Part shown: positions 1 to 64,000 of the stretch, in pieces
Layout: the number at the start of each line of letters is the position of its first letter
Position numbering within the stretch: the stretch's first letter is position 1
Translations under genes and position numbers: made by a program
The notes under the pieces: model-generated
The model's input: the letters and a program-made list of their open reading frames with translations, nothing else
Database searches by the model: none
What the model was told of the DNA's origin: nothing
NCBI GenBank assembly: GCA_036172665.1
Contig: CM069872.1
Location: forward strand, 20,687,001-20,751,000
Direction: 5' to 3'
From: Prosopocoilus inquinatus
Lineage: Eukaryota; Arthropoda; Insecta; Coleoptera; Lucanidae
Length of the DNA: 64,000 nucleotides

Positions 1-188
1 AAGTACTTAGGTTTGTAGCACATTTTATATTTGCGCGAAGTTTATTGTAAAGCTTAATGCCATTATGAAAGGGCCCGGCGCAACATACTGCCAGACGATT
101 ACATGGTGTGTGTAGATTATTACTATTTCGCGTGTCATATTCATGTATAGAATGGTTGGTCGGAAATTTTGAAATATTTTGTCTAATA
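1..188 (-). pseudogene. LINE-A ORF2, C-terminal end (distal fragment)
   Basis: Reading the minus strand from 188 towards 1 gives a frame with HEYDTRNSNNLH followed by GIKLYNKL. This is the conserved tail of Jockey/CR1-type non-LTR retrotransposon ORF2 proteins, downstream of the reverse transcriptase. The frame is open to the left window edge, so the true end is not visible. The rest of the same protein lies at 4292-5486. The mariner at 189-4289 separates them: removing it with one TA joins the two frames without a shift (LVVY|IRQN at the junction). What I see is frame continuity. That it is one element split by insertion is a strong inference. Confidence 0.75.
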
Positions 189-493
189 CCGTGCCTTCAA
201 TTGAATTCCTCATTAAAGTGGGCTATGATTTCACTGTTTTTTTCTCCTAATGGCTGGTTTACACGTGAAAGCAACTTGCGACAGTACTTCCGATAGTAAC
301 TTGCGCAATCGTTTACACGAAGAGCAAAAATATGAGCAAATAATGTCGGAAAATCCTATCTGGAGAGTAGTGTCCAGCAAGTAATTATACTGATGTTTAC
401 ACGGTAAAGTTTTCAACAAGATGTTGAAATGTTTCAACAAGATCTGCACCGTGATTTTTGCTTGCCACACTAGGTTTGCGTGCAGGTGTAGAT

Positions 494-2367
494 ATGTCAC
501 GCACAAAAAGACTTGCAGCAGCTGTTGCTGTGGCATTAATAATAACTAGAAAAAGAAGGATTATTAAGAAGAAGCGTATATGGGTAAGAAATTGGATTGC
601 CCGAAGAGCAACTCTTGGTGCTCATGCACAGTTACTACAAGAACTTAGAAATGAAGATCCTAAACAGTTCAAAAATTTTTTGCGCATGTCAGAGGAAGAT
701 TTTAATTTACTATTAAGTTTAATTCATGATAGAATAATGAAAGTGGATACCAATATGCGCGAGTCTATTAAACCACAGGAAAGGTTAGCTTTAACACTAA
801 GGTTTTTGGCTTCAGGTAAGTTTATTTTATGTCATATAAACTAAAACACATAATTCTAGATAAAGATAAATAAAAAATTGTTTCTTCTCGACCCCACTTG
901 TGTAAAAAAAATTTTGTTTTTTTATGTGCAGGTGACTCGTATCATTCTCTTATGTATCTGTTTCGAATCCCTGTATGTACGATTGCAGCGATAGTTGTTG
1001 AATGCTGCAAGGCTCTGGCTGCAGTTCTACAAAAAAAATATTTTAAGGTAAATCTCCTTATAATTTTACTTTCAGAAAATTACCTGTTTGTGGAGAAAGC
1101 AAGTATACAGACGTAGATGGTTGGTTCTTGTTGTGAAGGACTTGCAAATCTGTAAATTGTTGATGGTGGGATGCTTCTTCAAAATATGTTGACTGACTGG
1201 ATGATGTTTGTGATTGCAACGATTGGCGTGAGTCGCACCGATCATTATCGTCAAGCTCGAATATTTCTAATAAAGCCTGTTGAATTTTTCTTTTCAAACG
1301 GCGTCTATTTGCTTCGGATTTCATAGACCTAAGCTCTGCTGCTATATAGTCTCCAAATATTTGAAACTCATCATGTGGTTTATTCAATTCGTCCATTGCT
1401 TTTTTTAAAACTCTATCCTCATTATCATTATAATTAGACTTTCTCTTCTTTGCTTTTTTTTCTGAGTTTGGTGATTTAGCACTTAGATCATTATTGCCTT
1501 CACTATTATCTGGTCCAACCTAAAATTTTAAAACATGATTTCTAGGTACCCACTACAGAAGAAGAATGGCTACTACACGCAAAGCAATTTGAAGAGCGAT
1601 GGAACTTCCCACACTGTGTGGGAGCGTTAGATGGCAAGCACATAACCATGCAAGCACCACCAGACAGTGGGAGTCATTACTATAACTACAAAGGTACATA
1701 TAGTATAGTTCTAATGGCACTTGTTGATGCACAATATAAAATTATTTATGCTAATATTGGAAGCAACGGAAGGGTATCCGATGGAGGGGTATTTAATGAT
1801 TGTGCCCTGTCATCAGCTCTGGAGGAAAACTCATTGCGTTTGCCGAACTCAGAACCATTACCTGGGCGTACCAAGAAAGTGCCATATGTAGTCGTGGCGG
1901 ATGATGCTTTTGCTTTGAAGCCTTATTTAATGAAACCTTATCCGTTCAGAAACCAGCCAGGTGTTCATCGTGTATTTAACTATCGGCTTTCAAGGGCAAG
2001 ACGTATAGTCGAAAACGTATTTGGCATTATGGCCAACCGATTTAGAATTCTAAGAAAACCTATAAATCTATTACCAGCAAAAGTTACTCTTATCGTGAAA
2101 ACCATATGCATGCTCCATAATTTTCTAATGTCCAGGGAGTCTTCAACACGCATTTATGCACCACCAGGAACATTTGACGCAGAGGATGACAGAGGAGTTG
2201 TAGCTGGAAGTTGGCGTAATGAAGAGCTCCCTAAAGTAAATATGCTAGCTTTGCAAGATCACAACGCGCACAATTACTCTGCTACTGCTAAAGAAATCCG
2301 AGAGGAATTTCGCGATTATTTTGTTTCACCAGAAGGGGAAGTTCCATGGCAATACAAGCATATTTAA
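494..2367 (+). CDS. Harbinger-1 transposase (HARBI1-like DDE nuclease), three exons
   Basis: Predicted exons are 494-815, 932-1047 and 1546-2367, all with GT-AG boundaries and matching phase, giving about 419 aa, normal for the family. The likely start is the ATG at 494 (MSRTKRLAAA); an upstream in-frame ATG at 458 is possible. The N-terminal part resembles the HARBI1 helical region (EDFNLLLSLI, RLALTLRFLASG). The DDE triad is visible in exon 3 as GALDGKHI, VVADDAF and RIVENVFGIMANRF. No stop or frameshift is seen, so the protein may be functional. It would cut and paste the element together with the minus-strand MADF protein. Exon coordinates are inferred from splice signals, not from RNA. 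Confidence 0.85.
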
Positions 2368-2792
2368 ATTTTGTATACCAATTATTGAAAATATTAAACA
2401 ACATTTAAATTTTAAATAAGTTTTTTACTTACCAAATTATCCTCGGTTTCTGTTGTAGTAATATCACTAACAAGAAACTTGAGCGCTTCAAAATAGTCCC
2501 ATGTGCTTTTGTATATTTCGTCCGTCCCTGTGCCGGTTTTTCGTTTTTGAATTTTTTTAAATTCCTGATTTTCTTGTGTTCTTAAATTATGTAGCTTTCT
2601 CTGAATTTCTCCATTTGTAGTTTGAAATTTTTCTGCAATTATTTTAAGGGCTTTGTCTTTCTTGACTCTGTCCCTATAAATTTTGGATTTGATATTCCAC
2701 AATTCGGGGAATTGTTCGTACATTTCGATCAAAGCAAACGTTTCATCTTTTGACCAGGATCGTTTATTATTAGAATTTTTATCAACATCCAT
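1058..2792 (-). CDS. Harbinger-1 accessory MADF/BESS-type DNA-binding protein, two exons
   Basis: Predicted exon 1 is 2792-2433 (120 codons) and exon 2 is 1519-1058 (153 codons plus stop). The GT donor is at 2432-2431 and the AG acceptor at 1521-1520, with matching phase, giving about 273 aa. Exon 1 holds a MADF/Myb-SANT-like domain (SWSKDETFALIEMYEQFPELW, then a basic helix). Exon 2 is charged and carries a BESS-like segment around DEFQIFGDYIAAELRSM. Harbinger elements commonly encode such a partner to bind element DNA and help nuclear import of the transposase. The intron (1520-2432) contains the whole of transposase exon 3, and exon 2 lies inside transposase intron 2. Confidence 0.78.
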
Positions 2793-3224
2793 TTTTGTAA
2801 CTGTTCATTATCTATAATTATAAAAAATTAAAAGTCAACTTGCACGCTAATTGAAAACTTTCCGTCATAACTTCCAGACTGATTTGAAATAAATAGCTAA
2901 TTGCTAGAGCGCTTTAGCAATACGTTTAGACGAGCAAGTTCTGACTTGCTGGCAACGCTCTCCGCAAATTATAAAACTTGCCGTGAGAGTACTTTCGGCG
3001 ACCGTTTATACAAGCAAATACTGCTGGATAGTACTCTCAGATAGTAAATTGCGACAATTTACTTGCTCATGTAAACCAGCCATAAGATTTGCGGCACTGA
3101 TAGCTGTTCAATTATTTAATTAAACAAATGTCAAATTGACACTTTGTATTTTCAATTAATTCAAAATGTTAGCAGAAAATATTTATTGTTGAAAGTTATT
3201 TTCGACAGCAGTTTCCTAATTTTG

Positions 3225-4153
3225 CTATTACTTATGAACATCTAGTCAAACATATCCATGCTTGTGTTTTTAAATTTCGTGAAACAGGATCACTTGGTCG
3301 CAAAACAGGGAGCGGAGCAGCTAAGAAAAGGACTGCAGCCTGCATTGAAGATGTTCGGGATCGAATGCAACACTCTCCCAAGAAATCTATTGCGAAACTT
3401 TCACAGGAAGTTCAGCTATCAGTGGGAACATGTCACACTATTCTTAAAAAAGACTTAAAGCTTTATCCACATAAGATTCAAGCAGTCCACGAACTCAGGC
3501 CAGTAGATTTTCACAGAAGAACAGAATATTGTCAGTGGTTTCTTGATAACTTAAACAACGACGACATTCTTGACAAGTGTGTCTTTTCCTATGAGGCCTG
3601 GTTTCATCTTTCAGGGTATTTAAATAAACAGAATATGAGAATATGGTCAGCAGAAAATCCCCATGAATTTGTGGAAACTCCATTACATCCATTAAAAATT
3701 GGTGTTTGGCTAGCATTGTCAAGAAGGTGTATCATCGGACCAATATTTTTTAACGACTTTTCAGTAACTGCTGAAAGCTACCGAAATTAGAACCTTTCAT
3801 TAATGAACAACATGATGATGAACTTACAGAAGGGTTTTTTCCGCAAAACAATGCTACTGCCTACACAGCTCATCAAACAATGACTTTCCTGCAGCAGTTT
3901 TTCGATAATCGGATTGTGAATTTTCCTGCAAGGTCTTCGGATCTCACAATTATGGATTACTTCATTTATCCGCACATGAAAAAAACAGTTTTTAGAACTA
4001 CGCGTCACATAATCGAAGAACTTCGTGCGGGCATTACAGATGTGTGGTGCTAACATAACCCCCGAACACTTAGCAAACGGGTTTGAAAACATGAAACGCA
4101 GAGTACGCTTATGTATTCAAGCTGAAGGAGAGCACTTTGAGCATCTACTTTAA
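3225..4153 (+). pseudogene. mariner transposase, degenerate
   Basis: The plus strand encodes helix-turn-helix-like sequence (KFRETGSLGRKTGSG near 3270) followed by a DDE core resembling insect mariner transposases of the NKQNxRIW type (LSGYLNKQNMRIW, near 3610). The frame breaks by about 3790 and resumes to a stop at 4151-4153. Catalytic positions are damaged: the usual DEA at the first acidic motif reads YEA, and the second acidic motif reads QNNATAYTA. The third region (SSDLTIMDYF) is recognisable. This copy cannot encode an active enzyme; mobilisation would have to be in trans. Confidence 0.8.
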
Positions 4154-4291
4154 ACTTTAATGAAGTGTTTTTATTTGATGTTATGATCAGTACTGACAGT
4201 TAATGACAACTGTTTTCTCTAGAATTGTGTCGCCAACTTCATAAAAAAATCACAGCTTACTTTAATGAGGAATTCAATTGAAGGCACGGTA

Positions 4292-5486
4292 TAAACTACC
4301 AAGTTAAATATGTAAAGACACGGCAAAGTTAGTATTTTTGTTTTAGAAATTAACGGTTTACAGTGAGCGTTATATTTTTCGCCGCCGATAATACGGATGG
4401 CTTTTTTTTGGAAGACAATTTTTGTATGTCAACTCTGGATGAAGATCCCCAGAAAATAATCCCATATGATATGACAGATCGAAAAACATCGAAATAGGCA
4501 AGACGCAAAAACATGTATATTAACTAGTCCATATAATCTTCTCAGTAGGAAGCAAACTGAGCTCATTTTGGAACATAAGTGTTCAATGTGTTTATTTATT
4601 CCAGGTCAACTTCTCGTTCATGTAGATACCTAAAAATTTTATATTTTGCATCTGTTGTATGGATTTTCCCGGTATTTTAATTAAGAGGCTACTGCAGACA
4701 TTAATGTTTTTAGTTATAATATTGATAAAATTTATTTTAAACGGATTCAAAACTAGTGCATTGTTACAACAATATAAATGCATCTCGTTAACAATGTTAT
4801 TTGTATTATGTATAAGAGTTTCGAGATCATTAGCGGCTGTTAACATTGTGGAGTCATCAGCATATAAAATGACTCTACCAGGCGTGGAAAGAGTTCTCGT
4901 CATATCGTTAACAAAAACGATAAACAATAATGGACCCAGCAATGATCCCTGCGACAAACCCACCGGATTATGTTTTTGTAATGACTGTGAATTCTCAATT
5001 TGTACATACTGAGTTCGATGACTCAAATATTCTGTTAGCCACGCTAATGCGGGTCCGCGGATACCGATATTGTTAAGTTTGTTTACAAGTAATGAGTGTT
5101 CGATAGTGTCAAAGGCCGTTGACAAGTCAAAAAAATAGCTGCAACTTTATTTTTATTATTCAAGGAATCTAGAATGAATTTGAGTGCATCGGAAATTGCT
5201 GTCAGAAAATTATTTTTTTCTAAGAAATTTGTAAGTCGATCACCAAAGGCAGATTCATATATCTTTGCAATACAGCATTGTAGGGCAATAAGCTGATAAT
5301 TGTCAGAGGTAGTTACTTCGCCTTTATTTTTGTAGACAGGTATTATTTTGGATTGTTTTAATAAAGATGGAAAATGTCCTTCAAACGATAGATCGATTAA
5401 ATATGATTGTAGAGTCGATATGGATTTATTAACTTTACTTAATATATAATACATTATATAATACATAATATAATACACGTCGCTTA
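4292..5486 (-). pseudogene. LINE-A ORF2, reverse transcriptase region
   Basis: Minus-strand reading from 5478 gives the N-terminal RT fingers (SKIIPVYKNKGEVTTSDNYQ). A one-base shift in a T run near 5130 follows, then the palm (STAFDTIEHSLL, GLSQGSLLGPLLFIVFVND, VILYADDSTML) and thumb (IKFLGIYMNEKLTW, ending 4592). Past 4592 more frames carry the typical post-RT region (AIRIIGG, ILTLPCLYIFNLVVY) up to the mariner boundary. The catalytic YADD is intact but shifts and stops make it a pseudogene. No endonuclease domain is visible beyond about 5486, where short ATA-rich repeats occur, so the copy is probably 5' truncated. Family: Jockey/CR1-like. Confidence 0.8.
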
Positions 5487-6282
5487 ATTCTTTTAGTAAA
5501 TTCTGAGTTCATTAGCGTACCAAGGTTAACTATATTTAATATTGTGGCCTGTTTACCTTTTTTATCAACCTATAAAGGGTTATACAGGTGCGAACGGCAC
5601 TCAGCCTTTTATGGGAGAGCAAAAGTCGAGGATTCAATAAATTAAATATTCCAATATGAAGCTGAACAAAACAGAAGTTATATTTTAACATAAATTTTGA
5701 AATTTGAGCGCCACCAAATTTTTTATTATTATTAATAAAGGGATAACAAAAGAGCAAACAAAAGAAAATTTGGAAACCCACCAAAAATGCAAAAATGTTG
5801 AATTGAAACGAAATAAATAGAAGAACGTCCAAAAATATAGAAATATATTTAATAAAGTTGTTAAACCAAAACAATGGGAGATAAATGTGCAATTTAGATT
5901 ATTTAAGTAAGAAATTTGTAGTTGCATTAAAGTTGATAATAAATATGACTGAATACGTTATTATAAATTGACAGTTTGATAAGTAGCACGATATTGAATT
6001 CAATTTCGTTTCACATTGATAATACATAGAAATAGTTTTCTTTAAATGGTAGCCCTAAAGGCAAATTAATTCTCAACTGAGTAATTAAATATTAAATGAC
6101 CAAAATATTATTAATTATGTTGAATATAATTTATTAGTAAAAATATGAATTATTATGTAAACAAAGTACGTTAACTAAATCGTAACAAAACTTTACACTA
6201 GTAAGTAGATTAATATTAAACCAAGAAAAATTGTTATGTAAATATTTACGATATTTTATGTGTGATGAAATCCTGAAGGGTA
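5487..6282. other. AT-rich non-coding interval
   Basis: I see no recognisable gene. The stretch is very AT-rich with short open frames lacking motifs. It ends at the copia target duplication GGGTA (6278-6282). Confidence 0.5.
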
Positions 6283-6488
6283 TGTTGAGTTTATAATCAT
6301 TTAATCAGTCATTCAATATTGTTTGAGTATTGTAAATACATACTTAATCAAGTTAGTTTATGTCATATTTTTTTTTAATATGTATCGTCTAGTCTATGCA
6401 TCAAGCTTTAATTTGTAATTGCAAAATTTTGAAAAAGTTCTTGCAATAAATACATTGAAGTAAGTGTTATCGTCACTGCCAACCAACA
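6283..6488 (+). repeat. Copia-1 5' LTR
   Basis: 206 bp starting TGTTGAGTTTATAATC and ending CCAACCAACA. It contains an AATAAA (within GCAATAAATACATTG) near its 3' side, likely the polyadenylation signal. It is identical to the 3' LTR except for A versus G at offset 129. Confidence 0.93.
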
Positions 6489-6505
6489 GGTTATGGGCCC
6501 AGATA
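6489..6505 (+). other. Copia-1 primer-binding site
   Basis: GGTTATGGGCCCAG starts directly after the LTR. This matches the primer-binding site of Drosophila copia, which is primed by an internal part of initiator tRNA-Met rather than a tRNA 3' end. The match is from memory of the family. Confidence 0.75.
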
Positions 6506-6636
6506 CAAGGTTTGCCTCAAATTAAGAAAATAGTGTACGAAAAAGTATATTTAAAAAACGTCAACGCGGTTGCAACGTGGAGTGTCAACGAAACAAAATT
6601 TACTTTGAACTTTGTAAATTGCTTTACTCGGTAAAA

Positions 6637-9600
6637 ATGAGTGACAATCACAATTTTCAAGTAAGTTTCGAGAAACTCGAAGGAAGATCCAATTATGCAA
6701 ACTGGAAATTTGGGATGAAAATGGCTTTAATACATGACAATTTGTGGCAATGCATAGAAGGCGATGACAGTAAACTATCGACAGACGAACGATTTCGGAA
6801 GGAGCAGAAAGCATTAGCAAAAATATGCTTGATGATTAAACCTTGTGCCTACCCGTTCGTAAGGGATTGTAAAACAGCTAAAGAAGCATGGGAAAATTTA
6901 CAAAAAGTGTATGATGACAGAGGTCTCACCAGGCGATTAACGTTAATGCGTCGTATTGCCAGTATAAAATTGGTGAATTTTGCAAATATGGACCAGTATG
7001 TCAGTGAAATCATTGCAGTGTCGCAGCGATTAGCAGATATGGAAGCAGGTTTGGACGATGAATTTGTGGCAGTTATCATGCTAAGTTGTCTAACGTCTGC
7101 ATATGATCCTATGGTCATGGCTATTGAAAGCAGCGGTCAAAAAATAACAAGTGATTTTGTGAAGTCAAAACTTTTACAAGAACACAAAGAAAATATTGAA
7201 GCTTTACCATCTACCAGCAGCGAATCAGCATTGCATGTCAAAAAGCATCCGCAAAACAAAAAGAAAATGGTTTGTTACAAGTGTGGGCAACCAGGTCATT
7301 TTAAGAATGTATGTCCCATGAATAAATTAAAGGAGAAAAACAAAACAGTCATAAGTCCTTTCAAGCCTAATAATAATAAAGCTTTGCATATTTGCCTGAA
7401 TGCAAATGTAGATAAATCAGAGGAATGGATTGTCGATTCTGGTGCAACAGCACATATGACTTGTAGAAAGGATTGGCTATGTAACTTCTCCAGAAAAGAT
7501 TTAAAAGTAACTGTAGCGAACAATGCAAGCATAAATAGTGATGGTGTTGGTAATGTAAAAATAATTACGCGTGGTGGAGAAAATGAGGTGATGAATGTGC
7601 TTCATGTACCTTCACTGAAGACAAACTTATTGTCTGTCGAACAAATGGTGCAAAAAGGTCTCACTGTCATTTTTAATCAATATGGATGTAAAGTTCTTGA
7701 TGATAAAAATTGTAATATCAATGGAACTACAATCATCGAAGGTATTCGTCAAGATGGGCTATTTAAAATTAGCACAAAAAATGATGAAGCCTGTTATTCA
7801 GCAAACACTAACAGTCAGGATGACATAATTTGGCACTTAAGATTAGGACATTTAAACCGTGTTAGTATGAATTTACTTAAAAATGGTTTAGCAGAAGGTG
7901 TTAAATTTTCTAATGCAAAATCAGAACCTTGCATAGCATGCATTGAAGGAAAGCAAGCAAGATTACCCTTCAAGAAAAATAAAAACAGAAGAGCAGAAGG
8001 CGTTCTAGATATAGTTCACTCAGATTTGTGTGGACCAATGCCCTGTGCGTCTTGGAATGATGCAAAGTACGTACTTACCTTTATTGATGATTTTACTCGA
8101 AAAATATTCGTATATTTTATAAGCAGTAAAGATAATGTCAAAGATATTTTCCCAGAATTTGTGAGTAAAGTAGAAAGAGAGACAGAAAGAAAAGTAAAAT
8201 GTCTTAAATCTGATAACGGCGGAGAGTACGCAAACAGAGTCATGGAAGAATACATGAAGTCAAAGGGTATAAAGCATCAAACTACTGTGCCATATAACCC
8301 TGAACAAAACGGTATTGCAGAAAGGACCAATAGAACCTTAACTGAAATGGCGAGAAGTATGATCAAGGAATCTGGTTGTGATGAAAGAATGTGGGCAGAA
8401 GCTGTAAATACTGCGGCTTATCTCAAGAATCGTTCTCCCCATAAGGCAATTCCTGGCAAAACACCTGAGGAGTTGTGGTCAGGAAGAAAGGTTAATTTGA
8501 GTCATTTGCGTATCTTCGGATGTATCTGTTACAATTATATTCCCGATCAGTTTAGAAGAAAATGGGATGCTAAAGGAAAACCATATATTTTTGTTGGATA
8601 TTGTGAAGATACAAAAGACTACAGGCTATTTAATCCAGAAAAACCGAAGGCAATAACAAAGGGAAGAAATGTCAGATTCATAGAAAACAAATTTTGGAAC
8701 AAAAAAGAAGATATTGCAAATAACAAGACTAATGTAATACCTATTAACCGAAACATTATTGATACTGAAGAAAACATATCAGATGGAATTGAATTTGAAG
8801 AGGATGCAAAAGACATGGTAGAACCAGAAGAGCCTGCTGAAGAAACAATTGACAGAAGTATCACTGAAGAAGGCACATTAAGAAGGTCACTCAGGCTGAA
8901 GAAATCAAAAGAGTATCCAGAATATGTAGTGTACATGGCAGAAGCAGACGACCCCATTGATGTCAAGGATGCACTGACACGTGACGATAGTGATGGGTGG
9001 AAAGCAGCCATGCAAAGTGAATTTCAGTCTTTAATGGATAATAAGGCATGGACTCTAGTGAAGAGGCCAGCAAATGAAAGTGTAGTTAAAAACAAGTGGG
9101 TGTTTAAGTTAAAAAGTTTGCCAGATGGTTCAATGAAACATAAGGCAAGATTGGTTGCTAAAGGATTTACACAAACATTTGGCCAAGATTACCATGAAAC
9201 TTTTTCCCCAGTCGTTAGAAATTCAACGTTAAGAATTCTGTTTGGAATAGCTGCAAAAATGAATTTAAATATTTTTCACTTTGATGTAGAGACAGCATTT
9301 CTTAACGGAAATTTAGAAGAACAGGTTTTTATGGAACAACCTGAAGGTTTCATAACTCCTGGAAATGAAAATAAAGTTTGTTTATTGCATAAAGCAATAT
9401 ATGGCCTTAAACAATCCTCCAGAGTTTGGAACGTGACGGTTGTTGAAACTTTATTAGATTTAGGTTTTAGTCAATCGAAGTACGAACCTTGCGTATTTAT
9501 TAGAAACAACGAAGACAAAATCGTTATTATTACAGTGTATGTTGATGATTTTTTAATATTCTGTAATAGTAACGCAGAGAAGCAAGTGTTAAGGAAACTA

Positions 9601-10491
9601 TTGTCAGAAAGATTTAAAGTTAAAGATTTAGGAGAGGCGAAACAATGTATTGGCATTAGTATTGAGAGATATGTTGATAAGAAGACAATTTCAATTCATC
9701 AGAAAAAATGCATTTTGTCATTACTGCGGAAATATAACATGCTTGATTGTAAACCCGCTAAAACACCATTGGAAGTTAATTTAAAATTAGAAAAATGTAA
9801 TGATGTAGATTTGTCACTTCCTTATCAAAAACTTGTAGGTGCATTGTTATATTTATCCGTCAATACTAGACCTGATATAACTTTTGCCGTTAATTTTATG
9901 AGTCAGTTTAATAATGGTTATAGTAAAGTTCATTGGAATCATCTTAAAAGAATTTTGAGATATTTGAAGGCTACTATTGACTTTAAACTTGTATTCAATG
10001 GTAATTTTAAATTTGAACTTACAGGTTTTGTAGACTCTGATTGGGCAAATGATCAAGATCGCAAATCTTACAGCGGTTTTGTGTACACGTTAAGTGGTAC
10101 AGCTGTTTATTGGGAAGCTAAGAAACAATCTTGTGTAGCTCTCTCCAGTACTGAAGCCGAATATATTGCTATGTCAGAAGCTTCAAAAGAAGCTGTATAC
10201 CTGAAAAGCTTCTTGAGTGAACTAGGTTTTGACGTTAAAATTGATTTGTACAACGACAATCAAAGTTCACAGAAATTAGTATATAATCCTATCTTTCATA
10301 ATAGAACTAAACATATTAGTGTCAGATATCATTTTATTAGGGACATTGTTGACAGAGGTGTAATTGCTGTTCATTATAAGTCAACAGATAAAATGATTGC
10401 TGACGTATTCACAAAAGGCTTAAGTTCTCCTAAACATTATTTTTGCGTGAATGGATTTGGATTACTTAAGAGCACTGTTAAATTTGAATGA
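6637..10491 (+). CDS. Copia-1 gag-pol polyprotein
   Basis: A single frame of about 1,284 aa from the ATG at 6637 (context taaaaATGag; an upstream in-frame ATG at 6577 would add 20 residues without motif support). Domains in order: UBN2-type gag; CCHC zinc knuckle CYKCGQPGHFKNVC; aspartic protease with DSGATAHM; integrase with the HHCC zinc region (HLRLGHLN, CIACIEGKQARLPF) and DDE core (FIDDFTRKIF, KSDNGGEYAN, PEQNGIAERTNRTL); reverse transcriptase (KARLVAKGFTQ, VETAFLNG, YVDDFLIF); RNase H (GFVDSDWAND, ALSSTEAEYIAM). Copia order, with integrase before RT, is clear. No stops or missing catalytic residues. Gag and pol share one frame, so the gag:pol ratio must be set by another route such as splicing, as in Drosophila copia. 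Confidence 0.96.
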   Translation: MSDNHNFQVSFEKLEGRSNYANWKFGMKMALIHDNLWQCIEGDDSKLSTDERFRKEQKALAKICLMIKPCAYPFVRDCKTAKEAWENLQKVYDDRGLTRRLTLMRRIASIKLVNFANMDQYVSEIIAVSQRLADMEAGLDDEFVAVIMLSCLTSAYDPMVMAIESSGQKITSDFVKSKLLQEHKENIEALPSTSSESALHVKKHPQNKKKMVCYKCGQPGHFKNVCPMNKLKEKNKTVISPFKPNNNKALHICLNANVDKSEEWIVDSGATAHMTCRKDWLCNFSRKDLKVTVANNASINSDGVGNVKIITRGGENEVMNVLHVPSLKTNLLSVEQMVQKGLTVIFNQYGCKVLDDKNCNINGTTIIEGIRQDGLFKISTKNDEACYSANTNSQDDIIWHLRLGHLNRVSMNLLKNGLAEGVKFSNAKSEPCIACIEGKQARLPFKKNKNRRAEGVLDIVHSDLCGPMPCASWNDAKYVLTFIDDFTRKIFVYFISSKDNVKDIFPEFVSKVERETERKVKCLKSDNGGEYANRVMEEYMKSKGIKHQTTVPYNPEQNGIAERTNRTLTEMARSMIKESGCDERMWAEAVNTAAYLKNRSPHKAIPGKTPEELWSGRKVNLSHLRIFGCICYNYIPDQFRRKWDAKGKPYIFVGYCEDTKDYRLFNPEKPKAITKGRNVRFIENKFWNKKEDIANNKTNVIPINRNIIDTEENISDGIEFEEDAKDMVEPEEPAEETIDRSITEEGTLRRSLRLKKSKEYPEYVVYMAEADDPIDVKDALTRDDSDGWKAAMQSEFQSLMDNKAWTLVKRPANESVVKNKWVFKLKSLPDGSMKHKARLVAKGFTQTFGQDYHETFSPVVRNSTLRILFGIAAKMNLNIFHFDVETAFLNGNLEEQVFMEQPEGFITPGNENKVCLLHKAIYGLKQSSRVWNVTVVETLLDLGFSQSKYEPCVFIRNNEDKIVIITVYVDDFLIFCNSNAEKQVLRKLLSERFKVKDLGEAKQCIGISIERYVDKKTISIHQKKCILSLLRKYNMLDCKPAKTPLEVNLKLEKCNDVDLSLPYQKLVGALLYLSVNTRPDITFAVNFMSQFNNGYSKVHWNHLKRILRYLKATIDFKLVFNGNFKFELTGFVDSDWANDQDRKSYSGFVYTLSGTAVYWEAKKQSCVALSSTEAEYIAMSEASKEAVYLKSFLSELGFDVKIDLYNDNQSSQKLVYNPIFHNRTKHISVRYHFIRDIVDRGVIAVHYKSTDKMIADVFTKGLSSPKHYFCVNGFGLLKSTVKFE

Positions 10492-10497
10492 CAGATT

Positions 10498-10506
10498 AAG
10501 GGGAAG
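10498..10506 (+). other. Copia-1 polypurine tract
   Basis: AAGGGGAAG lies immediately upstream of the 3' LTR and would prime plus-strand DNA synthesis. Confidence 0.8.
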
Positions 10507-10712
10507 TGTTGAGTTTATAATCATTTAATCAGTCATTCAATATTGTTTGAGTATTGTAAATACATACTTAATCAAGTTAGTTTATGTCATATTTTTTTTT
10601 AATATGTATCGTCTAGTCTATGCATCAAGCTTTAGTTTGTAATTGCAAAATTTTGAAAAAGTTCTTGCAATAAATACATTGAAGTAAGTGTTATCGTCAC
10701 TGCCAACCAACA
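10507..10712 (+). repeat. Copia-1 3' LTR
   Basis: 206 bp, identical to the 5' LTR except for one base, and followed by the GGGTA target duplication at 10713-10717. Confidence 0.93.
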
Positions 10713-10717
10713 GGGTA

Positions 10718-11851
10718 TTGAATAAATTTATTTACTTAGAAAGAATGGTTTTGAAGAGCGCAAATATATCCGGGTAAAATAAAAGAAGAATTTGACCTGC
10801 TACTGTCGATCCACACCAATGCCAGAAGTTCCTGTGTTTTTTTTTCCAGCTCATCATAGCCCATGCGGCGATCGAACATGTTTCGCGAAGGAGGCGACAG
10901 CAAGGTAACGATTTCTTCGCTATTTCATTGATTGATATGTTATGAACAACGGAGGAATTTCAGCACTTGGCCAACGGACGATTTCGACTGAAGTAATTAA
11001 CTTAAGGAAAGGTAAAACCTCCCTCGGATTTTCCTAAGAAAAATTTCCATTAGTGCCGTGGCACGAGCTTCCGGTAGCAGCACAATGTTTTGCAAAAATC
11101 CAACGAAAAAGAAAGAAATATTGAAATTAACCTACCCCTTTATGTTTATGGGGAAACAAAAGACATTATTAAACGTGAAATTAACTTGGATGACCAAGAA
11201 AATGGTAGGTAAATGTTAATTTTTAAATGAATACTTAAACAACCACCATATTGGCTAGGATTCAAAACGGCAACTGCCCCTCGAAGTTTGAAATCGTCGG
11301 CCAATCCCACCGCTCAGCTTAATCCGACCAATGAGGTGTAAGAGGGTAAGTTCAGACACGTAAGGCCGTTTGACGAAGAACTTCGAATGCAGCCCAATGA
11401 TACAGTATTGCCAATTCTATAAATCAATGTGAACGAAAATAAACATATGAATAAATTACAATGTAAATTGTTGCAACATTCCATTAAAGTGGTAAATGAC
11501 AAAATCAAAATACAAAGAGACAAACAACATGTAATCATATATGTAAACTCGTCCAATAACAACTGCGAAGTTAGTCACACAAAAGGAAACAACATCAGTT
11601 TAACCTTAAAATCAATACAATCGATTTAGTGCTGAAGCGTGGAACAATGAGAAATTTTACGAGGAGAATATTTTACGAGGTAAATAGCCATATTAATTTA
11701 ATCATAATTTAACAATATACTGATGGGATGCTAAACAAGATACAACAGATCCAAGATGCACATTTACAAACACCGTGTCATTTTAAATGTGACAATATTC
11801 AGTTTTTGATAACGAACTGGAAAAGCAGAGTTGAAACACTCTAAAAAAACT
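10718..11851. other. Unassigned interval
   Basis: About 1.1 kb without a recognisable gene or terminal repeat. Only short open frames are present (11429-11629 plus and 11314-11562 minus), and neither has a motif I recognise. Confidence 0.4.
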
Positions 11852-12052
11852 TTTTAGAAAAATTTTGTGCAAATCGTTTTTGATTGCAGTGAGAACCTCG
11901 AGCAGCCTCTGGACAGCTGTTTCAGCCCTGCTTGGGGCTTCTTCAGCAGAAACGTAGCTCGACATTTCCACTGCAGACCAAAAACAGCTGTCCAGAGGCT
12001 GCTCGAGGTTCTCACTGCAATCAAAAACGATTTGCACAAAATTTTTCTAAAA
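11852..12052. repeat. 71-bp perfect inverted repeat with 59-bp spacer
   Basis: Arms 11852-11922 and 11982-12052 are exact reverse complements. The right arm begins about 6-7 nt upstream of the hammerhead cleavage position, so it holds the cleavage site and the stem I 3' strand but not the CUGANGA core. The lack of mismatches suggests recent formation, for example by template switching during reverse transcription. Confidence 0.95.
11885..11975 (-). ncRNA. Type I hammerhead ribozyme, copy 1
   Basis: Read 5' to 3' on the minus strand, the 91-nt segment has the conserved core CUGAAGA, then stem II (AGCCC, loop CAAGCA, GGGCU), then GAAA. A very short self-complementary stem III (ACAGCUGU) follows, with a UC cleavage site between 11912 and 11911. 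Stem I is closed by UUUCUG pairing with CAGAGG next to the core. It continues outward through CGAGC/GCUCG to UGCAGUG/CACUGCA. Minimal stem III is a known feature of metazoan type I hammerheads such as the Schistosoma Sm-alpha repeat. One base differs from copy 2, in outer stem I (GGAAA versus GGGAA). Fold assigned by eye. Confidence 0.8.
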
Positions 12053-12191
12053 TCTTTCATTATGCTTTGACAGCAAGCATGGCCGCCTTGCATGGGGGAC
12101 TCATTAGGAGCAAATCCCGCTTCAATTTGTCTATCCTACTGCAATGTTAGGTCAAAAAGCGATAGTATGATGTCGCTATTTTATATGTTCA

Positions 12192-12590
12192 CTCTAAAAA
12201 ACGGTTGTAAAAACAAGAAAACTTATTTTGGAAACCTATTGCCTCATACATTTCTCGCCAATCTTCGTTTTGTAGTAAACATTGAAAATGGCCAATGTTG
12301 ACTTCCGAAAAGTCGGTATTTCTAAAACTTGAAACGGGTGGTCTGACGGATGTGTACCGGTGACACATACGCTTTCTGGCAAATACGTTACATTAGTGAA
12401 AATATTGTCAATTAGGGTGGCAGAGTGACTTGTTACCCTTGTTGGAGTAACTTTACTTTGTTTAATAATATATTCAAGAAATAAATTAATGATATCATTT
12501 TTGGCATGCGATTCATCTAAAAAATTTCATTAAAATCCCCACATACGATTATATTGCGATTTGTCCTTGGCAATACTCGTGAGAGTGTTA
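12192..12590 (-). pseudogene. LINE endonuclease fragment
   Basis: Minus-strand reading from about 12590 gives NIIVCGDFNE, the catalytic GDFN motif of APE-type LINE endonucleases. With frame changes it continues to TRVTSHSATLIDNIFTN and THPSDHPFQVLE, the last catalytic SDH motif. A linker follows (NIGHFQCLLQNEDWREMYEA, then KFSCFYNRFLE) that leads towards the RT in Jockey/CR1 elements. The fragment stops where the hammerhead repeat body begins at about 12191, so that repeat probably inserted here. Frameshifts at about 12540 and 12320 make it non-functional. Confidence 0.75.
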
Positions 12591-12643
12591 ATAATTGGAC
12601 GCCTTTTAAGATTTAATTCCTTTAACTTCTCGTTTTGGGACAT
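12560..12643 (-). pseudogene. Possible gag N-terminus (BEL/Pao-like), very short
   Basis: A minus-strand ATG at 12643-12641 opens MSQNEKLKELNLKRRPII, similar in style to the lysine/leucine-rich start of BEL/Pao gag proteins. It runs directly into LINE endonuclease sequence, so it would be a chimeric junction. Only about 25 residues support the call; it could be coincidence. Confidence 0.25.
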
Positions 12644-12659
12644 GTTTGATGATTCAAAG

Positions 12660-14272
12660 AAAATAAATAGGAAGTGCTTATGTAAAAGCATTGCTTTCTT
12701 ACTTGATTTCCTGGATCATACCGATTGGTTTTCTATGTTGATTCTGCTCGAGGATTGCTGGTTGATGATGCTTGATGCTGAGTGATCGAATTATGGTGGA
12801 TCCTGCTTCTGGATCGCTGCCCGTTCCGCCTTTAATTGATGCGTTGATTCGTTAGTTGTCGGAATTTTCGCGACTTTATTTTTATGCACTTCTTCACTCT
12901 TGCAGTTCTTTAAGGATTCGATAGAATCCGGCTCGAAGGATGCGAAGGATATGTTCGGTTGCTTGGAGGAAGAGTATTTAATTTTGTAATATTTTATTGA
13001 TCACTAAGCACAAACTCGCTTAGAACTAATACTTAAGAGACTAAAAACCAGAATGCGTAAAAAGTAAGATGACTCCTGAGCTTGATGGTGCATACCTACC
13101 CGGGTGGCTACTATAAGTAGTAGGGAGGGTCGGAGTGACTCCGTACCAGACTGCCCCCGTTAAATGCCGAAGGTATTAACCTAATTATGAATAAACTCTG
13201 TCTTTAAATGAAACTTCATCATTACATAAGAGATTAATTCTCCAAATCTGAATTTTTTTGTCCAAAAATGAAAAGCTGACTTATCACATGCGACCGCAGT
13301 CCCTTTGTTTTGAAACCTCTGCTTGGTTTACGCCTTGTCTTAGCAATTTATTCCGATAAAAGCAATAAACCGCAATAAAACTTTTATGTACGTTTAAAAG
13401 AACTCGGTCAAGGTCTCATTGTATGCGAATATGAATCCGACTTGCGGACATCGGCTTGTTTAATTGTATTTTCAACATGCGATAAGTAAGAATGTTTGTT
13501 TACGCATCTCTTTGTAATAGACAATAACAATTATGTTAAAAACGAGTACCTAGTCTTAGTTAGATTTTTGCCGAAGTAATTAAACATCTTCGTACGCTAG
13601 TTTTATAATTGCGTTGAAAATGTGTGAAATTATTATAGCTGCAGAATAAGTATAGCAAGAACAGAACATTCCTATTGTAAAAACAGAAAGCAAGAATTGG
13701 CAAATTAGATTGCCTGTACACACAATAATCTATGGGTTAAAAATAAGTGATTGAATAACTTCGGTAGCTCTCAATCGAACTATTTTATTAATTGTTTACA
13801 TTCCAACACAAAACACATGTTTTTATAAGGATAATATTGAACGTGAATTTCTGCGTTGGCTTAAACCATAAAGACATAAAAGTTCTCGCCTAGTGCAGAC
13901 GTTTATTTCGCCGCTTATTCGAAGTTTTAATAAAGAAACAATTTTTTTTTGCTGTATAGATACAATTTATGAATTAATATGATGTAAGAATTTCCACTTT
14001 TTTGATCGCCTTTAGATTAATTTTTTTTAATTTAACTGTTAAAGTACGGATTGGCACAAAATTAATCATCAGTTAACGCAACACGCACAGAATATTTTAA
14101 ACTATTAAGAACTTACCTAGTTACAAAATTTATCTACTTTTAAAATTAACAAAAAAACACGATACTTGACCAGCCTTAAGAACAATATCCGTGCATGGTC
14201 AGCATTTTTATGACTTTTTATGGCCCCGAACGTCGGAGAATAGTTGAAAACCAAGCTTTGGCGGAAGATTTA
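12660..14272. other. Unassigned interval
   Basis: No gene recognised. A short GC-richer patch at 13085-13165 contains a self-complementary segment around CTACTATAAGTAGTAG that could be part of an LTR or UTR, but no partner copy is in the window. The rest is AT-rich with short frames. Confidence 0.35.
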
Positions 14273-14386
14273 GAGCCCTTTTATGCAGAGCGTTTCATGT
14301 CGCGGGACGCCCGACGGCAAAAGTCGCGCGTTTTCTAGGTTCATTTTTGAGCCCTTTTATGCAGTGCGTTTTATGTCGCTGGACGT
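14273..14386 (+). repeat. Direct repeat resembling Harbinger termini
   Basis: Two copies of a segment of about 37 bp beginning GAGCCCTTTTATGCAG lie at about 14273-14309 and 14349-14386, with about five mismatches. They sit just upstream of a HARBI1-like first exon and may be terminal or subterminal repeats. No inverted partner is found downstream, so the element end is uncertain. Confidence 0.5.
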
Positions 14387-14419
14387 TCAATCAACAAAAT
14401 TTTAGCAGCGTGCAAGTTA

Positions 14420-14729
14420 TTGTGCATGAGAAAGGAGGAGATGGATCCATGTGTGATTTATTTCATATATCGGCGTCTTACTAGTCAAAGACGAAAAAGG
14501 AGATGGGTTGTTCACCCCATTAACGCCAATAGATTTATAGATGGAGCGTTTCGTAATCTCTATATAAAATTAAGAGACGATGGAGACAAATTCTTTAATT
14601 ATTTTCGATTGTCCGTTTCATCATTTGATGAGTTGGTGGGCAAATTTCAGAGAACCATTGAAGTCAGACCGGATATGGTACAGGGGTTGTCATTATCTCC
14701 ACAAGAAATGTTGGCCATAACCCTCAAGT
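14420..14729 (+). pseudogene. Harbinger transposase N-terminal exon (orphan)
   Basis: About 103 codons with the HARBI1 N-terminal signature (WVVHPINANRF, GAFRNLYIKLRDDGDKFFNYF, SVSSFDELV) ending EMLAITL at a good splice donor (CAA|GTAAGTAA). No matching DDE exons follow; instead a LINE ORF1 fragment and a different Harbinger come next. It is the first exon of a truncated element, of a different subfamily from the transposase at 15010-16140. Confidence 0.75.
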
Positions 14730-14794
14730 AAGTAAATTTATATTCAAAAATAGAACTAAGTTAAATTAAATGCATATATCAATTGATAGAAAGT

Positions 14795-15005
14795 ATATAT
14801 TTCGGCTTCGGTGTCGCCGGCTTCCTCTCGCGGATCGGCGGTTGCGGCAACTTCTTACAGCCCGTGTAAGAAGCGGGAAGCGGTCCGCCACAGTTGCAGC
14901 AAACAGCCTGGGTGTCCCGTGGCTTCTTGCACGCACGAGTGTGATGTGGCTCCGCGCACTTCACGCAGCGAGGACTGGCGCGGCACATTCTCTGAGAGTG
15001 TCCTC
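14795..15005 (-). pseudogene. LINE ORF1 (gag-like) zinc-knuckle fragment
   Basis: The minus strand encodes paired zinc knuckles typical of Jockey-type ORF1: GHSQRMCRASPRCVKC, then CNCGGPLPASYTGC. Only this central region is present, without start or end, and it is GC-richer than its surroundings, as in GC-rich LINEs such as the one at the right window edge. It is a short insertion or filler between two Harbinger remnants. Confidence 0.75.
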
Positions 15006-15009
15006 CAGC

Positions 15010-16140
15010 GAAGACGAAGAGCCTATACCACAAAGAGCACCTAAAAATTATCGGCTTCGTCGTGACAATTTAAATATATGGTCGAATGACGAATTTTTTG
15101 TAAGATTTCGACTAAAGAAAGACACAGTGCTGAATTTATTGGGCGAAATAAATGAACTTGAAATGCCTACACAGAGGTAAGTTATGGAAAGACATGATAG
15201 TAGCTCATATTATCTTAAAATTTATTACAGGAATCATGCTATCAGTCCACTGAATCAGTTGCTAATAGCTCTGCGATTGTATGCAACTGGCAGTATGCTA
15301 GTAACTGTTGGTGACTTTGGTGGTATACACAAGTCAAGTGTGTGCCGAATAGTAAAATGTGTGTCACATGCTATAGCAAATGTGGCTCGTAACTATATTA
15401 AAATGCTTTCATACGCACAGGAAATTACGAGTATACAGAGGCAATTTTATGATGTTGCACGTTTTCCACGGGTCATTGGTGCAAAAGATTGCACCTACAT
15501 TAAGATACAATTCCCAGGCATGTTATATTTTATGTGATTATTTATAAAATAAAAGAACATATCTGTTGTGCCTGTTTTATGTACATTAACACATTTTGGC
15601 TTATAGGTGGTAACGAAGCTGAAGTTTACCGAAGGCTACTTCTCGTTGAACATCCAAGTGGTTGGCGATGCTAAATTAAATATTCTGGATATTACAGCCA
15701 GATGGCCTGGATCAACTCATGACCAAACGATACTTAATAATTCACAGATAAATGCACGTTTTCGAGCAGGAGAATTTAGAAACTCTGTATTATTGGGAGA
15801 TTCAGGCTGTGCATTACAAACATATACAATTACACCAATCCCGAACCCACAAGAACGTGGTGCACAATTGTTCAATGAATCACAGATTAGAACAAGAAAT
15901 GCGATAGAGCGGTTATTTGGAGTTGTGAAAAGAAGGTTCCCAATACTGTCTCTGGGATTACGATTAAAAATGGAAACCATTAAATCGGTGATCATATCCT
16001 GTGCAGTGTTCGATAATATTCCACGTAAAATGAATGAAGAAATGCCACCACAAGATCCCGATATAGCAGAGGTGGATGCTGAAAGAGATGAAATAGCGGT
16101 AGTAAATGAAGGACATGAGCAGCAAGTGCATATTAGATAG
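15010..16140 (+). pseudogene. Harbinger-2 transposase (HARBI1-like), frameshifted
   Basis: Three coding blocks: about 15010-15178 (acidic start SSSEDEEPIP, then FFVRFRLKKDTVLNLLGEI, donor GTAAGTT), 15231-15515 (NHAISPLNQLLIALRLYATG to RVIGAKDCTYIKI) and 15607-16140. Exon 3 starts in frame with GGNEAEVYR, then shifts near 15635 to the frame encoding GYFSLNIQVVGDAKLN, which suggests a small deletion. The DDE residues are present (GAKDCTY, LLGDSGC, NAIERLFGV). The normal ATG is missing or replaced by the LINE fragment immediately upstream. The partner DNA-binding gene lies convergently at 16302-17739. Confidence 0.8.
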
Positions 16141-16301
16141 CCCTTTATAAATTACTTTGCAAATTTATGAACATAAATTTTTTTTAGTGAAAGCCCTTTA
16201 TAATTAAACAGAAAAGAAAATGAGTTGACCGACCATTGGTCTAAAACAAAAGAGCGTTAAAAGGTGCCTAAAGAATATAATTGAAACTACTGTATGTGTA
16301 A

Positions 16302-17739
16302 TTATTTTTTTAATTCTTTTTTAAATTTATCAATCATTAATCGTTGCACTTCAATTTTAGCGTTTAGTAACGCAAGTTCTGTATTTTCTCGCTGCACTTT
16401 TAATTTATGTAGTTCCTCTGCCCTTGCATCTTCTTTTTCTAGCAGTTTCTTTTTTAATTCTACTAGTGTATCTTTTTCAGGACAATGACCTAGATTTAAA
16501 AATTGAATTAGCATGTAGTATTTAGTTACAGAAATTAAAGATTAACGATACAATTATCGAGTTATCTTATGAAATTTTTTATCGAAATACAAGTTATCAC
16601 CGTCCAACTGTAGTTGATAGAAATTGTAGAACACATATTTACCTGTGAATTGTTTCTTTCGAAAACCAGGTAGCACCTTTGATCGTTCTTGCTTTAGCAT
16701 TGCTGGGGTGTAGCTGCTCCAATCACTAGCAATATTTTTACTTGTTTGCGGAGTATTTACCACTGCTGCTTATGCATTGAGATTCGTCTCAACTGCAAAT
16801 AGTATATAAACAATTAACAGAACCTTCCTAAGTTACCGACTTCTTACTAGATTCAATAAATTACAGATGATTACCTATATCTTGTCCTGAACATGAAGGA
16901 CTTGCGAGTTCCTCTTCAAAATCTATAACAACGATGAAAACATAAACATGTATATACTAAAAAAATATGTGATTCATATCATACCTTCACAAAAAGATGC
17001 AGCTGTGTTATTTTTATGTGGCTGCAGAGCGATTGATGGGATCTGTTAAAAATGTATTCGTAACTGATATATTAATCACTGCAAAATATCATTACCCCTT
17101 TCTCAGTATATCTTCCTTGTTTCTTGTACCATCATGTCACATACCTCTGTAAGATGATTTACAATTAGGTATACATAATTATTTGGTACTCACAAAATTA
17201 TATTCTACCTATACTGTCGCTGTCACCCGGATGTGGTGACAATTCTATAACACTTTTAACCTTATTCTACAACAGTACAGTGCTGTGTTTTAGGGTATCA
17301 GCAATAACTCCACCAACCGGTCTGATAGTGCTGCTGCTTTAATTTAGCAAAGTATTTTCGCACGTCTTTCTTTAAATTCTCGTATTTACAACGCAGTTGT
17401 TCTGCTGTTCTAGTGTCAGCTGCTCCGCAATTGTAATTTGCAGATATAATCTGCCAAGTCCTCTCCTACGAAATTTAAACAACAAGAGTTAGATTCATAT
17501 TATGAATTACTTACTAGAAAATTATAGTAAAATAAATCTGATTAAAATGAATTCTATTATCTGATATATACCTTTTCTTTCCATGTATTCACATCACTTT
17601 GCTTACATTCAATTACATTCCGATGTGAAATAATTATGTCCACCAAGCGATGTACATCACACTCGGTGTAAACTACACGCTTCGACCGTGGAGTACTCGT
17701 ATTTGTGCAACTAGTTTTTCCAGAAATGTTTTCATGCAT
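16302..17739 (-). pseudogene. Harbinger-2 Myb/SANT-like accessory gene, multi-exon, decaying
   Basis: Exon 1 (17739 to about 17572) and exon 2 (from about 17466) join at GT-AG. They encode a Myb/SANT-like domain (VDIIISHRNVIECKQ, DVNTWKEK, ERTWQIISANYNC, TAEQLRCKYENLKKDVRKYF). Further minus-strand blocks flanked by splice signals include IPSIALQPHKNNTAASF (about 17045-16990), a SCSGQD segment (about 16920-16880), KSKVLPGFRKKQF-type sequence (16763-16645) and a C-terminal coiled coil (HCPEKDTLVELKKKLLEK to the stop at 16302). This is the layout of fibrinogen-silencer-binding-like Harbinger partners. A shift after HYQTGW and a stop in the next block indicate decay. Exon edges are approximate. 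Confidence 0.7.
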
Positions 17740-17956
17740 ATCAAATATAAGGTTATGAAGGTTAGTTTTACCTTGTTGACACGTGGTCTCAAACCAAACA
17801 ATGCTCTCATTGGTCAGATTTCAAATATCAGGTTAGCCTCCATGAAATAAAATGATTCAACCGTCGGTTAATCGAACGGAAGACAAAATTGTTTTGTAAA
17901 ACCCAACCACTCTCAACCGTTGGTTGAAATGTCAACCTCCGGTTCAGTAACTAACA

Positions 17957-18395
17957 GTCAACGAGCACCTTTATAAAACCGGGCATAAGTTGTTCAATTA
18001 TAAACGTGATTCTATTCATAGTATGGCTGCTCGTTTTCATAGCATTAGTGGAATTGCAAAGGAGCTAATGGACGAAATAGATGGTTTTTCTGTCAAGCAG
18101 ATTTGGGATTCAGTTGTTATAAATCGGATTTTGAACACTTTGCCTCCCGATTATTATGAGTTCAAAGATTATTGGACTGCATTACCAAATAAAGAGCTTG
18201 TATTTGAAGGAACTCTCAGTTAAAAGTCGTAGTAGTGAAGCTTCATCTAGTGCATTTCATGCGAAGTCGCTTCAAGGTAGGGATGAAGTTGTAATTACAA
18301 GAATACCTACAGGTAATGGCACTGCTAGATCTAAGCCTAAATTGTAGAAATGTTTGTTTCGATTGTGGAAAAACTGGTCAAGCAATTATATCTGT
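17957..18395 (+). pseudogene. Copia-2 gag fragment
   Basis: Plus-strand frame with the UBN2/gag region (NEHLYKTGHKLFNYKRDSIH, SISGIAKELMDEI, VVINRILNTLPPDYYEF). After a stop and shift near 18223 comes a partial zinc knuckle (CFDCGKTGQ, near 18355). No protease, integrase or RT follows and no LTR is evident. It is a degraded gag remnant different from Copia-1. Confidence 0.7.
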
Positions 18396-18754
18396 AACTG
18401 ATGTACTTTCGATAGATGTGTCATGTTTCTTAAAATTCAGGCAGCTTGTAATCAACAAAAATATACTAGGTGTTCCATTTAAAAAACCTGACTTTTTTCA
18501 GTTGAATTCAGTTCGAATAGAATTTACTTTTCAACCAGCCTGTAAACAATCAAGTGCAAAACTGCACATGATCTGAAAGATTGTTACTGTATCCTACTAC
18601 AGGCCAAAAATTGGCATCGTGCTTTTTTTGCACAAAAATGGCATAATATTACTCATTGTTATGCTTTCTAGTTTCTGTCTCAGTTACTATCTGACAAACT
18701 TTTAATTTGGCCTCCGCAGCGAGATATGATGGAAATTTCGAAACAATAGGTGTG
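18396..18754. other. Unassigned interval
   Basis: AT-rich sequence after the Copia-2 gag fragment, possibly decayed pol, with no motif I can support. Confidence 0.3.
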
Positions 18755-20688
18755 TTCTTTTTATCACAAAACTTACTCACGCAGCTCAGATAAACGTCAT
18801 TTCCGTTCGCGCGTAAGTAAGTTCGAATGTTTATTTCAACCTGGCAATTAACAGGAGTGCTGCTACCTAACTGTTCAGGTGACAGCAAGTTAACACCGTG
18901 ACGGATGTTTCGGTGTCGCCGACCAGATTCAATGGGACGGGGTGGGAGTTATCAAACCTTTCGCGAAATTATAGGCCAAGGCGCCATTTAATTTTTTTTT
19001 TCGGCAAGGGAACCGCGTAAAAAATTAAGACAACGCGACTCATCCAAAATATTTTAAAATAAACAACTTTATTCAAAGTAAACGTGTTGCCACAGACACA
19101 AAAAAGAAAATAAAAAACGTAAGTAGCTTCTCCTTATACTTAACGCAACACGGTATATAAGAAGAAGGCGATCCAAGTTACAATCTAAATACTAGCATTT
19201 CGTGGCGTCAAGTAAATAATCATTTACTCCGGAGGTAACAAATTTTATTCCGAAAATTACCTTAACACAAATTTATGGCCAGTATGAACTAAATTATTAT
19301 ATTTTCTTCACAAAATTAAATCAAAAAGGTAGAGAATATAATACGAGCGTCAATAATCTGCGTAAATCTATCAAAATGCAAGTCCAAAAAGGGACCTAGA
19401 CTAAATAGGCAGGTTAGACACGCTTAATTTCGCAAAAAACGTACATTTATAATTAACGCATCGCGGTCCGAGGAAAGCTCCACGAAATCCCGAAAGGATT
19501 ACAAAATATACAAATAATAAAAGTCAAATCCTTTTGTCGTTCGCCGTCCTCTAGGTCTCGTCTGCTCGTACGCGACGTCGACGGAGACCAACCGTTATCT
19601 TCGTCGCCCGAAAGCTGTGGTCTAGGTAAACGGCAGGGCCAGCCACAAGGCTTGAGTTCAGTAAGTCACCGCTCGACGGCCGTGAACAGGATCGAACAGC
19701 ATCCACCCCCTTTGCTTCGCGGAAGCTGCACCAACGGCGGTGAGGTAGAAGAACGGGGGGAATAAAGAAACGGCGATATACGAAAAGGAAAAGCCTATAA
19801 GGGAAACAAATACGCACATGTGACACTTAAAACAATCTAACTTTCATAAACGTTAACTCACCTGTCCACCAGGGTTCAAAGAACGAACAGGCTGAGGAAA
19901 ATGCAGAGCTGCATTTATTGCCGAAACGACCGTGAACTAAGCCGGACCAAAAGCCACCGAAGAAACTCCTCCTCGCACCGGAGAAAGTTCCCAGAAAAAG
20001 CAGCCGAGGTGAAACCCGCACACAAGAATGTGCGGCCACCTCGGAGATTATTTCAATAATGGAAGATTTAAACTTCATTCGTAGTGTCAGGTGAAAGAAG
20101 ATGGTCAAAGGAAAAGAAAGAGAACAAAGCGGCGAAACCAATTACTGAAAAATATTAGGTAAGCTTCAGCCAATGAGATTAAAATGTCAGGGGTCGTTCG
20201 ACAGGCTCGAACCGGTCATAAATATGATTGCAACATAGTTCATAATCGCGGGTGCCTCGCAAAAGAAAGCGTCGGCCCCCAAATGCCGAGAAAAAAATTC
20301 CACCAATAACCCTAACTTCCCTTTGTAAATCCTTTTAAAGCATTTTCCAAAAGACAAACTTTCCGGGAAACCCACCAAAGTAAGGAAAGAAACAATCGTA
20401 TGAGCGAAGCGTGGAAGTTAAAATTTGGGCGTGATAAACAAACTCGCTCAGCGTGGGGGCGCGTGTAAAGCAATTCAATCATCACGGCTAAAAACAGAAC
20501 TGACCGGAACAAAGGCGTGCCTTCACTAAGCATTATGCTTATACAGGGCCTCTCGAGACTAGATAGAATTTGAACGGTAACAGTGCAGGAGTGACAAGGT
20601 AGAAGATCGAAATCACAATTCAAACTTACTTGTTCATGCCAACGGAAATGACGTTTATCTGAGTTGAGATGAGATTTGTGGCAAAAAG
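18755..20688. repeat. Segment bounded by imperfect inverted repeats of about 70 bp
   Basis: Left end (about 18755-18830) and right end (about 20618-20688) match in inverse orientation. Both contain GTTCTTTTT, then CAGATAAACGTCATTTCCGT and a TAAGT-rich inner part. The interior of about 1.8 kb is GC-richer than its surroundings and has no recognisable protein; it carries a minus-strand AATAAA signal near 19065. It looks like a non-autonomous DNA transposon, but no clear target duplication is visible, so the outer edges are uncertain. Confidence 0.55.
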
Positions 20689-21084
20689 AACCCGCCCAAT
20701 ATCTGCCATGGAGTCAAGAAATTTATGTATTAGAGATTTTTCTGGTTCTGATAATTGTCATAATAATTGTCATAAGTAAAAGAGTAACCAAATAATTTTC
20801 ATTAGACTTCCAGCGCTTCTTTCTTGAAGGCATAACGAAAGACTCCTCGGTTTGTGAAATGTTATTTGCGTTAATACCAGGAACATCAGGAATATGATTG
20901 TTTGATATATTATTTAGGAGTGAAATTTCATTTTCTTGCAATACGTTTTGATCTGTACAAAAGTGATAAAGCAAATAATTATATTTGCGATACGTCAAGT
21001 AAGTCAATAAATCACTCTTTTAGCTCGTTTTAAAAAGTTTTTTTTTTATTTGTTTCATATTCTCTGAAATTTTATTGGAATACA

Positions 21085-21330
21085 AAATCGTGTAGACGAC
21101 GCACGAGGATTCATCCATACAATTTCATCTACGTCTTCACTTTTTGCTATCACTTGTAATGATACAATTGATGTTAAAAAGATATCAGTGTCTGTTGCAA
21201 CAAAACTCTCTTGAAATTCTTGTTTGTACATCGAATGGCTTGAACTTCCATCAAAACCCCATTTATAAATTATTTCGAATTTTTGTATCTGTTCTTCTCC
21301 GTTATTAGGCGCGATATTACTTCATTCTGA
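21085..21330 (-). pseudogene. Transib-2 fragment (RAG1-like transposase)
   Basis: The minus strand encodes KWGFDGSSSHSMYKQEF, the first catalytic-aspartate motif of Transib/RAG1-family transposases. DIFLTSIVSLQV and NPRASSTRFCIPIKF follow. The same motifs occur in order in Transib-1 at 27947-29940, but the two sequences differ clearly, so this is a separate subfamily or older copy. Only about 80 residues are recognisable. Confidence 0.75.
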
Positions 21331-21950
21331 ACCACGAATAGGCGCTGGAAAGTAGAGATGTGTCGTTTGCGAACGAACGGGTCCAATTGATAAAATACCA
21401 GTTTATTGCAATTAAATTAAAATTGAGATGAATGAACCGGGCCTAAAATTTTCTGATTTAAATCAAAATTTCGGTTGTCTTTTCAGAATTGTTAGCAACT
21501 TTATAAAATCATGGCTTACTCCAATTAAGTATTTTAAAAATGACCCGTTACCTAAATGCAAGGGTTTATGTTAATTTATAACAAAATTCAATTGTTCAAA
21601 TCCAGATTTTTAGAATATAGGATCTGTAAGACCAACGAATATTTATTTTGTAGACAGCCTGAAAAATGTTAAAAATGTTTGCTTTATATTGAAGCTATCT
21701 TCAACGAAACGTGACTTTTCTAACGTTTTTAACGCTCCCAAATAAACATATTAATTTGTGGTAAAGGCAACACTGCTTGAATTTTCTGTTGAAAATCAAA
21801 TTAAAATTAAATTTCATAATAAGATAGCAATACACAAGAATAAATAAAACTTTATTAATGTTTGAAAAAACAACAAAATAAACTATTTTTCTTTAACAAC
21901 GTAGATGCACAGCATACCTTCTTAACAGAACATATTTAAAAAAATACAAA
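21331..21950. other. Unassigned AT-rich interval
   Basis: No gene or repeat terminus recognised between the Transib-2 fragment and hammerhead repeat copy 2. Confidence 0.35.
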
Positions 21951-21954
21951 TTAA

Positions 21955-22262
21955 TACTTTATAAAAATTTTGTGCAAATCGTTTTTGATTGCAGTGAGAA
22001 CCTCGAGCAGCCTCTGGACAGCTGTTTCAGCCCTGCTTGGGGCTTCTTCAGCAGAAACGTAGCTCGACATTCCCACTGCAGACCAAAAACGACTTGCCCA
22101 ATTTATTCGCAAATGCGATGTAAGAATGATGAACATATAAAATAGCGACATCTTACTATCGCTTCTTGACCTAACATTGCAGTAGGATAGACAAATTGAA
22201 GCGGGATTTGCTCCTAATGAGTCCCCCATGCAAGGCGGCCATGCTTGCTGTCAAAGCTTTGA
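21955..22262 (-). repeat. Hammerhead repeat family, copy 2
   Basis: On the minus strand the order is body module (22262-22135, starting GCTTTGACAGCAAGC and ending GTTCAT), a linker of about 50 nt, the complete hammerhead (22080-21990), then a tail (CAAAAACGATTTGCAC to about 21955). The body is nearly identical to 12063-12191 apart from a few substitutions in the GCGATAGT region. The body contains small hairpins such as GCGA...TCGC. It interrupts exon 3 of the hAT-1 transposase, read from the same strand. Open frames through it (SAEEAPSRAETAVQ) come from the ribozyme palindromes, not from a protein. Confidence 0.85.
21990..22080 (-). ncRNA. Type I hammerhead ribozyme, copy 2
   Basis: Minus-strand 91-nt motif with the core CUGAAGA, stem II AGCCC-CAAGCA-GGGCU, GAAA, minimal stem III ACAGCUGU and cleavage after UC between 22017 and 22016. 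Stem I next to the core pairs UUUCUG with CAGAGG. Beyond an internal loop it pairs CGAGC with GCUCG, then UGCAGUG with CACUGCA. All core positions fit the hammerhead consensus. The stem II closing pair is A-U rather than the usual G-C. The motif fits standard descriptions, but self-cleavage is untested. Confidence 0.83.
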
Positions 22263-23650
22263 ATTGCATCAGTTGCCCGTAATTTGCCCATACAGTCTTC
22301 AAAGATTGTATTCGTACTACCCATCTGTAAAATAGAAATCAAAACTTATAACCTAATCCATGTTTTAATAAAATTGCCAATTTTAATATACCTACCTTGT
22401 CGGGCAATAGGCTGCAAGAGCAGGTAAATCGTCTCTCCTTTTCTGCTGTAGTCTGCAACTCTTTAAATTGTGCAACGCGTTTGGGCGAGTCTCGTACAAA
22501 GTTTATCAAATCTTTGATTGTTCCAATGAATGTTCTTACTGGTATAACCTTTTGGATCGCATCTTGGACAACAAGATTGAGATTATGAGCATTACAGTGC
22601 ACAAATAGTGCTCGAGACTCTTCTTCACGTATTCGCGTCTGCAATCCAGAGATTTTTCCAGAAACATTCGATGCCCCATCGTAACACTGGCCTCTAAGTT
22701 TAGAAAATGATAGCTTATGCAGGACGAAAATTTCGTTGACGAGATCAAATAAGGTTTTTGCTTTTGTGTTTGGCATTGAAAAAAATCCGATAAAATATTC
22801 TTTCGCGTTTAAATTTTCGGAAACGATTCTGAGGCAAACAGAAACTTGTTCAGTTCGGGACACGTCGGCAGTTTCATCTAATGAAATCGAAAAATATTCA
22901 CCTTCTCTTATCTCGTCCATGATTTCTTCTATGACTGTAGTAGCCATCAACTTGACAATTTCATTTTGGCTATCGTGATGAAGCCATCTTTGACCACCTC
23001 TTTGCAGCCAAGATTTTAGTTCTACCACATCTTCTGCGCGAGCTTTTAAAAATGTCATGAAATTGGAATTGGAATTCTCGTTGCTGTCGTTTCCACGTCC
23101 TCGTATAGGCAGATCCTGTCTGGCCAGTGCTTTTAGTGTGCTAAATATTTTCAATAATGCCGTTCGATTATCCATCATTTGCTTCGAGTGAGCTGTCGAT
23201 ATTGATTGTACCACGTTAATTTTAGTAACGTTTCTTAATGCCTCGGTGCAATGTAAGTGTAGAGAACTCGACGAATGAGTTTTTAGTCGCTCTGCTCCAT
23301 GCTTCCAGTTTGAAAATCCCTTGTCAACCCATGCTTGCTTTGATTTGTTAGCACGCGAGTCGAAATTAGTTATTAATTTCCGTTCGCATGCTTCGGTACA
23401 GATAGTGCAAATTCCTTTACTGTTGTTGTTGAGTTGAAGCCACGGATTGTGCTTTTTCCAATGTTCAAAAATTGAGGGAACCGAAGAATTTTTTGCACCT
23501 GGTTCTGGGAAAAAAATATCCCTGTATTTCTAGATATTTTTATGTATTTTATTTCTCATATTAACGATTGATTTTTAGAATTACGTTCTCAAACTTTTAT
23601 TTTTAATTTAATTTTCAAAATTTTCATTTTATCTATACTTACGATTTGCG

Positions 23651-26600
23651 CAGTGGCGGCGATAAGATTTTGGGGGCCCCCCCGCCGTATTTACTCATAC
23701 ATGTGACTAAAATAAATATAACACCTAATAACAATACATGGAACTTAAAACACTTACTGCAATAGAAACATCAGGACAGCGCTGAACTGCCAAAACGCCG
23801 TTGCTTTTGTTTCAAAAATTTGTCCACTAATTGTTCCAAGTTGAGTTCACAAGTACGTTCATGTTCAATACTTAAAACACCCAAACCAATAAGCCTACCT
23901 TGGCTCATTGTACTACGCAAATAACTTTTTATTAGTTTTAATTTGGAGAATGTTACAGGCAATGTTAAAAAAGTTGAAATAATGAACAAATATCTGGAAG
24001 ACTGCTCAAAATGCATCTGTTTTCTGATATAAAATATCTGGCTAATTCAGAAATAGTTTTAGTGGACATAATTTCATTTGAAAAAGTACTTTTGAAGTTT
24101 ATTAACTGCATAGACAAACCCTCCGAAAAGTTAAAAAAAAAAATAAAATATTTTATTGGCATGTCCGACTATTTCATCATTTGATAGTTTAACGAACGTG
24201 TCTGGTTTTAAAAATGAAGAATTGCTCATTACTTCGTTCATGCTGGTAAATCGTGTTCTGAGCTGATTAATTAATATATCCAAAGATTCGTAAAATACTT
24301 TAATTTTAAATCTTTCTAAAGAATTTTCTATTTGAGTGTCCGCTGCCAGCTCATCAAAAAAAGTTTTGACTTTTCTTTTACGCTTAGATGTTAATGTTGG
24401 TTGAATATCCCAAGATTTCGCTAAATTGCTCGCTTCTCTATGTAATGCATCAAAATCATATCTAAGATTGGAAAAATGATCTATCGTGAAGTTCATTAAT
24501 TCGCAGGCCCGATCCAGATGAACTGTACTGATGTACTGAACTTTGCAGCAATTTAGATACTAAATTAATATTTTCCAAAACCTTACATTGGTATACAAGA
24601 AGCAAGATGAAATCATAAGTATTCATACGTTTTTGCAAAGAGTTTGCTTCTGTTCTGTCGGCCGTTTTTTTGCAAATTAAAGTAAACGTTGACAAGCATT
24701 GCATCACTCATTTATAGTTATACTTAATAGCACTCAAACAATCAAACCGTGATGACCATCTTGTAGGACATAATCTCTTCAGAGTTTTTCTAATCATTAC
24801 AATTTCTTCTTTAGATTTGTTTAGCTCTTGCCAGTGCGGTAAACTTTGACTGAAAAACGAATATATAGTTTCCACCAATCCGTAGAAATCTCTAATTTGA
24901 CCAATATTTTGCACTGAATCATTCAATACTAGATTTAAATTATGTGCAGCGCAATGCACAAAATCTGCAGTTGGCACTTTTTCTTTTATTCTTGCCTGAA
25001 GTCCAGAATATTTTCCGCTCATGTTAGAAGCCCCATCGTACCCTTGACCTCTGCATTTTCTTATGTCAATTTTCATTTCATTCAATGTATTCAGAATTAT
25101 ATGTTCAAAATTTCTGGCACTTTGATCCTGTATTTCAATAAAACCGAGGAACGATTCCTTTATTTCTATTTTACCGCCGGCAACAGATTTATCAACGTTT
25201 AGATCGACGTTAACGTGGCGAATACATATGCTTAATTGATCCCTCTTCGAGATATCTTGCGTTGTATCGACGATTATTGAAAAAAACGGCGCCTTAGAAA
25301 TTTCACGAACTATATTTTCTATCACACATTTAGACATCAAGTTTATTATTTCATTCTGGGTATCGTGATGTAAATATTTGTTCCTATTGCTTTCATTTGT
25401 TATATGGGAGTTTAACAAAGCATCGTAACGTGACACCAAACCATTAATATTCAAAAAGTTGCCACTATGAGGCCCTATTTCATAAACATTCTCGCGATGA
25501 CCACGAAAGGGTAAATTGCAAACTGCTAAAGTTCGGATTGTATCAAAAATTCTTACCAATATTTGTTTGATAGTTTCATGCGATCCTTGAAGCAAATTTT
25601 CTACAGTTTTGTTTTTTTCCCAAGATGTGTGTGCAACACATGCACGAAAATGAGCTGCACTTTCTTCATGCGTTTTAATTTTTTTACTTAGGCCTCTCCA
25701 ATCGCTAATGGTCCCGTCACAACATGGGTTTCTTGAATCCGAAAAAAGCCAGCAAGGTTGGCAGTAAACTGCATTTAAAACTTGGGAATAGCATAACCAA
25801 AATCTTTCTATTTTCTGTTTAGCTTTAGTAGTAGTATAATAATATTCAACACTACATGACCGATTTGTATGTACATATCTAACAAACGGCCCAGTAGGTC
25901 TATTTGGACCTGCTGCAATAATTTTTCGCTTCATCTCATCAGATAGCTTGTCAGGAAAAAACGCCCTATCTGTATCAAATAGAACTAATTCATTGTCATA
26001 TACTGTGCTTATTTCTTGAATATCTAAATTTAATTCGCTTACAACAGAATTTTGTTCCTCAACTGCAATTTCTGTAGACTCAAAGTTGGATTTTGAAGAT
26101 GAAGCTTGACTAGCAAAATCTTCTTGACTCTTATTCTCGTCATCCTTTTCGTCCTGGTGTTCCTTTTGTTGCTGTTTATCTGTTTCACTTAATATTTTTA
26201 AAAAACTGTCGATCTTAGGAAGCTTATTAATTGCTTCCAATTTTTCGATTTTAATTTTTCTTTTTCGAGCACCACTGAGGTACTGCCTACCTTTATCAGT
26301 CATTATTGTTAAGTTAAATTAAACACAATCACAAAACAAAAACCAACTCCACAAATACAGTTCAACGAGTCTGTTCGTCAACACCGATCGCCACTGAGAA
26401 ATTAAACCAAAAGGGGTTGCGTTGCAAGTCAAACAATAATTAAAAGAAAACTAAAATTGTGTTATTGGGTATTGGGGTAGTCGTAAATAAACATGTGTTA
26501 ATACAATGCTCTACATCCGGTGGTGCTTGGACGTGGCAGATGAAGGCAAAGCGCAATAAATCTTTCTTTGCGACCCATCGTTGGTGGCAACCACTTATTT

Positions 26601-26772
26601 ATGGGAAAGGTTTATTATTTTTAAGATTACTGTTTTTATGTTGAGTTGAAATGTTTCTTTGGATAAAAAAATTGCAATTTTTTTTTGAATTCTATTAGGA
26701 AAATAAGGGGCCCTCTAGAGCCGGGGGCCCCCTCGCACGGCGGGGTCTGCGGGCGCCTTAACGCCGCCAGTG
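23651..26772 (-). mobile_element. hAT-2 element with 8-bp target duplication
   Basis: The left end begins CAGTGGCGGCGATAAG at 23651 and the right end is the inverse of CACTGGCGGCGTTAAG at 26772, followed inwards by GC-rich GGGGGCCCC blocks on both sides. The 8-bp GATTTGCG occurs at 23643-23650 and 26773-26780, exactly the hAT duplication length. The 3.12-kb element carries one transposase gene on minus. It inserted at the exon 1/intron 1 boundary of hAT-1. Confidence 0.92.
23775..26303 (-). pseudogene. hAT-2 transposase (DUF4371/ZMYM1-like), C-terminus frameshifted
   Basis: The N-terminal 531 codons are open (26303-24708). They comprise a start MTDKGRQYLSGARKRKIK with basic residues, an acidic low-complexity stretch, a TTF-type zinc finger (FWLCYSQVLNAVYCQPCWLF), DUF4371 (FFSIIVDTTQDISKRDQ, CRGQGYDGASNMSGKYSGL, VHCAAHNLNLVLND) and CPTRWSSRFDCL. 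The remainder is spread over other frames between 24707 and 23775, ending with the hAT dimerisation region (LPVTFSKLKLIKSYLRSTM, then LEQLVDKFLKQKQRR). At least three breaks lie in the last 300 codons. The dimerisation block also lacks the usual ASxERSF residues, so this copy is inactive. Confidence 0.85.
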
Positions 26773-26895
26773 GATTTGCGGACTTCACTAATAGTCTGTT
26801 GACAATGTTGGCCAATATCATGTACGCTCTTCTCGCTTTTGCTCTCATTATTTTTTTTTAATCGCACCACGAATTTATCCATGTTCTTTACTACG

Positions 26896-27375
26896 CACAC
26901 ACAAACCCCGCTTTAAAAATACGCGATACGTGGCGACCACCGCGACTGAAATCTAAATTTCCTTTTCGAACACTGTCACCACCGCCACCAGGCTCTTGGA
27001 TTAGAACTCTTGTTTATTGTCCCTGCTTATGGCGGCATTGTAAAACATCTGCTCAACCCGAAGATTTTATAACACAACGACCAGCGAGAAGTTTCCGGAC
27101 CGTAATTATTAGTACGGTGCGGTTTGAACGTTCCGATAAGAATTGACAAAACTTCTCGGAAGAGCAGGGTAAAATTTCCTCGGGTGAAGATCTGGGGCAG
27201 CCGAACTTCCAAGTGTACTTCATTTAACTCAACGCCAAATATTATAGTGAAAAATCATGTCAAATATCGTGTGGGTTTTTTACCCACTCGGGATTTCTCG
27301 AGTGGGTATGACTACCCACTATACCCATATTATCCACCGCACTTGTTAAGAACATCTTTAGTACGCAACTCCGTT
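26896..27375. other. Interval with small hairpin
   Basis: This is likely the upstream part of hAT-1 followed by unassigned sequence. A 9-bp inverted repeat ACCCACTCG/CGAGTGGGT with an 8-nt loop lies at 27282-27307. No gene recognised. Confidence 0.35.
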
Positions 27376-27651
27376 TCATCCGAACAAGCGGATCGGCAGT
27401 AAAGGTTTCGACTTCTCCTCGTTCACCAACGTTTCAGTAACTGTCGTGTAATTTAGTAGAACCGGAGAGGCATAAGACTTTTGCAATGCTGGATTACACG
27501 TTACGCATTTGGAGCGTATTTTTCCCGGAGCGCCGCATCCGTAGCATTTTATTTGCGCGTTGAACTCATTCGGTTTGTCCGTAGACGGCGCACACTGGAA
27601 CGGCCTTATGGAGCGACCCGGACATCGTGTAGTAACACTAATAATTTGCAA
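27376..27651 (-). pseudogene. LTR-retrotransposon gag/protease fragment
   Basis: The minus strand encodes a CCHC-like knuckle (IKCYGCGAPGKIRSKCVTC) followed about 35 residues later by SKPLLPIRLFG, which precedes the DTGA protease motif in Gypsy-like polyproteins. The protease itself is lost: the next codons contain stops at 27372 and 27357. The knuckle lacks the histidine of a standard CCHC motif, as in some insect Gypsy lineages. Only this short piece is present. Confidence 0.6.
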
Positions 27652-27946
27652 ATTGTAATGACATTTATAGAGTGATATATGTTAAATGTGTTGTAAGATG
27701 TAAAGAAAATGTAAGAAAACCTATATTTGACAATTTATTGAAAAAAAAAATTAGTTTCTCTTTTAAAAGATGATGTATAATAAGAATAACAATAATACTA
27801 ATAACTTTTATTTAATGAAAAAATAATCACGTCAACAATTAATATAAAACAATTAAAAAATAATAACGTCAACAATTAATATAAAACAATAAAAAAAATT
27901 ACTTTCAAATTCTAAAAAAAAAATTTAGAAACAAAATTCAGTAATA

Positions 27947-29940
27947 TTAAAAAAAAATGGATTTAATGACTGTTTCTTCAATTTCTATGAGTGCTTTTGC
28001 ATCTTCAAACGTTTCTGAAATTTTGGATTTTTGATGTAAATCACACACTGTGGAAATTACTGGATCAGATGCTAATAGTAACGAATGCAAAATGTCCTCA
28101 TTATTATAAACTCTACACAGTTTTCTAGTATTATTTCCGCGATATTTGCGGAAAAATTTATGATTTGCTTCTAAAGCATCTTCACTTAATTGTCCTATTG
28201 GTACTATAGCATTTTCAATAATATCAGCACCATGTATTAAAAGTTTGTGAATTGAAGCGGGCATATAGTACCAACTATACAGTGCTAAATATCTTTCTGT
28301 GGTTTGTAAAGTTTAGGCTCGAAATTTCTCTACATTAATTGGTTGTCCGGAAGCTATCACTTGTAAAATGTTTGCAAAACGGTAAATAAGTTCTTGATCA
28401 ATACCAGTTATGTTCGCAGATATTTCTGGATGTGCAAAAAATGTTCTGGCAGTATTGCCATCATTTGTTGTTCCTGTGCCTTGTTTAACCACATCGACAA
28501 TTAGCCCAAGTCGAGTTTTCATAACGGATTGAATTTTCTTCTTTTGCTCTGCTTTCTGTAATTTTTGTTCTGGTGTTCGTGCAGACCAAGACATAAAAGG
28601 TAAATTATATGAAATATGTAATAAACATTCGAAACATCTAATCCAAGCATGTAACGATGACAAACCAAACTGATAAAATTCGCCTTGGACATTCTCTTTA
28701 TTAATCAAATTTAAATTATTCATTTCCACAGGGGACGCATCACAAATATAACATTTCATAGATGCTTGATTGCCAGAAAGTACATTACAGATTTTGCCGT
28801 CAATCATGGTCAATAACAATTTATGATTTATAGAAACTCGTCCACACCGAGTGGACACTAAAGCATTACTCTGAGTATTAATTTTATCTGTGATAGTATG
28901 TATAATATTTTCTTTTGTATATTCAAACATAATGGGCCTACAAAATCGTGTAGAAGAAGTTTTTTTATTTTCCCAAATAATTTCATTAGTAACTGAATTG
29001 TACAGTTTTATCGGAACACAACTAGCAATAAATACACAAGAATCATCAACTTAAGAATGTGGGAATTTTTGTTTATAAGAGCTTAGATTAGAGGAACCAT
29101 CACAACCCCATTTACTTATAAGTATTAAATCAAGTTCTTTATTTGATGAAAATTTCACTGCTTGTAATATTCTGCTTACGGTAATATAAATTAATGACTG
29201 TAATTGAATTTGTACACCAGTTTCTGTTATTTGCATAGATTCTCTTGCCGTATAACACTTTTGTTTTTCACATTGAATTTGAAAATAGGAAGGATATATT
29301 TCATAACCAGATTCTTCTGTTACAGTTTTCAGTAATACGTACTGATGTTTTGTCATTTTCGCCGATACGTATAAACCAAGAGCTTTTTCTGCAGGTATCT
29401 TATTTACAGGTTGGTCGAGATTTTCACAGAATTGTTTTATTTTCTTGATATGTTGCGGATGATCTTGTATGAAATCAAAAATGTATTGTGCATCTGATGA
29501 TTTCAACAACTTTTTAACAGCAAACATAACATGCTCTTTTGGCGACTTACGTATTAATTCTGTTTTTCGTCGCTTTTGTCGTTCACTAAGGCATTCGAAA
29601 TTTTTTGTTGTTGGAGCTGATGGTTCAGATTCATATTCATCTTCATCATGGATTTCACATTGAATTTCGAATGGCAAATCAAATTTACTGTTCAGCCAAC
29701 TTTGATTTTGTTTACGAAATTTGTCTTCAATACGGCAAGCTGCGTTCCATTTTTCTTTCGTTTAATGCAAAATTTTCTTATTTTTTCACGAAATAAATGC
29801 AGATTTGGCTCTTCTAGGGATAAAACGAATTCTTCCAGTAGAGCTTCAGATATATTGTTGGCATCACTAAAATCTAAATTTTTATTCTTTATGAACACAT
29901 AGATGTCATTATTTTTACTGAAATTTTCCATTTCTATAAA
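27947..29940 (-). pseudogene. Transib-1 transposase (RAG1-like)
   Basis: Minus-strand coding from about 29935 (MENFSKNNDIYVFIKNKNLD) to about 27950, roughly 660 codons, close to normal Transib length. Recognisable blocks are the N-terminal helical region, KWGCDGSSNLSSYKQKF (first catalytic Asp), SSTRFCRPIMF, TMIDGKICNVLSG followed by CYICDASPVEMN (second Asp and zinc-like residues), LHAWIRCFECLLHISYNL, GTTNDGNTARTFF, and EANHKFFRKYRGNNTRKL (catalytic Glu). The family is the relative of vertebrate RAG1. This copy is broken by a shift in an A run near 29760 and in-frame stops near 29052 and 28315. No clear CACWATG termini were found, so element ends are not given. Confidence 0.85.
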
Positions 29941-29974
29941 TGCAAATACACACTTCAGAACACACACTAACACA

Positions 29975-31249
29975 ACGTATAAAACTTAAATGTTACTTCT
30001 CGAGCACTAATTCGTACCAAGCACTAAGCAAAAGTCACTCGGTATTATATTATCTTCCAAATAATAAATGAATTTCCAAACCTGCACCTAATTTAAAGCA
30101 TATCTAACGATTAAACTGATTACGCAAATCCTGAAAGAAACGAATATTATTGGCTGAATAATGTGACCAAACATACTATTGGTTGTGTTTAATTAATATT
30201 CCTGGAAAATTATATTGCAGCTGTTACATTTAATGTCTGTACCAATATTAATAGGGATATGGGATTAGCTAATGAAGATTAAGAATAATCTAAAAATATG
30301 GTGCATCTTGAAGTTCTTGCCATTTATTAAATATTCAATCTCAGTATATTTATTTTAGAAATAAATTTAAACAGTCTATAAATTTATAAAAAAAATATTT
30401 CAAACTAGTCAAATTCAATACTACTACTTACAACGTCCTTTTTTGATTTTTTTATAATTTTTAGTAGTATCTACTGATAAAACAACAAATCGGTTTGGAA
30501 CGTTTGAAGAGTATTTTTTTTATTAATTTAAAACGTAAATAAGAAGAAATTTTATTCTAAAAAATATGCTAAGGAAGTCACACCGAAAGCTTTTTGATAC
30601 TACATGAAAACATTAACTTGATACTGCCAGAATATGTAAAAGTCAACATTACTTTTCTCCCAAAACTGATAATTCTTTCAAAATTGACTTTATAATAACA
30701 GAGAATAGTAAATAGATAAATATTCAGTCATTCAGAACAATTTTAATGCAGAATTTAAGATTAATAGACTCCCACTGACCATGTCGGCGTAAGATTAATG
30801 TTGATTAATACCTTAAGTAGCAAAAAGTAGCAAACTATTATTGCTTGAAAATAATGAGGACATATTGTGTTCAAAACTGTGTTTTTAAAACAGCGGGCAT
30901 ATGTGGGCATTTTACTATTTTTTTGATCAAAGTTGGAAATTGAAAAACAAAATGTCATGATGTTTGAATATTCATAACAAATACAATTTTCATAAAAGAC
31001 GGTTTATTCTTTCACCTGTAATATGAGAAAACATGTGAAAATATATTAATTTAAGATTGTTTTTCTATGTATCTAAAAAAACTGCATTTAAAGCGAGCGT
31101 AAAAGTTCCAGTTATTTTCTGTGCCGAACACTGTCTACTTTGAGAGCTTATACAAGAAAATGCTGCAGTCCTAGAGACCCAAAATTTTACTATAATGTGC
31201 AGGACATAACAAGGAATCCCAATACAACGTTCAATATATTAAATTCGAT
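29975..31249. other. AT-rich interval
   Basis: No recognisable gene, terminus or tandem repeat. It may include decayed flanks of Transib-1. Confidence 0.4.
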
Positions 31250-31440
31250 ATTTCATATTTTGATCGCATGTCCGCCTTTTAACATTGGGCCGTTTCAGTG
31301 TGCGGCGGCCTCTGAATTTTTTTGATTTTGATCGACATTCATCCACAACATGACCAAAGCTTTTGCAAAAACTACAACGCGGGTGTTGTTTCGATTGCGC
31401 CTCCGATTGCTTTTGTCTAGATGCACTTTCCGGTATATTT
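31250..31440 (-). pseudogene. gag zinc-knuckle fragment
   Basis: The minus strand encodes CSFCKSFGHVVDECRSK, a clear CCHC knuckle, within a basic, glutamine/serine-rich context (SRQKQSEAQSKQHPR). This resembles Gypsy-type gag. No other domain is nearby, so it is an isolated remnant in AT-rich DNA. Confidence 0.6.
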
Positions 31441-32618
31441 ACTTCACGTCACAAGCCTACTTTATCCTGTTTAAATTATAGATGGTGGTCTGGATATAAC
31501 GTGCCAAACTTCACCTGGTCAAAACGAGTGACAATATTTAGTACCATTTTTGGACATAACCATATTAAAAAAAAATTAAAGATAGTGAAGTGTTGAGAGT
31601 CACTGAGTGCTAAAAAAATTTAAAAAAATTACATTGTTATAGAAAGTATCTTTCAAATTTATCACAAAAATATTCGTATTTAGCTGCCAATGTCTTTGCA
31701 AAAGGCACTATTCAGTAATATTTAAATATTTTTAGTATAATTAGTATTCACTTTTTCTTTTAACCCAATAGTACAAGACAAAATTAAAAACTAGGCTTTT
31801 TCATTCCTATACCAAAGCTGAGATGCTAATCTAGCAAGTTATATTAGAACCACTAGATATTTGTCGGTAAAAATTCATTTTCGTAAGTGCAGTGCATTAT
31901 TAAAATAATGATACAGAAAAATTTTACATAGTTTATTATAATTTATACTGCAGCTACGAAAATGAACTAAAAATTTGAAATTATGTATTAAATAAAATTT
32001 TCATATAAAAATTTGAATTATTTAAGCTTCAGATTAATATCAACTATTAAGTGTGAGATATCGTTACAATCAGGAGAAAAAAAATCTATCGAATAGAATA
32101 ATAAAAAGAAATAAGTTGTATTTAAAAAAACGAAACTGATGATGGTCGCGGAAAGACGGAACGTTTGACTTCAATTTTGTTACTCCTATTCGAAGCAGAA
32201 TCAAAAAGTGCCCGTAGAAAGTTAAATCAGAATTTCAAAATTATGTATAATAAAAGAGATACAGAGAGAAAAAGAAAATCGATTTTTTTACATTTTCATT
32301 AATATGTCAAGAAAAAATAAGAAAAAAATCATTCTCTCAATGGATACGAATTAGGCATTGATTCGTGCAACTTTTCTTCCATTTAACCATATTTGTATGT
32401 CTTACGGTTTAGGAGATCCCTCCAGTGCACACTCAATTTGAAACAGCCGGTATAGATCTTACAAGAAAAACACCTCCCTCTCGTATTCTGAGTATCCTTA
32501 GAGCGCGTCATTCCCAATTTCTAGTAAACACTTTTTTGTTAATTGAGTTTTATTACCTTTCACAAAAAACTACTTCCTTATTACTGTTGCTACGACTTAT
32601 GTAATGTTTTAAAATGTT
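31441..32618. other. AT-rich interval
   Basis: No gene recognised up to the MULE-1 target duplication at 32619-32627. Confidence 0.4.
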
Positions 32619-32627
32619 CCCAAATGA

Positions 32628-34741
32628 CGGAATGGGACGATTCAGCGCCGCCGTTTCATCGCCGCCGTTTCAGCGCCGCCGTTTCACCTCCGGAACGTTT
32701 CAGCGCCAGCCGTTTCATCGCCGACCCATTTCAGCGCCATGAAAAATTATATTTCGGAGATTAGGGATTAGAGGAATGGGTGATTAAAACGAAAGACCTT
32801 TTTTAACTTTAACTTTAACTACCTTTATTAAGTGCCATATTGGGAAAATATTTTCAAAGTCTGGTTACTTAGTAGATATTCTTAAATATTGGTAAATATT
32901 TTAAATATTGATTAACAGATTTTAATCAGTTATTTGATAATTGTGGGCAATTCCTCTTAAATATTCCGCTTCGGTTCTGTTGTAGTCGGTAACAATACGG
33001 AGTATGCGTTCATCTGCGTCCCGATATTTTTTTAATTTCATCTGTGGCTGATTTCCGGCCACTAATTGTTCATAGTAGGTATCCCACCCCTTTTGGACTT
33101 TGCGCAATCCATCTATAAACTTCCATATTGTTGGATGGGTCATTCCTAATTCAGATTGTAGTCGGCGATGAGCAGCTTCACAGTTGTTATTTGTACGATC
33201 ATTTCTGTTTATTGTTCGATCATACAGATTCCACATTTCTGGTGGAAACAAAGGTCGTCGTCTCCCATTTCCACGTCTATTCAAACGGCCTATGTAATTG
33301 TCTTCAAACCAGTCTATCAAAGGGTGAAGTTCGTCAGGTAACACATCATTGAGTGCATCAAGATAATTATCTAAGTGCTCAATCCTTACAAAAGCTAAGG
33401 CAATCACCATTTTTGCTTGTAAACAAAAATCTGCGTCATTATTGTAACGATTTAATAAGCCCAACTGGCCTATATGTTTTCGCATATTTTGAGATAAATG
33501 GAAGAAGCATCCTTTAATAGAAACATCTGGAAAACACTGGGCCATTGCACCAAAAGCTGCCTGTTCAAAATCACAATATATGGAAGTTGGATTTAAATTT
33601 TCTTCCACCCCTTTTATTAAATCGAACATCCTTACATACGTATTGCGTTGCTTATCCGGTAACAGGGCATAAAATATTGGTATAATTCCTCCCAACCTTT
33701 CTACCATCACTGTATATACTTGAGCAAACAATCTGGGAGCAATTGAAAATGTACCATCTGCGTACCATGTATTAGATGTCCGCAAGAGTTGAGTCCAAGT
33801 TGCTCGTCCAAAAATTAGAATTCTCGTCGGCCCTTCACCACTGTCACAAAGTAAGAAATTTTCTATAGTGTTTGGCTGTGGTACATATTGCCTGTATTCT
33901 TCGGGCAAAACCAATTCTGCCAAACTTGTAGGATCCGTAGGAGCTGCGTTTATGGCATTCCGTACACGTCTTACCACTTTCCTCAAGGCTGTGTTATTTG
34001 GAAGTACTGCTTCCGAATCTTGGGATACATTTGTTAAACAATTATTAATAACATTTATTGTCCCCTCTGCAGTATTCTCTGCCCGACGTTTAATGTTACT
34101 AACAATTTGAGCTACTTCCACTCTGGCTGCCGAAGAGGAGTGTGAATGAATATTAATTTGCTTAATAACTTCACCCGCTGTCGTATGAATTCGAGCTTTG
34201 CAGCGTCCCATTTGCTCGCAGCGCCAAAATTTAATGTCTTCGTTTGTTTTAGAGCATTTGTCAAAAGTGTATAAGAAACCATCATACACAAATTTAGCTT
34301 TTCCTCTTGAACTCACAATTGTAGCCTCCATCTTAATGGATAAATTCACAAACTTAACGTCCACTACCTTTGAAATAATTTCAAATAATGAGCAGAAAGT
34401 ACACTAACAGTTCTTTAAATACTTATTGTGTATTTGCACTATTACTAAAGGTAGTTAAATCCTAAGAATTTCCTAATAAGGTCTTTCGTTTTAATCACCC
34501 ATTCCTATAATCCCTAATCTCCGAAATTCCTCCAAGCACTTAATGGGTTAATTTTATATTTGATATTTTTAATGCCAATTTTAAGTTGTGAAACCGTATT
34601 TAGCTCATATCAAATACTTTAATTTTTCATGGCGCTGAAATGGGTCGGCGATGGAACGGCTGGCGCTGAAACGTCTCGGCGATGAAACGGCGGCGCTGAA
34701 ACGGCGGCGATGAAACGGCGGTGCTGAATCGTCCTAGACCC
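32628..34741 (-). mobile_element. MULE-1 (Mutator-like) with 9-bp target duplication
   Basis: CCCAAATGA at 32619-32627 and again at 34742-34750 flanks the element. The terminal repeats share GGACGATTCAGC and run about 115 bp as imperfect repeats of a 14-bp GC-rich unit (GCCGCCGTTTCATC/AGC). A second inverted block (about 32755-32804 and 34470-34530) carries a segment ending TCACCCATTCC and its inverse. The single gene is on minus. Size about 2.1 kb with an intact frame, so potentially autonomous. Confidence 0.88.
32922..34331 (-). CDS. MULE-1 transposase with FLYWCH zinc finger
   Basis: About 469 aa from the ATG at 34331 (MEATIVSSRGKAKFVYDGF); an upstream in-frame ATG at 34364 would add 11 residues. 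The N-terminal FLYWCH-type finger shows FVYDGFLYTF, FWRCEQMGRCKARIH and the HSHSS histidines. The MULE DDE domain shows WYADGTFSIAP (D), SIYCDFEQAAF (D), GCFFHLSQNMRKH and TNNNCEAAHRRLQ (E). The C-terminus is helical and ends YLRGIAHNYQ, a tail shared with the MULE-2 protein at 43154-44560. No stops. Its target would be the GC-rich terminal arrays of its own element. Confidence 0.92.
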   Translation of the reverse strand: MEATIVSSRGKAKFVYDGFLYTFDKCSKTNEDIKFWRCEQMGRCKARIHTTAGEVIKQINIHSHSSSAARVEVAQIVSNIKRRAENTAEGTINVINNCLTNVSQDSEAVLPNNTALRKVVRRVRNAINAAPTDPTSLAELVLPEEYRQYVPQPNTIENFLLCDSGEGPTRILIFGRATWTQLLRTSNTWYADGTFSIAPRLFAQVYTVMVERLGGIIPIFYALLPDKQRNTYVRMFDLIKGVEENLNPTSIYCDFEQAAFGAMAQCFPDVSIKGCFFHLSQNMRKHIGQLGLLNRYNNDADFCLQAKMVIALAFVRIEHLDNYLDALNDVLPDELHPLIDWFEDNYIGRLNRRGNGRRRPLFPPEMWNLYDRTINRNDRTNNNCEAAHRRLQSELGMTHPTIWKFIDGLRKVQKGWDTYYEQLVAGNQPQMKLKKYRDADERILRIVTDYNRTEAEYLRGIAHNYQITD

Positions 34742-34750
34742 CCCAAATGA

Positions 34751-35405
34751 ATTCCCTTTACAGATATCAAACAATAATCTCCGTACATGTTTTGTTTTGT
34801 TACCACGAATGTGTTTCTTGTTGTCGTGATGCTTGAAGACTTCTTGGTCGAAGGTGACCATTTTATCTTAAGATGTGTTCAACTTTTGCTAGGCTTAACA
34901 GATGCCTTCATATCAACAAAGTCCTGCAGTCCTTTGTTACATCGTAGAAGCTTCAAGACTGACTTTAGGTTGCGGTTCAACGTCTTTTGTCGTAACCCAT
35001 ATCTTTTAATTCATGGAACAAAATTTGTGTTTTAGTGTAAGCATTAAGCGAATTCATTCATGTACACGCGACCGTTCGGTGCATTGGTTACAGTCTTTTT
35101 CATTGGAAAAACTCATAACTAATTATAAAGTGATTTTTGTTGATTTGTGCAAGTTGTGACTTCAAAAAGGAATGAATTTTTCATAACGAGAGTTTTTCCC
35201 CGTCCATCTACTCTGAATTTCTATTTGTATGTTGTATTGGTGCAGGACCTTGTGGTAAATCTTCTCAGTATGATGCAAGTCTTCGAAATGCCGCCCTTTA
35301 TGTTTTTTTTAATAACCTTCGATTGCATTTTAAAGAAAAAACTGCACAAAATTTACGAATATTATTTTTATTTAGGAAAATAAATATAATAGTTACAATT
35401 ACCTA
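34751..35405. other. Unassigned interval
   Basis: No recognisable gene. It probably contains the 3' end of hAT-3, but I could not pair terminal repeats. Confidence 0.35.
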
Positions 35406-37832
35406 CTACAATTTTACCCTTCTAACTTTAATTTTAGCAAATTCGTCAATTAGGAATGTGTAGTCTAGAGTGGCAGCCAGTGTAGATTCAATAGAAATTA
35501 ATGACAGATTTCTAAGTTTTGTTTGGCTTATTGAACTTCTTAAGTAATGTTTTATTAATTTTAATTTCGAAAAACTTCTTTCTCCACTAGCTACAGAGAC
35601 AGGAAGTGTTAATAAAATTCTCAGAGCTACAGCAATATTCGGATACAAAGTAATTAAGTTATTTTGGGACAAATAATTTAAAACATCGAAAGGGTTCATA
35701 GAATACGGTAGCATGCGAGACACATCACGTAATTCTTCTTGAAGATCACTTGCATTTATGTCTGATTCATTTTCGACCGAAAGTATTGACTGGAGACCGT
35801 TACAATAATTTTCTAATGTTTTATCATCTGTACCTTTGAGTTTGAAAATGTCATATAAAAACTGAAAATTTTTGCTATGTGTTTCTAGAAGTGTGAATCG
35901 TTCATTCAGAGAATTAAGAGTAATGTCAAGCATGTAATAGAAAAAGTTTATTTTAAATTTATTTTCCTCTGTTAAGGGTTCATCAATAGCTTCATAGTCA
36001 AACTGACGGTTTTTTCTTCTGGCTCTAACTTCAGTTTCGGCAGGAAATTCTGTAGTGCATTCAAGATTCTGTGCAATCTCATTAGCAGCAATTTTCATTT
36101 GTTCATAACCAGATTGTCTATAAGTTTTCACCTTTTGTATGGTGTCTGATAACATTCTTACGCAATCTGACAAATTTATAGTTACAGATTGCAATAGTTT
36201 CGAGACTGAATTTATTTCAAATAAAATATCGTACCAAAGAATTACACCGCATAGAAACTTGTAATTTTTAATATTTCTTGCTAACCCTTTTGCTTTAACT
36301 TTAATTTCTGCATCTATGTTGACGTTTTCTATCATATGAAATAATGCATCATAGATTTCGCAAAGTTGAAATCGTAAAGGTCTTAACGCGTCTACTCTAC
36401 TTGACCACCTAGTAGCACTCAATGGTTTTAGAGTTAATTGTGAAACATATTTTTTTAACACTTCCCAACGCTTTGTAGAACCAGAAAAAAAAGTGTAAAG
36501 TTCTTGTACAACAGAAAAAAAAGTTATTGTTTCTGTAGAAGATGCTGCATCATTCACAACTAGGTTTAAAGAATGGCATGCGCAGGGCACATAAAACGCC
36601 CTTGGATATTTTTCAAATATTCTATTTTGTACACCCTTCCTTATTCCTTTCATATTAGCTCCGTTGTCGTAGCCTTGCCCTCTAAGCCATTTTAAGTCAA
36701 AACCTAACTTACCCAAATGTGTTAGAATAAGTTCTGTCAAACCCTTTCCGGTTGAGTCACTAGCTTCAAAAAAGCCAATAAAGAATTCTTCAATTTCATA
36801 TTTATCTTGAGTGGAATTAAAAGCGACAACTCTTATTGTTAATGATAGCTGTTCAATATGACTTACGTCTGGGATACAATCTGCGATTATCGAAAAATAT
36901 TTAGCGATTTTTGTTACATCGACAATTTTGTTTAAAATTGTATTTCCCATCAAATTTATCAATTCATCTGGTATATTATTGCTTAGATAAGTCACAGACC
37001 ATTTATCAGACTCGCGTTGAACTCTCCTGATATGTTCTTCCATAATTGGATCAAATTCGGAAAGCAATTCTACCAATTTTAGGAAGATTCCGTTATTAGC
37101 CTGAAACAAATGTTCAGTTGTTCCACGAAAAGCTAAACATCGTGAGGCCAATAGTCTAATTATTGAAATAATTCTTTTTAGAACTCCTCTCCAATGCTGA
37201 ATTTCCATATCCATAATTCGTTGATATTCAGCGTCAATAGTTTTTTTTTGCTTTAATCGAATGTCCAATTCTTTCCATGCTCTAAAAGCATTTCTATGAT
37301 TTACAGACTTTTCGTGCATTGTGAGAGCTCTTATAAGATTTCCCCAGTCAGAATAGCCTTTTTTGGGCCAGTCGCTAATACTAGACGAATTATTATCAAA
37401 TAATATACAACAAAAGCAAAAAACGGCATCATTTGTAACAGAGTAAATCAACCAACTTCTCTCAACGACTTCACCATTGCTCAACACTTTTAAATAATGC
37501 GAGGGCGAAAATCTGCGCCTTCCTTTATTAATAGGAAACTCGAATTCTTTAATTTGATGTGGACCCCTCTCAACCAATATTTGACGAGTTTCGGATGACA
37601 TGCAGAAAGGATTCCATAATGCAGGATCAGAAGGAATCAGCTGGCTGTCACTGCCACTGCTACCCGGCTCTTGATGAATTTCTGATGGTGTTATTTCTTG
37701 GTTTCTTTCCACAACTTCTGGAATTGATTGGAGCGGCACTGAGTTTTTATTTTCCAAATCCAGAGTGGTTACTGTTGATGTGGATGCGGACGGTTCCTCT
37801 AAACAGGACTGTTGTACCAAGAATTCCTTCAT
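35406..37832 (-). CDS. hAT-3 transposase (DUF4371/ZMYM1-like)
   Basis: An 808-codon open frame on minus. Order: low-complexity start, TTF-type zinc finger (WLIYSVTNDAVFCFCCILF), DUF4371/hAT core (YFSIIADCIPDVSHIEQLSL, LRGQGYDNGANMKGIRKG, VPCACHSLNLVVNDAASS), SATRWSSRVDALRPL, a long helical insertion and the hAT dimerisation domain (LPVSVASGERSFSKLKLIKHY, RNLSLISIES). Relatives of this group begin with a basic peptide. Here the upstream in-frame sequence at about 37901-37850 encodes MSGSQYKKKRLKKEEQ followed by a TAA. So either translation starts at 37832 without that peptide, or one nonsense mutation has hit an otherwise intact gene. TIRs not identified. Confidence 0.85.
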   Translation of the reverse strand: MKEFLVQQSCLEEPSASTSTVTTLDLENKNSVPLQSIPEVVERNQEITPSEIHQEPGSSGSDSQLIPSDPALWNPFCMSSETRQILVERGPHQIKEFEFPINKGRRRFSPSHYLKVLSNGEVVERSWLIYSVTNDAVFCFCCILFDNNSSSISDWPKKGYSDWGNLIRALTMHEKSVNHRNAFRAWKELDIRLKQKKTIDAEYQRIMDMEIQHWRGVLKRIISIIRLLASRCLAFRGTTEHLFQANNGIFLKLVELLSEFDPIMEEHIRRVQRESDKWSVTYLSNNIPDELINLMGNTILNKIVDVTKIAKYFSIIADCIPDVSHIEQLSLTIRVVAFNSTQDKYEIEEFFIGFFEASDSTGKGLTELILTHLGKLGFDLKWLRGQGYDNGANMKGIRKGVQNRIFEKYPRAFYVPCACHSLNLVVNDAASSTETITFFSVVQELYTFFSGSTKRWEVLKKYVSQLTLKPLSATRWSSRVDALRPLRFQLCEIYDALFHMIENVNIDAEIKVKAKGLARNIKNYKFLCGVILWYDILFEINSVSKLLQSVTINLSDCVRMLSDTIQKVKTYRQSGYEQMKIAANEIAQNLECTTEFPAETEVRARRKNRQFDYEAIDEPLTEENKFKINFFYYMLDITLNSLNERFTLLETHSKNFQFLYDIFKLKGTDDKTLENYCNGLQSILSVENESDINASDLQEELRDVSRMLPYSMNPFDVLNYLSQNNLITLYPNIAVALRILLTLPVSVASGERSFSKLKLIKHYLRSSISQTKLRNLSLISIESTLAATLDYTFLIDEFAKIKVRRVKL

Positions 37833-37901
37833 AACGTAGCTTAACTGTTTTTATTGTTCCTCTTTCTTTAAACGCTTCTTTTTGTATTGACTTCCAGACA
37901 T

Positions 37902-38600
37902 TTTTTTCTTTTTATGTTCCATACTCTAATAAAAATATTAAATAATCATACATTGGCAAACATTTTAAACGTGTGATGCACTCAGTCCATGCAAATCCTA
38001 CCTTTTTAATTCGAAGCCGCAGAGCCACAACACAATCACTTTCAATGATAATAAGTAACTTGCTACTTCTGGAGACAAACTAACATTAAAGTCAAATATT
38101 GTGAATAATTTTAAGAACTATCAACACGTAACACGTGCAAATGTCTTTTGTGATAATTGCCGCCTCAGCTTTTATGAACGGCCGCGCGGTATACTACAAA
38201 CAAAAATAATGGCTTAGCGCATTTTTCGACCAGCGCTCGCCAACAATGCACTTTTCCAGAATCCGATATCAAAGGGTACCGAAAGTTTAGGCAGAGGAAC
38301 GTGTTAAATCATAAATCGTATACATCAATATCAGAATAACATAGAAAAGCGATGCTTAAAGATTTTTAATTACTGAAAATTTAAAATTCTATTTTGATAT
38401 CCCTGCTTATGATGCCGCCTGATGCGGCCGCGTATCATAGCACGGCACGGCCCTGTATTGGTGCTCCGTGCCAATCACGACCGGTTTAGCGGTCATTCAT
38501 CGATGACAAAAACTTTTGTTTTTATCAAAATAAGTAAATTCCATATTTTTGATAACCCATCAAAATTGCCTATAAAACACGGAAAACAAAAAAGGGTCAA
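37902..38600. other. Unassigned interval
   Basis: No recognisable gene. A GC-rich patch at 38410-38480 contains an inverted GGCACGG/CCGTGCC pair that could be an element end, but no partner was found. Confidence 0.35.
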
Positions 38601-39913
38601 CATTACGTACCAAACACAAAAGTAGTCCCGGCTGTAGGAGATGTAATAATTTCGAAGATTCTATGACGATAATGAATAAATTTCATAAGAAACTATTTCA
38701 GTGCGATGGCTGTAAGAATGACATCTGTACGGAATGTGGAAAACCTAGCGCTTCTGAACAACGGTGTTTAACATTAAAAGAAAAAAGACTATTCTTCTTT
38801 TGTGAAAACTGCTCTTCGAATTTATATATTGACAATGAGATTCAGGTAACGTTGGATGAAGATAGGAGGACCATTGCATCACAGCAAGAAGAATTATGTG
38901 CACTGCAGAAGAAAATTGCTGAAGTACAAAGCATGCATCAAACCTTTTTGGAAGATTCTTTAAATATGGAGGACTCGCTAAATAGAAAAATAAGTGAGTT
39001 CACTAGGAAAAATGATTCAACTCAAAGAGCTCTAAATTTGAAGAAAAGCATTAAGACTCAAACAGAGGCGCTCGAGAGAAAAGATAAGCACACGCAACAC
39101 TGGATACAACTAGAGGATAAAGAGGTACAGCACGACTTAATAGTATCTAGCAACTTAATTCGTAATTCATCACAAACGCAAACTTCTTCTCCACAAGTAA
39201 TTAACAAAGAAGCTCAAACAACTTACTGTTATGGTAGTGAGGTTCTCTTGCCGGAATATAGTCAAATTGAAGTAAACATTACCGCTAAGGTTGTATCTAT
39301 AAACGAAAATCTATTAGAGACTGACAAACCGCTAAAAAAGGTTTTAATATTGAGTGACAGCCATGGCCGGAATGTAAGTTCTTACTTTAAGGAGAAATTA
39401 CCAGTGGTATCAATTACAGGATTAGTAAAACCTAACGCCAAAATTCACAATATAGTAGAAAACTTAGAACAATTGGTAAGGGAATATAGGAAATCGGACT
39501 TCATTTATTTAATTGCCGGAACCAATGATATTAACGAATGCTATGACAGTGAACGCATCAGTCAATTAATTAAAAGCTTTGAGGTTGTGATGAAAAAAAC
39601 TACTCAAACTAATATAGTCATTTCTACTATTCCATTTAGATGCCATGATGAAATATCAAACAAAATCATTGAGCACATTAATTATAAATTATATTACTTG
39701 GCCAAAAAATATGATCACGCTCATATACTCTGTGTAAATAACATTATTACCATTAACGACTACTCTCATGACGGGATTCACCTAAGAGCACGAGCAAAAG
39801 GCTATATTTCTAGCATCATCCACAATGTCATGGTCAGCTCAAATAGCCTGCAAGTTACAGACTCCTTAGAAGAATCTGAATCTTTTTTATACCCGAACAG
39901 TTACTTTTATTAA
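38600..39913 (+). CDS. LINE-C ORF1: zinc-finger, coiled coil and SGNH esterase
   Basis: The first ATG in frame is at 38663 (416 aa), but the frame is open from about 38576 and encodes a CRRCNNFEDS pair that belongs to the PHD-like finger continued as CDGCKNDICTEC and CENC. The true start is therefore probably lost or upstream. Then comes a coiled coil (about residues 65-120, QEELCALQKKIAEVQ) and a C-terminal SGNH hydrolase: LILSDSHGRN (nucleophile Ser), AGTNDIN, SHDGIHLRARAKG (Asp-His). CR1/L2-type LINEs carry such esterase ORF1 proteins, thought to act on lipids or as RNA-binding accessories. ORF2 follows after about 10 bp. Confidence 0.85.
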   Translation, partial: TLRTKHKSSPGCRRCNNFEDSMTIMNKFHKKLFQCDGCKNDICTECGKPSASEQRCLTLKEKRLFFFCENCSSNLYIDNEIQVTLDEDRRTIASQQEELCALQKKIAEVQSMHQTFLEDSLNMEDSLNRKISEFTRKNDSTQRALNLKKSIKTQTEALERKDKHTQHWIQLEDKEVQHDLIVSSNLIRNSSQTQTSSPQVINKEAQTTYCYGSEVLLPEYSQIEVNITAKVVSINENLLETDKPLKKVLILSDSHGRNVSSYFKEKLPVVSITGLVKPNAKIHNIVENLEQLVREYRKSDFIYLIAGTNDINECYDSERISQLIKSFEVVMKKTTQTNIVISTIPFRCHDEISNKIIEHINYKLYYLAKKYDHAHILCVNNIITINDYSHDGIHLRARAKGYISSIIHNVMVSSNSLQVTDSLEESESFLYPNSYFY

Positions 39914-42596
39914 ATATACAATCAGTGGGTAATAAACAGAACGAACTTTTTGCATTACTTAGTAACAATAATATGCCTAGTGTTGTTTGTCTAACGGAAC
40001 ATTGGCTTGACTCTCATCAACCATTGATAGTGGAGGGATACAGTGTCGCGTCGATCTATAAAAGAAAACATCACAAACATGGTGGATCAGCTACCCTAGC
40101 CTTGGAGAATATTGCCTTTATGAATATCGCTCGGTTTGACCACTTGTCTTCAGACTTAGATTTCGAACTATGCTGTGTATATTTTAACAAACTAAAAGTA
40201 TCTGTTGTATGTATTTACCGGTCTCCCACTGGTTGTTTTAATGTGTTTTTATCAAAGCTAGAAGAATTACTGTCAAAATTTAATGTAATGGAACATATCA
40301 TTTTAGTAGGGAACTTCAATGTTGATTATAATGGAAACTCCTCTAATAGAGAGGAACTCGTTCGTTTACTTGATCTTTATAATTTAAAAATGCATGTCAG
40401 AGGATACACAAGAATTACTGACACTTCGGTATCCACAATTGATTATATTTGTACTAATTTACATACATTTAAGGTTTTAGTCGACGTTTTTCATTCCGGA
40501 TTGTCTGATCATGAAACATTATTGCTTTCCTTTAGTGACTCCACAGTTATAGACACTTTACTAGTGTTGTAAATTGGATTATTAACCGGATTATTACGGT
40601 TAATTATCCGGTTAATAACCCCCGGTAAATTACGTTATTTACCTGTGGTTATTTATTTTGATTTTGGCGCAAATTCTTTTAATTCTTTTGCATTTAAACT
40701 TTTTAAAGTTTTTTTTTTTATTTTTAACGATTAGTGGAGTCAAATTGACGATATTTTATAAGACGTTATAAATGTTAATAAAACGGAAAACGGAAAGGAA
40801 AATCTGAAATACAATAATTTACAAAGTGCACTCGTTATTTTTGCATCGAAGGTTATGGATATAGAAACTTTCTCGAAATTCCACACACATTTTACCTTAT
40901 TGTCCACCGTAGGGAGGAAGTTCTATTACTTTCAGCTGTAATTATCATAATACTTTATAAGATCATAACATAACCTTTAAATTATTAGAAAATCATTTTT
41001 AAGCTTTCAATTGACACGTAAAATTGAAGACAATATAAATTCATGCATGCATTCATACTGTTTAATTTACCGGTAAATTTAGTCAATTATATAATATACC
41101 GGTAAATTTACTAAAAACTAAAAAATATCGTACGTTTAATGTGAGAAATTGCATATGCTTCGAAAACGAATGTGAACTAATAAATTGGAATAATATAACA
41201 ATAGGATCACTTGATGATAAATTTGGTTATTTTATCGATACCCTGATTAAACTGGTAAATAAACACTTTCCAATTAGAAGCCTAAAATATAAAACTAAAA
41301 AACACTGGTTAACAAGTGGAATTAAAACGGCGATAAAAAATAAAAGAGCACTATCGTACCTGAAAAAGTGGTTCACTGATAAATGGTTTCATGACTATTT
41401 GAAACAATATAAATATTGCCTCAAGAAAACTATAAAACTTTCCAAACAATCAACAAATTCCGGACGTATTAAGCAATCCTTGAATAACGCTAAAGAATTG
41501 TGGAAAATCGTTAATGAATTAGTGGGTACTGCGAGAGCTTCAGCAGGAAAAAGTATTCAAATTAGTGTCAATAACCAAGTTATAGATGATTCAAATAAAG
41601 TTGCTGATTACCTTAATCAATATTTCTGTTCTATTGCTACGGATATCATATCTGAAATTAAACCTCCTACTGCCCCTACCTCTTTTGCTAATTACACTCC
41701 TTGCAACAGCTTCTTTTTTACCCTTACTAATGTGCATGAAATACGCTCCATTCTTTTAAGCCTCAAAAATACACAATCAACAGGGATCGACGGTATTCCC
41801 TTAAAAATTATCTATTGTCTTCCTGAACGGATGATGAATGTTCTTGCCGATCTAATAAATATCTCGTTTCATGAATATTTCCTTCTTGTCTAAAAGTAGC
41901 AGTAGTTACTCCCATACATAAAGGAGGCTCTGCTCTTGGCTGCTCCAATTTTAGGCCAATATCTCTTTTATCAGTTTTCTCGAAAATCATTGAGTCTATT
42001 GCCAAAATCAGAGTTATTAATTATCTGAATACACATAAATTAATTGCTTCCTCACAATTTGGGTTCCAATCAGAGAAGAGTACGCAAGATGCCTGTTTTG
42101 ATCTGCTTTCCTATACTTACGAATACTTAAATGCAGGAAGTTGTGTAGCTTCAGTCTTCTGTGACCTAGCCAAAGCCTTTGACTGTGTCACTGACTCTAT
42201 TCTCTTACAAAAGTTATCCTCAATGGGCTTTCGAGGTACAACTCTAAAATGGTTTTCATCCTATTTAAACGAACGCTCTCAAAGGGTACAGGTAAATAAT
42301 GGCAACGATCTCGGCACCTCCAGTTTATTATATTTAAAACATGGGGTACCCCAAGGATCAATCTTGGGTCCTATCTTATTTCTTATTTATATAAATGACC
42401 TGGCTAAAGTCAATATGAGTGCTAGGGCCACTTTGTTTGCGGTGACACGTCTTTCACGTGGCACGCATCTAGTATTGAATGCTTGGAAAATAGAATTAAC
42501 AATGATTTATCTGCAATTCAAATGTGGTTTGATAGTAACACACTATCACTTAATTTAAATAAAACTAAATTAATTCTTTATAACAGCCATAGGGGT
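39914..42596 (+). pseudogene. LINE-C ORF2: endonuclease and reverse transcriptase, broken
   Basis: The APE-type endonuclease lies at about 39925-40560 (CLTEHWLD, YRSPTG, VGNFNVD, TIDYICTN, SDHETLLL). The GDFN motif reads GNFN, which removes a catalytic aspartate. A 543-bp insertion (40564-41106) interrupts the frame, which is restored exactly when it is removed with one TTTACTA (DTLL|KTKKYRTF). The linker and RT follow, with a one-base shift near 41885 and the palm motifs [40 protein letters not shown]. At the catalytic box the frame shifts (ATLFA then TRLSRG), apparently from a 2-base loss in FADD. It ends NKTKLILYNSH where Harbinger-3 begins. Confidence 0.85.
40564..41106. mobile_element. 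543-bp non-autonomous insertion in LINE-C
   Basis: Flanked by TTTACTA at 40557-40563 and 41107-41113. It is AT-rich, without a protein. Both ends are rich in CCGG/GGTAAA motifs (TTAACCGGATTATTACGG near the left end; ACCGGTAAATTTA twice near the right end). A 7-bp duplication, or 8 bp with one mismatch (CTTTACTA/ATTTACTA), would suit a hAT-type MITE. Restoration of the host reading frame supports the exact limits. Confidence 0.75.
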
Positions 42597-43153
42597 CTAT
42601 TCTGTACCGAAGTTGTTAAAATTAACGTCATGTTAATTTGAAGGTTGATGTTAAAAATATTTTAACACCATTTTGGTATTCTGTACGATCACTTACGTTA
42701 AAATTTTAACAGCTTGGTGTTAAAATGAAGCATTTCCATGTTAAAATAAACGACACCTAAAGAGATGCCGTTAATTTTAAACAGCAAAGGTTAAGTACAA
42801 GGAATATAAGGTAAATAATAGGTATTTCTTGGTAGAGGAATTGAAAATAGGGATATACGACAAAAAGACGCGGATATTTGGACGCGGGACAAAAAGACGC
42901 GGCAAAAAGGACGCGAAAAAAAGGACGCATGCGACAAAAAGACGCGTATGAAAAGGACGCACCGCAATCGGCTTTTTTGCGCTTGATATAATTTAAACAT
43001 ACAGAAGTGCCTTCACACTTTATCCAGGCTTAGGACTGGCAGCGTAAAAAGCTGGCGTGTTTCCACATTTTTAAATTTTTTAATTGTTTTAATTTTTTTT
43101 GTTTTGATTTTTAATTTTTTTTGTTTTTATATTGTTAATAAGTTTTTTTAATA

Positions 43154-44560
43154 TTAAATTTGCAATTGAAAATTGTGTGCAATGCCTCTCAAATATTCTA
43201 AATTTGGCCTGTTAGCGAAATCGGCAACAACAACTTTAATCCTGTTTGCTGTGTCTTTATATATTTTTTTACGGGGAGGTAAATTTCCCGAGATGTATTG
43301 TTCTATTATTAACACACTTAAACTATCTTCTTTTTTTAATGAATTAATAAACTTCCATATATTAGGGTGTGCAGCGTTGATTACAGATGAAAAGCTATTG
43401 TGCCATCCTTCAACAGCATTATTGGTTCGTGGTATATCTTCTTCTACCATGTCATAACAGACCCACAAATTTGTAGGAAAGAGAGGTTGTCTTCGTTGTC
43501 TTCTTCTATCCAATCTCCCTATCCAGGTATCTTCGAAATAATTTATCGGTGGCAGCAGTACATGCTCGTTTTCTATGTAAAAGTTGCTATCGAGCAACTC
43601 GTCGTACACTTCGACAACGTGGTTCTCCGGAACAAAAGCAAGAGCTGCCAATTGTCTTAAATGAAGGGCGAAGTCGGCATTGTTGTTGTATCTGGTTTGC
43701 AATCCTGTACCTTGAATTTGTCTCCAAATGCACTGTGTGTAGTGAAAGAAACAACCGCGGATTCTGACATTTGGAAATTCAGCTTGTAGAGCGTTCATTG
43801 CGGCTCTTTCAAAGTCCACCATGATTGTTAGAGGTCGTAGGCCCGGTTTTAATACCTTTAATTGTCGAAACAGGCGAGTATACGTTTCCTGTGTTTTATT
43901 TGGTAGAAGAGCAAACACAGTTGGTATCACATTACTGTACTGCACCCCATGAATGGTATACAATTGACCAAACAATACTGGAGTTGATGTAAACGTTCCA
44001 TCTGCATACCAATGATCACACTGTTCCATGAACGTCAAATTTCTCTCAGTCGAAAATACCAATATCCGTTGTTCTTCTGGACCGCTATCAAATAATAGAA
44101 ACGGTTCACCATTGTTATTTCTTGTATATTCCTCAGGCAGCACAAGATCTGCCAAACTCCTGGGATTTGCCGGCGTACCTCCTATCTGCTTACGTACTCG
44201 TTGCACCGTTTTCTTAAGAGATGAAACTGAAGGAAGTTGTCCTGCAGCAGCTAAAGAAAGTCCCTGTGACATGTCAGCTACTACAGCTTGAGTGGAGAGT
44301 TCTACTTGTTTTGCAATTTCCTTCATGCGATTACAGGCTTCTTTTGATTCACGCTTCGCAGCATCAGCAACGTGGTTGTGGGCTGCATTTTTTGTGACTT
44401 CATTCCCAACGGTATGGACTCTTCCCGGACATTTACACTTATTATAACTAGCACATTTCCAAATAATTTTTTCTCCAATTACTCGCTCCTTTTTGTGGAG
44501 AAATCCATCGTAAAGTAACAGGTTATTACCTTTTTGGCTTTTTACAAACGCTAATGCCAT
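43154..44560 (-). CDS. MULE-2 transposase with FLYWCH zinc finger
   Basis: About 468 aa from the ATG at 44560 (MALAFVKSQKGNNLLLYDGF); the open frame extends to 44614. The FLYWCH finger shows LLYDGFLHKK, IIWKCASYNKCKCPGRVH and NHVAD. The DDE domain shows WYADGTFTSTP (D), IMVDFERAAMNAL (D), GCFFHYTQCIWRQ and TNNAVEGWHNSF (E). It ends YLRGIAHNFQ, the same tail as MULE-1. It is clearly a homolog of MULE-1 but too diverged to be the same family copy. Uninterrupted and possibly functional. Confidence 0.92.
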   Translation of the reverse strand: MALAFVKSQKGNNLLLYDGFLHKKERVIGEKIIWKCASYNKCKCPGRVHTVGNEVTKNAAHNHVADAAKRESKEACNRMKEIAKQVELSTQAVVADMSQGLSLAAAGQLPSVSSLKKTVQRVRKQIGGTPANPRSLADLVLPEEYTRNNNGEPFLLFDSGPEEQRILVFSTERNLTFMEQCDHWYADGTFTSTPVLFGQLYTIHGVQYSNVIPTVFALLPNKTQETYTRLFRQLKVLKPGLRPLTIMVDFERAAMNALQAEFPNVRIRGCFFHYTQCIWRQIQGTGLQTRYNNNADFALHLRQLAALAFVPENHVVEVYDELLDSNFYIENEHVLLPPINYFEDTWIGRLDRRRQRRQPLFPTNLWVCYDMVEEDIPRTNNAVEGWHNSFSSVINAAHPNIWKFINSLKKEDSLSVLIIEQYISGNLPPRKKIYKDTANRIKVVVADFANRPNLEYLRGIAHNFQLQI

Positions 44561-44879
44561 CTTTACAGACTGATGTTTATTTGTAAAATGTATGTACTTT
44601 TTCCAGTGCAACATAAATATATACCTTCAAGGACTATTATGAATAATGAGTTCTTAATGACCTTTTCTAACCCTTATTCCCCAAATCATTAACGTAAAGT
44701 GAAATTAGCATCATCAATTATTTATTATTAAATTATCATTAGCGTAAGTAATTGAATAGTTAAAGAGAAAGTCTGAAATACCAAGAACTAATTAGCGTAA
44801 GAACGCTTATCTGCAAACATCATACGGAGCGCACTTATCAGAAATTTGTTGAGTATTACAATTAGTCCTTTTGTCCCGC

Positions 44880-45035
44880 GTCCTTTTTTCGTACGCGTCC
44901 TTTTTTCGTACGCGTCCTTTTTTCGTACGCGTCCTTTTTTCGTACGCGTCCTTTTTTCGTACGCGTCCTTTTTTCGTACGCGTCCTTTTTTCGTACGCGT
45001 CCTTTTTTCGTACGCGTCCTTTTTTCATACGCGTC
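44880..45035. repeat. 17-bp tandem array in MULE-2 right terminus
   Basis: About nine near-perfect copies of TCCTTTTTTCGTACGCG. Because 17 is not a multiple of 3, the array stays open in several frames on both strands and creates spurious lysine/arginine-rich or phenylalanine-rich reading frames. It forms the right terminal repeat region of MULE-2. Confidence 0.95.
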
Positions 45036-45183
45036 GTTTTTTCCCGCGTCCAAATTTCCGCGTCCTTTTGTCGCGATACCTGAAAATAGTCAGTAGTATG
45101 CGCAGTGTATGAAAAGTGGTCGTAAACATATTTACATTGTTTCTATATCGTTTGAACTTTTTGTTCCAACAACGATAATAGAA

Positions 45184-46710
45184 ATGGGTGATTTTGGTGC
45201 AAATCTAATGTTATTAGAAGCAGTTGAAGAAAATGAAAGACGGAAAGTATCAATCTATCAAATAAATTAATAATTAAAGGATAAATCAAATTATTCCTTA
45301 AAAAATATACGTATGGAATATAAAATAATTTATTCAAATAAAAAGTATTCTTTTTCAGCCAACAAGTAAGAGAATTTCATAGGCATCTACGTGATACTAG
45401 CAATCCATTCGAACTTCCAAATGAAAATTTTAGACGAATGTTCCGTTTAAGGAAAGATATAGCGAGGCAATTAATTAATGAAATTAGGCCATATTTAGTT
45501 GCAACGCGGACTACTAGTATTACCGACTTTATAATTGTAAATAGATAGTAAATAAAAAAATTACGTTACTCATAATAATTTTGTGTAGGTGCTGACAGCA
45601 TTAAATTTCTTTGGAAATGGAAGCTATCAGCTTGGTGTAGGAGCAAATAATTTGTTTGGGTTAAGCCAACCCTCGGTTAGCAGATGTATTGAGAAAGTAA
45701 CAGATATAATTGTTAATCATTTAGCTCAGCAGTGGATTAAATTCCCTATGTCAGAGAGAGAAAAAAATGCAAAGAAAGCACGGTATAATTGTTATTTGAT
45801 GTAAAATAATAATTATATTAATTCTTTTATTTACAGTTTTCTTCAACAATATAATTTTTCTAATATCATAGGGGCAATTGATTGTTGTCACATTTCCATT
45901 ATAGCACCTCCAATATATGACGAACAGTATCCTGGACGTGTTTATTTTAATAGAAAGGGATATGCCAGCATTAACACCCAAATTGTAATCATATTTTTAT
46001 CCATATAACATTTTATAAAATGTGTATTTATTTAAAATCTATAGATTTGTGATGCTGACCTACGTATCTTAAACATAAATGCGCGTTTTCCTGGATCCAC
46101 CCAAGATTCTGCTATTTGGATGGTGTCAAATATTCGAAGACATTTAGTCAACAATTTTTTGAATGGTGATGAGCAAACACATTTACTGGGTAGAGAAATA
46201 TGAATAGTAAATACTTTTCATATTTGTTATACTTTTTAATTTTCTTCATAGGTGATTCGGGTTACCCAACAGAGCCTTGGCTATTAACACCTTTCAATAA
46301 TGCCATACAGGGTACACCAGAGAGTTGATACAATTCTCGACACATAGTCACAAGAAACTGTATTGAAAGACTGAATGGTGTTCTTAAAAGCAGGTTTCGG
46401 TGTCTACTTCGACATCGTGCGTTAAATTATCATCCAGTAAAATCCGCTAACATTATCTATTCTTGTGCTGTTATTCACAATATCGCTATCCATTTTAATG
46501 ACCATTTTAATGAGGTTGACGAGATAAACGATGAACCACAAATTGTAGAACCAAATCATGTTAATTTAGGTTAGTATGATTTGATTTTAATTATACCTTA
46601 TTTTATTTATTTTTTTAATTTTATATCCTCAAAATGCAAATTTCTTGGTGCAGGGCAGAAGAATTAGAAACAATGTTGTATTAAATCATTTTAATAATGA
46701 AATAAACTAA
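45184..46710 (+). pseudogene. Harbinger-3 transposase (HARBI1-like), multi-exon, one stop
   Basis: Coding blocks with GT-AG flanks: MGDFGANLMLLEAVEENERR (45184-45246); FHRHLRDTSNPFELP to TTSITDF (about 45360-45530); LTALNFFGNGSYQLGVGA to KNAKKAR (45589-45781); FLQQYNFSNIIGAIDCCHIS to ASINTQI (about 45837-45985); ICDADLRILNINARFPGS to EQTHLLG (about 46045-46191); GDSGYPTEPWLLTPF to EPNHVNL (about 46252-46571); and a short last exon ending about 46708. The DDE triad is present (GAIDCCH, GDSGYP, NCIERLNGVLK). A TGA replaces one codon near 46327 (GTPES*YNSRH), and the exon 1/exon 2 phase does not match simply. Otherwise well preserved. Confidence 0.78.
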
Positions 46711-46775
46711 ACTAATTATAAAACAAACTAAAAAAAGCTATTATAAATAAAAAATAAACAAAAATGAATATATAA

Positions 46776-47676
46776 TTATTGTGAAATTGCTTCGCCAATG
46801 TTTTCTGCCAAAAACCTTATTGAGGAACTTAATTTGTTTATAGAAGCAGCCAATGCTTGGCTCGCCTCTGCTTGCCGTTCAACGGCAGTCTCCAACATTG
46901 CTTTTTGATTAATTTGTCTCTTCCTTCGTCTATTTACAGGAGTCTTTTTCAGTCTTGACGTTGATGGCGAACTCGGCAACTGGGACACCTTACACATAAA
47001 CAAACATTAGAACTTCAGTTCTATTTACAATGTACTCTAAATACAAATTTACCTGTGGAGATGAGGTCACAATTTGCACAATTTCATCAACATTCATATC
47101 ATGCTGAAAAAGTCAATGATTATTCTGTGTAATGCGATTTTTATAATAAAAATACCTCTTCAACAATTAGATTATTTACATTGCTAACTTCCACCAATAA
47201 TTCTACCTAATTTGTTTCCTGAAATTAGACTCTATGTAATTTCCAATACTAAAATTACAATAATTTATTACAACTACCTCTTCATTGCAAATCCCAAGCT
47301 CTACCACTGCTTCTGCACCCTCAACCGTCACTTTTGAAATTAATGAAAGTACTTTTTCCTCTACCTCAGTTAGAGGTTTAACCTTTGAAGTTCCACCACC
47401 TGTTCTATTTAAATCTACCTTCACCTCCCGACCCCGTCTCCTAACGTTAGTTTTTAGTTCTTTAAATACCTATTTAAATATATAATATATTAGCTTTGCA
47501 TAACTTATATTAATTTAAAATTGTTACTTTTTTCCATTCCTTTACGTTCTTTTGTGGTCCCTTTTCAGTGTTATTTAATACATTTTTCAATTCCTCCCAT
47601 TGCTTATCATAAGGATAACTATCCCTGTCCACCATAGATTTGTTTCTTCGTCGTTCTAGCCCGTTTCCTTTCATTT
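46776..47676 (-). CDS. Harbinger-3 Myb/SANT-like accessory gene, multi-exon
   Basis: The first exon on minus starts at 47676 (MKGNGLERRRNKSMVDRDSY, WEELKNVLNN, ending VKEWKK at a GTAACA donor near 47529). The next exon (about 47472-47280) holds VFKELKTNVRRRGREVKV, GGGTSKVKPLTEVEEKVLSL and ends ICNEE. Short exons follow near 47205-47158 and 47101-47054 (HDMNVDEIVQIVTSSPQ). The last (about 46988-46776) is helical (SPSTSRLKKTPVNRRRKRQ, QASQALAASINKLSSSIRF). This matches the PLTxxEEKVLSLI-type DNA-binding partners found beside HARBI1 genes. No stop inside exons was seen, but small exon edges are inferred. Confidence 0.62.
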
Positions 47677-47822
47677 ACTGTACAATAAATTACATGTTTA
47701 TATATACATGTAACGCGCCGACACGTCACTGATTTTGTTGTTAAACGGAACAACCAATTACAACAACCAACTGTCTCAACAGAAACCGGCAGAATTTAAC
47801 TTCTGACTTGTAAATAGGCTAT

Positions 47823-50800
47823 ATGTTTCATTTACTTCAATAAAAGTCGTGATCGTCTAATTAGATTTGTAGGACCTTACCTGTGACATAACTCAAGACT
47901 CGTTGTTGGTGCGGTCGCGCAATAAATTTGAGAGATTTAAGGAACTAAGTACGTTAAAATAAAAATGCGAGATATTAAATTTAATTTACTTCGTTTATTG
48001 AGAGAAAACGAGGGGAAAAAACTCCGTTACCAGCCCCCACTAGAAATCCGGTAAATGAGCGTAAAAACCCCCGTGAATTGATACGTCACTACAGCGATTA
48101 CCAAATATAGCAGTTGCGAGGAATACAGTAAGACTCAGATAACAGATTTCATTCTCGAATATATTTGCGATATAACGGTCTTAACCAACATTTCTGGTGG
48201 AATCGAGTTCGCTCAGCACATAATTTTCACGGGACTTTGTCCTCGATTTGATTACCAATAAAATAACGTCTCTATTGAGCTCTGTTTAGGTACAGTGATT
48301 GCCACTTAAGATCGTACTCTAAACCAACACTCTGACCAAATCAACCAATGTACAGCGTGACACGTGAGTCTACAGTGTACCTTTAATTAGGTGAATTAAT
48401 TTCCGAATTAGTTAGATGTTTGGGGAAAGTGGGTGATACGTGATGCGGTTCTTAGTGATCAATTTGCAGAGGTATAAACAGTGATCGCTTTTAGTTTTTC
48501 ACGGATGTCCCCTTGGGACCCCCCCTAAAGCTAGATTAATTAATTCTTCTGGCCAGGAACTTTGTCTACTCGAAACCAGGTAAAGGGGTTGAGGTACAGT
48601 GACTCTCGGTTATTTTCCCCCTGTATATTTTCGTCGCCTAAAGCTGTTACCCACTTGGTGGACCCGATTGACCGCTCATAATGACCGTACACTATGGGTG
48701 CTTAAGTCCAGTGGTCGCAAAGTCAATCCTCTATATTCTCCCGCAATATATCTCAGCCAATAAACCCCACCTGGTAAAACCCACGGGTTTGGAGAAATGC
48801 TCGTTTCGTGAGTTGAGCGCTTAATTTCGTTTCAGTATCTTCGGCCTCGGAATTTGTAAGAAATTCGCACTGGAAATTAACTTGGCCTTGACTTCTGGTG
48901 ATAAATTAGTGCTGGCCACACTTAATTATTCGGCAGATATGACTTGCCTTTCGACCAGGGATTCAAACTGGGACAACCCTCGTAATCACTCAGATCCCAG
49001 TTGTGAGCGAGGTCACTAAATGATACGAGGGTTTCCAAAGGTGACAGAAACACTTCTATAATTAGTACACTAGACTGGAGATTTCAGTAGATTAGTGGTA
49101 AAATTAACTACTTTGGTTGATCAAGTCGCAGAACGCGTACTCCGACGAACCTAGTGACATACACTGATTTAAACTCAAATATGACAATGCAACAATTAAA
49201 ATACTAGTAATTTATAAGGCAAAGTTGGGAACGTCAACCAACTGTGTGTTTAATTATGTAGATTCAAACCGACTCGAATGCGAACTCGATTATTGAATTT
49301 CAAAGCTCTCTGTCTCCAATTATGACTCGATTAAAAGGGTTTGGAATCAATTAAAACCACCAAAAATGCGGCGATGCAATAATGATTAAATGACCTTTTA
49401 CCTAACTGTCCAAGTCCGAGTAATTTGCGCACCACTCACTCTGTTTTAAAACCACTCGCATCGAGCCCGCATGCGAAAGCAAAAATTTATTAAAATGCCT
49501 TTCAAACACTTGAAGATACACCCGTAATGGTGACTGAAAACACGATTATGGAACACAACTTACTTAAGACAAACTACTAAATTAAAAAATGCAACTCGGC
49601 GTTTGATATTCAACCAGTCTTTTCAGATGACAAAATCTGACTTCCTTAATTAAAAATAACTTTTCCCTTTTTCACCCTCGTTAGTGAGCCCCACCCGATT
49701 TTCGAAAAGAGCTTGACAACACCCCCGACCAATCGATACCGTTTTCGAAAAGTTCCTTTCCACTCCTCCTTTTAGAAAACACCACAGTAATAAATTTACA
49801 CGCATAACTCACCGTAAATGTCCCATCTCGAAGTCTGTTTCTTTTCTTTTAAAATTTTGAACATGCACTCGCTTTACAAGTGACTGATTTATTGTTTCCT
49901 TTGCGAAAGTTAAAATTCGTTCTAAAGTTATCGCCTTCCAAAAGCAACCCGACCCCACACAATGATTTTGAAAATCATCTCATCTTACTTAAATGGCCCT
50001 TGTCCTATTAAAGCATGACTGACACTCCTTCCCAAAAATGAAACAAAACGAATACATTTTAAAATCTTGGCAATACCCTGCTGTTCCTGAAGTGTTTTGT
50101 ACTTAAAATTTATTGCCTCTTGTAAACCTGCAACGACCCGTCTCAACCGTTTCCGGCGTTACTAGAACTTCTACGGAAAACAATATTTGTCTGTTATTTG
50201 TAATTTGTTCCATAATCGAAAATCAATCACGATTTGTTTATAAGCAAATCCGCGGCCGTTTCATTCGCCCCTACTAGAAATGCGCAGTTTGCTCCGATGA
50301 ACGAGCAATTTCTAGTTTTCCCCCAAAACGGAAGCATCTGGTTCGCCACCCCCTGGATGGATTCGCTGGTAGCTGCTGCTGCTCCTCTCCCTTCCTAGAT
50401 TGGCTCCTAAATCCCCCCCCCCGCCCCCCCCTGACAGAAACATACATGCAAGCCCAGACACGATAACCGCCCGCGAACTCGCCATGGCTAATATACGCAA
50501 TACCAACTAACTCAAACCTCCACCGAACAGACAAAAATCCCCTACACGAGGTACGAAAAAAAATAAAAATAAAATTACCATCCCCTTCAACTTATGAACC
50601 CCCCCGCACAACTACGCCGCTGGTCCTGCCTTCTGTGCGCCCCTATTCGTCAGACTCGCTAGCTACGACACAATTCTCACCCACATCTATAAACAGTTTA
50701 ACAGACCACTAAATTAATGCTGTCCTCCAATAACCCCTACGTGCACCTGAAACATTCCCACTGCACTAATTCGCTGATCATTCACTAATAATATCATTTA

Positions 50801-50857
50801 AACCGTAGTACTCATTAATCACCCAACCACTGTTAATTAACCTAATGCTACACCTCT
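47823..50857. other. Large unassigned non-coding interval
   Basis: About 3 kb with mixed base composition and no long open frame of recognisable content. A C-rich run lies at 50408-50431. The sequence resumes unbroken at 53332 after piggyBac-1. It could be host intergenic DNA, a large LTR or the non-coding part of an unknown element. I see no terminal repeats. Confidence 0.4.
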
Positions 50858-50861
50858 TTAA

Positions 50862-53327
50862 CACGTTGACTGCCGTATGTACACATTTGAATACACATCA
50901 TAGTGGGTCTTGGGCGCCATGTGTATACTATTAGATACACAATCAACTTTAACTTTCTAGCCGTGTGTATGTCAGTGCAGCTCACTTTATATGGTTTCAA
51001 TAGAGATATCATTTGGTTCGGCGTGAAATTAAATGACTTTCAACTTAGCCAATAAAAATATGTTTTTTGTAACTCTACTTTTTAATACAATGCGAAAACA
51101 AAAAGTACAACTTCAATAATTGTTACATGAACAAAAAAAAAGATATAAAAATATAAAATATAGGAAAATGAATTAATTATTTCTTTGGAGTTATTTTGTG
51201 TGTATCAAAGAAGCAATTCAAACAGAGAAGAGGTTTTTCACAACTGGAACACCCTGAAGATGTCTGTTTTGTTACCTTCATGGCATGTAAACGCCCGCCT
51301 TCTTCTTTATTTTTTTTGTAGCAAATCGTACACCGACCCTTTTTTCCTGATGCCTCATACACGTGTTTCTTTTCAGGACGTTGTTTTTCTACTAAATTAG
51401 TTTTCCCTACAGATAAAAGTTGCACAGAAAGTTTTTCTCGAAAAGAAGTAATACGTTTATTTTCGTTGCGATTGTACAAATGGTGAGCATTCACAATACT
51501 TGAACCAACTATAAGTTCAACTGCAACTTTTCTGTACCACTTGATACTTCGCCTTAGAGAAGTCGAATATGAGGACATCTGGTCTGAGAGGTCTATGTAA
51601 GCCTTTGCATTATTGTATTCTGCAATAGCTTTTGGTTTTCTTCTAGCCCCATTTTTGCCAGGAACATCTACAAATTCATCTGTGTGTTTAGTGGACAACA
51701 TCAGGACATCCTTTTTGTCTTTCCATTTAAAGATAACCACTCCGTTTTTTTCTTTACCAATTATGTCTCCTTTTTTTAATTTGGCGGCCAATACTTCTCG
51801 TGGGATTCCCTTCCTATTTCTCCTGAATGTTCCGACTAAATGCGTTTTCCGTTCCTTCAGTTTCTCTGCCAATTCAATACTTGTGTACCAGTTATCCGTA
51901 TACAGAGTTACACCTTTATCTAAACATTCACTCATCAACTCAAAAACTACTTTTGTGGCAACTGACATGCCATCAACTTTATCTGCCCCACAATAGATTT
52001 TGGTATGATAAGTATAACCTCCAGGGAGACATAATTTAAAGAGTTTAATACCGAATTTATGCCGCTTTCCTTTTAAATATTGACGAAATTTCAAACGTCC
52101 ACGAAACGGTATCATCGTTTCGTCAATACATATACTTTTGCCATGCAATACCACTTTCTTAAATTTTTCATTCAGCAGGCTAACTATAGGCTGAATTTTA
52201 CCCAATCTATCACCTTCCAAACATAAGTCGTTATTGGTGAAATGCCATGTACGCAGCAAAATTTCAAATCTGTTGCGAGACATAATTGTTGCCGCCTCTG
52301 ACCAATACAAAGTAGATTTTCGCCAATAGTCGCTTAGTTTCGGTTTTGAATCTAATCCCATCCATATCAGTATACCCAAAAAACGTTGCATTTCTTCTTT
52401 ATTTGTAGGAAACCAGGTATTGAGTCTAGAACTCCTTCCTAGTGTTTCAGTGCATATGGCATCAATTATAATTTTTTCCGCATAAATGTTTGTTTGCTCA
52501 ACCATTATATCAAGTAGTTCTTCATCAACAAATAATTTGAAATACGCTAGTTCATTTTCATTTTTCAAAATAATAACTTTTTGCGATATATCATTTTCTT
52601 CTAATGAAATGAAATTATCAAAAGCACCTACGATTGTCCCCCAGTCTTCGTTTGTTTCATTTTCATCATCTTCAATGTTTAGTGATTCATCACTACTTGT
52701 TTCAATATTAGCTTGAGCTGTTGGCATAGCAGGAATATCTAAAATAAATTTTATTTATCGAAACTAAAACAATAAGCTACTTGCAACACAAACTTTTAGT
52801 ATGAGTTTTTTTAATTTTTCTTGGAGGACAATCACTGGATTCGCTACTTTCGTTAGAAGAACTAAGTTCATAATTTGCATCCTCTTCAGAATCGTCAACT
52901 GGATTTTCATCGCTCATGTCTAAACATTCGTCCATCAGAGCTTTTAATTTAATTTGCTCTTTTTCGTATGATGCCATATTGTAACGCCAATTGTTCAAAT
53001 TGGTGAAAAATGTTTGCTTCTCAACAATAGAGACCGAACACGCAATAATTATAGTCTGAATAACTACCTATTATATACGAATTCTGCAAGTCTCAACTGG
53101 CATTTTTTGTGTATTCTGGAGAATACATATGGCGCTGACATAATATTAGTAATTACACGCCACTTGTATATTTTAGGCACATGGCAATTAGAGGTACCAA
53201 ATCAAATTTTTTATGCAATTTTACAAATCATGTATTTCTGGAACTTGTAAATACGGGTATTTATTAAAAAAAAAAACATCATGGCGCCAGGAACTCAATA
53301 ACGAAAATCAGCGCGGCAGTCAACGTG
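50862..53327 (-). mobile_element. piggyBac-1 with TTAA duplication
   Basis: TTAA at 50858-50861 and 53328-53331 flanks the element. The terminal inverted repeats are CACGTTGACTGCCG at 50862 and its inverse ending at 53327. The 2.47-kb element carries one complete two-exon transposase on minus. Both the termini and the gene are intact, so it is a candidate autonomous element. Confidence 0.95.
51177..52977 (-). CDS. piggyBac-1 transposase (PGBD-like), two exons
   Basis: Exon 1 is 52977-52794 (MASYEKEQIKLKALMDE, acidic and serine-rich, then PPRKIKKTHTK). A 55-bp intron (donor GTTTGT, AT-rich, acceptor TTTTAG) leads to exon 2, 52738-51177. Phase matches, giving about 581 aa, normal for the family. 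The DDE_Tnp_1_7 domain includes MQRFLGILIWMGLDSKPKL, FRNxRF-like MSRNRFEILLRTWHF, ICIDETMIPFRGR (D), TLYTDNWYTS (D) and YNNAKAYIDLSDQMSSY (the third Asp). The C-terminus has the cysteine-rich finger (GRCTICYKK, SGCSSCEKPLLCLNC). All catalytic aspartates are present and there are no stops. Confidence 0.92.
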
Positions 53328-53331
53328 TTAA

Positions 53332-53719
53332 TCACCAACCACTTGATCTCACTTCACCTGGTTTTAATCATCCACCATAATCTTAAGCTACTTCTCCCGA
53401 TCGCTCACGCCCCTGTCTAGAAAAGATTCGTGTCTGTGAAGCTGGCGTGTCATTTCATGGAATCTCATAAGTTCTAGTGAGTTCTGGCTTTATTATTAAT
53501 AGTTCTATAGTTCCTGATAGATAAAATCGATGCAAACTGAGACGCCAGGTTCACGCAGCGTCTCACTTTGTCCTACGCAAAATTAACGGCCTATTCTTAT
53601 AGGAAATTAAAAGATCTGTAGTTCTACATGAGTTCTAGAAAGAGTTCTAGAGAAAAACATTGCTATTTCTTATTAGAAAACTCTAATAACACAATATGAT
53701 TAGTTACGCAGATACAGAT
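53332..53719. other. Continuation of unassigned non-coding interval
   Basis: This is the right-hand side of the piggyBac-1 insertion site. A possible degenerate unit of the tandem repeat that follows starts near 53539 (GAGACGCCAGG). Nothing else is recognised. Confidence 0.35.
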
Positions 53720-54370
53720 GAGACGCTGTCGAATATTCGACAGTTCTATGAGCTCTACAATTTTTTCCTTGTAGATCAGAACGTATCCAAGGACTTTCTA
53801 TAGAGTTCCGGCCACAAGTCTCATTAGATTATTTTTTGAGCAATTTTAAATCCTGGTAAACTCGAGTTATACACGTTATAACTAAGACGCTGTCGAATAC
53901 ACGACAGTTCTGTGAGCTCTATATTTTTTTCCTTGTACTTAGAAACATATTCAATGACTTTCCGCAGAGTTCCAGTCATAAACCTAAGTAGATTGTTATT
54001 TAGCAATTTTAAACTCCGCCAAATTCGAATTATACACTTAATAAGCGAGACGCTGTCAAAAACACGTCAGTTCTGTGAGCTTTATAATTTTTCCCTTGTA
54101 GTTCGGAACGTATCCGACGACTTTCTGCAGAGTTCTACCCACAAGCATCATTAGATTATTGTTTGAGCAATTTAAATCGCTGAAATTCGGATTGTACAGG
54201 TTATAACTGAGACGCTATCGAATATACGACAGTTCTGTGGGCTCTATAATTTTTTCCTTGTAGTTTGGAACGTATCCAACGACATTCCGCAGAGTTTAAG
54301 CCATAAGCCTTATTAGATATTTTTTTAAAATAATTTTAAACCCCGCGAAAATCGAATTACGCACTTTGTA
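53720..54370. repeat. 163-bp tandem repeat, four units
   Basis: Units start with GAGACGCTGTCG or close variants at about 53720, 53883, 54047 and 54209, a spacing of 162-164 bp. Each contains an inverted motif CTGTCGAATATTCGACAG (perfect in unit 1, worn in the others), then GTTCTRTGAGCTCTA and TTTTTTCCTTGTAG. Units are clearly diverged from each other, so the array is old. There is no coding content. Confidence 0.85.
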
Positions 54371-54405
54371 TAAATTACAGAAAACGTCTCGTTTTCTGTA
54401 ATTTA
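54371..54405. repeat. 16-bp inverted repeat with 3-nt loop
   Basis: TAAATTACAGAAAACG at 54371-54386 and its exact inverse at 54390-54405 flank TCT. It lies directly after the tandem array. It could be a cruciform or RNA hairpin or mark an array boundary; function unknown. Confidence 0.9.
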
Positions 54406-54615
54406 ACATTTCTGTTAATTCCATAATGCGTGAAATTCGGGTCTTTTCTCGTTCTTAGCATTACCCAGAACCAACGACGTGGACGTGACGAGAGTACGGT
54501 TCCTTTTGTTTTTTTTTGTCTTTATTTTTAATTTTTTTTCCTTTTTATTTTTTACTTTTGTTTTTTCTTTTTTATTTTTGTTTTTTCTATTTTAGTAAGT
54601 TAGGCGATATACATT

Positions 54616-55266
54616 TTACTCATGCTGAGCGTAAAGTATTACATGTGGTATGATATTATAAGCGGTAGGCATAACTAGTGTTCTTTCTGTTCTTAAGTCA
54701 TCATATTCGTACCATGACGTGTTCATTGTCAGTAAAGTTGTATCATGTTGCTTTTCATGGAAATATATTACAATTCCTCTAAGAGTGAATTTTTTGTTGC
54801 CTATTACAATACTTTTCGCGATGCTGCCTAAATTATATGTTTTCGGTTCCAATCCGATATCCTTGATATAATTATTATCGGTTAAAACACTCGCGTCTAT
54901 AATGATATGTGGCCCATACTCTTCATTTATTTTACATGGATTGTTACATTTTGGGCATATTTGCTTCACGTCACTCATATCGTCTAATGCTGCTTGAATA
55001 TTTTCCAAACCTTTTTGTAACAGTATATCCACATTGATGCTTACGGCTGTAAATTTTCGTTTGTTACTATAACTGCAAAAAGTACATGTTTTTTGTCTTT
55101 GTAGACTACGCAATGACAGAAATACGTATTCCGCTAGACGGGCAGCGTTGCACATTGTATCTAATGTGTGAAAGCGCCTGGTGAATTTTGCTTCTTGGAA
55201 TAGTGACAAGCTGATAAGGAAAGAAGCTCTTTGTACATATTCAATTCTTGTTCTTCTCCTTTTCAA
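54616..55266 (-). pseudogene. USP-like fragment fused to a piggyBac tail
   Basis: A minus-strand frame of about 215 codons. Its first residues (CPSRLKRRRTRIEY) belong to the piggyBac C-terminus and continue from 55270-55549. The rest resembles the C-terminal half of a ubiquitin-specific protease domain: zinc-ribbon pairs CTFCSYS and CPKCNNPC, a beta-rich KFTLRGIVIYFHEKQ, and a terminal SWYEYDDLR where USPs have the catalytic His box and Asp. The expected GHY histidine motif is not clear. The USP assignment is by eye and uncertain. The chimeric junction near 55230 suggests transduplication or rearrangement. Confidence 0.4.
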
Positions 55267-55269
55267 CCG

Positions 55270-55549
55270 GGATGGACATAACTTGCAGCATTTTCTGGTG
55301 GCGAGTTTGTCTTCAACGCCTTCAGTACTATTGAGTTGCTCAAATGGTACTTGTAAAATATCACATATTTTTATTTTTATCGAGTCGTTTCAAATTAGCA
55401 GTGTCCTTGTATGAACCAAAGAGAATATAGCTCTTTACGCAGCTTATGTCTAGAACAGTAAAGAAAGTTTTCATTGGCCAACGTCGAGATCTATTAGAAG
55501 TATAATTAACAATTTTTTGATCAATGGTATCTACTCCTCCTTTGGTCAT
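55270..55549 (-). pseudogene. piggyBac transposase C-terminal fragment
   Basis: The minus strand encodes MTKGGVDTIDQKIVNYTSNRSRRWPM, the conserved region holding the last catalytic Asp of piggyBac transposases, then LDISCVKSYILF. After a frame change it continues as LATRKCCKLCPSRLKRRR, the C-terminal cysteine motif. It belongs to a different subfamily from piggyBac-1 and -2. No termini are seen. Confidence 0.75.
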
Positions 55550-55626
55550 TTATAGAATAAAATAATTTCTGGTTTCTTAGTGATTTCATCTATTTCTTTG
55601 TTGCGGTGCATTGAAGACACAAGAAC

Positions 55627-55850
55627 TGTTAGAAGTCACTTATCTTTAAAAAGGTTTATGAATCCCAGGATACTGCGCCATCTGAGTGGATTATGTTGTA
55701 TTCTTTATAATTCGCTGAAGATACCTTAATTATATTGAAAACTGTAATTAACCAGTACATATGTCGCTGTAATATATCAGTGTTTTCAGTTTTGAATAAA
55801 GTGTAGTGTTAGTTATGAATCTCAACGAGAACGTTTGTTTGATTTTAACA
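55627..55850 (+). repeat. Copia-3 5' LTR (candidate)
   Basis: The stretch begins TGTTAGAAGT and ends TTTTAACA. It is followed by GGTTATGTGACCAG at 55851-55864, a worn version of the copia primer-binding site seen at 6489, and then by a copia gag. No 3' LTR is in the window, so the start is a guess based on the TG...CA rule. Confidence 0.5.
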
Positions 55851-55909
55851 GGTTATGTGACCAGCACGTTGTTTTTTAATGATCGTTCTTTAACAGAAGT
55901 GGTAAAAGC

Positions 55910-56575
55910 ATGTCAACAAACTTCCTTGGTAGTGTGCCAAAACTACGTGAAGGCCACCAGGCGTGTATTCTTGGAACCGACAAGGATGATACCAAGATTG
56001 CCCAAGCCAGATCAAAGTTAATTTTGACTATTGATACAAGTTTGTTTGTACACATAAAAGATGCCCAAGATGACAAAGGTTTATAAGAAAAGTTGAAATT
56101 GTTATTCGACGACAGTGGTTTTTCTCGTAAGATTAACCTATTGAGGTCACTCATAAATATTCGCAGAGAAAACTGTGACTCTATGGGCGAGTATATGACA
56201 AAGTTGATGGAAACTGCTGACAAGTTGAAAAATACTGGGTTTGCTATAGATGATGGTTGCGTTAGAAGCTTACTTTTAGTCGGACTGCCTGAAAAATATG
56301 AGCCGATGATTATGGCCATAGAACATTCGGGTGTGGCCATAACAACTGATCAAATTAAAACTAAACTTTTGGATATGGAGTGTGAAACTAGCATGACTGG
56401 AGCTTTTTCTGTCAAACTTAAGGGCAAACTAGACAGTTCATCTTCTTTTAAAAAGAAAAAGGAGGTAAAGGACATAACTTGCTTTAAGTGCGTAACAAGG
56501 GGCATTTTGCTTTAAGTGTCCTAACAAGGGGCATTTTGCTTATCAGTGTCCTGAGAAATTGAAAAATGGCGCGCA
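55910..56575 (+). pseudogene. Copia-3 gag, degenerate
   Basis: The ATG at 55910 opens MSTNFLGSVPKLREG. An internal deletion removes the tryptophan-rich part of gag. DDTKIAQARSKLILTID, a stop near 56083, then LLRSLINIRRENCDSMGEYM and VGLPEKYEPMIMAIEHSG follow, the last typical of UBN2-type copia gag. The zinc knuckle is disrupted by a duplicated CTAACAAGGGGCATTTTGCTT-like segment (about 56489-56541), leaving CFKC and a shifted repeat. No protease or pol follows; LINE-D sequence begins by about 56650. Confidence 0.75.
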
Positions 56576-56649
56576 CTGAATAGTCGATAAACTGTGCCGC
56601 TCTTGCTAAACCGCATGTTTCTTGTGTAAAATTAATAGCTCATGATACA

Positions 56650-57274
56650 AAAGCTGGCTCAGGTCAACAACTGGCTGCTCTACAGGAGAATCTAAATGCT
56701 ATTAACCTGAAACTCGATAGTATTGTTAATAAATTGGAAACAAAAATTTCCTTGCTAGAAGCTGAGAACACAGCGCTTCATTCAAGAGTAGATCAATTAG
56801 AGCAATACTCTTGTCATAGTTGTCAGGATCTTCGGGGTAGATGAGAAGAACGACGAGGATGTGAAAGCGAAGGTTCTAGTGATATTAAAGGAGAATTTGA
56901 AAATGCAGGTCGATAGTAGCGCCATCGATGTATGTCACAGGGCGGGTGTACCTCCGGGTAATGTAAATGTAAATACCTCTAAGAAGCTCAATCGTGCAAT
57001 CATTGTGAAGTTTTGTACTCACAACCTTACCCGGGAAGTGCATGCTAAGAAGAAATTTTTGAGGGGCACGAAGATTAGCATTCGGGAGGACCTAACTAAA
57101 TATAGGCTAAAGCTGTTAAAAACGGCGTACGAAGAGTTCGGGTTTAAGAATGGCTGGTCATTTAATCTAAAAATGTATGCTCTTGTCTCTAACGTCCGCT
57201 ATGAAATCAAAGAACTAGATGAGATTGAACGGTTGCGGGAGCAGCGTGCTACGCGATGCTTATCGTCTCTCTGA
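56650..57274 (+). pseudogene. LINE-D ORF1 (coiled coil, RRM-like, C-terminal domain)
   Basis: Starts with a coiled coil (LQENLNAINLKLDSIVNKLE, LEAENTALHSRVDQLEQYS). One frame shift near 56815 leads to VRIFGVDEKNDEDVKAKVLV and on through DVCHRAGVPP, AIIVKFCTHNLTREVHAKKK, ISIREDLTKYR and IERLREQR to the stop at 57274. This is the L1-ORF1p-like layout (coiled coil, RRM, CTD) found in several insect LINEs; the protein would bind LINE RNA. A pyrimidine-rich linker of about 270 bp separates it from ORF2. Confidence 0.75.
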
Positions 57275-57543
57275 ATTACTTTTGCACCATTGTTTATCGG
57301 CAACTTCTTATTTGTTTTGAATTCTTCCTTTTTCTCTTGACCCGCTCTCTGTTCTTTTTTTTTCTATTCTTTTTTCATTTTTGCCATTACCGTCAGGTTT
57401 TATTTTACTTCTTGCTTGAACTTCCTTCCTTTTCTTATTACGAACGATACCTCCGTTGCCTACTATTAAGAATTAATTGTTTATTTACTTAGTGTACCTA
57501 ATTATTCTTCCTTCTTATCTTTATATTTAGAGCAACTTGTTCA

Positions 57544-58046
57544 ATGAGTGATCAACACTTGAAAATTGGGCATCTTAATGTAAGATCTTCTTTAGGTAAG
57601 CTCCATAATTTAAGTGATGTTATCCGACTTTGTAAATTTGATGTCTTAGCACTGTCAGAAACCTGGTTATCTGATAATATTGTTGATCGTAATCTGGAAA
57701 TCACAGACTATAAGTTCGTTAGATGTGATCGTGTTAAACGTGGAGGTGGTCTTGGTTTGTATGTTTGTAATTTTCTAAACTGCACCGTCATTGAGTTAAC
57801 CATCACTGATCTTATCGAAATGTTATGGCTCAAACTAGTTTCTCGTACTTAACATGTTTTACTGGGCGTAGTGTACAGACCACCTACCTACTACAACTTT
57901 GCTCAATTTCTTTCATATTTCGAAGACACGGTGTTACGCTTATCCATGTGTTATAATGTACATACTCGGAGACTTTAATATTAACTTGATAGCACCCCTA
58001 GATATCCATGCTTTGCAGTTCTTGGAACTTCTGGATTCGGTTAATT
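57544..58046 (+). pseudogene. LINE-D ORF2 endonuclease, truncated by piggyBac-2
   Basis: The ATG at 57544 opens MSDQHLKIGHLNVRSSLGKL. APE-type endonuclease motifs follow: HLNVRS, LALSETWL, RGGGLGLYV, GVVYRPP and LGDFNINL. There is a TAA near 57850 and a one-base shift near 57945. Coding similarity stops at LLDSVNL where TTAA and the piggyBac-2 end occur, so the rest of ORF2 was displaced or lost. No RT from this element is in the window. Confidence 0.8.
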
Positions 58047-58190
58047 TAACCCATTATGACCGGAATTTTTATTTTTTTTGTTGAAATAATTTTTTTACTT
58101 TTATGTAACAATGTACATCAAAGAAACGTATTAGTATGCTTTTTTAGAAAATATATACGTTTACTTTTGAAAAAATTACCGTAACATATA

Positions 58191-59386
58191 CAGAGTAGGG
58201 CAAAAGTATGGAACCGGCTTAATATTTCGAAAACTGTTTGACGTATTTGTTTGAAATTTGATGTGTCATTTAGAGTCAATAAGACCTACTTTACCAATTT
58301 CTCTCAATTGTTTATCTGCTCTTGTTTCTGAGATCCAATGCCTACTTGATTTTTTTTTAAATGACAACCTGCTGATTTCTTTCCTCTATTTAATAGCTCG
58401 TTTAATTCTCTAAACGACTACATAAAAATATTTATCTATTACATAAGAAAATTTTCGAGAAAATAACGTTTAATGAAAAAGTTAAGAAAAATAGTCTAAT
58501 GTTTGATATTCGACAAAAATATTAGTTTTAGCAAAAAAAACTAGAAGGCCACAAGATTATGGGTTGCTTTTAAGATAGAACTAATGCAAACTTCAATAAA
58601 AGTTATTTTAAAAATATGAAAACAAATATGGGGAAGGACAAAAGCATGGAACCGGCTTAATATTTCGAAAACTGTTTGATGTACCTATTTGAAATTTGGT
58701 GTGTGATTCAGAGTCAATAGGACCTACATTACCAATTTGTTTCAATTGTTTATCTGCTCTTGTTTCTGAAATACAACGCCTATTAGATTTTTTTTAATGA
58801 CAACCTGCTGATTTTTTTTTCCTTTATTTAATAGCTTGTTTAATTCTTTAAACGACCACATAAAAATATTTATCTATTACATAAGAAAATTTTCGGGAAA
58901 AAGCGTTTGAATGAGAAAGTTAGGAAAAATGGTTTATTGTTTGATATTCGACAAAAATTCTAGTTTTAACAAAAAAACTGGAAGACCACAAGATTATGGG
59001 CTGTTTTTAAAACAGCGCCAAAGAAAATTTTAATAAAAATTGCCTTAAAAACATGAAAACTAATACCAAATATCAGCGTAAACCATTTTTTCTAACTTTT
59101 TCCTTCAAACATTATTTTCTCGAAAATTTTCTTATGCAATAGATAAATATTTTTATGTGGTCTTTTAAAGAATTAAACGAACTATTAAATAGAGGAAAAA
59201 AATCAGCTGGTTGTCATTTAAGAAAAATCAAGTAGGCATTGGATCTCAAAAACAAGAGCAGATAAACAATTGAAACAAATTGGTAATATAGGCCCTATTG
59301 ACTAAGAATCACACAGCAAATTTCAAATAATTGCGTCAAACAGTTTTGGGAATATTAAGCCGGTTCCATACTTTTGCCCTTCCCGG
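58191..59386. mobile_element. Compound hairpin MITE (Tc1/mariner-type ends)
   Basis: TA flanks the unit at 58189-58190 and 59387-59388. Three related arms start with GGGCAAAAGTATGGAACCGG or close variants: arm A at 58191, arm B at 58629 in the same orientation, and arm C inverted, ending at 59386. B and C (about 58629-58941 and 59085-59386) form a long imperfect hairpin with a loop of about 140 nt, a complete MITE. A (58191-58628) is a left arm plus loop with no right partner. No protein coding. Confidence 0.85.
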
Positions 59387-59477
59387 TATGGTTACGCTAG
59401 GACATTCAGCTGCCTGATTTTAAGTTGCATAAGAAAAGACGTGTAATTTATTTTGTATTATAAATATTTACTAACTA

Positions 59478-61344
59478 CATAGTTTTTATGAACAATTAAA
59501 ATAGCGACATCTTACTATCGCTTCTTGACCTAACATTGCATAGTTTTTGTGTGAAAAATCACGTTACATTCAATACATAAACCAACATCGCACTTTATGC
59601 ATAGGGTTCTTGCGCTAGTCGTGCAACCTTCTCCAGAAAAAGCGACGTTTCTTTTTATTTGGTATTGAGGTCAAAAGATGATTTTTACCATCATACCTGA
59701 TATCGTCAGATATTCTGTTGAATGACACGCTAGATCTTGAGGTGGATGGCCGGCCTGCTCCTTTGCGAGAATTTTCATATGTCTTGAGGTACGTCTGTGT
59801 AATACTTCGTCTAAAATCAAGTTGTGAAATTTTGGAATTATTAGCTGTTCTGTATAATAACCATGAGTTTGTAATAGAAACGTCTAATAGATAAGTGAAG
59901 ATACACCACCACCATTTTTTTGAACGAATTCCAATGCGGTACTTCGATACAAATTCATCCATCAAATCAGTGTTATTGTTATATTCAGCAATAACATGGG
60001 GTCGCGGCACTTGGATATACTTTTTTTCATTTTTGTTATATCTTTGTACGTTCCCCAATGGTTTTATGCCATGACAGGTGGAACCGGTAGTGACGACATT
60101 ATTGTCTGCCGATTTGACAAAAATCATGCCATGATCTTTATCAGTAGCTGAAACATGAGTACCCCTATTACGTTTTTGTATATCTTTCTTCGAAAGTAAA
60201 GGACAGTTCTTTGGTATTCTATTGTCACGTATAGTACCGGTACAACCATGCCCTCGTTGCTGCATATCATTTAACAAATTCATTCCGGTAAATAAATTAT
60301 CCAAGTAAAATTATATTTCGAGTGAGGTAAAGTATCAATCATAGAGACAAACGGTGCTGTACATTTTCCGTACAAAAATTCATATTTTTCATTAGCAGTT
60401 AGAGATTTTCCCTGGTTTAGATCACAGTTTACTAAGTAACCTTCGCTAGTGTTTAGAGCCCACATTTTAAAACCAAAGCGGATGGGTTTTCCTCTAATAA
60501 ACTGTTTACATCCATGTTTTCCATAATATGTAATCATCGATTCGTCAAAATCTAATTTTTCAACGGGTACGAAAAAATTTAGAAAACGTTCCGTCAATAA
60601 TTCCATCAATGGTCGTAGTTTATATAATTTATCAGAATAATCAATTTTGGTATTGTCAGCACAGTGTACAAACCTCATTATTTGAATAAATCTGTCCCTT
60701 CTCATTGCGTTGCTAACTAGAAGATTCTTTAAATCTGTCCCAGAATCCCAATAAAAACGTCTTCCTGGCTTTTGATCGTACCCACTTACAATCAAAATTG
60801 CTATAAAAGCTCGAAATTCATCTGCTGTAACGTTGGGATTTGGACAATTCTTGAAAGCGGCATAATTTCTAGTTTCACGTACGAGAAGATCAATTACTTC
60901 ATTATCGATAAATTTTTCTAAAATAGCGACGCAAGAAATATCACGAAAGTGTTCGTAATTAGGATGAGGGAAAACTCTACTATTGGATTCCACTAGATCA
61001 GCATTTTCGATCCAATTTATAGAGTCCCTGAGATTGATTTGTTGAGGAAAATTTTGACTCTGGGAACTAGCGGGTGTTTGGGGACTAGCGGGTATTTGGG
61101 AACTGGTAGCGAGGTCTTTAAAATCTTGAATTTCGCCAACACATCGATCTTCAACGTCTTGTTGCGAACTAATTCTTTCTGAGGTATGCAGTTTTATCTC
61201 TACTTTTGAACGAAGCTGACGACCGCTCAAATTATCCAATGTGCCTCCATCATCTTCCTCGGCCGAATCCTCGTCTGTCAGAGCGCTGATCTCTGGCGGC
61301 TCTATAAAAATCTCGCTAGTATCAGCAATATAAGCCATTTCCAA
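59478..61344 (-). pseudogene. piggyBac-2 transposase, frameshifted
   Basis: Minus strand from 61344 (MEMAYIADTSEIFIEPPEIS, acidic) through the core: FRAFIAILIVSGYDQKPG, MRRDRFIQIMRFVHC, KLDFDESMITYYGKHG (D), then a shift near 60290 to FTGMNLLNDMQQRGHGCTG, VIAEYNNNTDLMDEF (last Asp region) and WWWCIFTYLLDVSITNSW. A second shift near 59640 leads into the C-terminal finger GEGCTTSARTLCIKC, GLCIECNVIFH. The second acidic motif (TDNxF) falls at the first shift. The original end KTM-stop is now interrupted by a 51-bp insertion at 59488-59538, which supplies an earlier TAG. Inactive. Confidence 0.82.
59488..59538 (-). repeat. 51-bp fragment of the hammerhead repeat with 10-bp target duplication
   Basis: CATAGTTTTT at 59478-59487 and 59539-59548 flanks a 51-bp segment. 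On the minus strand this runs CAATGTTAGGTCAAGAAGCG to GTTCAT, matching the 3' part of the body module at 22135-22182. It has the look of a 5'-truncated retrotransposition with target-site duplication and without a poly-A tail. It lies just before the stop codon of the piggyBac-2 transposase. Confidence 0.85.
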
Positions 61345-61954
61345 AGCTTCCTGAAGAGATAGACCTCTTCTATAATAAAAAAATACTCTAAATAAACAAA
61401 ATTTGAAAAAAAAAAATATTTGACCCCATTATAATCTAGCGTTACATATATGTAACGTAAAGAACATGAGAAGATCAATGATACATAGATCACAATTTTT
61501 GCAACTATCATACTACTGGGTTAGAAAAGAAGTAGTTAGATTTAATGTAATGTGGTGAATAAGCATATGAACACATAAATAACGTAATAATAAAACTTAC
61601 TGGAATCAAACGTCACAATCCATTGTCCGTTTTGTAATTGTTCGGATGTTAAAGATGATAAAGCGCTTCAGAAGCACAAACAATCGTTAAGCATGGTTTA
61701 GTTTGAATTCTGACTTTTTACTATCATATAGATAGTGTCATCTGCCAGGAAAATACTAAATAATACTTTTTTTTTTTTGTCTGAGGAGGGGAAATCCATC
61801 ATGGACACCCAGGCATCTTGTCTGGGTAGTGCCGGACTCCTACCGGCTAAAACCCCTCCTCTCTCTCCACCTCTCTCCGTGCAGGGGGGACCGCCTCTCG
61901 GCATTACTTCCCCTGCGCGCGTGGTTGCCTATTCTAGATCTTATTTCTATATCT

Positions 61955-62110
61955 TCCTCCTCTTCCGCTTCACCCTCTTCTCTGACTCTTCTTCCCCCTT
62001 CCTTCCTCTTCTTTCCTCTTCTTTCCTCTCCCTTCCTCTTCTTTCCTCTTCCATTGCTCCTCTTCGCCCTCCTCATGCTCTATCCCTTCCCTCCATTTCC
62101 ATCGTCTCGC
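61955..62110 (+). repeat. Pyrimidine-rich tract in the R1-like 3' UTR
   Basis: About 155 bp of almost pure C/T on plus with imperfect CCTTCCTCTTCTTT repeats, so the LINE RNA would be purine-rich here. Open frames across it (for example 61829-62332) are composition artefacts. Confidence 0.8.
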
Positions 62111-62116
62111 TCTGGT

Positions 62117-64000
62117 TCATCCTATTCGCTGCTGCTCCAACTCATCCTTGCACTTTGTCATCATCATGTTCTTAAGCATTTCAAAGATGACCTTCTGCCG
62201 TCGATCATCTTGGCACAGTTGCTCCGCAGCATTTTCTTTGGTCAGCCGCGTACCCAGTTCCAGTCCTGCCCGAAGGCGAAAGTGTTCCCACCTTGGGCAC
62301 CCAAAAATGGTGTGCTCGGGGGTATCATCTAGGTGCTCGCAATACCGGCACTGCGCGGACTCTGCTCTCTTGTACTTCTGGAGGTAGCTACCGAAGGCCC
62401 CGTGCCCAGTTAGGGCCTGCGTAATGTGGTAGTCTACCTCCGTCTCGCGTTCGCACCATCTCCTGATGTCTCTAATGAAAACCTTCGCCCAACCGTTGTA
62501 CCGATCCCACCGGTCCTGCCACCTTGTGTACAAAATCTCTCTCGCCAGGGCCTTTGCTTGCTGACCTTCGCTGTATAGCTTTCTTCTTTCCTCGACTTGC
62601 AGTTTGATTGGAGGAATTTTTGCTACTACCAGGACGGCATCGGTTGATACCGTCCTGTAGGCAGATGCCACCCGGAGAGCGGCTACCCTAATTACTCGCT
62701 CCGTCATATTCTCGTAAAGGGCAAAATTCAGGACCTTATCCCAGATTGGCGACGCGTACAAAAGTATTGAGGAGACGACTGCAGAGAGCAGTCTCCTCTT
62801 TTTGCTGACCGGGCCACCCACATTCGGCATTAGCCTCGCCAGGGCCGTATAAGCCTTGTGGGCCCTTGCGACGGTCTCCCTAACGTGACTGGACATCCTC
62901 CAGTCCTTGTCCAGGTGCACCCCCAGGTACCTGACTTGTCTGGAGGATGCAACCTCCGCCCCGCCGATGTTTATGCTCGTACAAGCCAGGTCCCTCTTCC
63001 CTGCCATAATCAAGACCTCTGTTTTGCTAACTGCCAATGCCAGGTTCATTTTAGACAGCTGCTCTTGGATTCTCTCGACCGCTAGCGCTGCCCTGTCCTC
63101 GAGCAGGCCGACCGTTTTAGCTGTCACCACCACCGCTAGGTCATCCGCGTAGGCGATGGTGGTCACGTCTTGTCCCATTTCCAGCTCCAGGATCCTATTA
63201 TACATGACATTCCATAATGTGGGTCCCAGAACGGAACCTTGAGGGACCCCGCAGGTAAGGCTGAGTCGCATGCCGCTTCCGTCTGTTACCACCCTATCAG
63301 TGAGGTACGACCCTATCATGTTTCTCACGCCCTTGCTGATCTTGTATGCGTGAAGGGCAGCCATAATCTGCCACCAGGAGGCCGTGTTAAAGGCGTTCCT
63401 CACATCTAGGGCTATCAAAATACAGTAATGCCTGTTTTTGCCGGCCATGCTCCTAACATTTTCAAGTATATCCTTAACCTGCGCTAAGGCGCTGATTATC
63501 GACCTGCCCGTGCAGAAACCGTGCTGCCTTGCGCTGAGGACACCCTTAGCTTCTAATTCCTCATTTAGCCGATTTTTAATCAAGGTCTCCAGGACCTTCC
63601 CGAGTACGTCAATGAGGCAGATGGGCCTGTAACCGATCTCCTCGCCCGTCACTTTCCTCGCCTTTTCGATCAATACGAGCTTGGCTAACTTCCAGGCTTC
63701 CGGAAAGCACCCATCCTGCCAGCACTTGTTGTATACTTTAAGGAATACAGCGGGGTTTGCACCTATCGCCGCCTTGACGACCTCTGGAGGGATTCGGTCG
63801 GGCCCCGGTGCCTTCGCGGGTTTGATTCTTCTCGCAGCGCAGAGCAATTCTTCCTCCGTAAAGGGGGGAACTTCCTGCGGGGGAGGCCTTCCTCTCACTT
63901 CCCACTTTCTCTTGTTCGTCTGGGGGAAGAGTTTCCTCGCCTGCTTCAATGCATTCTCCGGGTCCAGACGGGCTGCGCCTCCCAAGGAGAGCTTCCGGGT
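62117..64000 (-). CDS. R1-like LINE ORF2: RT and C-terminal zinc knuckle (partial)
   Basis: The frame is open from the window edge to the stop at 62117, at least 627 codons, without interruption. The RT motifs are AKAPGPDRIPPEVVKAAI, IGYRPICLIDVLGKV, RQHGFCTGRSIISALAQV, LIALDVRNAFNTASW, LTCGVPQGSVLGPTLWN, AYADDLAVVV (catalytic) and VRYLGVHLDKDWRM. A C-terminal CCHC-type knuckle, CRYCEHLDDTPEHTIFGC, is characteristic of R1/TRAS-type proteins. The endonuclease would lie upstream, outside the window. R1-type elements often have precise targets, but no target such as rDNA is visible on the 3' side here. Confidence 0.93.
   Translation of the reverse strand, partial: TRKLSLGGAARLDPENALKQARKLFPQTNKRKWEVRGRPPPQEVPPFTEEELLCAARRIKPAKAPGPDRIPPEVVKAAIGANPAVFLKVYNKCWQDGCFPEAWKLAKLVLIEKARKVTGEEIGYRPICLIDVLGKVLETLIKNRLNEELEAKGVLSARQHGFCTGRSIISALAQVKDILENVRSMAGKNRHYCILIALDVRNAFNTASWWQIMAALHAYKISKGVRNMIGSYLTDRVVTDGSGMRLSLTCGVPQGSVLGPTLWNVMYNRILELEMGQDVTTIAYADDLAVVVTAKTVGLLEDRAALAVERIQEQLSKMNLALAVSKTEVLIMAGKRDLACTSINIGGAEVASSRQVRYLGVHLDKDWRMSSHVRETVARAHKAYTALARLMPNVGGPVSKKRRLLSAVVSSILLYASPIWDKVLNFALYENMTERVIRVAALRVASAYRTVSTDAVLVVAKIPPIKLQVEERRKLYSEGQQAKALAREILYTRWQDRWDRYNGWAKVFIRDIRRWCERETEVDYHITQALTGHGAFGSYLQKYKRAESAQCRYCEHLDDTPEHTIFGCPRWEHFRLRAGLELGTRLTKENAAEQLCQDDRRQKVIFEMLKNMMMTKCKDELEQQRIG

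Follow-up and report, generated by a model that had tools for sequence, protein, structure and literature searches.

A probable hammerhead retrozyme with an insertion anatomy of Penelope-like type in the beetle Prosopocoilus inquinatus

Background

Penelope-like elements (PLEs) that carry minimal hammerhead ribozymes were reportedly described by Cervera and de la Pena in 2014, and the small hammerheads associated with PLEs are said, after Lunse et al. in 2017, to cleave as dimers. Animal retrozymes are known for type I hammerheads, circular RNAs and tandem copies (PMC7229834, PMC7761336, PMC6155905). PLEs have been named as their likely drivers, so far only as a proposal, on the grounds that type I hammerheads are found in both, that both occur in tandem and that they share the same genomes (PMC7229834, PMC7761336). 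The protein of the PLE PAc cuts and extends both target strands and starts reverse transcription at two internal sites, with no start-site difference between the strands in vitro, and the PLE 'tail' is an optional extension of 30-40 bp equal to the stretch between the two reverse transcription (RT) start sites (PMC11167929). This tail is optional at one of the inverted pLTRs (PMC3846280).

The repeat described here was found in a 64,000-nt stretch of the P. inquinatus genome (assembly GCA_036172665.1, contig CM069872.1, positions 20,687,001 to 20,751,000, forward strand), hereafter the window. With the metazoan non-LTR retrozymes of Cervera and de la Pena (2020, PMC7229834) it shares a type I hammerhead, a non-autonomous nature, dispersed and tandem copies, a similar unit length (about 170-400 nt there, about 312 here), a low GC content (below 45% or 50% there, 44% here), target duplications of more than 4 bp and the presence of PLEs alongside. 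It differs from them in that, among the clusters sampled here, most copies are partial dimers joined head-to-head, with a choice of two 3' ends, instead of plain tandems, in the palindromic stem III of its ribozyme, and in being known from DNA, its circles being putative. Like the PLEs with minimal hammerheads, on the evidence of PMC11167929 and PMC3846280, it shows a head-to-head arrangement, an optional tail at one end, a type I hammerhead with a minimal stem III and short target duplications (8-10 bp in rotifer PLEs and 11-14 bp in PLE family A, a resident of the same beetle genome). In contrast to PLEs, it has no reverse transcriptase or GIY-YIG frame, its start sites lie some 140-170 nt apart as against 30-40 nt, and its sequence does not significantly resemble that of PLE family A.

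Results

The hammerhead and its copy in the window

A sequence-only reading of the window had described a dispersed repeat with a complete type I hammerhead, and our analyses support that description, with the repeat being of the retrozyme kind. All the parts that had been claimed could be read from the window letters on the minus strand, between 22057 and 22011: stem I pairs UUUCUG (22057-22052) with CAGAGG (22016-22011), and between these lie CUGAAGA (22051-22045), stem II formed by AGCCC (22044-22040) and GGGCU (22033-22029) around the loop CAAGCA, the GAA (22028-22026), the palindrome ACAGCUGU of stem III (22025-22018) and C17 at 22017, with the cut predicted between 22017 and 22016. The 35-nt catalytic core of this first copy, from CUGAAGA through stem II, GAA and ACAGCUGU to C17, occupies 22017..22051 of the minus strand, and the hammerhead with its extended stem I hairpin covers 21970..22101 on the same strand, where model R1 gives 147.7 bits, a self-match since the model was trained on copy 1 itself. 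The window copies thus show the conserved core, the three stems and the open stem I of a type I hammerhead.

The copy at 11885-11975 differs, as had been stated, by one base of 91, at 22072, which leaves the core unaffected; its core (11946-11912, minus strand) is identical to that of copy 1 across the 28 letters searched (11946-11919). Two occurrences of the core's first 28 nt were counted in the window, against none in any of 100 dinucleotide shuffles, and the region 21960-22110 (151 nt) folds with a z-score of -8.5 against shuffles. Conservation of the core in the two copies had been taken as a sign of recent function, an argument that we do not follow, near-identical copies saying little on this point; diverged relatives that keep the core say more.

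Covariance models and diverged relatives

The proposed check with Rfam covariance models gave a divided answer. No family reached its gathering score in the window and neither hammerhead copy was listed, the best hammerhead match at the site being Hammerhead_HH9 with 14.5 bits (cut-off 52, E 0.84), whereas a search with RF00163 across the host genome (650 Mb, 173 contigs) returned eight matches elsewhere, seven of them above the cut-off, at 34.1-42.6 bits, two of these seven (L005 and L006) being near-identical stretches. Taken to the letter, the window copies fail the covariance-model test that the sequence-only reading had set for itself. By eye, the cores of these genomic matches are of the same type as that of the window.

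An alignment of 17 copies, 13 of them distinct, with a mean column identity of 60%, leans towards intact cores, because most of its diverged rows came from a hammerhead-model search. In all 17 rows C3, U4, G5, A6, G8, G12, A13, A14 and the pair A15.1-U16.1 are invariant, while A9 lies in a column with gaps; position 17 carries C or A in every row but one (L003), which has G. Hammerheads are not known to cut at a G in position 17. The proposed stem cells are paired in 81.7% of cases, against 25.5-41.1% with the partner slid, and changes on both sides of a stem number 16 against 8.4 in shuffles, a value equalled by one shuffle in 500, with compensatory changes in stem I (U-A/C-G) and stem II (A-U/G-C). 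Two of the five covariation measures do not exceed the shuffles (98/500 and 466/500), and related rows may beat shuffles in the absence of any structure.

A second, diverged hammerhead family was seen by eye at L001, L002, L004, L007, L031:5074 and L035:1888; most of its copies have a 3' end like CGAAACTGACTTGCAACTA, and it is probably older and mostly truncated.

The repeat unit and its abundance

Exact matches to the 35-nt core number 11,198 genome-wide (5552 forward, 5646 reverse), a count of cores and not of insertions that corresponds to one per 58 kb, against no occurrence of the reversed pattern; the exact core is absent from IMG/VR viral contigs and GTDB genome contigs. A DNA search of the genome with the hairpin as query returned no match, even though the window itself contains it; this kind of search passes over very common words. 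The first 100 core places listed, all on one contig (C1), fall into 73 groups, 23 of which hold at least two cores; both orientations are present in 19 of these 23, and cores on the same strand are spaced by 309-312 bp, once by 624. The unit is about 312 bp long, and four of its features, namely this length, two alternative 3' ends, head-to-head joins and mostly 12-bp target duplications, had escaped the sequence-only reading. In a natural tandem at L030 the hammerhead is followed by end A (AAATTTTTCTAA), a 5' stretch beginning TTTCATTATGCTTTGACAGC and end B (CGCTATTTTATATGTTCA), after which comes the extended stem I that belongs to the following hammerhead.

A tandem-capable unit of 170-400 nt with a type I hammerhead is a mark of metazoan retrozymes, and the 312-bp unit has this form. 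It encodes no protein of its own that Pfam matches: one frame of the L030 tandem unit (third forward) is stop-free over 103 codons, possibly by chance, 312 being divisible by three, and the 147-aa frame in L003 had no Pfam match at E up to 1. The joint reverse transcriptase and GIY-YIG frame of a PLE is absent, the unit being too short for it.

Within the window, copy 1 (21951..22257, minus strand) consists of one arm, 5'-truncated at 22257 and with a type A 3' end near 21951-21956; a target duplication was looked for at this copy and none was found. Copy 2 (11849..12189) is a head-to-head insertion, in which the arm with the hammerhead lies on the minus strand and ends in type A at 11849, and the second arm lies on the plus strand and ends in type B at 12189, the whole being flanked by an exact target-site duplication, CACTCTAAAAAA, at 11837..11848 on the left and 12190..12201 on the right. 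A short fragment of 51 bp on the minus strand (59488..59538), 5'-truncated and without the hammerhead, has a type B end and a 10-bp target-site duplication, CATAGTTTTT (left 59478..59487, right 59539-59548).

Anatomy of the insertions

We sampled 39 clusters, 28 of them at the 30 core places listed first on C1 (L052-L081) and 11 from L029, L030, L031, L033 and the window. Clusters below 60 bp or at most 60 bp from the end of a locus were excluded, as were repeated records of the same insertion and L032, which is nearly identical to L031. Since a 3'-type end stands at both sides, 26 of the 39 are head-to-head; the other 13 lack two clear 3'-type ends. The two-ended clusters comprise 24 A/B, two B/B and no A/A (P ~5e-6 if the ends were independent), a tally that leaves uncounted three clusters (L030:4826, L030:6424, L031:6797) resembling A by eye at an end labelled 'o', of which L030:6424 would be the one A/A case if A stood at both its ends.

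An exact target duplication of at least 10 bp flanks 21 of the 24 A/B insertions, as against 5 of 266 swapped-flank controls, and in 13 of the 21 it is exactly 12 bp long, which is the mode. The retrozyme insertions accordingly display the head-to-head arrangement, the alternative 3' ends ('tail') and the short target duplications of the PLE type, and not the fixed terminal inverted repeats and constant duplication of a DNA transposon or MITE. No regular poly-A tail was found at the retrozyme ends examined. It is this anatomy, read from genomic copies, that is new, and it points to what may move animal retrozymes.

One retrozyme insertion with a 14-bp duplication (L029:5393-5854) lies, by eye, a few hundred bp upstream of an SLX1-like GIY-YIG frame.

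Resident Penelope-like elements

A first look for GIY-YIG in the host genome gave 2232 candidates, of which 150 were scored and all 150 matched; these are not all PLEs, because the match beside the retrozyme in L010/L029, tried as a PLE, resembles by eye the host SLX1 endonuclease gene and was rejected. PLE family A, which is abundant, combines RVT_1 and GIY-YIG in one frame of 788 aa, and five more copies are 99.5-99.8% identical to the copy bearing this frame over 2.5-2.8 kb. Its repeats hold CUGAAGA-UGGUAAC-UUC-GUUACC-GAAA-UACGUA-UU^CGCU, a motif that Rfam did not match and that, read by eye, appears hammerhead-like and minimal, with a palindromic stem III.

The 11 insertions of this family that were examined (nine nearby minus/plus GIY-YIG pairs together with the full-length L036 and L038, which have no listed partner) are all head-to-head with ends of A/B type and duplications of 11-14 bp, as counted without a swapped-flank control. 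At one end they carry CACTATTTA(T) or a sequence close to it; the opposite end lies about 39 nt further on and reads GCTTTGTGAT(TA). The stretch between these two ends is the counterpart of the published PLE 'tail'.

Between PLE family A and the retrozyme, the start sites seemed promising by eye as a common sequence, but they are not significantly alike and the idea was dropped: the A-A likeness was reached by 1674 of 2000 shuffles, and the B-B likeness by 185 of 5000 shuffles and 111 of 922 PLE windows. A wider sequence comparison was likewise not significant (81 of 300 shuffles as good), and an alignment of the stretches after the cut, equalled or exceeded by 7 of 1000 shuffles, was too weak for use.

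Another PLE family, at L039:3600-4100, shows minimal hammerhead-like motifs by eye, GTC-CTGATGT...GAAATATTGAC on the plus strand and CTGAAGAAGCAAT...GAAATATCGAC on the minus strand.

The copied RNA and the variants common to both arms

In 23 of 24 cases, the two B/B rows without an A-arm being omitted, the A-arm is longer than 62 nt and so crosses the ribozyme cut site. Inner ends near the cut number 2 of 52 against 1.3 expected, with no pile-up, and both come from L066, where the palindrome blurs them. Because the A-arms cross the cut and the inner ends do not gather at it, the RNA that was copied would have been uncut or religated, and not a cleaved linear monomer copied by run-off.

At sampled insertions, positions departing from the majority are common to opposite arms in 19 of 102 cases, nine of the 19 stemming from one insertion (L066), as against 436 of 16,567 between insertions; variants common to both arms indicate that the arms of at least some insertions derive from one template lineage. 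Same-strand tandem units have only 2 of 43 such positions in common.

The loop-II G is changed at 140 places. Under a fixed grouping rule (gap up to 700 bp), the 100 of these that are listed form 83 groups, nine of which contain two to seven variant cores; all the listed variant cores, to which the comparison of letters is confined, agree within each of the nine, both strands are represented in six, and in the largest group the seven cores are split two to five between the strands. As multi-core groups are rarer among loop-G variants (9/83) than among unchanged cores (23/73), most loop-G variants probably arose after insertion. For the loop-II A variant, inspected by eye, the letter is the same in both of two multi-core groups.

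Variants of the catalytic G12 were found in 62 cores forming 60 groups, just one of which has more than one variant core, with letters that disagree. The share of multi-core groups is thus 1/60 for G12 against 9/83 for the loop G (one-sided p 0.031), or against 11/114 once the loop A is added (p 0.040). These data fit the notion that dead ribozymes may seldom spread, in a weak test of one catalytic site. Constraint was not read from the numbers of core variants alone, an approach that we dropped, for they are not ordered by constraint (62 for the catalytic G12, 140 for the loop G and 34, fewer than for G12, for the loop A). A need for ribozyme cleavage is likely, but in vitro PAc inserted normally even with its hammerhead mutated (PMC11167929).

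Predicted fold and dimer

The minimal stem III of the sequence-only reading stands in part: ACAGCUGU is present, but only about 2 bp round 4 nt close within one molecule. The best fold of the monomer pairs the core CUG with CAG (-73.5 against -68.6 kcal/mol for the hammerhead fold), whereas two 71-nt copies co-folded without constraint give a double hammerhead with an 8-bp stem III at -59.5 kcal/mol, against 2 x -27.8. On the strength of the co-fold energy and the poor closure of stem III in one molecule, the dimer is predicted to be likelier than the monomer as the active form. In this predicted pairing of two hammerheads by a short, self-complementary stem III, the retrozyme resembles the small PLE-associated hammerheads that reportedly cleave as dimers; it differs from them in its long extended stem I and in being a non-autonomous element. 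Axolotl retrozymes are reported to act as dimers (PMC7229834), and dimer action has been considered possible for PLE hammerheads as well (PMC7761336).

Discussion

We consider it probable, at roughly three chances in four, that the repeat is a non-autonomous hammerhead retroelement of the metazoan retrozyme kind, with a unit of about 312 bp, moved by PLE machinery. Its unit, core count, A and B ends, duplications, tandem spacing, head-to-head joins and cut-spanning templates are read directly from the DNA. We infer from them cleavage, circularity and a PLE protein as the agent, in the following manner: tandem retrozyme copies would be transcribed, the hammerhead, probably double through its palindromic stem III, would free unit-length RNA that is then closed into circles, and a PLE protein would nick both target strands some 12 bp apart. 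Reverse transcription on one RNA would then begin from two fixed places, A by one strand and B by the other, and the two cDNAs, able to circle the template more than once, would join head-to-head, often over a few matching bases.

Several findings stand against this reading or its details. PLE family A, the sole family compared at its ends, has no significant likeness to the retrozyme, and PAc shows no start-site difference between the strands in vitro (PMC11167929), yet one A and one B per insertion are the rule here. The missed Rfam cut-off of the window copies and of the PLE motif, the best monomer fold, the PAc mutants and the few variants common to same-strand tandem units also count against it. 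Within the search made, and in the parts of the sources that it covered, no report was found of a PLE footprint on retrozymes or of a strict A/B rule, which is not proof of absence.

The copies might instead be remnants of an autonomous PLE that escaped detection, in which case they would be its pLTRs, solo or in tandem, with their hammerhead, and not an element in their own right. PLE pLTRs do bear hammerheads, tails and inverted partners, both in the literature (PMC11167929, PMC3846280) and in PLE family A, and with 150 of 2232 GIY-YIG candidates scored another family could hide; against this, retrozyme units stand in series at 309-312 bp, no PLE frame lies near the copies in L001-L008 (at least 100 aa) or L029-L033 (at least 150 aa), and a 321-nt query from copy 1 goes unmatched in L036-L038, gives in L034 and L035 only matches that are separate, diverged or short, and has no match below E 0.2 in the PLE of L039, so that we hold such an origin to be rather unlikely. 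That machinery of the LINE type moves the retrozyme appears very unlikely. LINEs also show target duplications of this size and 5' truncation, and a LINE-like reverse transcriptase frame is present in the window; yet head-to-head joins with two alternative fixed ends make up the 'tail' signature, unique to PLEs according to PMC11167929 and seen in 11 of 11 insertions of the resident PLE family A, and the retrozyme ends examined carry no regular poly-A.

Hardly credible, in our judgement, is a DNA transposon of the foldback or MITE sort, with inverted repeats that form a hammerhead by accident, for although the inverted repeats are strong and the duplications short, the inner joins vary by copy, the duplications vary in length, copies are 5'-truncated and tandem, and most core positions are invariant in relatives at 60% mean column identity; insertion ends, duplication lengths and inner-join positions largely refute it. 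A further question is whether the head-to-head copies come from self-priming on one template and not from two cDNAs, as has been suggested for rotifer PLEs (PMC3846280). Variants common to both arms would agree with self-priming, as would inner ends at most 10 nt apart in the unit in 6 of 26 clusters (two of these rows blurred by overlapping matches), but the inner ends lie further apart in the other 20 (some rows blurred) and the combination of one A and one B outer end is left unexplained, which makes this origin unlikely.

Returning to two cDNAs laid down by PLE machinery, we offer more tentatively, at clearly less than even odds, that each insertion derives from one circular RNA, both nicked strands priming on the same circle with A and B as the sole starts. 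If such a circle offered a single A site and a single B site, the absence of A/A, the A/B rule and the template lineage common to the arms would be explained; rare variants could then be common to arms and tandem units, though same-strand tandem units have few in common, which lowers the odds, and the RNA would be intact across the cut. In place of the circle there may be a multimeric RNA template, or the PLE complex may divide the two starts among its parts in a fixed way. The sampled young retrozyme copies bear a footprint of PLE type, as do the resident PLEs of the same genome, which would suggest a sharp rule of PLE integration, each insertion having one end of type A and one of type B, a regularity not seen in vitro. 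If the single circle holds, two-site, two-strand integration would apply to PLEs too, and PLEs would be the drivers of animal retrozymes.

Other elements in the window

At 6283-10718 lies a Copia LTR retrotransposon, a young insertion, whose open frame of 1321 aa (gag, integrase, RVT_2) stands between 212-bp repeats 99% alike. A nest of transposons, described from the part of the frames that was scanned, extends over 455-2367, 22339-26318, 32635-34734, 35406-37850, 39880-42558, 43154-44626, 51177-52754 and 59615-61428, and includes Harbinger-like DDE_Tnp_4 and DUF4371/hAT frames, two FLYWCH/MULE elements, one of them with inverted repeats (32635-32749/34620-34734), two piggyBac-like transposases and a LINE-like reverse transcriptase. 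Tandem arrays are found at 53719-54359, with about four copies of a 163-bp unit, and at 44877-45043, with about ten copies of a 17-bp unit.
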